From Caldithrix sp. (GTDB lineage Bacteria > Calditrichota > Calditrichia > Calditrichales > Calditrichaceae): a DNA stretch of 33,847 bases. Below the pieces are notes generated by a model that worked only from the letters and a program-made list of their open reading frames with translations, searched no databases and had not been told where the DNA came from. The translations under genes were made by a program, and so were the position numbers. Location: assembly GCA_020720405.1 (NCBI GenBank), contig DYOS01000014.1:6075-39921 (forward strand). The letters run 5' to 3'. Positions 1 to 33,847 of this stretch are shown here, piece by piece (positions within the stretch are counted from its first letter, which is position 1; each line of letters opens with the position of its first letter).

Positions 1-1130
1 GTAATCCGGGCGTTGTTAGCCCAGGTGAATTGTTCTACGGTTTGGCGCCGGGCTGCCTTTCCCAAACGGAGACGCAGCTCACCATCACCAAGCAGCAGGA
101 GTAATTTTTGACGGATCGAATCCGCCTGATCCGCAGCAAACAAAACACCGGTCTGACCATCGCTGATAATATCGCGGATGTTTGGTAAATCCGGTGCCAG
201 AACAGCTTTTTCCATGGCCATGTATTCCAGAATTTTCATCGGCGATGAATAGGGTGTAACATGCGGACTAATGGCAATATCAAACATGGCGATATAATTC
301 TGTATTTCATGGTGGGGAATCCGGCCCAGAAAACGGATCACATCCTCGTTTCCATTGGCTTTGTTATAAGCCACCAGTTCGTCAAAACTCGGACCGTCAC
401 CAAGAAAAACCATAGCCGCATTATGTTTACGCAGGTCAATTTCATTGAGCACATTAATCAGCTTGTCGATGTTATGCCATGAACGCAGAATACCAACAAA
501 ACCAATAATAGTTTTCCCCTCCAGACCCAGTTTCTTTTTCAGTTCACCTGCATTCAAGGCCGGATCAAAGCGCTGCGCATCCGTGCCGTTTGGCAAAACA
601 GTGACCTTGTCTGTGTTCAAACCATAACCAGCGATAATTTCTTTAAGCGGTGTTGAGACAACAATAATGCGTGGTGCTTTTTCAAATATTTTACGTTCGC
701 CGTATTTGGAAAGCCAGGGGAAGTACAGTTTTTCATACATCCGTTTCTGAATCGAATAGGGTGAATTGACTTCGAGAATCAGCGGCAAACCGGTTTTTGA
801 GGCGGCCCACAAAGCGGCAAAACTGAAATGTGCATAGCGATCGTAGATAATATCCGGCCGGAAAGACTTTATTTCGGCCAGCAGCATTTTCAAACCTTTC
901 AGGTTATAAGCTACCTCGGCCAGTTCATAAACCGGTTTCGGGATGCGGTTTTTAATCTTATCCCATTTCGATTCATGGGCGTTCTGGGACGAGCGGAACT
1001 GCGTCTGTTGTCCGACCAGCGAAACAACCCGCACCTCATGGCCCTGTTCTTTCAGACAATTGACAATGGATTGAATATGGATGCCCTCGGCGCCATCGCC
1101 CAAAGTACGGTGGTGATAAAGAATGCGCAT
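1..1130 (-). CDS. GT4 glycosyltransferase, 3' end cut off by window edge
   Basis: Likely transfers a sugar from a nucleotide-sugar donor to the growing polysaccharide repeat unit at the cytoplasmic face of the inner membrane. Translating the minus strand from the ATG at 1130 gives about 376 codons with no stop before the window edge, so the C-terminus is missing. It starts MRILYHHR and has an N-terminal Rossmann-like half (HIQSIVNCLKEQGHEVRVVS). The GT-B C-terminal half carries NGTDAQRFDP, GFVGILRSWHNID and the nucleotide-sugar region SPMKILEYMAMEKAV. These are hallmarks of family GT4. The gene follows the preceding glycosyltransferase after 11 bp, so it is in the same transcript. Donor and acceptor cannot be read from sequence. 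The family call is firm. Confidence 0.85.
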   Translation of the reverse strand, partial: MRILYHHRTLGDGAEGIHIQSIVNCLKEQGHEVRVVSLVGQQTQFRSSQNAHESKWDKIKNRIPKPVYELAEVAYNLKGLKMLLAEIKSFRPDIIYDRYAHFSFAALWAASKTGLPLILEVNSPYSIQKRMYEKLYFPWLSKYGERKIFEKAPRIIVVSTPLKEIIAGYGLNTDKVTVLPNGTDAQRFDPALNAGELKKKLGLEGKTIIGFVGILRSWHNIDKLINVLNEIDLRKHNAAMVFLGDGPSFDELVAYNKANGNEDVIRFLGRIPHHEIQNYIAMFDIAISPHVTPYSSPMKILEYMAMEKAVLAPDLPNIRDIISDGQTGVLFAADQADSIRQKLLLLLGDGELRLRLGKAARRQTVEQFTWANNARI

Positions 1131-1141
1131 GGATTACCTTT

Positions 1142-2239
1142 CTACCGGCCGGAAAAGGCGCGGCGGATAAGCTCATTTTCCGTGGTCAGTGTATCGGGGA
1201 TGGGTGGCACCGGCAGGTCTTTTTTTATCTGCTCAAGATGATCCGTAGCATACAACATTTTCTCAACCATATCATCAATGTTCAGATTATCATATTTAAT
1301 AACGCCCTCCGGACGTGAGCCGTTTTCACAGGCCACAACCGGCGTTTTAAGACTAAGTGATTCCAGCACCGAGCTGCTTACGCCGTCTTTATACGGTGTA
1401 CGCAGATAAAAGGCAGCCTTGGAGAGAACGGTAAGAAACTGGTCGTGATCCATATCGCCGGCAAAATATACCGCATCCAGAAAACCCAGTTCTTCCATGG
1501 CATTTTTAATTTTTTCTGAGCCAAGCGTCTGGCCAAGCATAATCAGCCGGCTGTCCGGCCGCAGCTGGTGAAAGCGGGCAAAGGCCTGCACCATTTCCTC
1601 CAGAAAAAACTCCGGGCGATAGGCCGCATAGCAAACCAGCGCCGGGTAATGATTGCTGAAAATGGCTTCCAGTTCAGGGGCCAGCGGTTGGGGATCGTAG
1701 GCCATATATTGTTTGCTAAAAGCCTGGATCGGGAAAATTTTTTCGCCGCGGATGCCATAACTCATGATATTTTTTTTCACGGCCTCATTATTACAGACAA
1801 TGTATTTGGCTGCGTTGAAAATGTATTTATAGACGAGTGTCAGTTTTGGCGCCCGGTCTTTTGGGAAATAAAGCTGAACCGGACCGGCATGAAAGGTAAT
1901 AATCGGCCGGCGCAGGGTTAGCAGACTGATGGTCAGCGAAAGAAAGGTCAGCAAAAATCCCTTTGGCGAATCGCCATTGAGATGATGATGGATCAGGAAT
2001 CCCTTCAGGCGGAAGGCCAGCACTTTGCGCATATAATCGAAGCTGCCCAGCACCGGCACAAAATCGTGCCCTTCCAGAAAACGGCCTTTACCGATATTTA
2101 GTACCTGGCAGTCATCACCGGCAGCATCCATCTGTTTTTTAAGAAAATAGACGCGCATACCCCAGCCGGCCCGGGGCGGCGGATAGGAGGTAATATGCAG
2201 AACTTTGGCCGGTTTATATTTCGGTGACTGGTTTTCCAT
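1142..2239 (-). CDS. GT4-like glycosyltransferase
   Basis: Probable cytoplasmic glycosyltransferase of the repeat-unit assembly line. About 365 residues, a normal GT-B length. The N-terminus reads VLHITSYPPPRAGWGMRVYF, a typical GT4 opening with the small-residue loop near the donor site. The C-terminal half has RLIMLGQTLGSEKI, then DAVYFAGDMDHDQF, and an acidic nucleotide-sugar motif in SSSVLESLSLKTPVVA. A TTG three bases earlier at 2242 is also in frame. The ATG at 2239 is chosen because GGAG lies 8 nt in front of it. The ribosome site overlaps the stop of the heparinase-like gene just upstream, which suggests translational coupling. The C-terminal GT domain is divergent and the substrate is unknown. 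Confidence 0.8.
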   Translation of the reverse strand: MENQSPKYKPAKVLHITSYPPPRAGWGMRVYFLKKQMDAAGDDCQVLNIGKGRFLEGHDFVPVLGSFDYMRKVLAFRLKGFLIHHHLNGDSPKGFLLTFLSLTISLLTLRRPIITFHAGPVQLYFPKDRAPKLTLVYKYIFNAAKYIVCNNEAVKKNIMSYGIRGEKIFPIQAFSKQYMAYDPQPLAPELEAIFSNHYPALVCYAAYRPEFFLEEMVQAFARFHQLRPDSRLIMLGQTLGSEKIKNAMEELGFLDAVYFAGDMDHDQFLTVLSKAAFYLRTPYKDGVSSSVLESLSLKTPVVACENGSRPEGVIKYDNLNIDDMVEKMLYATDHLEQIKKDLPVPPIPDTLTTENELIRRAFSGR

Positions 2240-2253
2240 CAAGCAAGCTCCTC

Positions 2254-4542
2254 TTAAAATTCATTAAACCAGTAGGATTTGTTCTCCTGCCCACCGGCCA
2301 GATCAAGGCGGTTAAGACCGGCCACAGGCTGGTTATCTTTTTCGACAACTACTGCCCAACGCTCACCAAGCCCGGTGGTTGCTTCCGGGAAAACCTGATA
2401 AGTACTGCCGGACAATTCAAACTCATAATGGCCATTTGATTTTTTTACTGTAACACTGTTTTCGCCCCGGCCGGGGATAAGAAGGGTGACCAGGCGAAGC
2501 GGGAGGTTTGTTTCAAAGCGGTGGCTGATAACCGGCGCCGGCTGCACGGCCCGGTAGGTCGGTGAAACCCAGCCGTCCGGGGCATTTTCACCGCCGCGGA
2601 CAATCCGGGTTTGAGCGGGCTTTTCCGTGTGCAGAACCAAAGTCAGGTTTGCTGTCCGCCCTAACATAACAAGCAATGCTTCCCCTTCCTGGCGGATATT
2701 TACCGCCGGGTCGCAGTGCCAGAATTGTTCGATCCGGGTTGGGGCAGTTGTACCGTTCCGGGAAAAAACGTCATCAATGACGATCCAGAAAGAATTGTTG
2801 ACAAACGCAAGTTGCCGGCGGTGAACCGGTTGACCAGGTTCGCTGGTGTAGCCATAATGTTCACCGACAAATCCGCTGAGCACATTACCGCTGAACCAGT
2901 TGATTCTGCGGAACTGCGGTGCCCGGCTCCAGACCAGTATGCCGCCTTGTCTGGCCTGTGATTTTTCATTGATGGTCAGCGTATTATGAGCGGCGGTACT
3001 GCGGAAATAACTATGCCAGTTGAAATCGCCGCGGTAATTTGAAAACCCGGGATCGATCAGGAATGACTCGCCGAAAACCGCTAATTCAACGGCCAGTTCA
3101 TCGGCATGGCCATGCGCAGCGGAGGGCGTGTCATCATGAAAAACACCGTGCGCCAGTGGTCCGCAATCGATCATGGCGAAATGACTGTCCGCCTCCTGCC
3201 CGGAACGGAAAACAGCATAACCCGAATCGGCCAGATCGGCATTCAGTTCAACCGGTGTCTGCACCGCCAGATTGCGGTAGGCTTCAAAATCCTGTTCGGG
3301 CAGCAGCCAGAACAATTCTTCCGGCAGATACCCGGCCCGCCATTTCAGATCCGGGCGGTTAAAAAACACTGCGCCGAGGGCCTGGAAAAAGCGGAAATCC
3401 CAGTTCATCGGATCGGTAAAGTATATGGAACGGGCGTCATCAATATCGCCCAGCCAGGGCAGACGGCCATCGGGTTTGGTAATTTTCAGAATAAAATCGA
3501 GTGCCTGCCTGCTGCGCCCGGCGATAACCGGATCAACCGGCTCACCGGCCAGCCGTTTAAAGGCCATTGCCTGCAGATAAAAACCCAGTGTGAAATGGTG
3601 GTAAAACGTGGCCTGTTCAACACAGCCGCCATCGGGATGAAACTGGCGGTTGACCTGGTCGGTCAGAATGGCACCGGCTTTTTTCTCAAAGCGGGCCGCA
3701 TCCCGGAATTCGGGAAAAATATAACCGGCAAAGTACAAACCGGCCGTCTCACCAATCAGGTGGTTGTATGGGCTGAAATAGATAGACAGGTTCTCGTCGA
3801 GAAAACGGGCACTGAGGTAAATCAGCTTAACCAGCCGGAAAAGAACGGATTGGTCGGTGTCCCTCGAACTAATGTAAAAATGCAGGGTCCAGATTAAAGC
3901 ACTGACCCGCACGCCGACTTCCAGGGCGCTGGCCCAGGCGATGCCCTGTTTGTAGGGATTTTTTTCTATCCAGTCGAGCAATAGATTTTCCAGCTTTGTT
4001 TTGTATTTCCGCTCACCGGTCAAATAAAAGGCTTTGGCGATTTCGATCAGGAACTGCAGGCGGTTTACTTCCCAGACGTGTTTGACATCTCCGGCATTGC
4101 GGTTGGTAAAAATATCGATTTTCCGGTAAAAACCGGCTGGGTACGGGTTTAGTGAAATGGGGTCGGACTGCCAGGGGATGGGATCGGGCAGTTGAAATTC
4201 AGCGCCGAGGAAACGGAATTTGTGTTCCAGAAACTGATCTGCCCGCTGAATCGATTTTCTGAATTCTTCCGGAAATAACTCCCGGAAACGGGCGGTTTCT
4301 TCCGCACCAAGCGGACGCCCCGGACGGCGCATAAAGGCTGGATTGTTCAGCAGCGCCGCGGCATCTTTTTTAAACCGGACAAAATTTTCTTTTCCGCTGA
4401 TAAACTGGAAATCATCACTGGTCAGCCTGGAAAATTCACTGCCGGCCCGGGCTAGTTCCTGGCGGATCCGAATCTGCTCCCGAAGGCGGAAACTGATTTC
4501 ACCGGGCGACATGCTGAGCACTTTTTTAACTTTATGAATCAA
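2254..4542 (-). CDS. Heparinase II/III-family protein (alginate-lyase-like)
   Basis: Family members cleave uronic-acid polysaccharides by beta-elimination. In polysaccharide loci they may trim or remodel the polymer. The 762-residue protein has an N-terminal alpha/alpha-toroid (about 100-400) with an Asn-His pair in SPYNHLIGE (N260, H261) and a candidate catalytic tyrosine Y314 after E309. The C-terminal beta-sandwich domain (about 435-700) carries HGHADE (H477, H479) and STAAHNTL (H519), the usual metal/catalytic region. No signal peptide is visible, so export is not explained. The start is TTG at 4542, 6 nt after AGGAG, with an in-frame stop just before it. The first ATG further in (MSPGEI, 4512) would be the alternative. 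It overlaps the upstream kinase gene by 11 bp. Confidence 0.85.
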   Translation of the reverse strand: MIHKVKKVLSMSPGEISFRLREQIRIRQELARAGSEFSRLTSDDFQFISGKENFVRFKKDAAALLNNPAFMRRPGRPLGAEETARFRELFPEEFRKSIQRADQFLEHKFRFLGAEFQLPDPIPWQSDPISLNPYPAGFYRKIDIFTNRNAGDVKHVWEVNRLQFLIEIAKAFYLTGERKYKTKLENLLLDWIEKNPYKQGIAWASALEVGVRVSALIWTLHFYISSRDTDQSVLFRLVKLIYLSARFLDENLSIYFSPYNHLIGETAGLYFAGYIFPEFRDAARFEKKAGAILTDQVNRQFHPDGGCVEQATFYHHFTLGFYLQAMAFKRLAGEPVDPVIAGRSRQALDFILKITKPDGRLPWLGDIDDARSIYFTDPMNWDFRFFQALGAVFFNRPDLKWRAGYLPEELFWLLPEQDFEAYRNLAVQTPVELNADLADSGYAVFRSGQEADSHFAMIDCGPLAHGVFHDDTPSAAHGHADELAVELAVFGESFLIDPGFSNYRGDFNWHSYFRSTAAHNTLTINEKSQARQGGILVWSRAPQFRRINWFSGNVLSGFVGEHYGYTSEPGQPVHRRQLAFVNNSFWIVIDDVFSRNGTTAPTRIEQFWHCDPAVNIRQEGEALLVMLGRTANLTLVLHTEKPAQTRIVRGGENAPDGWVSPTYRAVQPAPVISHRFETNLPLRLVTLLIPGRGENSVTVKKSNGHYEFELSGSTYQVFPEATTGLGERWAVVVEKDNQPVAGLNRLDLAGGQENKSYWFNEF

Positions 4543-5593
4543 GTCCTTCTCCTACAGTCTTTTTCAATTCCCTTAAAATGCGGAATACCAGCCAGCGGTT
4601 GTACAGGTTTTCATCAAACCGGTGCTCCCAGTAGCGGGCAGTTTTCCCAAGATGGTTAATGGCATGGGTCAGATAATAAATTTTAAACAGAGGATTCCGG
4701 TTTAAACCCGGTTGACCGTAGCCATCCAGAAAGGCCTCTTTCAGATGATCCAGATACAATTTGGAAAAAATCGGTTTATAGCGCAGCAGTTCTATCTGAT
4801 GGCAGAAACGGCTGACGTCTTTAAAGACTGGACCAGGCACCAGCGGTTGAAAATCAAGGACGGCCATTTTACGGGAGTTGAACATGATATTATTCAGCGT
4901 GAAGTCCGAGTGAATAAACTGTTGGTATTTCTGCCCATCCCGAACGGAATTCCATTCCTTTTCGAGATAATGAAGGCAATCGGTTTTAAATTCAACGGTC
5001 AGCTTCAAACCGGGATTTGCAATCAGTCTGTCGAGCCTTTCCTCAACATAACCGGTTATCTGCTCCAGCCGCAACGGCTCATCACTCAAACCCGATTTTA
5101 AGCCATGCAGCCAGGCCAGCCATTGTCCGGCCATTTTTACCTTGCCGAGAACAAAATTTTTCAGGTTGGCCGAGCTGTAGAACAAACTGGCTTTTTCAAT
5201 ATAGGTCCCCAGATTTATGCCATCGAATTCCTCGGTAATGATGACCAGACGGTTGTGGTCATAATACAAGGGATGAATAACCGCAAACTGAGGATGTGCA
5301 GAAAACAACGCATACCAGTGACCCATGGCCTGGAATTCCTGCTCGGTAAAATCAGAGACTTCGTCACGGAGCTGCCGGATATAGGTTTTCATATAGACTG
5401 TCCGGCTGAGATTTTTAGGGAGGGACAGTGAAATTTTAAAAACCACCGATTTTGGTCTGGGCAGAACTGTAACTACCCGAAAAGCACTGATTTCTATTTT
5501 GTTCTGCAGGGCTAACTCGGACAGGATGGACTGGAGATCGAGTTTGAACAGATCGATGTATTTTTGAGCTTTGGCCGGTATGGCGCTTTTCAT
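4532..5593 (-). CDS. APH/choline-kinase-like phosphotransferase
   Basis: Protein-kinase-like fold enzyme that probably phosphorylates a small molecule or a sugar. The catalytic loop is HSDFTLNN (H228-x-D230 to N235), followed by the metal-binding LDF (D247). A likely ATP lysine sits in VYMKTY (K69). These are the diagnostic residues of the aminoglycoside phosphotransferase / choline kinase group. At 353 residues it has the normal length. It lies between the deacetylase and heparinase-like genes and overlaps the latter by 11 bp. Its role is therefore more likely phosphate decoration of a glycan or precursor, comparable to LPS sugar kinases, than drug resistance. That role is an inference from context. 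GGAAGG precedes the ATG. Confidence 0.78.
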   Translation of the reverse strand: MKSAIPAKAQKYIDLFKLDLQSILSELALQNKIEISAFRVVTVLPRPKSVVFKISLSLPKNLSRTVYMKTYIRQLRDEVSDFTEQEFQAMGHWYALFSAHPQFAVIHPLYYDHNRLVIITEEFDGINLGTYIEKASLFYSSANLKNFVLGKVKMAGQWLAWLHGLKSGLSDEPLRLEQITGYVEERLDRLIANPGLKLTVEFKTDCLHYLEKEWNSVRDGQKYQQFIHSDFTLNNIMFNSRKMAVLDFQPLVPGPVFKDVSRFCHQIELLRYKPIFSKLYLDHLKEAFLDGYGQPGLNRNPLFKIYYLTHAINHLGKTARYWEHRFDENLYNRWLVFRILRELKKTVGEGLDS

Positions 5594-5656
5594 AAATCCT
5601 TCCCAAAAACAGCCGGTGCAAAATCCGACCGGGCAAAACAGGCAGATAAAATTTGT

Positions 5657-6691
5657 TTAGTCGTAGCTGTACTCACTCCGGAAGAAACCAGAGATCATAG
5701 CTTTAAACTCGGCCCGACTAAGCTGATGCGAGATATTAAACCGGGACAGAGCATACGGATTTGAGCCGATATGATTAAACCCTTTGATCTGCGTGGCGGC
5801 GGTGGCGTAGCCCAATCTTTCCAGTAGTCTGAAATGATTTTGTCCGAAATTACCCGGGCTGCCATTGGGATAGCTAAAATGCCGGCAAACCTGCCCGGTA
5901 TGGTCTTCGATCAGCTTTTTTGAGATGGTTAGCTCGGTTTCAGCCTGTTCCTCCGGAATCATGTTGAGCAGCATGTGCTCATGGGTGTGCGATCCGATAA
6001 TCATGCCCAAATCACTCATGGCCTGTACTTCGTCCCAGTTCATAAACCGGTAGCGGTCGGCATCGATTTCCGGGCTGAGATTTTCGGTTCCGGTTTGTTT
6101 TTTTATCAGGGCCATTATCTCTTCAGCTTCACTGAAAGTCTTCTGTTTCAGGTAATTACGGATTTCCACCGAGGCCTTTAATTGTCCGGCCGGGGTGCTC
6201 AGGTCAAAGAGATGCTCACGATTCAGGGTTAATGACAGCGATTTTACAGCGGTAAAAATCAGCGCCGCTGTAATAAACTCGGTCCAGAGCAGGCGGTTTT
6301 TCCCGATGTAACCGGTGTTGATATAGAAAACAGCAGGAACATTGTTTTCCTTCAGCACGGGCAGAGCATATTTAAAATTATTTGTAAAACCGTCGTCAAA
6401 AGAAATAAAGGCATAGCGGCCGTTTATGCGCCCGGAAGTAAAAATTTGTGAGAGGTCCTCAATGGAAACCACATCATACAGATTCTTCAGAATTTTTATC
6501 TGACGGTCGAAATGGCGTGTAGTAACACAGTTGCGGTAGTCGTAGCGTTGGAATTTTTCCGATTCCGGAATGACTGAATGATAGGTTAGCCCAACCACCT
6601 GCTGCTGAAATGTGGCGATTCGTTTACGGGTAAAACCAGCCAGATCGAGCCCTGTATAATACAAATTTTTCAGAAAGGATTTCGGTTTCAT
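5657..6691 (-). CDS. Polysaccharide deacetylase (NodB/CE4 family)
   Basis: Metal-dependent removal of N- or O-acetyl groups from a carbohydrate. Motif 1 is SFDDG (D99 catalytic base, D100 metal). Motif 2 is SHTHEH, giving the H235-x3-H239 metal pair. Motif 3 is the FSYPNG block at 272-277, with R317 in ALSRFNI consistent with a later motif. About 344 residues with no clear signal peptide. Its start overlaps the flippase stop by four bases (ATGA), so the two genes are translationally coupled. A 63-bp gap separates it from the kinase gene downstream. Exosortase-A-associated polysaccharide loci commonly encode a deacetylase of this kind. Whether it acts on a lipid-linked precursor or on polymer is unknown. 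Confidence 0.88.
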   Translation of the reverse strand: MKPKSFLKNLYYTGLDLAGFTRKRIATFQQQVVGLTYHSVIPESEKFQRYDYRNCVTTRHFDRQIKILKNLYDVVSIEDLSQIFTSGRINGRYAFISFDDGFTNNFKYALPVLKENNVPAVFYINTGYIGKNRLLWTEFITAALIFTAVKSLSLTLNREHLFDLSTPAGQLKASVEIRNYLKQKTFSEAEEIMALIKKQTGTENLSPEIDADRYRFMNWDEVQAMSDLGMIIGSHTHEHMLLNMIPEEQAETELTISKKLIEDHTGQVCRHFSYPNGSPGNFGQNHFRLLERLGYATAATQIKGFNHIGSNPYALSRFNISHQLSRAEFKAMISGFFRSEYSYD

Positions 6692-8226
6692 CTCAGACTT
6701 TTCCTTGTGCTGATTTTGCCAAATAATCGTCCGGCCTTAGTCCCGAAGGTTTCACTGAACACCTGCTGGATCTCCGGAAATTTAAACAGGTACACACCAG
6801 CCAGGTAACCAATCAATGAAAAACCGGAAATCAGGCTTAGTTCGAATACATCATTTTCCGGCAGCATGGGCAGCAGCCCGTAAATGGCGCCCAGAATAAA
6901 AACAGTCATCACTATATTTATGGCCAGTGCATGTTTTATGGCCGACCAGAAATTAAGCCAGGCCCAGCCGGTATGTTTTTTAAAATGCAGGCCGTTGAAG
7001 AACAAAGTAAAGATGGAAGTAAAAGCCACAGCTCCGGCAACCCAGTCGATGCTGATCCGGGCTGTCCATAGAACACCGGCGGTCAGGATAAGCAGGCTGT
7101 AAAAATAGGCTTTGGTTCGCTCCTTAACTAATCCCTTGGCCAAAAGAGCCGGATTGAAAATCTGGGCAATAGAATTCAGGAACCCGGAAATACACATGAT
7201 TTGTGTCGGGACAATGGTCGGCTCCCAGCGCTCACCATACAGGAATAAAATCAATGAGGGTGCAGCAAAAAAAAGCCAGGTCATCAGGGGCAGACTGATC
7301 AGCGAAACAGAACGCATAACTTTATTCATGGCATTGATCAACCGCTCATTCTGATCCTGCATCCGCGAATAGGTTGAAAACAAAACGGCATTGATCATAT
7401 CGGCGATCCGCTTACGAGGTGCATTCATCAGGTTAAAAGCACGCTCATAAAAACCAAGCTGGGCGGCGCCCAGGAATTTGCTGATCATGAAGTAATCAAT
7501 ATTGTTAATAAAATAATTGATATAGCTGTAAACATTCATCCAGGCACCATAGGAGAACACATCCTTAAATACAGAGCGGTCGATGCCAAGCTTGGGTACC
7601 CACCTGGTATAGGCATAAAAACCGATGACAAAACTTGCCTCCCCAACCATATTACCGATGACAATACTCCATACACCCATACCGAGCATGGCCAGGGGAA
7701 TCGGCAGCAGAAAATGGATCATGCCGGCGGTCATGCTGATCAACGATTCTTCTCTGAAACGCATCTTTCTTTTCAGAATAGAATTGGGCACACTGTACAG
7801 GCTGGTAATAATAAAGATAAAAGAAATCACCCGCAGAACCTGGATCACCCTGGGCAGGAGATCGATATCGTTTTCGTTTGTAATCAGACCGGCCAGGAAC
7901 GGTGCACCAAAAAAGATAATTGAGGTGATGGCGAGGGCGAACAGGAAACTAAGGGTGAATGTTGTTTTAACATGCTCATCTTTCAGATCTTTGATCTGAA
8001 TCAGCACCTGAGTGAACCCGAAATTTCCGATACGCTGGGCAAAGCGGGTGACAATCAGGGCCATCCCCATAATACCGAAGTCTTCCGGGAAAAGAATCCG
8101 GGCCAGTACAATGGAGGCTAAAAAGCGGGAACCCTGATTACCTAAAGTGCGGATAACATACCACAATATGCCTTTGCGGGCTTGCTCGCCAAGGGAATCC
8201 TTTGTTGTATCCTGATCATTGCTCAT
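6688..8226 (-). CDS. Wzx-type polysaccharide flippase (MOP superfamily)
   Basis: Integral membrane protein expected to move the undecaprenyl-diphosphate-linked repeat unit from the cytoplasmic to the periplasmic face. The 512 residues are mostly hydrophobic segments, consistent with 12-14 membrane helices. A family-typical N-terminus, QARKGILWYVIRTLGNQG, is followed by ASIVLARILFPEDFGIMGMA, the classical opening of the polysaccharide_synt / MATE-like lipopolysaccharide exporters (WzxC type). Its presence with an O-antigen ligase/polymerase and a Wzc-like kinase supports a Wzx/Wzy-dependent pathway rather than an ABC exporter. It starts 5 bp after the upstream glycosyltransferase stop and overlaps the deacetylase start by four bases. 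Confidence 0.92.
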   Translation of the reverse strand: MSNDQDTTKDSLGEQARKGILWYVIRTLGNQGSRFLASIVLARILFPEDFGIMGMALIVTRFAQRIGNFGFTQVLIQIKDLKDEHVKTTFTLSFLFALAITSIIFFGAPFLAGLITNENDIDLLPRVIQVLRVISFIFIITSLYSVPNSILKRKMRFREESLISMTAGMIHFLLPIPLAMLGMGVWSIVIGNMVGEASFVIGFYAYTRWVPKLGIDRSVFKDVFSYGAWMNVYSYINYFINNIDYFMISKFLGAAQLGFYERAFNLMNAPRKRIADMINAVLFSTYSRMQDQNERLINAMNKVMRSVSLISLPLMTWLFFAAPSLILFLYGERWEPTIVPTQIMCISGFLNSIAQIFNPALLAKGLVKERTKAYFYSLLILTAGVLWTARISIDWVAGAVAFTSIFTLFFNGLHFKKHTGWAWLNFWSAIKHALAINIVMTVFILGAIYGLLPMLPENDVFELSLISGFSLIGYLAGVYLFKFPEIQQVFSETFGTKAGRLFGKISTRKSLR

Positions 8227-8231
8227 AAATT

Positions 8232-9353
8232 TTATGCTTTTCCCATACTGTTTAAGTAAAAGTTCCGGTATGCGGCTATCATGGCCGGCAGCGAAAATTG
8301 CTCCCGGGCGAGATTCAAACCAGCCCGACCCATTTCTTCCCTCAGCCTGGTATCGGTCAGAATCCGGCGCAGATATTGTGATAAATCATAAACATCATCG
8401 TTTTTGAAGAGGAAACCACTGACATCGTGCTGAACCAGTTCAGGATTTCCGCCGACATGGGAAGCAACGACCGGAAGACCGGTGGCCATGGCTTCCTGTA
8501 TAACATTCGAACAACCTTCGCTGAGTGAGGGCAGTACAAAAAGATCAAACATATTTAATAAATCGGGCACTTCATTTTTCATTCCGATCAGGTGAATCTT
8601 TTCCTGCACACCCAGTTCGGCGGCGAGTGCAGCCAGTTCTTTCTTCACGGAATACATGGGTGAATCGCCAACCACAACAAAATGGACATTATTGAATTCA
8701 TCCCAGAGCTGATGCATGGCGCGGATCACCAACTGCTGATTTTTCAGGGCCACGGTGCGGCCAACCGTCCCGATAACCAGGTCCGTCTCGCCGAAACCAT
8801 AGATTTTGCGCTGGGTTTTTCGTTTTTCCGGGTCGGGGTAAAAGCGGTCTGTATCCACGCCGTTGAGAATGGCCTGCATCTTTTTGCGGGGGAAACCGAT
8901 GGTGGCAGACAGGTCGTCGGCCAGAACCGCAGAAACCGAAAGCAGATGATCGGCCCGGTTAAAAAAGAACCGCTGCACCATCAGACGTTTAGCATCCTTG
9001 TGAAAGCTGCCGTGCTCGCCGTGAATAATTTGTTTTACACCGGCCAGACGTCCGGCGGCAATACCCTCAACCAATGTGCCCCAGGCATGGGTGTGCAGAA
9101 TATCGATTTTATAGTGGTGCAGGATGCGGGCCAGTCTTAGTGGCAGAAGCGGATCATTGCCGCGTCGCTTGTTCAGCGAAATTAGTTTTACTTTTGACGG
9201 ATCGAGCGATAAAGTATCAAAAACCTTGTCAAAAACAATCAGATAATTCTCAAACTCATTACTGTCGAGAGCATTGAGCAGTTTGATAATACCTATTTCT
9301 TTCCCGGCCGGAGAAAGGAAATTGATTAAATGAGCCAATCGGATGCGTTTCAT
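8232..9353 (-). CDS. GT4 glycosyltransferase
   Basis: Retaining GT-B glycosyltransferase, 373 residues, expected to act on the lipid-linked repeat unit in the cytoplasm. The N-terminal half has LLNALDSNEFENYLIVFDK and HTHAWGTLVEG. The C-terminal half has ILNGVDTDRF (162-171), IGTVGRTVALKNQ (194-206) and an E-x7-E nucleotide-sugar motif (E279 and E287) within LSEGCSNVIQEAMATGLP. This is among the most canonical GT4 proteins in the locus, and it resembles the exosortase-A-associated family-1/4 transferases. It follows the other GT4 gene after 4 bp and precedes the flippase by 5 bp. Confidence 0.93.
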   Translation of the reverse strand: MKRIRLAHLINFLSPAGKEIGIIKLLNALDSNEFENYLIVFDKVFDTLSLDPSKVKLISLNKRRGNDPLLPLRLARILHHYKIDILHTHAWGTLVEGIAAGRLAGVKQIIHGEHGSFHKDAKRLMVQRFFFNRADHLLSVSAVLADDLSATIGFPRKKMQAILNGVDTDRFYPDPEKRKTQRKIYGFGETDLVIGTVGRTVALKNQQLVIRAMHQLWDEFNNVHFVVVGDSPMYSVKKELAALAAELGVQEKIHLIGMKNEVPDLLNMFDLFVLPSLSEGCSNVIQEAMATGLPVVASHVGGNPELVQHDVSGFLFKNDDVYDLSQYLRRILTDTRLREEMGRAGLNLAREQFSLPAMIAAYRNFYLNSMGKA

Positions 9354-9357
9354 AATA

Positions 9358-10728
9358 TTAAAGTTGCTCCAGCAGATTTTCCAGAATGTAGATTTGTTCT
9401 TTCATATTAAACCGGTTGATATATTCCTGATCAGGTTCAAACCCTGAATCAACCGAAGTCAGTAATGGAATAAGCTTTTGTTCAATATCGGCAACCGAAC
9501 TGCTGTCGGCCACTACACCCAGGCGCCCCTCACTGATCGCCCGATCGGTTGCGCTATCCGGCAGGGCCATGGCAAAAATTGGTTTTCTGGTGTACATGTA
9601 TTCATAGAGTTTGGCTGGGATCTGTAAATCCGTACCCGGTTGGATGAGCAACAGGATATCCGCCTGGAACATGGTCTGAATGCTCTCTTCAAAACTGATT
9701 GAGCCCTTAAAACTGACCAGATCATCAATACCAAGCTCAACAATTTTTTCTTTTAAAATATTAAGCTCATTGGCAATAAAGCCATAGAATTCAATAATCA
9801 GCTTGAAACTCCCCAGCTGACCGGAGTCTTTGAGATTTTTGATGGCCAGGAACAGGTTGAGCGGATTACGTTTTTTATACAGGGTTCCCAGGTGAACCAT
9901 CCGGATAATCCCATCCTTTTTTGGTTCGGATTGGATCGTCCGGGGAAAATCATCCGGATCGTAACCATTGGACAGCAATAAAAATTTATCGGCTGGCTGG
10001 TCAGAATAAAAGTTGGCGTATTCATCGCGCAGTTTGGGAGTTACAAACAGAATGCGGTCGGCTTCCTGTATTACTTTTTTCTCCAGGTACTGCTCTAATT
10101 TTTTCATCAAGGAAAAACCATTGGCGCTGTCCCAGCGCGACAGGCTCCATGGATCACGGTAATCGAGTACCAGACGGGCACCAGTTCTTTTCTTAAGCCG
10201 GCGGGCGATCAGAAACATGGAATGCGGCGGTGCTGTGGTCAGAATAATTTCAATGTTTTTTTCACGGATCAGGCGGGTGCCGACACGGACGGCATTTCTA
10301 TACCAGCCGATATATTTGTCCGGAAATTCAAAAACCGAAAAAAGCATTTTTCGGGTGCTTTCGGCCAGACGATGCAGGGCCGATTTCCGGCGCATCGGGC
10401 TGGCTGAAGATTTGACCTTCACGGCAGAGGTATAAACCCCGGCCTCCGGCTTTTGCTTTTGCAAAACAGATTTCAGTACCCGTTTCAGATTTGTAAAAAT
10501 AAGTGTTAAATCCCTTTTGGGCGTGCGCTGAACCTGCACCGCTGAGGGAATTTTAGCGGCATCACCAGCTTTCTCACCAAGCTCCAGATCGTAATCATCT
10601 TCCGGCAGGGTCAAAACCCAGAAATTGAATTTCCGGTGATCAATAAATTTTAAAATTTTACTGACCCGGTGCGTGCCAACCGAATGATTTGGCGGAAAAT
10701 TTGTCGTCAGGAAAAGAATGCGTTTCAT
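9358..10728 (-). CDS. GT4-like glycosyltransferase with long N-terminal half
   Basis: Probable glycosyltransferase of 456 residues. It opens MKRILFLTTNFPPNHSVGTH, typical for GT4 donor/acceptor domains. An insert of about 80 mostly charged residues (60-140) separates that from LTTAPPHSMFLIARRLKK and LDYRDPW (188-194). The GT-B C-domain shows LSNGYDPDDF (252-261), GTLYKKRNP (281-289) and GTDLQIPAKLYEYMYTRKP, in which KLYEY is the donor-site acidic region. The basic insert could be a membrane-association patch, as in peripheral glycosyltransferases, but this is an inference. It lies 18 bp after the O-antigen ligase gene. The Shine-Dalgarno site is weak. Confidence 0.87.
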   Translation of the reverse strand: MKRILFLTTNFPPNHSVGTHRVSKILKFIDHRKFNFWVLTLPEDDYDLELGEKAGDAAKIPSAVQVQRTPKRDLTLIFTNLKRVLKSVLQKQKPEAGVYTSAVKVKSSASPMRRKSALHRLAESTRKMLFSVFEFPDKYIGWYRNAVRVGTRLIREKNIEIILTTAPPHSMFLIARRLKKRTGARLVLDYRDPWSLSRWDSANGFSLMKKLEQYLEKKVIQEADRILFVTPKLRDEYANFYSDQPADKFLLLSNGYDPDDFPRTIQSEPKKDGIIRMVHLGTLYKKRNPLNLFLAIKNLKDSGQLGSFKLIIEFYGFIANELNILKEKIVELGIDDLVSFKGSISFEESIQTMFQADILLLIQPGTDLQIPAKLYEYMYTRKPIFAMALPDSATDRAISEGRLGVVADSSSVADIEQKLIPLLTSVDSGFEPDQEYINRFNMKEQIYILENLLEQL

Positions 10729-10746
10729 AATTTATTAAATTCCACT

Positions 10747-12027
10747 TTAAACTGAACTCTCCTGTTCAGGAGTTAAAATATAGTCAACCTGAATATTACG
10801 CAGGGCAACCGAGAAGGCCGCAAACCAATAGACCACCTCTGAATATAGCCGGTTATGAAAAAGTCCGGCCGCAAGAATACCTATTATACCCATCTGCATG
10901 GCTACAGCATCGATGTAAAACCGATAATGAGGGGTGTGCTTCGCATCCCTTCGTATTCGTCCCATAATGACCAGGGCATGAATAATCATACCAAAAAAGA
11001 TGAAAGTCCCGACAAAACCCCATTCCACCAGAACCAGAAGAAAGGTGTTATGCACGGTTTTGACGCCGCGTTTTTCCATAACCTCAACCAATTCGGGCAC
11101 ATATTGCATGGCCATCGCCTGAAAGCCATCTCCACCCAGTCCCATCGGGTGGTCCTGAAACATTTTAAGGGCACCATTCCAAAGGTAAAAACGGCTCATG
11201 GCCGAGCCTTCTTCTTCATACTCAGTAATAGTATTTTGTCTGGCCCAGAACTGCTCATTACCCAGCATCAGCACCAGCACACCGCCTAATACCACACCAA
11301 GAATAGCCCGGTATCGCATCCGGCCCTTCAGCCAGAGCAAAGCCAGAAGACCTATGATCATCATGGCCAGAAAAGAAGCCCGTGAATTGGCCAGAATGAC
11401 CAGGTTGACCAAAAATGGCAGTGACAGGAAAGTGACAATTTTTTCCCATTTTTTCCCCATCAGAAAATAAAGACCAAAGAAACCGGTGATGGCAGCGACG
11501 TGGGCTGAAATGGCATTTTCTTCAGTTGCATTAGGCGCCGTCACTCCGAGATCACGGTTTGAGCCGCGCTGATACGCGGTGCGCCCGAAATTAGCCACAC
11601 CAAACATCATCGTCCAGATCACAAAACGGTGGTGCTCAACGGTCCGCACCAGGAACATCATCAGAAAAATCTGAACCGTCATTTTAAAAAAGATGTCAAC
11701 TTTTTTAAAACTTTCCGCAGGATCAACCGCGAAGAGCAGACTGACTACGAACATCCACAGGGTCATGGCAACCAGCCAGAAAATCCAGGCATAATCCGGG
11801 GAACGAAGCTGCTTTAATTTTTTGTAGTTTATAACCAGACTGATCAGGGTAACCAAAGCAACCAGCAGCGACCAGCGCAGGTCAGGCAGGCCCCTGCCCC
11901 ACCACATATACGGCGGGTGATTGTGCCATTCAAAAATATAGGTGGCAATTCCATAATAGGGGTGGCGAAAGGTCAGAAATAATCCGGTAAAATACAGTGC
12001 CAGGAAAATAAGGGTTGTCAAAGACAT
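10747..12027 (-). CDS. O-antigen ligase/polymerase-like membrane protein (Wzy_C family)
   Basis: Multi-pass inner-membrane protein of 426 residues with about 10-12 hydrophobic helices. It probably polymerises repeat units or transfers them to an acceptor in the periplasm. The diagnostic region is a large periplasmic loop between about 255 and 325. ILANSRASFL (R216) precedes it, GLGGDGFQAM lies within it, and VHNTFLLVLVEWG (H326) ends it. The HN-x5-E-x-G signature is characteristic of Wzy_C ligases. The N-terminus (FRHPYYGIATYIFEWHNHPP) looks like the exosortase-A-associated O-glycosylation ligase subfamily, a resemblance judged by eye. It lies 5 bp after the LarA-like gene. Ligase and polymerase cannot be told apart from sequence. 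Confidence 0.87.
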   Translation of the reverse strand: MSLTTLIFLALYFTGLFLTFRHPYYGIATYIFEWHNHPPYMWWGRGLPDLRWSLLVALVTLISLVINYKKLKQLRSPDYAWIFWLVAMTLWMFVVSLLFAVDPAESFKKVDIFFKMTVQIFLMMFLVRTVEHHRFVIWTMMFGVANFGRTAYQRGSNRDLGVTAPNATEENAISAHVAAITGFFGLYFLMGKKWEKIVTFLSLPFLVNLVILANSRASFLAMMIIGLLALLWLKGRMRYRAILGVVLGGVLVLMLGNEQFWARQNTITEYEEEGSAMSRFYLWNGALKMFQDHPMGLGGDGFQAMAMQYVPELVEVMEKRGVKTVHNTFLLVLVEWGFVGTFIFFGMIIHALVIMGRIRRDAKHTPHYRFYIDAVAMQMGIIGILAAGLFHNRLYSEVVYWFAAFSVALRNIQVDYILTPEQESSV

Positions 12028-12032
12028 GATAT

Positions 12033-13250
12033 CTACTCCGTAAGCTGCAGGCTGGCCTGTGGGAAAACGGCAACCTTTGGGTTTTCAGGCAATTTACCGG
12101 TCAGGTATTCCACAAGCTCATCCCAGTCTGAGAAGAATTTATCCTGCTCGTGATAAGCTTTATAAAAATCATGTTCATTGATGCTGTCCGAAAAGAAAAC
12201 GAGTTGTCTGCCCTTCAGGAAATTCAATGGTTTCGGTGGGCGATACAACAGACCATCCGGCTCAAATAAACCGTGATGACCAAAACCATCCGAGCATTCT
12301 GAAGTCAGCAGAACGATGGCATCTTCCTTTAAGAATGGCCGGCTTGCCGATTTAATCGGAATAAAGGCATTTTCAGCCTGCAGTAATTCCGTATCCTTGG
12401 GATAGGCATTCACGATGACCAGATCGAAAGGGCCTTTTTCTGCCACACCGTTGTGTAAATAGAGCTTTCTGGCAACCTGCGCGGCCCGGCGGTGGGCCTC
12501 TATAAAATCACCCGTTTCGATATGATGTATGCTGCGGTCGCCATTGATAACCACACCAACAAAATATTCCAGGCCAACCGTCCGGGTGAAATCTTCAATC
12601 AGGTTTCGGAATTTATTGTTCGCCGTTTCACCAAGCTGACCCATGAATCCCATTAATACGGATTTGTGGGTCCGGGCGATGGTTGGCATATCAGCCAACC
12701 CGGGAAAAAGCATTTTTGCCCCGCCGCTGAAGCCGGCGAAACTATGCGGAGTCAGACCGCTGACCACAATCCGGAAATCCGCCGCCAGGTAATGGCGGTT
12801 CAATTTGACCCGGTTTTGCCCCCAAACCACCTCGGTTTCTTCCGTTTCAGCGGGCTGATGATTATACCACCGATACCGGGCGGCAGCATCTTTTCCTAAT
12901 TTCTTTGCTACCATTTCAGGCGTCAGCGCTTTATGCGAACCAAGCCCGATCAGGAACGAAATCTGGTTATCCGAAAAACCTGCCTGGTGCAAAATTTCCA
13001 GCATCGGACGAAGTATCGGCTGCAATGAAACCGGCCGGGTCAGGTCATCGGTCACAATCAAAACCGAGCCTGGTTTGTGTTTTTCCAGTTCAGTCTTCAG
13101 TGAAAGCAAAGAGGCTGCGATAGCCTGATCCGGGAAAATCTGCGGAGCGGGGATACTAAAATTTTCAATCTGCCAATCGCTGGGCACAAAGTAGAGAATA
13201 TTGATATCGCCGTACCAGGCTCCCCGTGGCAGAATGATTTTGTTTTTCAT
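12033..13250 (-). CDS. LarA-family (nickel-dependent lactate racemase-like) protein
   Basis: LarA-type enzymes racemise or epimerise 2-hydroxy acids using a nickel-pincer cofactor covalently held by a lysine. All key positions are present. TDDLTRP (67-73) is the N-terminal signature and GSHKALT gives H106 (LarA H108). TPHSFAGFSGGAK gives H169 (LarA H174) and K179 (LarA K184, cofactor lysine). MPTIARTHKS gives H195 (LarA H200, nickel ligand). At 405 residues it is slightly shorter than LarA. The cofactor makers LarB, LarC and LarE are not in the window. The start overlaps the acyl carrier protein stop by four bases (ATGA), so the two genes are coupled. LarA paralogues act on various 2-hydroxy acids, including sugar acids, so a role in making or epimerising a hydroxyacyl or sugar-acid decoration is possible but unproven. 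Confidence 0.88.
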   Translation of the reverse strand: MKNKIILPRGAWYGDINILYFVPSDWQIENFSIPAPQIFPDQAIAASLLSLKTELEKHKPGSVLIVTDDLTRPVSLQPILRPMLEILHQAGFSDNQISFLIGLGSHKALTPEMVAKKLGKDAAARYRWYNHQPAETEETEVVWGQNRVKLNRHYLAADFRIVVSGLTPHSFAGFSGGAKMLFPGLADMPTIARTHKSVLMGFMGQLGETANNKFRNLIEDFTRTVGLEYFVGVVINGDRSIHHIETGDFIEAHRRAAQVARKLYLHNGVAEKGPFDLVIVNAYPKDTELLQAENAFIPIKSASRPFLKEDAIVLLTSECSDGFGHHGLFEPDGLLYRPPKPLNFLKGRQLVFFSDSINEHDFYKAYHEQDKFFSDWDELVEYLTGKLPENPKVAVFPQASLQLTE

Positions 13251-13486
13251 TTTTTCGAATTGATAAAGGTTTCGATGGCATTCAATGTGTCGAAATTCTC
13301 CGGAAATAAATCTTCCTCGGCTACTTTGATGCCATAAGTCTTTTCAATAAAAGCTATCAGTTCCAGCATCTTAACCGAATCAATAATTCCGGCTTCGAGC
13401 AGGGAATCATCCGGGCCGGGATTGCCGGTTTCATTATCCGTAGTGTCATCCGTTAAAAATTTTAAAACATCATCCTGTATACTCAT
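13247..13486 (-). CDS. Acyl carrier protein
   Basis: Small 79-residue acidic four-helix protein. The phosphopantetheine attachment site is S37 in EAGIIDSVKMLELIAFIE, where the usual DSL is DSV. The downstream half (GIKVAEEDLFPENFDTLNAI) matches the helix II-III recognition region of standalone carrier proteins. It begins with a strong site (GGAGG, 4 nt before ATG), 15 bp after the GNAT-like gene, and overlaps the LarA-like gene by four bases. It is not near fatty-acid synthesis genes, so a dedicated role in this polysaccharide locus is likely. Carrier proteins also occur in exosortase-A-type clusters, usually with an AMP-dependent acyl ligase, which is absent here. Confidence 0.92.
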   Translation of the reverse strand: MSIQDDVLKFLTDDTTDNETGNPGPDDSLLEAGIIDSVKMLELIAFIEKTYGIKVAEEDLFPENFDTLNAIETFINSKK

Positions 13487-13501
13487 GATACCTCCGGAGT
13501 T

Positions 13502-14566
13502 TTATGAATCACGGTCGCCCACGGTCATAAACCAGTTCGACCCGTTGGTTACAATTTTCGCCAGCTCGGGCTCATTTTTGCTGTTGGCATAGATTATAGC
13601 CCCGGAATCCGCATCGCTGCGCCGGGAGAAGCCGCATTTTTTTAGGTTTTGAACCAGGGGATTGAATTCCTGCAGAATAAAAGACAGGCTGTTTATCCCG
13701 GGGAATTCACGGTAAACCGCTGTTTTAAAGGCTTCAATGACCAGGGTGGAATTTTGGCTGAAATCAGAAACCATTAAATCAACCATAAACAGGGCATCAT
13801 TTTTCACCTCGAAAAATACGGAAGCCAGGAGTTGGCCGGCGCGGTGGATATCAAACTGCTGAACCTGATGGTTGGGATTTTGGCCCATTTTCCAGTTCAG
13901 ATAAACCTGGTTACGAACCCCGATAACCCGGAAATTCTCCGCCATATTCTGATCCAGCCGGTCGTGTTCAGCGGTTATATTCAGTTTAGGGTGAAACTGA
14001 ATTTTCAAATCAGCGGCGGACCTTTTCAGCCGGAACAGATTAAGCAGCGGATTCAAAAAGAAAGCGGCGGCTGAAGCCGGTAATTCGCGGCCTATTTTAT
14101 TTTTCAGCAGGCGGTAAAAGCGGAGCGGGAAAGCGTAACGGGTCATTCCGGCCAGCCTGAAATGCCCGGCCTTCAGATGGATAACTTCCATCCTTTCGTT
14201 GGGATGGGCATAGAGAAAGGGCATCTCACCGCGGTCGATATCATCCTTTGCCGCTTTGCGCAGCATCAGGGCTATACCGAGACTGCGGAATTTTTTTTCG
14301 ATCGAAAAATCACCACAGTTCCAGCATATTTTCTTTTGCCCATCAATATACATTTCACGGGGGAAAACACCGGTAAATCCCACGGCAAGCTGCTGCTCCT
14401 CATTCCAGACAATCCAGGCTTTGGCCAGCCCGGCCGGATTATTCAGATAAACATGGCGGAAGCGGGCAGCATAATCAAAATCTTTCCGCTCGCGGTTATT
14501 GATTAAAATCTGAACCATGGTGTTCATATCTTTTTCCAGGTCGGCCTGACGTACTAAATAGCCCAT
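13502..14566 (-). CDS. GNAT-fold acyltransferase-like protein
   Basis: Probable N- or O-acyltransferase of 354 residues. A GNAT core lies in the first half. GDFSIEKKFRSLGIALMLRK resembles the acyl-CoA/pantetheine-binding strand and loop (R/Q-x-x-G-x-A/G). It is followed by FLYAHPNERMEVIHLKAGH. The second half continues with FEVKNDALFMVDLMVS and LSFILQEFNPLVQNLKKCGF, a possible second degenerate GNAT domain. An in-frame upstream codon at 14632 would add 22 residues inside the GT2 gene. ATG 14566 is preferred because GGAAG precedes it and it sits right behind the GT2 stop. Position next to an acyl carrier protein suggests the acyl donor may be acyl-ACP. The substrate is unknown. Confidence 0.78.
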   Translation of the reverse strand: MGYLVRQADLEKDMNTMVQILINNRERKDFDYAARFRHVYLNNPAGLAKAWIVWNEEQQLAVGFTGVFPREMYIDGQKKICWNCGDFSIEKKFRSLGIALMLRKAAKDDIDRGEMPFLYAHPNERMEVIHLKAGHFRLAGMTRYAFPLRFYRLLKNKIGRELPASAAAFFLNPLLNLFRLKRSAADLKIQFHPKLNITAEHDRLDQNMAENFRVIGVRNQVYLNWKMGQNPNHQVQQFDIHRAGQLLASVFFEVKNDALFMVDLMVSDFSQNSTLVIEAFKTAVYREFPGINSLSFILQEFNPLVQNLKKCGFSRRSDADSGAIIYANSKNEPELAKIVTNGSNWFMTVGDRDS

Positions 14567-14567
14567 T

Positions 14568-15725
14568 TTACTCTTCCTGATTTTGGCGTATGGTATTCCA
14601 GGTTGTGTATTTTTTGCCGAGCAGGTTATCAATTATGCCCAGTGTCGAGGCGATGTTGACCAGAACAAAATAGGCCGGAATGGCAAACAACAGCACTGAT
14701 TTCCGGCCTCTGGTTTCGGCTTGAATGCCGAGAGCGGCCAGCAGGTAAAAAGCAGTTTGCATCAGCAGGAAAAAATCATAAACAGGTCTACCGCTTAGCA
14801 AAACATTGGTGATCAGGATAAGCAGCAATATAATTCCGGCCAGCCAGCGCAATAATTTGTGCGAAAAAATCTGCCATGAAAAAATGCCGGTGCGCAAGGG
14901 ATTCAGTACCGCGCTGTTTTTAAACAGACCGCGCCAGCTGCGGTTAACAATGCGCCTTTTACGTTTGAATTCTTTGAGCATATTCTCGGCGGAATGTTCG
15001 TAGCAGAAAGCCCGTTCATTAAAAAGTCCGCGGTATCCCTTCAGCCTGATCTGCAGCGGGTTGACAAAATCATTAATATCATCATCGGCCATGGGCTCAA
15101 ATAATTCCCGGCGTATGGCATAAATCGCCCCATCTCCGCCAACCACCGAATCGAGCCGGCTTTCCAGTTTTTTGATTCCGATTTCAAAATTCCAGTAAGT
15201 CGTTTCCTTATTGCCCTGTGCCTCAGCCCCGTCAGAATAATAGCGGGCATGACCAACCACATAACCAACCTTTTGATTGGCAAAACCACTGACTATTTCG
15301 CGTAGTGCATTCCGGTCATAAATGGCATTGGCATCGGAGAAGACAATGATTTCGGCCACCAGCCGGGGTACGAGAAGGCTGATGCCATGGGTTTTGCCCC
15401 TGCGGCCTTCAACCCGGAACAGACGGACACCCTGGCCGGAAAAACTGCGGACAATTTCATCGGTGCGGTCGGACGACTCATCCGATATAACCCAGATTTC
15501 TTTTAAGTCGGGCGGGTAATCAATATCGAGACTGTTTTGCAGCTTGCCGGTGATGACCTCTTCTTCATTGTAGGCAGAGATGATCAGGGCAATTTTAGGG
15601 AGTGCTTCCTGAACCTGAGGTGGCAGTTTTTTTTGAGTCTGAGCCAATAATGCCAGTAATACCGGGTAACCGATAAAAACATAAATCAGAATGCCGCTCA
15701 AAATCCAGAAAAGAATTTCAGTCAT
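14568..15725 (-). CDS. Membrane-bound GT2 glycosyltransferase
   Basis: Processive-type or repeat-unit GT-A glycosyltransferase of 385 residues. One N-terminal membrane helix (about 5-27) precedes the catalytic domain, and three C-terminal helices follow (about 285-375). The catalytic domain shows LIISAYNEEE (48-56), a donor region at VFSDANA (D131), GGDGAIYAIRR (196-206), the acidic cluster DDD (214-216) and a basic stretch with R262-x-W264, close to the Q/R-x-x-R-W motif. This domain plan resembles cellulose/hyaluronan-synthase-like GT2 enzymes. It is followed almost directly by the GNAT-like gene. A 130-bp gap separates it from the FemAB-like gene upstream. Confidence 0.9.
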   Translation of the reverse strand: MTEILFWILSGILIYVFIGYPVLLALLAQTQKKLPPQVQEALPKIALIISAYNEEEVITGKLQNSLDIDYPPDLKEIWVISDESSDRTDEIVRSFSGQGVRLFRVEGRRGKTHGISLLVPRLVAEIIVFSDANAIYDRNALREIVSGFANQKVGYVVGHARYYSDGAEAQGNKETTYWNFEIGIKKLESRLDSVVGGDGAIYAIRRELFEPMADDDINDFVNPLQIRLKGYRGLFNERAFCYEHSAENMLKEFKRKRRIVNRSWRGLFKNSAVLNPLRTGIFSWQIFSHKLLRWLAGIILLLILITNVLLSGRPVYDFFLLMQTAFYLLAALGIQAETRGRKSVLLFAIPAYFVLVNIASTLGIIDNLLGKKYTTWNTIRQNQEE

Positions 15726-15855
15726 AAGGCCTGTAATTGATTATATGATGGGCTGATCCTCGGCAAAATCGCAAAAAATTGAACTCAGGTTTCCTCGTGA
15801 AAGCTAAATTCCATGGCTTATTGGCAACTGAATACGATATTTCCCGGCTGTTATT

Positions 15856-16887
15856 TCACGGAATGTTTTTGACTATAGCCGGGCCGAGAAGTTTGGTTAT
15901 GGCTAAAGGCAGTTTCTGCCAGATTTTAATAGCCAGACTGAATTTCGGGTTTTCTTTGTTTGACCCGGGCAAGGCAGTGTTTTCCGGCAGAATATAATGC
16001 CAGTACAGCTGACGCTCGGTGCCACCCCATTGTTTTTTAAATTTGTAAGTCCCGCCGTCGATGGTACCTCTCCCGAAATCAAAAAGTTTATAACCGCTTT
16101 CGATACCATAGGTCATACATTCCCAGTATAAAAGCATATTCGGACTAAGGTGGTTGTATTTACGCAGAGCGGAAGCCCAGGGAATTTCGAGCACTTCCCT
16201 GAAACCAATCAGAAAAGCCGCCGCGGCAGGCTGATGATCGGCCGTGTAAACTGTGACAATCCGGGCCGAATTTCCGAGCCTGGTCAGCATGGTGATAAAA
16301 AAATCCCGGCCGTATACCGGTGTCCCCAAATCCCTCATATTCCGGCTGAAGACATAATAAAAATCTTTTAACAGTTCCTGATGCCCGCTCCGGGCATACA
16401 TTCCTTCCTTCTGCGGCCGTTTGATCTGGCTTCTCAGCTTTGCTTTGAACCGTCCCGAGAATGCTTCGACGGTCGAATCAAGTTCCAGCTCAAAGGTCAC
16501 TTTGTTTTGATAGGAGGGCAGGTCAGGAAAAATATTGTCTTTGTGTCTTAATTCAACCAAATCTGCGCCTTTGGCCGAAAGAATTTCAGCAGCTTTCTGC
16601 AGAAGCAGCCGGGCACTTTCTTCATCGCTGCATAGAAGACCGCCATAGTTGACATGTGGCATGGAAACAAGCCGGTTACCAAACAGGCGCGACGAAAAAT
16701 GGGCCATAGGCAGAACAGCCTTGATTTGCCCGTCGGTTTCCACAAATAAGTACTTGGTTTCTTTCCCGAAATACGATTCAATAATGTCCTTCCACACCGT
16801 CAGATGATAGGGCGTGGCCTGCACATGATTCAGGACGTACTCATCCCATAGGGTATAGAGTTCAGGGGTTAAGAACTTTACAATCAT
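15856..16887 (-). CDS. FemAB/GNAT-like protein, exosortase-A-associated type
   Basis: 343-residue protein of the FemAB-related group found in PEP-CTERM/exosortase-A polysaccharide clusters. Characteristic stretches include TPYHLTVWKDIIESYFG near the N-terminus and SMPHVNYGGLLCSDE. Further on are FRKYNHLSPNMLLYWE-like text (ALRKYNHLSPNMLLYWECM) and FDFGRGTIDGGTYKFKKQWG near residue 300, the pattern TIGR-type FemAB members show. FemAB relatives transfer amino acids or acyl groups to cell-wall or glycan amines. The function of this subgroup is not established. It lies 12 bp after the tyrosine-kinase gene. The 130-bp gap behind it holds no convincing terminator. Confidence 0.82.
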   Translation of the reverse strand: MIVKFLTPELYTLWDEYVLNHVQATPYHLTVWKDIIESYFGKETKYLFVETDGQIKAVLPMAHFSSRLFGNRLVSMPHVNYGGLLCSDEESARLLLQKAAEILSAKGADLVELRHKDNIFPDLPSYQNKVTFELELDSTVEAFSGRFKAKLRSQIKRPQKEGMYARSGHQELLKDFYYVFSRNMRDLGTPVYGRDFFITMLTRLGNSARIVTVYTADHQPAAAAFLIGFREVLEIPWASALRKYNHLSPNMLLYWECMTYGIESGYKLFDFGRGTIDGGTYKFKKQWGGTERQLYWHYILPENTALPGSNKENPKFSLAIKIWQKLPLAITKLLGPAIVKNIP

Positions 16888-16899
16888 TGGTCCGCAGGA

Positions 16900-19239
16900 T
16901 TAATAATTGTAGTATGAATATTTGTATCTGTCTTTACTGAATTCTTCTTCCGCAAAGTTCAGGATAACACCTTCCAGCTTTTCTCTGAAATCGGGATATT
17001 CACTAATTTTCCGGTTAACCTCATCGATATTGGTTTTACCCGATCCGACGACAAACAATCCCCGGTCAACGTAACGCGAGATGATAACGGAATCGGTTGT
17101 CACATTGATCGGCGGTGTGTCGATAATAATCATTCCAAATCTTTTTTTCAGAAATTCAAAAATCTCTCTGGCCCGCAGCCCGCCTATAATTTCAGAAGGG
17201 TTGGGCACCGGAATCCCGGTACTGATCATATAAAGATTGGGAATGTGGGTTTGCTGAATGATATGCCGTAGATTTTCATCATTAATATCGGCGTTGCTAT
17301 AAATAAAATCGGCCAATCCCGGTTTTTTCTTGCAGGCAAAGGAATTGTGCAAAACCCCGCGGCGCAGGTCGGCATCAACCAGCAGAGTCGGCAGTTTTTG
17401 CTGGGCGAAAGTAATGGCCAGGTTGCCGGTATTCAGCGATTTACCTTCATTGGGGTTGAGCGATGTGATAAAAATTGATTTAACCGGCCGGTCCTCATTC
17501 TGAAACAGCAGTCTGGTGCGCAGTCCCCGGTACGCTTCACCAACCGGTGTCGGGGAATAATCGGCCGTGACCAGCTTCGGATCGATATGAGCACCCTCCC
17601 GGAAGACCTCTTCCACGCCTTGTTTTGGTTTTCCAATAACCGGAATTCTGGCAATTACCGGCAGTTTTACTTTCTTCTCTAATTCTTCGGCATTGCGCAC
17701 TGTTTTGTCAAAAACATCACGCAGTATAACCAGGCCAAAACTACCGCCAAATGCTAAAAGAAGACCGATGAGGCCATATTTAAGAATTATTCCCGTCAAA
17801 CTGGCTTTCTGCGGCAGAGCTGCAGGATCAATTATGATAATATCTCCGACTTCAACCGCATCAGACACTTTTGCCTGATTTTGGCGGATAAGCAGACTGG
17901 AATACACTTCATCAGCCACCGAACGGCGTCGCTGCAATTCTGCCAAATCCAGTTCACGGGCCGGCAGGTTTTGGATTCTGTAATTGCTTTGTGAAATCCG
18001 GCCTTTCAGGGAGACAACCTGATTTTCATACTGTGCCCGTTGATTGGCTGCAGTAAGCAGTATTTTTTCTTCCAGTTTACCTAATTTTTGAGCATTCTCT
18101 AATACTGAGGGATGTTCCGTTGAGTGAGTTGACAGCAGGCGCGACCGGTCCGCCATCAGGGTATTCATTTCAGAAGTCAGAGCCGGTACAGTCGAAACGG
18201 CCTGAGCACCGAGGAATGATAATAGTTCGTTCAGAATCAGATATCTTGCCTCGCCATCGTTGCTCTGGACGCGGTTTACAATCAATTCCAACTCCTGTAT
18301 CCTGCTACTGAAACCCTGTTTCTGGCTTTCATTACCTGCTATTTCCATGACCACAGTATTAGCATCGTTGGTCAAACCAACCCAGGGATTTTTCTCACGG
18401 TATTTTTTCAGAGCTTCAACAGCTTCATCAAGTTCAACTTTTGCTGTTTGCAATTGAGCGCTTAGAATCTTTAGCACTTCACGGGTATGAAATTTCTTAA
18501 AATCCAGATTTTGCTGGACAAAAAGGTCAATCAGAACATTCATGGTTTTGGTTATATACAACCGGTCCACTCCCCGGATGTCGATAAGCATTAACGTTTT
18601 GTCTCTGTTTGCCGGTTTCGGGTTCAGTGAAGCACGCAGGGATTCAACAGCCTTATGCTTTGAAGAAACACCGTATTCAAATTCATTATGACTAAGCCAA
18701 AAATCAGGAAGAACCCAGAGTTTTACACCATTATATTCGATAAGTCCATCCTGCGGGTAATTCTTCTCCAGGACAAGCTTGTTTTCAATGCCCAGGTCTT
18801 TATTCGTGTAGAACAATTTGAAATTGTCACCATTTCGCTCAACCTTAAAAGAACCTTCCGCGTACTGATCGTCAACCGCAACAGTATCAATAACAGTATA
18901 GCGGTCAAAATCTTGTATTTTAACTTCCATGGAAAGTTTTTCCACCACATTTCCCAGGAAATTCCGGCTCAGAATCAGGCCAAATTTCCCTTCATTCTCA
19001 GCCCGGCCACGTGCTTCCAGGCCTGACAAAGCCCGGTTGTCTTCAAATTGGAGAAGGGCAGACGCTTCATATTCGGCACTCGGTCCAAAGTTTAAGGCGA
19101 CAAAAAGAAATAATATAAAGATGGTGCTGAAAAGGAAAAGAAGCAGCCATTTTTTGCGCTTGAAGAGACGAATATATCGTTTAAAATCAATCGTTCCCGA
19201 TTCAAGTATTTGATGTTCATTTTTGGAATTGTTAGCCAT
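16900..19239 (-). CDS. Wzc-like polysaccharide co-polymerase / tyrosine autokinase
   Basis: Inner-membrane protein that controls polymer length and export by cycles of tyrosine autophosphorylation. The 779 residues contain a Wzz domain from about 17, TM1 (31-50), a long periplasmic coiled-coil-rich part (about 245-445) and TM2 (482-506). The cytoplasmic BY-kinase follows. The kinase has the E568-x2-R571-x2-R574 oligomerisation motif, Walker A NPNEGKS (K600), Walker A' VDADLRR (D622, D624) and Walker B IIIDTPP (D707). The tail ends in five tyrosines (772, 774, 776, 777, 779), the autophosphorylation cluster. Single-chain fusion of co-polymerase and kinase is the Gram-negative arrangement. No phosphatase partner (Wzb) is visible. 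The exporter gene ends 14 bp upstream. Confidence 0.95.
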   Translation of the reverse strand: MANNSKNEHQILESGTIDFKRYIRLFKRKKWLLLFLFSTIFILFLFVALNFGPSAEYEASALLQFEDNRALSGLEARGRAENEGKFGLILSRNFLGNVVEKLSMEVKIQDFDRYTVIDTVAVDDQYAEGSFKVERNGDNFKLFYTNKDLGIENKLVLEKNYPQDGLIEYNGVKLWVLPDFWLSHNEFEYGVSSKHKAVESLRASLNPKPANRDKTLMLIDIRGVDRLYITKTMNVLIDLFVQQNLDFKKFHTREVLKILSAQLQTAKVELDEAVEALKKYREKNPWVGLTNDANTVVMEIAGNESQKQGFSSRIQELELIVNRVQSNDGEARYLILNELLSFLGAQAVSTVPALTSEMNTLMADRSRLLSTHSTEHPSVLENAQKLGKLEEKILLTAANQRAQYENQVVSLKGRISQSNYRIQNLPARELDLAELQRRRSVADEVYSSLLIRQNQAKVSDAVEVGDIIIIDPAALPQKASLTGIILKYGLIGLLLAFGGSFGLVILRDVFDKTVRNAEELEKKVKLPVIARIPVIGKPKQGVEEVFREGAHIDPKLVTADYSPTPVGEAYRGLRTRLLFQNEDRPVKSIFITSLNPNEGKSLNTGNLAITFAQQKLPTLLVDADLRRGVLHNSFACKKKPGLADFIYSNADINDENLRHIIQQTHIPNLYMISTGIPVPNPSEIIGGLRAREIFEFLKKRFGMIIIDTPPINVTTDSVIISRYVDRGLFVVGSGKTNIDEVNRKISEYPDFREKLEGVILNFAEEEFSKDRYKYSYYNY

Positions 19240-19253
19240 TTATACCTCTGTCA

Positions 19254-19973
19254 TCAGTTCTGTAAAATTAAACGGTCTCGTTGGTAGGTTTGATACAAAA
19301 GCCAGATGGTGGTTGAGAATGTCAACACCGGCATGATATCCCGAACACCGTCCCAGAAAGTCCGCGCATCCGGGGATGGTGTCCAGATCTGATCTCCCGA
19401 TTTGAATCCCATTTTCGTCAGAGAACGGCCGCTCTCGAAAGCCGTTGTCAGATCATTCAATTGCTCATCATGGTCCCGCTCCCAGCGCATTTTATAGATG
19501 CCATTTTCACGTATGGTGCCGCCGGCCAGTTGAACCACATCCCATAAGGAATTATTAAAATCTACATAATACAGACCGGGCCGGACAAAACCGCCGAGTA
19601 GACTGATCCGGATCACCGGTTTTATGTAAAGGTTGGGGTAACGCAGGTACGGGCGGTAATTCGCCAGCAGGAACGCCTGGAATTCTGCCATTGTCATTTC
19701 GGTAACTTTTACTTTGCCATAGATAGGGAATTCTGCCAGCCCGCGTTCATCTATCGGGAATATCCCATTCAGGAAAGATCCTGTATCAGGGAAAGCACTG
19801 ATCTGTATGCCATCACCCGGTCGGAACGGAAATTCGGCCAGATCCGGATCACCGACCACCGCCTTTTTCCCGGGGGAAATATCCAGCACGGGCCCTTTTT
19901 GAACCTGTGCATCGACAATAGTTATAAATAAAAACAACAGGCTGAAAATAGGTACAATTCTCTTGATACTCAT
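19254..19973 (-). CDS. Wza-like polysaccharide export protein (Poly_export/SLBB)
   Basis: Outer-membrane or periplasmic export channel subunit, 239 residues. It has a signal peptide (1-22, cleavage near VDAQ), a Poly_export domain (about 48-118, FRPGDGIQISAFPDTG), an SLBB domain starting near 122 (SLLGGFVRPGLYYVD) and a C-terminal hydrophobic helix (about 207-228). In Wza the C-terminal helix forms the outer-membrane barrel. There is no lipobox cysteine, so it is not a lipoprotein as E. coli Wza is. The protein is short, with one clear SLBB. It sits directly before the Wzc-like gene, its functional partner across the periplasm. Confidence 0.92.
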   Translation of the reverse strand: MSIKRIVPIFSLLFLFITIVDAQVQKGPVLDISPGKKAVVGDPDLAEFPFRPGDGIQISAFPDTGSFLNGIFPIDERGLAEFPIYGKVKVTEMTMAEFQAFLLANYRPYLRYPNLYIKPVIRISLLGGFVRPGLYYVDFNNSLWDVVQLAGGTIRENGIYKMRWERDHDEQLNDLTTAFESGRSLTKMGFKSGDQIWTPSPDARTFWDGVRDIMPVLTFSTTIWLLYQTYQRDRLILQN

Positions 19974-19986
19974 GAAATCCTCACAC

Positions 19987-20817
19987 TTAACAGGAACGGT
20001 AGTAGCGATAACGCTTTTCTTTTGTTTCGAGATCGAGTTGTTTTAAGAGGCGCCACAGTTTAATAATTCCAACTTTTGTATAGCCGAAATGCTCATGCTG
20101 CAGAACCCGGCGAATGCCGAACACACCGACCAGCGGATTCTGTGAAATCACTTTCTTCACTTTCTCCGCCAGTGGTAGTCTGTCCAGTTTGATATCATGG
20201 GTTAAGCCAGGCGGAATGAACTGTGTACCGGTACGCTCCGAAATAACAGTTGATCTGCTGCCGCCAGGCACAAATTCAAGCTGAGTATCCCGGTTCTTTC
20301 CAGCAGAAGGTGTAACAAACTGATCCTGATCCGGCATATTTAAATCAAGAATTTCGGTTTTATCCTGCCATTCCCCGGAAACCGGAGGTGTTTTTTTCAA
20401 TCCCATTTCCGGATCACGGATCAGGGGAAATTTTTCAGCGGATAAAGCCAGATCTATATCCTGCTTTTCAAAGGTGGCCGCTGCTTCCTCAACACTAACA
20501 TAATCATCGATGATATGATAGAATTCAAGCATCTGGTATACATCATAAATATCCGGAGTCATGTTGGCGATTTTTATATCACCACCGTTTTCCCTGAATC
20601 GTTTAATTTCCCCGACGAATATGCCCCAACCTGCACTTGACATATAAGTGAGTTTCCCGAAATCAACTACCACTTTATAACAATTGCTGCCAAGAATGCT
20701 GTCAAACATTTTCTGTAATTGAAAACTGTTTGATTGGTCAACATGACCCCCCAATTCAACAATCATTATGTCACCGGTCTGATCCGCAAATTTTGAATCT
20801 ATTTTTATTTTTTCCAT
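19987..20817 (-). CDS. STAS-domain protein with C-terminal HTH-like region
   Basis: 276 residues. The N-terminal STAS domain (about 3-112), as in anti-sigma-factor antagonists, has DFGKLTYMSSAGWGIFVGE, with S60/S61 at the usual phosphoserine site. A polar, probably disordered linker follows (about 113-205). The C-terminal 213-262 region (KKVISQNPLVGVFGIRRVLQ, then GIIKLWRLLKQL) is predicted by eye to be a helix-turn-helix resembling the HTH found before IS3/IS481-type integrase domains. No transposase domain is present. It is the second gene of the locus, 13 bp after the initiating sugar transferase. It may tune production by partner switching or by contacting DNA, but that is inference. No cognate anti-sigma kinase is in the window. 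Confidence 0.8.
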   Translation of the reverse strand: MEKIKIDSKFADQTGDIMIVELGGHVDQSNSFQLQKMFDSILGSNCYKVVVDFGKLTYMSSAGWGIFVGEIKRFRENGGDIKIANMTPDIYDVYQMLEFYHIIDDYVSVEEAAATFEKQDIDLALSAEKFPLIRDPEMGLKKTPPVSGEWQDKTEILDLNMPDQDQFVTPSAGKNRDTQLEFVPGGSRSTVISERTGTQFIPPGLTHDIKLDRLPLAEKVKKVISQNPLVGVFGIRRVLQHEHFGYTKVGIIKLWRLLKQLDLETKEKRYRYYRSC

Positions 20818-20830
20818 AATTTGGCCAGAA

Positions 20831-21814
20831 CTACTGTCCCTCTCCCAATAAGACGACTAAAATTGTTTTCCAGATAATGTAGAGATTCATCTTTAATGAA
20901 TCCTCATGTTCAATATATTCCAGGTCCCTGCGAACTTTATCTTTAACATCTTCCAATGTTTCGTCATAACCTACTGTAACCTGGGCTAACCCGGTGATTC
21001 CCGGCTTAACATTCAGACGATTCATGTAAAAGGGTATCTTTGTTTTGAATGTATCAGCGAAGAAGGGACGTTCAGGCCGAGGTCCGATAAAACTCATATC
21101 CCCTTTTAAAACATTCATAAACTGGGGCAATTCATCAATACGGGTTTTTCGCATAAATGCGCCGACCCGGGTAATTCGCGGATCTTTCTTTGATGCCCAG
21201 ACCGGACCGGATCTTTTCTCAGCATCCTGAACCATGGATCGAAATTTATGTACAGCAAAAACCTTGCTATTCTTACCATATCTTTGTTGTGAATAAAAAA
21301 TCGGGCCGGAAGACTCTAACTTTATACCAATCACCACTATTAGAAACAGTGGAAACAATAAAATAAGCAAAATCAGGGAACCCAAAATGTCAACTACACG
21401 GCGTAGCCCGAACTCACTTGGAGTCATCACCTCTTTGATTATATCCCGGATCACATGGCTGTAATCCGGTCCATAGGCGTCGGATATAATTCTGTAATCC
21501 AGGCCAAGCCGGTTACAAATTTTCAGAATTTCACTGAGTGATGACCTTTCCTCCGGGGAAAGAACAATCAGCACCTGTTTTATTTCAAGCCGCTCAACTT
21601 CGGTCGAAAGATTGGTCAGGCCGGGATAAACAGGGACGTTCTTATAATTCGAAACTTTTTCATCCTGACCCGGTGTAATAAAAGCGCGAACATTATATCC
21701 AAGAACAGAATAATCAAGCAGACGATCGAAGAGATTAACCGCCTCTACATTCCAACCAATGATAATTGTGCTGATTAAATTTTTGTCAGTTAGACTTTTT
21801 ATTTCTGCAAGCAA
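20831..21814 (-). CDS. Undecaprenyl-phosphate sugar phosphotransferase, short form
   Basis: Starts repeat-unit synthesis by transferring a sugar-1-phosphate from a nucleotide sugar to undecaprenyl phosphate. The C-terminal bacterial sugar-transferase domain (about 135-327) has a membrane hairpin (142-164), KFRSM (190-194), the D227-E228 pair in [14 protein letters not shown] (244-248) and PGITG (271-275). The N-terminus is a Rossmann-like CoA_binding_3 domain (about 10-120). The four membrane helices usual in WcaJ/WbaP-type enzymes are missing, so it has 327 rather than about 460 residues. The start is TTG at 21814, 7 nt after AAGGAG, and a TAA lies immediately upstream in frame, so no longer protein is possible. 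First gene of the locus. Confidence 0.92.
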
Positions 21815-21844
21815 TTACAATCTCCTTATTAAGCCTGCCTGTAG

Positions 21845-21857
21845 GAAAGTGACTTTC
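21845..21857. promoter_or_regulatory. Short perfect inverted repeat in the leader of the polysaccharide locus
   Basis: GAAAGT-G-ACTTTC is a 6-1-6 palindrome about 30 bases upstream of the sugar-transferase start and downstream of the candidate promoter. It could be an operator for a regulator of the locus. A 13-bp perfect palindrome can arise by chance, and no regulator is named. Confidence 0.3.
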
Positions 21858-21889
21858 GTTTGAAAAGCTGCGCAAAGTAAATTAATTCC

Positions 21890-21916
21890 ATAATACCATG
21901 GTGTGCTGATTATCAA
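21890..21916 (-). promoter_or_regulatory. Candidate promoter of the polysaccharide locus
   Basis: On the minus strand, TTGATA (21911-21916) is followed after 15 bp by TATTAT (21890-21895). TATTAT is preceded by TGG, an extended -10. The spacer is short, but the site is in the right place, between the frr terminator and the first gene of the polysaccharide locus. It would give a leader of about 70 bases. Confidence 0.42.
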
Positions 21917-22013
21917 TTTATCCAAATGAAACCCATACAGCCAGATAAGAATGATCAGGTTTTCGGCTTGCCGGGTACAAACTTAAGGCTAAATCCCTCT
22001 GATAAACTATTAA

Positions 22014-22048
22014 CAAAAAAAGCCTGACCGTAAAAACCGGACAGGCTT
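22014..22048 (-). terminator. Rho-independent terminator after frr
   Basis: On the minus strand an AAGCCTG / CAGGCTT stem is extended by CCG/CGG after one mismatch. The loop is rich in T and a run of seven Ts follows. It lies about 25 bases after the frr stop and separates the translation cluster from the polysaccharide locus. Confidence 0.9.
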
Positions 22049-22071
22049 CCGTAAATTATCAAAGCCGAGAA

Positions 22072-22632
22072 TCAGACTTCCATGACATCAGCTTCTTTTA
22101 ATTTCATGATTTCATCAATTTTTTTAATATGTTTATCTGTGTATTCCTGTACTTCTTCGAGAGCCAGACTTAACTCATCCTCTGAAATCTCATTGTTTTT
22201 CTGAAGACGTTTTAAATGATCATTTACATCACGTCGAACATTACGTATAGAAACCCGGCCTTCTTCACTGAATTTATGAACCAGCTTAACCAGATCACGG
22301 CGCCGTTCTTCATTCAGTGCTGGAATGGGAATTCTGATCACTGATCCGTCATTACTTGGATTCAGACCGAGATCTGCCTTGAGGATAGCTCTCTCAATTT
22401 CACCAATTATATTTTTTTCCCAGGGTTGCACCATAATCATGCGCGGCTCCGGCGCAGAAACAGTTGCCGCCTGGTTGATTGGAACCTGCTGTCCGTAATA
22501 ATTTACCCGGACAGCATCAAGTAAAGTCGGTGTAGCCCGCCCGGTACGAATTTTGTTCAATTCTTCATGCAGCATTTCAACCGCTTTATCCATGCGATGT
22601 ATGCCGTCTTTGTGAATAGTTTTTAAATCCAT
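22072..22632 (-). CDS. frr: Ribosome recycling factor
   Basis: Splits post-termination ribosomes together with EF-G. The 186 residues are the standard length. Family signatures include LNKIRTGRATPTLLDAVRVN (28-47), QAATVSAPEPRMIMVQPWE, and LNEERRRDLVKLVHKFSEEG in domain I, with a long helical C-terminus. It lies 3 bp after pyrH, with AGAGG in front of the ATG, and is the last gene before the terminator. The pyrH-frr order is conserved widely in bacteria. Confidence 0.98.
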   Translation of the reverse strand: MDLKTIHKDGIHRMDKAVEMLHEELNKIRTGRATPTLLDAVRVNYYGQQVPINQAATVSAPEPRMIMVQPWEKNIIGEIERAILKADLGLNPSNDGSVIRIPIPALNEERRRDLVKLVHKFSEEGRVSIRNVRRDVNDHLKRLQKNNEISEDELSLALEEVQEYTDKHIKKIDEIMKLKEADVMEV

Positions 22633-22635
22633 AGA

Positions 22636-23358
22636 TTACCTCTGCACTTTTGTGCCTATGTTTCCACCTTCAATAACTTTTTTCAAATTTCCCGGGGTAT
22701 CAAAATTGAAAACAATAATTGGTAAATTCTCATCCCGGGCCAGAGCAATTGAAGCCATATCCATAACCTTAAGATTTTTCTCCAGCACTTCTTCATAAGT
22801 CAGCTTCGTAAACAGAACAGCCTTTTTATCGCGTTCCGGATCTGCCGAGAAAACGCCATCAACACGGGTACCTTTAAGAATTACGTCAGACTCAATTTCG
22901 AGTGCTTTAAGTACGGCGGCCGTATCGGTAGTAAAAAAGGGATTTGCGGTACCTGCGCCAAAAATTACAACTTTTCCGGAATTCAAATAAGTAATGGCAT
23001 TCCGGGCGGAGAAAAGCTCGATAAACCGGGGCATTTCGGCTGCGCTCATTGCTTCCACCGGAATTCCCGCTGAGGCAAATACATCACGGAGGGCCAGTGT
23101 ATTTATGACCGTGGCCAGCATACCCATCTGATCACCGGTTGTGCGGCTTAGTTTATGTTTCCCGGAAGAAATACCACGGTAAAAATTGCCGCCGCCAATT
23201 ACAATGCCGACCTGAACCCCGGTTACCAGGGCATCCTTAACTTCTGTCACAAAATAAGAAAGTATATCCGCAGAAAGTCCGTACTTCTCCGGACCAGCCA
23301 GAGATTCACCGCTGAGTTTTAACAGAATCCGTTTATAAGGCAATTCAGGTCCGGACAT
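22636..23358 (-). CDS. pyrH: UMP kinase
   Basis: Phosphorylates UMP to UDP in pyrimidine nucleotide synthesis. UDP feeds UDP-sugar and RNA synthesis. Amino-acid-kinase fold with LLKLSGESLAG near the N-terminus, VIGGGNFYRG, DQMGMLATVINTLAL and GTANPFFTTDTAA at the UMP/ATP sites. A longer in-frame start at 23409 exists inside tsf. The ATG at 23358 is preferred because it gives the usual length of about 240 residues, starts MSGPELPYKRILLKLSG and lies 1 nt after the tsf stop. The Shine-Dalgarno site is weak, so coupling to tsf translation is likely. Confidence 0.97.
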   Translation of the reverse strand: MSGPELPYKRILLKLSGESLAGPEKYGLSADILSYFVTEVKDALVTGVQVGIVIGGGNFYRGISSGKHKLSRTTGDQMGMLATVINTLALRDVFASAGIPVEAMSAAEMPRFIELFSARNAITYLNSGKVVIFGAGTANPFFTTDTAAVLKALEIESDVILKGTRVDGVFSADPERDKKAVLFTKLTYEEVLEKNLKVMDMASIALARDENLPIIVFNFDTPGNLKKVIEGGNIGTKVQR

Positions 23359-23359
23359 A

Positions 23360-23956
23360 TTACGAGCCGACAGCAAATCTGGCAAAGCGCCGGATTTCAA
23401 CATTCTCACCGACCTTGGCGATGGTTTCGGTCAACAGCGATTTTATAGTTTTATCTGGATCTTTTACATACACCTGCTCAAGGAGAGCCACTTCTGAAAA
23501 GAATTTTTCCATTCTTCCGGTTACAATTTTATCAATAATATTTGCCGGCTTGCCTTCAGCTAAAGTCTGCTCTTTCAGAATGTTCATTTCTTTTGCGACC
23601 AACTCCTGATTCAGATCTTCACGTTTTACTGCCAGGGGATTACTGGCGGCAATGTGCATTGCTACGTTTCTGGCGAAGTTTTTCATTTCATCGGTATTGG
23701 CAACAAAATCAGTTTCACAATTAATTTCAACCAACACCCCTAACCGGGAACCAGCATGGATATAACTTTCGACAACGCCTTGATTTGCTTCCCGGCCCTC
23801 ACGTTTTGCGGCCTTGGCAATGCCTTTTTTCCGAAGCTCTTCAATAGCCTTTTCGAAATCGCCATTTGTATCCTGTAAAGCTTTCTTACAATCCATCATT
23901 CCTGCGCCGGTTCTCTCACGCAATTCTTTTACCATTTGTGCGGAAATTTCAGCCAT
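23360..23956 (-). CDS. tsf: Elongation factor Ts, short form
   Basis: Nucleotide-exchange factor that regenerates EF-Tu-GTP. The N-terminal UBA-like module has KELRERTGAGMMDCKKAL (10-27), and the core has EINCETDFVAN (77-87). At 198 residues it is the short type, as in Thermus, lacking much of the second core repeat seen in E. coli (about 280). It follows rpsB by 6 bp. Its ribosome site GAGGAG lies within the last codons of rpsB, the usual rpsB-tsf coupling. Confidence 0.97.
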   Translation of the reverse strand: MAEISAQMVKELRERTGAGMMDCKKALQDTNGDFEKAIEELRKKGIAKAAKREGREANQGVVESYIHAGSRLGVLVEINCETDFVANTDEMKNFARNVAMHIAASNPLAVKREDLNQELVAKEMNILKEQTLAEGKPANIIDKIVTGRMEKFFSEVALLEQVYVKDPDKTIKSLLTETIAKVGENVEIRRFARFAVGS

Positions 23957-23962
23957 CTAATA

Positions 23963-24799
23963 TTACTCCTCATTTACCATTTCATCTGAATCAGTTTTCC
24001 CGGCACCAGGCTTACCCGGTTTACGGGTTCTGCGGGGTGCGGCTTTACGCATATTATCATCCCTGACATCTGCTTTTTCAGCATGAACCGCTTCGTCTAT
24101 CGCTTTTTCTTCGACTGCTTTCTGACGGGCTGCAATAATTGCATCAGCTATTTTCGCTGCAATCAGACTAATACTCTTGGCGGCATCATCATTAGCAGGA
24201 ACCGGAAAATCAATAAGTGTCGGATCCGAGTTGGTATCAACCATGGCAAAAACCGGGATATTCATTTTCCGGGCTTCATGAACAGCGATGTGTTCTTTTT
24301 TTGTATCAACAATAAAAATTGCCCCTGGTAAGCGTTTCATGTCCTGAATTCCGCCCAGAACAGCCAATAATTTTTCCTTTTCCCGCTCAATCATCAAAAC
24401 TTCTTTTTTTGATATCTTGGTATAGGTACCATCAGTGCCCATCTTTTCGAGATCTTTAAGGTGCTTTATTGACTTTTTAATGGTTGTAAAATTAGTAAGC
24501 ATTCCGCCCAACCAGCGATTGGTGACATAATATTGGTTGGCCCTCTGTGCTTCAGCAGCGATAATTTCCCTGGCCTGCGGTTTTGTGCCAACAAACAAAA
24601 CATCATAGCCATCGGAAACAAGGCGGCTCAAAGCCTTAACCGCAACCTCAAGAGATGATTGGGTTTTTTTCAGATCGAGAATATGAATCCCATTTTTCTG
24701 CATGAAGATAAACTCACGCATTTTAGGATTCCAGCGGCGGGTAAGATGACCGAAATGGGCACCTGCGGACAGCAATTCTTCCAAAGATACTAAGGACAT
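23963..24799 (-). CDS. rpsB: 30S ribosomal protein S2
   Basis: Small-subunit protein at the head-body interface. Signatures include LLSAGAHFGHLTRRWNPKM (9-27), ILDLKKTQ, VLFVGTKPQA, YYVTNRWLGGMLTN and FAMVDTNSDP. The 278 residues are longer than the usual 230-255. The extra part is a charged, lysine/arginine-rich C-terminal tail after about 230, probably disordered. It starts after AGGAG at 5 nt spacing, behind a leader with strong RNA-fold potential. Confidence 0.98.
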   Translation of the reverse strand: MSLVSLEELLSAGAHFGHLTRRWNPKMREFIFMQKNGIHILDLKKTQSSLEVAVKALSRLVSDGYDVLFVGTKPQAREIIAAEAQRANQYYVTNRWLGGMLTNFTTIKKSIKHLKDLEKMGTDGTYTKISKKEVLMIEREKEKLLAVLGGIQDMKRLPGAIFIVDTKKEHIAVHEARKMNIPVFAMVDTNSDPTLIDFPVPANDDAAKSISLIAAKIADAIIAARQKAVEEKAIDEAVHAEKADVRDDNMRKAAPRRTRKPGKPGAGKTDSDEMVNEE

Positions 24800-24890
24800 A
24801 AAAACTCCTGTGGTTGGGTTTTTCCTCCATCGTTCAGCAATTCATCAACCCCTATCGGGCACCCGATGAGTGCAGGTCGAACGATGTGTG
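24800..24890 (-). promoter_or_regulatory. Structured leader of rpsB, candidate S2 autoregulatory RNA
   Basis: On the minus strand an 8-bp perfect outer stem, CATCGTTC (24886-24879) with GAACGATG (24835-24828), encloses an ATCGG-GTGC-CCGAT hairpin (24867-24854). A GGGTT in the interior (24851-24847) can also pair with AACCC (24820-24816), just upstream of the ribosome site. That makes a pseudoknot near the rpsB start possible. Ribosomal-protein leaders, including rpsB in other bacteria, often work this way. The match to any known leader family was not tested. Confidence 0.5.
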
Positions 24891-24898
24891 TTATTAAT

Positions 24899-24923
24899 AA
24901 AAAAGCCAGAACTGAATCTGGCT
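24899..24923 (-). terminator. Rho-independent terminator after rpsI
   Basis: On the minus strand AGCCAGA / TCTGGCT forms a 7-bp stem with a 6-nt loop, followed by six Ts, 7 bases after the rpsI stop. It ends or attenuates the rplM-rpsI transcript before the rpsB leader. A separate rpsB promoter was not identified with confidence, so partial read-through is possible. Confidence 0.85.
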
Positions 24924-24930
24924 TCAAGAA

Positions 24931-25317
24931 TTAACGTTTTGAGAACTGGTAGCGTTTACGGGCTTTCGCTAAACCGTATTTTCTACGTTCCTTTTCGCGG
25001 GAATCACGGGTGAGCAATCCGGCACCGCGCAGCGATTTCCGGTAATCTTCGCTATAAATCAACAGAGCCCTGGCGATTCCGAGACGAACCGCTCCAGCCT
25101 GACCCGACAATCCGCCGCCATTGACTTTAATCTTGAAGTCAAAGGACACTTTATTATCCGTAACATCAAGTGGCTGTTCAATATCCATAATCAGGGTTTC
25201 ACGTTTGAAATAACCCAGCAGATCACGCCCATTGACTACAATTTTTCCTGAACCAGGTGTCATTCTAACCCTGGCAACAGAACTTTTCCGACGACCGATT
25301 GATATATACTCTTCCAT
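24931..25317 (-). CDS. rpsI: 30S ribosomal protein S9
   Basis: Small-subunit protein whose C-terminal tail reaches the P-site tRNA. 128 residues with the signatures [18 protein letters not shown] (8-25), [20 protein letters not shown] and the basic C-terminus [17 protein letters not shown], which ends in the invariant SKR. It follows rplM after 19 bp and precedes a terminator. Confidence 0.99.
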
Positions 25318-25336
25318 TGATACAAGCTCCCGCTAT

Positions 25337-25774
25337 CTATTTTAAATCAAGTTTTTCAGGCATTTGGGCCGCATGCGGATGCTCGGTACCCGCATAAATC
25401 TTTAGCTTTCTGAACATCTGACGCCCCAGGGCATTTTTTGGAAGCATACGGCGAACGGCTGCTTCAATAACCCGCTCCGGATGGGTCTGAATCATTCTTG
25501 CCACCGGTGTAATGGTTACACCTCCCGGATATCCGGAGTGCCGAAAATAGGTTTTTTGCCCCATCTTCCGGCCTGTAAAATGGACCTTCTCGGCATTTAT
25601 TACAATGATGAAATCACCAGTATCCTGATGCGGGGAGAAAAACGGCTTATTTTTACCACGCAACATCGAGGCAATTTTACTTGCCATACGCCCTACAACG
25701 AGACCGTCAGCATCAACAACATACCATTTGCGTGCAGCTTCGACTTCATGTTCACGGGCGATCAACGTTTTCAA
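25337..25774 (-). CDS. rplM: 50S ribosomal protein L13
   Basis: Large-subunit assembly protein, 145 residues. Signatures are [20 protein letters not shown] (17-36), [28 protein letters not shown] and [19 protein letters not shown]. The start is TTG at 25774, 5 nt after a perfect AGGAGG, and no ATG is suitably placed. It is the first gene behind a consensus-type promoter at 25813-25841. Confidence 0.99.
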
Positions 25775-25812
25775 TTCGGCCTCCTGTCAAAACAAATAAA
25801 AGTAGAGCGTTT

Positions 25813-25841
25813 AATATAGCCTGACATAAAAATCTTGTCAA
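25813..25841 (-). promoter_or_regulatory. Sigma-70-type promoter of rplM-rpsI
   Basis: On the minus strand TTGACA (25836-25841) and TATATT (25813-25818) are separated by exactly 17 bp. It lies about 40 bases upstream of the rplM start and is the best promoter in the window. Its form supports ordinary sigma-70 recognition rather than the Bacteroidota-type -33/-7 promoter. Confidence 0.88.
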
Positions 25842-25882
25842 TACTTTTACCGTTCTTTTATCAAATGTATTAAAAAATCTTT

Positions 25883-27595
25883 TCAACTTTGCCCATAGTT
25901 TCCATGGTCTCTCAGGTAGCTGAAGATTGTAGTTATTGATTTATAGTAATCCGGCTTTGGTTTCATTTGAAAGATGGCTTCAATCCATGTTAAGATATCT
26001 CCGCTCACCTCTGTATAATTCAGTCCTGAGTATAGTTTCCATAAATTTGCTTTCAGCCAGGTTAATAAGCGCCAATAACTTAAGGCCAGCAACGCTTCAT
26101 TTAATTCGGTTGGGTGTATTTTCCGGGATATACGTTTTTGGACTCTTCCGTAGACAGATTCAAGAACATACAACTCAATGACTAAATTTGAAAAATCCTC
26201 CAGCCACATCTGTTGAGCTGAAAGACCTTTCCCGAATTGCGCACCAGCTCGTCTTGCCAGCTCTGAGAGAACAAATTGGGATACCTTGATCAGCCCCGCT
26301 GCCCGTTCAAAAACACGATCAGACTCAATCTTTAGATCATTTGGACTATACCCAAAATTGACCTGGTTCAATTCTTTTATTGTCCGCCCGGCGATTATCT
26401 GACGGTTTATTTCATTTGTTCCTTCAAATATCCGGTCTATTCGTGTGTCCCGATACATGGCTGCTAAAGGATACTCTTCACTGTACCCATAACCACCGAA
26501 AATCTGCAAACCGTCATCCGTATTCAAGCCATGCATTTCGCTGTTAAAAACTTTAACTATGGATGCCTGTACAGCATATTTTTCAATACTTTCAATCGGA
26601 TGTTCATCCAGGCCTGCTTCCTGATCCAGTAATCCTGTTGTGCGATATAGTATGGTTTCCATTGCGAAAATCCGGAAAAAAATCTCCGCTATTTTTTTCT
26701 GTATCATCCCGAAACCGAGCAGGTTTGATCCAAATTGTTTGCGCTGTTCTGCATAGCGAAATGATTCCGTGAGAACCTCCTTCGATGCTCCAAGATTTGC
26801 AGCTCCAAGTTTAATTCTGCCAATATTTAGAACATTAAAGGCAATTTTATGACCTTCCCCTTCCACACCGAGCAGATTTCCTGCCGGAATAGAAACATTT
26901 TCAAGAATCAGGCTGGCTGTACTCGAACCTTTTATCCCAATTTTTTTCTCTTCGCTGCCATATGAATAACCCGGGAGTGGTGGTTCCAAAAGGAATGCTG
27001 TGAACCGGTCACCATTTACCTTTGCATAAAGGATTACTAAATCGGCCCAGGCGCCGTTGGTAATGAACTGTTTGGTTCCGTTCAGTAAATAAACATTTTT
27101 CCCCTGGTCAAAGTCAGCCCTTGTTTTGGCAGCCAGGGCGTCCGAACCCGACCCGGGTTCAGTAAGTGCATAGGCACTCAAATTTTCACCAGAAATCAGT
27201 TTCGGCAAATAATTCCGTTTTTGTTCTTCTGTTCCAAAATAGACAATCGGCAGAGTGCCAATTCCCGTATGTGCTGAGAAGGTGACCAGAAAAGATGCGG
27301 ATTGTCCCCGGGCAATATTTTCAGCAATCAAAGCGGATGTGGTTTTATCCAAAGCACTTCCGCCGTATACTTCCGGCACATCAGCGCCGAGCAATCCGAT
27401 CTCCCCGGCTTTTTTTAATATTCCCCTGCTTAACCCGGCATCAAGTTTTTCAATATTATCTTTTTGAGTTTTTATCTCATTATCCGCAAATTCCCGGGTA
27501 AGGAAGGCTATTTCCCTTTGTTCAGCACTAAAATCTTCAGGACATGGAAAATCAGCCGAACCCGGATCAGCAAATAAGGTTTTTGCGAACAACAT
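25883..27595 (-). CDS. Acyl-CoA dehydrogenase, long FadE/VLCAD-like type
   Basis: FAD enzyme for the first step of fatty-acid beta-oxidation. It has 570 residues rather than the usual 380. The extra C-terminal helical domain after about 410 is like VLCAD/ACAD9 and Bacillus FadE. Motifs are AYALTEPGSGSDA (141-153) for FAD and substrate, RKQFGSNLLGFGMIQ (285-299) and RIFEGTNEINRQI (388-400), with E391 at the catalytic-base position. A longer in-frame start (27658) lies in the upstream palindrome. ATG 27595 is preferred because GGAG precedes it and the protein starts MLFAKTLFAD. It is a single gene whose promoter carries a FadR-like operator. No electron-transfer flavoprotein genes are adjacent. 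Chain length preference is inferred from size only. Confidence 0.93.
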   Translation of the reverse strand: MLFAKTLFADPGSADFPCPEDFSAEQREIAFLTREFADNEIKTQKDNIEKLDAGLSRGILKKAGEIGLLGADVPEVYGGSALDKTTSALIAENIARGQSASFLVTFSAHTGIGTLPIVYFGTEEQKRNYLPKLISGENLSAYALTEPGSGSDALAAKTRADFDQGKNVYLLNGTKQFITNGAWADLVILYAKVNGDRFTAFLLEPPLPGYSYGSEEKKIGIKGSSTASLILENVSIPAGNLLGVEGEGHKIAFNVLNIGRIKLGAANLGASKEVLTESFRYAEQRKQFGSNLLGFGMIQKKIAEIFFRIFAMETILYRTTGLLDQEAGLDEHPIESIEKYAVQASIVKVFNSEMHGLNTDDGLQIFGGYGYSEEYPLAAMYRDTRIDRIFEGTNEINRQIIAGRTIKELNQVNFGYSPNDLKIESDRVFERAAGLIKVSQFVLSELARRAGAQFGKGLSAQQMWLEDFSNLVIELYVLESVYGRVQKRISRKIHPTELNEALLALSYWRLLTWLKANLWKLYSGLNYTEVSGDILTWIEAIFQMKPKPDYYKSITTIFSYLRDHGNYGQS

Positions 27596-27632
27596 AATGT
27601 ATTCTCCACAGATTTGAATAAGTTGTGGAAAT

Positions 27633-27662
27633 ATAATAGATAATGAATGAGTATTCATTCAA
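27633..27662 (-). promoter_or_regulatory. Candidate promoter of the acyl-CoA dehydrogenase gene
   Basis: On the minus strand TTGAAT (27657-27662) and TATTAT (27633-27638) are 18 bp apart, about 40 bases upstream of the ATG. The palindrome at 27644-27661 covers nearly the whole spacer and the -35 edge, the placement expected of a repressor site. Confidence 0.6.
27644..27661. promoter_or_regulatory. FadR-like palindromic operator
   Basis: TGAATGA-GTAT-TCATTCA is a perfect 7-4-7 inverted repeat. From memory, the Bacillus FadR (TetR family) operator is TGAATGA-MTAN-TCATTCA. This site matches it at all 14 arm positions and at the central TA, differing only in the first spacer base. It lies between a fatty-acid oxidation gene and the divergent GNAT-led operon and overlaps the leftward promoter. 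No regulator gene is in the window. Confidence 0.68.
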
Positions 27663-27703
27663 AATTATTAGTTTTTAAAATTTTATTCCAATTAAGGCCT
27701 TCA

Positions 27704-28816
27704 ATGCAGGAAATTAAGATTATCAGAACATCGGATGAGTTTTTAGCTCTGAAAAGCGTCTGGCAGGATTTAGAGACCAGGTGCAATTTATCCCACCCAT
27801 TTTTAAGCTGGGAATGGCATTACAGTTGGTGGATGCAGTATAAAAATTCATTTAAGCCGGAGGCCGATCTCCAAATTTTCTGCCTTTATAATAGCGATCA
27901 ATTACTGGCCATCCTTCCGCTGATGATTATTAAAAAATCAGGTCTTAAGATTTTACAGTTACTTTCAACTGAAATTGAGCCTACCGATTACATGGATATT
28001 CTGGCGACTGAAGAACATAGAGATTTCTATCTTCAGACCATCATTGAGTCGGTTCAATTCAGGATACTTATCCGTTCAGTTGATTATATCTGGATAAAAC
28101 AGATTTCTGATAACAGTGCACTATTTCATATTTTTGCATCTACTCAAAACTCAGCCTCTCTGAAAACTTTTATTTACCCGTCCAAAATCTGCCCATTCAT
28201 CGATCTGCCCCAGACTGAAGATGAGTTTCTCAAACAATTGTCTCAAAACATGCGTTCTGGCTTGAAGCGGCAAATAAATAAGATAAATAAAAGTGAAAAT
28301 TTTCATAGTTATATAATTTCTGACCCAGCACAAATTGAACCTGCGGTAAATTCTTTATTCCGGTTGCACCAGGCCCGTTTTGAAGATAAAAATAAGCAAA
28401 CCGGTTTTCTCCCCCGACGCATGGAATTTCACATGGACCTGGCCAGGTTGTTTCTGGAAAAAGGCTGGTTGAAGCTGTTTGTTCTCCAGGATAATGATAA
28501 GGACTTCGGTGTACTTTATTGTTATCAGGTTGGTGGGAAAATGATGTACGTCCAGGGCGGGTTTGATCCTGATTATCAGGCTTATGCACCAGGAAATTAT
28601 TTGTTAATGAGAGCCATTCGAACGGCGATCGAAAACCACTTACCTTTATTCGATTTCATGCGCGGGGATGAATCTTATAAATCAAAGTGGACAAATCTGA
28701 AGCTGCAACTCTATGATTTATATATACCATCTTCCTTGCGCGGGATGGTATTTCTGGTTTCAGTAAAATTTGTCAATCAGGTAAAAAAATTCCTGAAAAA
28801 ATTTCTGAGAAAATGA
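27704..28816 (+). CDS. CelD/BcsL-like GNAT acyltransferase
   Basis: 370-residue protein of the Acetyltransf_6 (CelD/FemAB-related) group, linked in other species to polysaccharide or cell-surface biosynthesis. Visible signatures are HPFLSWEWHYSWWMQY near the N-terminus, SQNMRSGLKRQINK in the middle, and YQAYAPGNYLLMRAIR followed by PLFDFMRGDESYKSKW, the core GNAT end motif. An in-frame ATG at 27647 lies inside the operator palindrome. ATG 27704 with AAGG before it is preferred. It begins the plus-strand operon and overlaps the next gene by four bases. The transferred group is unknown. Confidence 0.8.
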   Translation: MQEIKIIRTSDEFLALKSVWQDLETRCNLSHPFLSWEWHYSWWMQYKNSFKPEADLQIFCLYNSDQLLAILPLMIIKKSGLKILQLLSTEIEPTDYMDILATEEHRDFYLQTIIESVQFRILIRSVDYIWIKQISDNSALFHIFASTQNSASLKTFIYPSKICPFIDLPQTEDEFLKQLSQNMRSGLKRQINKINKSENFHSYIISDPAQIEPAVNSLFRLHQARFEDKNKQTGFLPRRMEFHMDLARLFLEKGWLKLFVLQDNDKDFGVLYCYQVGGKMMYVQGGFDPDYQAYAPGNYLLMRAIRTAIENHLPLFDFMRGDESYKSKWTNLKLQLYDLYIPSSLRGMVFLVSVKFVNQVKKFLKKFLRK

Positions 28817-29493
28817 ATTCACTTCTTGTTGCTCAGCCCGGGTTTTTCCCGGCACTTGATTTTTTTTTAAGCGCCATGCAAAGCGATGTTCTAATTCTGG
28901 CTGACCATCTTCTGTATCAAAAAAAAACATCCGTAACCAGATGTACTACTTTTGAAAATCCGGAGCATTTGTTTGCTATACCGGTAAAGCATTCTACCGG
29001 TCACGTTACCGTGTACCATAAACCTGTCGATTATTCGGATAGATGGCTTAGCAATCTTGAAAACATTCATCAATACTATTTTGATGATGTGCCTTTTATA
29101 AAAACCCAAATGAATGATTTTTTCCAAATCGCCGCTAAAGAAAACTACAGCTTAGGCCGCTGGCTTAAACATCATCTTCAAATTATTTTCTCACTCCTGA
29201 ACCCTGGTTTACAAATTTTATCATCGACTGAAGCCGGATTTCTTGCTGATCATACAGAAACCATACTGTATTGGCTTAACAAATTTAATTGTAATCGGTT
29301 TATCCCGGTGTCTGACTTTACAGATGAACAATTTATTGATTATAAACGGCTTAGTCCCTTTGTTGATACGACCCACAATTCTGTGCAAACCAAAAACATC
29401 TCTTCAATTGAGTATTTGAAAACGTACAGTATACTTTCTTTTTTCAAACAATATGGCTTGGAAAGCGGATTGATTTTGCGACAAAACCTGTAA
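28813..29493 (+). CDS. WbqC-like family protein
   Basis: 226 residues resembling the WbqC family encoded in O-antigen and surface-glycan clusters, whose biochemical role is unclear. The N-terminal block VAQPGFFPALDFFLSAMQSD, then LLYQKKTSVTRC and FAIPVKH, follows the family pattern of an I-x-Q-P-x-Y/F-F-P opening and a central IPV. Later text (RWLSNLENIHQYYFDDVPF) also fits. The sequence is divergent. Its ATGA overlap with the GNAT gene implies co-translation. A 63-bp gap follows before the next gene. Aromatic and Ile/Lys/Asn content is high, in line with the AT-rich neighbourhood. Confidence 0.7.
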   Translation: MNSLLVAQPGFFPALDFFLSAMQSDVLILADHLLYQKKTSVTRCTTFENPEHLFAIPVKHSTGHVTVYHKPVDYSDRWLSNLENIHQYYFDDVPFIKTQMNDFFQIAAKENYSLGRWLKHHLQIIFSLLNPGLQILSSTEAGFLADHTETILYWLNKFNCNRFIPVSDFTDEQFIDYKRLSPFVDTTHNSVQTKNISSIEYLKTYSILSFFKQYGLESGLILRQNL

Positions 29494-29556
29494 TTTCTCT
29501 ATTCTTGCAGGATAGACAGCAGTTCTTTATTTTCCAGCTCTTTTATAACAGGCAAA

Positions 29557-30297
29557 ATGAAAACAAAATTATATCTGACACAAATTCTCGAGCGGAAACA
29601 AGCTGGTTTTTTTATCCTGATCGATCCGGATAAAACACCAATTGAGATTCTTTCAAATCGTGTTGAAGCCGGTATAAGAGCCGGGGTTGATGCCTTCCTG
29701 GTTGGTGGCAGCCTGCTGCATACTGCTGATTTTGATAACTATGTTCAGGAATTAAAGCAGAATAGCCTTGATAGGCCAGTCATTATCTTTCCTGGAGATG
29801 TTAACCAGGTTTCCGGTAAGGCGGACGCCATTCTCTTCCTTTCTCTTTTAAGTGGTAGAAATCCTCAACATCTTATCGGAAGTCAGGTTATGGCTGCGCC
29901 GATAATCCGCAGATTGCAATTGGAGACCTTATCAACGGCTTATCTTTTGGTTGAATCAGGTCGTCCTACATCAGCCGAGTTTATCAGCGGTACCCGACCT
30001 CTGCCCCGTCATAAAATTGACATTGCCGTGGCCCATGCCTTAGCCGCTCAATACCTGGGTTTCGAATATATCTATCTCGAAGCTGGCAGCGGGGCTGAAT
30101 TGCCGGTTCCGGTTGAAATGATTCTGGCCATCAGCAGGGTAGTGGACATTCCACTGATTGTCGGCGGCGGTATAAAATCTGCTGATGAAGCTGCCGAGCG
30201 AATCGCGGCCGGTGCATCTTTTATTGTCACTGGTAATGTTCTCGAGCAGCAAACCGACGACCAATTTCTTCTTCATTTGGGTAGGGTTTTTCTATAA
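29557..30297 (+). CDS. Geranylgeranylglyceryl phosphate synthase family protein
   Basis: TIM-barrel prenyltransferase that joins a polyprenyl diphosphate to glycerol-1-phosphate. 246 residues with LIDPDK (21-26), LVGGSLL (48-54), IIFPGD (76-81), the substrate-binding YLEAGSGA (173-180), GGGI (203-206) and TGN (225-227). These define the GGGPS/PcrB superfamily. The FPG and YLEAGSGA forms fit group II enzymes, known from archaea and Bacteroidota-related bacteria. PcrB (heptaprenyl type) is the alternative, and chain length cannot be read from sequence. Glycerol-1-phosphate dehydrogenase is not in the window. It sits in a surface-glycan operon ahead of gmhA. Confidence 0.93.
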   Translation: MKTKLYLTQILERKQAGFFILIDPDKTPIEILSNRVEAGIRAGVDAFLVGGSLLHTADFDNYVQELKQNSLDRPVIIFPGDVNQVSGKADAILFLSLLSGRNPQHLIGSQVMAAPIIRRLQLETLSTAYLLVESGRPTSAEFISGTRPLPRHKIDIAVAHALAAQYLGFEYIYLEAGSGAELPVPVEMILAISRVVDIPLIVGGGIKSADEAAERIAAGASFIVTGNVLEQQTDDQFLLHLGRVFL

Positions 30298-30308
30298 CGG
30301 ATAAACAA

Positions 30309-30896
30309 ATGATCAACAATATTAAATCTCATTTTCAGCAAAGCGCTCAAACCATGCTTGCTGCCTCAGAAGTTATGAGTACACAGATTATTAAGGCTAT
30401 TGATATAATCAGCCAGGCTATGGAACAGGGTCATAAATTAATGATTTGCGGTAATGGCGGTAGTGCTGCGGATGCCCAGCACATGGCCGCCGAATTTGTA
30501 GTAAGATTAAATCCTAAAATTAAACGCCGTGGTCTTCCGGCCATAGCCTTAACAACGGATACATCGATAATTACTGCAGCCGGCAATGATTTTTCCTTTC
30601 AGGAAATTTTCGCCAGACAGGTTGAGGCTCTGGCCTTACCGGGTGACATATTATTGGCCATTAGTACCAGCGGGCATTCAAGCAATATTCTCAAGGCTGT
30701 TGAGACGGCAAAAAAAATGCAGTGTACAGTCATTGCTCTTCTCGGAAAAGACGGCGGGATGATCAAGAATTCTGCAGATTTACCGATCATTGTTCCATCA
30801 CAAAACACACAGCATATTCAGGAAGCGCATTTGGCCGCAGAACATATTATCTGTGAATGGGTCGAAAAAAGTTTATTTCGTGAAGTGGAGGCTTAA
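30309..30896 (+). CDS. gmhA: Sedoheptulose-7-phosphate isomerase
   Basis: First enzyme of ADP/GDP-heptose synthesis, isomerising sedoheptulose 7-phosphate to D-glycero-manno-heptose 7-phosphate. SIS-domain protein of 195 residues, the usual length. ICGNGGSAADAQH (46-58) binds phosphate. Predicted zinc ligands are H58, E62, Q171 and H179, aligned with E. coli H61, E65, Q172 and H180. AISTSGHSSNIL (117-128) is the second SIS motif. Heptose suggests an LPS core or a heptose-containing glycan. The later pathway genes (hldE, gmhB) are not here. It is separated from the GGGPS gene by 11 bp, and its TAA shares a base with the next ATG. Confidence 0.95.
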   Translation: MINNIKSHFQQSAQTMLAASEVMSTQIIKAIDIISQAMEQGHKLMICGNGGSAADAQHMAAEFVVRLNPKIKRRGLPAIALTTDTSIITAAGNDFSFQEIFARQVEALALPGDILLAISTSGHSSNILKAVETAKKMQCTVIALLGKDGGMIKNSADLPIIVPSQNTQHIQEAHLAAEHIICEWVEKSLFREVEA

Positions 30897-31855
30897 TGTT
30901 GGCAGATCGTTATCTCGTAACCGGCGGCGCTGGTTTTATTGGTTCCAACCTGGTACGGCATCTGGTCAGTCAGGGCGAAAAAGTCCGGGTTATTGATAAT
31001 CTTTCCACCGGTAAAATGGAGAACATCCGTGATCTATTGCCGGAAATTGAATTTGTCAACGGTGATATCCGCTACCTGAACACCGTGCTGGAAGTAATGA
31101 ACGATGTGGACTATGTGCTGCATCAGGCGGCGCTGCCCTCCGTGCCACGTTCCGTGGAAACCCCGCTGGAAAGCAATGATGTCAATACCAACGGTACGCT
31201 GAATATTTTATATGCGGCCAAAGAACGTAAGGTAAAACGGGTAGTTTATGCCGCCTCTTCCTCCGCTTACGGCGAATCGCCGACCTTGCCCAAAATTGAA
31301 ACCATGCCGACTTCGCCGCTCTCACCCTATGCGGTAAACAAACTGACCGGCGAATATTATTGCAAAGCCTTTCATCATGTTTATGGTCTGGAAACCGTGG
31401 CGTTACGCTATTTCAATATTTTCGGACCCCGGCAGGATCCGAATTCCTATTACTCGGCGGTCATCCCGAAATTTATCAAATCGCTGCTGCTCGATCAGCA
31501 GCCGCTGATATTCGGTGATGGCTCGCAGAGCCGTGATTTTACCTTTATTGATAATGTCATCTCCGCCAATATGCTGGCCTGCAAAGCGCCAAAAAAAGCC
31601 TGCGGCCGGGTGATGAATATTGCCTGCGGCGAGCGCATTACACTTAATGAACTGGCCGCCGAATTAAAAACCCTGCTCCAAAAAAACATCGATCCCAAAC
31701 ATGGTAATGAGCGTCCCGGAGACATCAAACATTCCTTAGCCGCCATTGCTCTGGCGGAGGATCTGATCGGGTATAAACCGCTGGTTACCGTAAAAGACGG
31801 CATCGCCAAAACCGTCGCCTGGTTCCTGAATAACAAACAAGTACTGGGACTGTGA
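30896..31855 (+). CDS. NAD-dependent UDP-sugar 4-epimerase-like protein (WbpP/GalE type)
   Basis: Short-chain dehydrogenase-fold nucleotide-sugar enzyme, 319 residues. GGAGFIGS (10-17) binds NAD, DI near 57 follows, and SSSAYGE (121-127) and YAVNK (Y145, K149) are catalytic. LHQAALPSVPRSVETP resembles the WbpP/TviC UDP-N-acetylglucosamine 4-epimerase group more than classical GalE, though a dehydratase or other epimerase is possible. The GGAGG site and ATG overlap the gmhA stop (TAATG). Codon use leans to CTG and GCC and looks unlike the AT-rich genes before it. It ends 20 bp from a convergent gene, and no strong terminator lies between. Confidence 0.9.
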   Translation: MLADRYLVTGGAGFIGSNLVRHLVSQGEKVRVIDNLSTGKMENIRDLLPEIEFVNGDIRYLNTVLEVMNDVDYVLHQAALPSVPRSVETPLESNDVNTNGTLNILYAAKERKVKRVVYAASSSAYGESPTLPKIETMPTSPLSPYAVNKLTGEYYCKAFHHVYGLETVALRYFNIFGPRQDPNSYYSAVIPKFIKSLLLDQQPLIFGDGSQSRDFTFIDNVISANMLACKAPKKACGRVMNIACGERITLNELAAELKTLLQKNIDPKHGNERPGDIKHSLAAIALAEDLIGYKPLVTVKDGIAKTVAWFLNNKQVLGL

Positions 31856-31875
31856 TTCTAATTATTAATTATTAT

Positions 31876-33708
31876 TTACTTGTACATTCTGAAATTGGCG
31901 GTTTTGACCTTCGCTTCTTCATCCCATTCATTGGGTTGCCAGGCCCGGACATAGATCAGCGGATCGCGCCCGCTAAAATCGATGAGTAAAAAAAGATAGC
32001 CTTCGTCGGCATACGAGGTGGAGGTGTAACTCTGGCGCATTTCCACCCCGAACACACTGTTCTCGTTATTTTTCTTTACAATATCAAAGCTGCTGAAATT
32101 AAGGAAAATATCCTTCTGCGCTTTGAAAATAGTGTTCTGCCGGGCAATGTATTCCATCTTTGATAATTTCAGGTACTCATATTCCGGTTCCTTATCGAAT
32201 TTCTGGTAGTTGATGGTATTCTCCGGCAATTTTTTACGCTCAATCTTCCGGCCAATCAGAATCAGGGCATCTTCGGCAAACATCAGATTAACCATTTCTA
32301 TATCCCGGGTCAGGTACGCTGTGCGGTACTTCTCTATAAATTTGATAATGGTCAGCCGGCGCTGCCAGTCCTGCCCAAATTCCGAGTCTTTGACAAACTG
32401 ATTATACAGCGCTTCGGTGATGCTGGTATTGACATCCATCAGTTTACCCTGCGGATCAAAATCCAACACCAGATATTCGGTGGATTGGGTATTCAGCGAG
32501 GGGTAACGATGCAGCAGGCCGATTTTTCTTAATTCATACCCGCCGCTCACCGGACGCACCTCGGCCTTGATATCCTGATCCTGCAGCGCCGGCTGATTAA
32601 ACGACTGGTAACTCAGCAATTTATCCCTGAGGAAAGGATCCTGAGCGTAGGCCTGGCGGATCTTAGCGGCATCCGAAGTTTGGATCAGATCCAGAAACTG
32701 GCGGGTGGATTCAAAAATCTGCTGCTGAACCGGTATCTCTTTCTCAAAATTTAATTGCAGCTGATAGGCGGGAATTTGGGATTTTTGCGGGTTAACCGCC
32801 ACCGGCCCGGTCGGCTGCGTGGTTTTATTCAGAGCGATTGTTTTGGCTGCGCTGAACTCCGGTTTTTCAACCACAGCCCAGAGTTCATCAATCACATTAA
32901 ATTCCTTGCGCGCTTCATAATAGGCGTATTTGATATTCAGTTTCAGTTCATCAAAGGCGGTGGAAGCGGCAAATAACTGAAAGGTGGCCAAACCATCCCG
33001 GCCCTTAACCAGCACCTGATTACTGCCATCCCAAAAAGTAAAATCGAGCGTGGACAAAGGCTGACCGTTCTTTTCCATTTTAAGGGTAATCGTCCGCTCT
33101 TTTTTATCTTTGCTCAGCACATCCTTTGCCGGGGAGAGCTGAATGGCGGCGATCAGACGGTTGATTTCCTGAGGGATGGCCGTGGTAAAATTGGTATTCT
33201 TGTAAATGACCTGCTGATCGGGCAGCGAATGCAGCAGCAGCATGGAAAAATAATACAATTTCAAAGCCTGGCCGGCATTGCCCTGCGCCTCATTCTCCCG
33301 GGCTGTAGCATACATTTCGGCAATCAGCGCTTTTCGCTCTTCAAAAATCTGCGCCGCTTCCTGTTTGGAAAGATAACAAAACACTTCGATCTGACCATCG
33401 GGTTTGGGTGTTTTGATGGTTTTAACATTTCTGAGCGTGGCGGCGCTGTGGGTGTGCAGAATAGCTTTGACATTTTCCTCGAGACCCCTGGAAGATTCGG
33501 TAATTTTACGCTCAAAGGAATTGGATACCTTTACCGCAATCTGCCCGGTTAGTTCTTCCAGCGCCTGGTCACCCGCTTCCCGGACATCATGCGAAACAGC
33601 CTGACCATAATAATACTCCCCGGATTGGATGATGCCCGGTTTATCCTGAGCCTTTAGAAAGGCGAAGAGGGGTACGAGTATAAACCACAAAACTGTCTTG
33701 ATTTTCAT
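31876..33708 (-). CDS. Secreted protein with LPP20-like N-terminus
   Basis: Function unknown. The 610-residue protein has a signal peptide (1-20, cleavage near LKAQ) with no lipobox cysteine, so it is probably periplasmic or secreted rather than a lipoprotein. Residues about 28-110 (GEYYYGQAVSHDVREAGDQA, then LEELTGQIAVKVSNSFE) match the LPP20 family pattern. A helical stretch follows (about 125-190). The middle has beta-rich, probably Ig/transthyretin-like text (about 205-270). The C-terminal part, with FIEKYRTAYLTRDIEMVNLM and FAEDALILIG, resembles an NTF2/SnoaL fold. It is convergent with the epimerase gene. The domain calls past the LPP20 region are by-eye inferences. Confidence 0.72.
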   Translation of the reverse strand: MKIKTVLWFILVPLFAFLKAQDKPGIIQSGEYYYGQAVSHDVREAGDQALEELTGQIAVKVSNSFERKITESSRGLEENVKAILHTHSAATLRNVKTIKTPKPDGQIEVFCYLSKQEAAQIFEERKALIAEMYATARENEAQGNAGQALKLYYFSMLLLHSLPDQQVIYKNTNFTTAIPQEINRLIAAIQLSPAKDVLSKDKKERTITLKMEKNGQPLSTLDFTFWDGSNQVLVKGRDGLATFQLFAASTAFDELKLNIKYAYYEARKEFNVIDELWAVVEKPEFSAAKTIALNKTTQPTGPVAVNPQKSQIPAYQLQLNFEKEIPVQQQIFESTRQFLDLIQTSDAAKIRQAYAQDPFLRDKLLSYQSFNQPALQDQDIKAEVRPVSGGYELRKIGLLHRYPSLNTQSTEYLVLDFDPQGKLMDVNTSITEALYNQFVKDSEFGQDWQRRLTIIKFIEKYRTAYLTRDIEMVNLMFAEDALILIGRKIERKKLPENTINYQKFDKEPEYEYLKLSKMEYIARQNTIFKAQKDIFLNFSSFDIVKKNNENSVFGVEMRQSYTSTSYADEGYLFLLIDFSGRDPLIYVRAWQPNEWDEEAKVKTANFRMYK

Positions 33709-33837
33709 TTTTGGATTCCTGATTATTATTTCAAAATGTTTTTTGATCCGTTTAAGGTCTGCTTTTTCAAGTTCTTCGGCCTAGGCCTGGTCAGGCAGAG
33801 GCTTCGGACTTTTTTTTGCCTGTAGCAAATCTTTCAT
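33709..33837 (-). other. In-frame tract with one TAG, upstream of the LPP20-like gene
   Basis: On the minus strand an ATG at 33837, with AAGG close upstream, opens 18 codons (MKDLLQAKKSPKPLPDQA) before TAG at 33783-33781. The same frame then stays open through AEELEKADLKRIKKHF and into the LPP20-like start at 33708. It may be a short leader ORF, a relic of an N-terminal extension, or a sequence error near a contig end. The signal peptide at 33708 makes the downstream start the credible one. No other gene is seen at this edge. Confidence 0.3.
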
Positions 33838-33847
33838 ATCCTTACTA

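Follow-up and report, generated by a model that had tools for sequence, protein, structure and literature searches.

The window, a 33,847-nucleotide stretch of a Caldithrix sp. genome, carries a long exopolysaccharide (EPS) locus in which three tightly packed genes, all on the minus strand, encode a tandem-GNAT acyltransferase (13502..14566; 354 aa), a stand-alone acyl carrier protein (ACP; 13247..13486; 79 aa) and a LarA-family protein (12033..13250; 405 aa). The ACP and LarA genes share an ATGA stop/start overlap on the minus strand (13247..13250, TCAT on the plus strand), 15 nt separate the ACP and GNAT genes, and a single nucleotide separates the latter from a GT2 glycosyltransferase gene (14568..15725, minus strand; PF00535 and synteny), found just upstream of GNAT in most loci. 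The ACP matched the PP-binding profile PF00550 (32.6 bits, cut-off 20.8), with its phosphopantetheine serine, Ser37, in the motif GIIDSVKM, which is kept in aligned homologues; its resemblance to DltC, AsbD and AmcB was weak and below cut-offs. The open reading frames, strand and gaps thus bear out the preliminary description of this DNA as to the packed trio, the S37 of the ACP and the ATGA overlap.

The GNAT protein had no Pfam match and was assigned from its AlphaFold model (pLDDT 90.6), from Foldseek searches, which confirmed the GNAT fold, and from alignment of its homologues. The best structural matches were the GNAT proteins 2i00, 3n7z, 2ozg and 2hv2 and N-myristoyltransferases, with TM scores of about 0.55-0.65. 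An orthologue in locus L098 passes the PF00583 cut-off, and the homologues share a conserved W-M-VGDRD motif at the C-terminus. The start was placed at the ATG at 14566, where homologues begin; a TTG at 14632 would give a longer frame.

The remaining genes of the locus, all on the minus strand, are those of a surface-polysaccharide pathway. Upstream lie a FemAB-like protein of the type found in XrtA EPS loci (15856..16887; TIGR03019, 355 bits, cut-off 260) and, at 16900..21814, a Wzc-like chain-length/ATPase, a Wza-like export protein, a STAS protein and an initiating sugar-phosphate transferase, all recognized by Pfam; by synteny, these export and initiation genes are upstream in most relatives too. 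On the other side of LarA is an O-antigen polymerase/ligase gene (10747..12027; Wzy_C, PF04932), which adjoins LarA in f1 and f2 genomes and whose product is PEP_O_lig_1-like (TIGR03097, 141 bits, below the cut-off of 188), followed by GT4 glycosyltransferases, a Wzx flippase, a polysaccharide deacetylase, an APH-like kinase and a heparinase II/III-like protein (1142..10728; profile matches and synteny). Elsewhere in the window, an acyl-CoA dehydrogenase gene (minus strand) stands beside genes for a second FemAB/GNAT-type protein and a WbqC-like protein (plus strand) at 25883-29493, possibly another small glycan-modification group, and a PcrB-family (geranylgeranylglyceryl phosphate synthase-like) protein is encoded amid surface-polysaccharide genes at 29557-30297.

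Recurrence of the ACP-LarA pair in Calditrichota

Among 40 genomes sampled from the phylum, 16 had a strong match to the window-type LarA (E < 1e-70). Together with further contigs added to the genome set, this gave 20 loci whose contigs cover the ACP side of LarA (the window, L040-L055, L098, L100 and L103). The named relatives are Calditrichota metagenome-assembled genomes; G001 is a single-contig genome of 4.98 Mb. An ACP gene was beside LarA or no more than two genes away in all 20 testable loci, across which LarA identity is 34-56%. One gene lies between ACP and LarA in L040 and L042, and two, encoding a second GNAT and a flippase-like protein, in L041, L043 and L052. The GNAT was present in 17 of the 20 loci; it is absent from L100, which keeps ACP and LarA, and in L054 the GT2 gene adjoins the ACP and GNAT is not next to it, while L055 and L101 are at contig ends and fall outside the GNAT presence test. 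Overlaps of 4 nt between the ACP and LarA frames were also found in L051, L053 and L055, and the surrounding genes vary far more among distant families than does the ACP-LarA pairing. A chance or single-genome arrangement, which the preliminary description had named as a possible refutation, can be rejected, as about 20 divergent loci carry the pair or the trio, and the three-gene order does recur in polysaccharide loci across Calditrichota. In one genome, G028, the ACP-LarA pair occurs twice, on separate contigs (L054 and L055).

The 19 full-length EPS LarAs formed one clade in the phylogenetic tree (SH-aLRT 97), no member of which was detected outside Calditrichota in a motif-seeded scan. 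Its hits outside the phylum were ordinary LarAs, at E 1e-39 or weaker, plus a single archaeal protein at 1e-45, none of them with an ACP nearby. The idea that an ACP commonly accompanies ordinary LarAs was likewise rejected, with none at 62 other LarA loci, the archaeal one included. The latter (L112:10001-11254) encodes a Bathyarchaeota LarA 30% identical over its full length to EPS LarA and divergent around position 298. The literature consulted contained nothing linking LarA, ACP and exopolysaccharide.

Active site of the LarA-family protein

The LarA enzymes characterised so far take free 2-hydroxy acids as substrates and use a nickel-pincer cofactor (NPN) supplied by LarB, LarC and LarE. 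The window protein is clearly a Lar_N protein (PF09861, 112 bits, cut-off 23.3) but scores far below the NCBIfam LarA equivalog cut-offs (best 200 of 500 bits), its nearest models in this superfamily of NPN-dependent 2-hydroxyacid racemases and epimerases being the malate racemases LarAH6 (NF052593) and LarAH5 (NF052595). Its structural model (pLDDT 83.8, but below 50 close to the cofactor pocket, at residues 175-178 and 197-210, so that it is read for the fold and not for pocket geometry) was matched best by Foldseek to Mar2 (7s91, E 1.8e-24), and also to 9eid (TM 0.78) and 5huq. With the LarA superfamily, in which Mar2 (7s91/6d6z) is the nearest structure, it shares the fold and the equivalents of D72, R75, H108, H174, K184, H200 and Q295 (L. 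plantarum numbering), which in the window protein are D69, R72, H106, H169, K179, H195 and Q291 and which are invariant in 19 of 19 full-length clade members. These comprise the NPN-binding R75, K184 and H200 and the catalytic D72, H108 and H174; alignment therefore supports the earlier identification of H106, H169, K179 and H195 as conserved LarA residues. With key residues invariant at 34-56% identity, we rejected the notion of a degenerate LarA.

What the clade has lost, and what the preliminary description had missed, are two substrate-binding positions. Lys298 is Asn294 and Tyr294 is Leu290 in the window protein; across the 19 members, position 298 is Asn in 16 and Thr in three, never Lys, and position 294 is Leu in 18 and Val in one, never Tyr, whereas 67 other aligned LarAs have Lys (64), Arg (2) or Ile (1) at 298 and Tyr294 in 65. 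The clade also has a four-residue insertion after the helix that carries both positions. In LarA_Ip, Arg73, Gln295, Lys298 and the two histidines bind the substrate carboxylate, Tyr294 hydrogen-bonds the substrate 2-OH, and a Y294A variant lost NPN (PMC11851776). Desguin 2020 (PMC7583248) counts K298 among the catalytic residues and also records K298-less groups with unknown reactions. Loss of the carboxylate-binding lysine is thus consistent with a substrate whose carboxylate is not free, and Leu or Val at 294 makes NPN binding doubtful, given the behavior of Y294A. The earlier suggestion that LarA determines the stereochemistry of a hydroxy acid or sugar acid is unproven and, where the acid is free, is weakened by the absence of Lys298 in every member.

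The EPS LarAs differ from the rest of the superfamily in the replacement of Lys298 and Tyr294, in the insertion, in their linkage to ACP and EPS genes and in hosts that often lack LarBCE. They resemble the LarA-fold proteins 9q3j and 9q3k (PMC12611868) in having an altered active site and a suspected carbohydrate role, but they belong to another subfamily (about 15% sequence identity in Foldseek) with another gene context, and they keep both histidines and lose Lys298 and Tyr294.

An acyl ligase and a candidate decoration cassette

A fourth partner, also missed earlier and unlinked in the window genome, is a TIGR03098-related AMP-forming acyl ligase (393 bits, cut-off 592). It was present in 15 of the 16 genomes with a window-type LarA and in 7 of the 24 without (Fisher p 6e-5, a test that ignores relatedness), and shares the locus with LarA in at least nine cases. 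L053 holds ligase, GNAT, ACP and LarA within 5.5 kb; L103 has the order GNAT-ACP-LarA-ligase, with the ligase just after LarA as in L101; and in f2 genomes and G034 the ligase is upstream in the same EPS locus. In a tree of the ligases, the copies accompanying EPS LarA in the window's family branch apart from those of G005, G012 and G036, genomes without a window-type LarA. With exosortase-A EPS loci the window genome has in common the FemAB protein, above its cut-off, and a ligase and O-ligase resembling XrtA-associated families, but both of these score below their cut-offs. An exosortase-linked system was rejected because no exosortase (PF09721) was found in the window genome; the locus is best described as resembling the XrtA type.

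The ligase of the window genome is on another contig (G000:C91:56-1570), within a second ACP cassette (G000:C91:1-7000; L191:29-6801) that encodes, besides the ligase, a 213-aa protein without Pfam match, a DUF362 protein with a TAT signal, an ACP paralogue (DSTGILDI), an NAD-synthase-like protein and AsnB. The DUF362 protein is beside the ACP, the position held by LarA in the window, and the window LarA itself also matches DUF362 at 28 bits. As this cassette has its own ACP paralogue, the ligase may not serve the window ACP.

We tentatively favor, at somewhat less than even confidence, the reading of these genes as a cassette for acyl decoration of the polysaccharide, with successive roles for the ligase (loading of the ACP), the LarA-like protein (alteration of the acyl group) and the GNAT (acyl transfer). 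The carboxylic acid activated by the ligase, probably a 2-hydroxy acid, would be attached to Ser37 of the ACP; the LarA-family protein would then change the acyl group, most likely by inversion or redox-isomerisation at the 2-position, with the thioester on the ACP, and not the free acid, as its probable substrate; and the tandem GNAT would move the product onto an amino sugar of the EPS unit before Wzx/Wzy export. The pairing of ligase and ACP, the hydroxyacyl substrate, the tethered chemistry and the glycan acceptor are steps that we infer, a tethered substrate being suggested by the loss of the carboxylate-binding lysine taken together with the ACP pairing. The proposal that ACP and GNAT mount an acyl group on a glycan, already made in the preliminary description, gains from the matching ligase. 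Counting against the cassette are the doubtful NPN binding, the absence of LarB/C/E from the window genome, the placing of its ligase in a second cassette, L100, without GNAT, L054, where GT2 adjoins the ACP, and the seven genomes that have a ligase and no window-type LarA.

A parallel is found in Vibrio cholerae O1, where the ligase RfbL is proposed to activate 2,4-dihydroxybutanoate for attachment to CoA or to the carrier RfbK and for subsequent N-acylation of perosamine (PMC12208996, PMC3441752). This tetronate cassette (RfbL/WbeL, RfbK) would likewise use an AMP-type ligase and a carrier, decorating an amino sugar of a surface polysaccharide with a 2-hydroxy acid; no LarA is described in it (PMC12208996, PMC3441752), and the likeness concerns the ligase and carrier roles. 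An assignment to glycan N-acylation of the tetronate type is tentative: ligase, carrier and acyltransferase are linked in several relatives, but the window genome has its ligase on a separate contig. If true, the favored reading would widen the range of the LarA family, adding substrates held on a carrier and a role in decorating glycans.

Cofactor genes and alternative readings

The window genome (97% complete) had no match to LarC and none above cut-off to LarB or LarE, so that the absence of larB/C/E near the trio, noted previously, extends to the whole genome. None of the three was above cut-off in any of the six carrier genomes of the window's family, and all six keep the window-type LarA. 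Since these include the single-contig G001, it is unlikely that LarBCE were missed through fragmented assembly. The preliminary description had held that such an absence would argue against a working module; the absence is real but the argument does not follow, because six such genomes, one of them in a single contig, conserve the module and leave its NPN-site residues intact, and it is the cofactor, not the working module, that is brought into question. That the cofactor site stays intact where LarBCE are missing poses a testable question, namely whether NPN is obtained in another way or the LarA fold operates without it.

The strongest competitor to the cassette with tethered chemistry, which we nevertheless consider rather unlikely, is an ordinary NPN-dependent LarA. 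A 2-hydroxy or sugar acid would here be racemised or epimerised in free form before the ligase loads one isomer on the ACP, and LarBCE-less genomes would rely for NPN on neighbours or on some unrecognised route. The NPN-contact and histidine residues are all kept, and LarB, LarC and LarE are all present in G015-G017, G019 and G020; in G015-G017 the EPS LarA is the sole Lar_N protein, and therefore the only candidate LarA client of these genes. Outside the window's family, LarC accompanied the window-type LarA in 7 of 10 genomes, compared with 5 of 15 genomes without it (p 0.11), and was found in three of four further genomes reached through other loci. Against this reading stand the loss of Lys298 and Tyr294 in all members, the lack of any cofactor gene above cut-off in the six carriers of the window's family, and the distribution of LarC over the 40 genomes, which showed no association with EPS LarA (7 of 16 with, 7 of 24 without; p 0.5).

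Less probable still, in our estimate, is an NPN-free LarA fold recruited for an acyl-ACP or sugar intermediate, for instance in thioester handling or as an epimerase or lyase working through its histidines or a simple metal ion. It would agree with the retention of the gene in the six LarBCE-less genomes, with the replaced Lys298 and Tyr294 and the insertion after their helix, and with the DUF362 protein beside the ACP in the C91 cassette, given the DUF362 match of the window LarA. It is opposed by the invariance, in genomes without LarBCE, of Lys184, the site of covalent attachment, and of the nickel ligand His200, which would be expected to drift if unused. That GNAT and ACP carry out one polysaccharide modification and LarA another, as separate functions sharing an operon, is improbable: the intervening genes in some relatives and the GNAT-less L100 would accommodate it, but the ACP-LarA pairing and repeated 4-nt overlaps persist across families as neighbours change, and the ligase also tracks LarA.

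A more specific proposal, in our judgment a doubtful one, is that an enzyme of the LarA clade acts on carrier-bound 2-hydroxyacyl thioesters to set the stereochemistry of the polysaccharide acyl decoration, and that in some genomes its cofactor has a source other than LarB/C/E or is dispensed with altogether. The EPS clade is not alone in having a LarA relative where LarBCE are missing, since some other Lar_N proteins of the phylum keep the H, K and H residues with no LarC in the genome. A second, weakly Lar_N-like group (L081, L085 and L086, in G014, G006 and G037, only part of its members having been recovered) has Trp at 294 and keeps Lys298 and the H/K/H residues in host genomes without LarC. 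Judging by these sequences, Lar_N proteins without an NPN pathway may be commoner than assumed.
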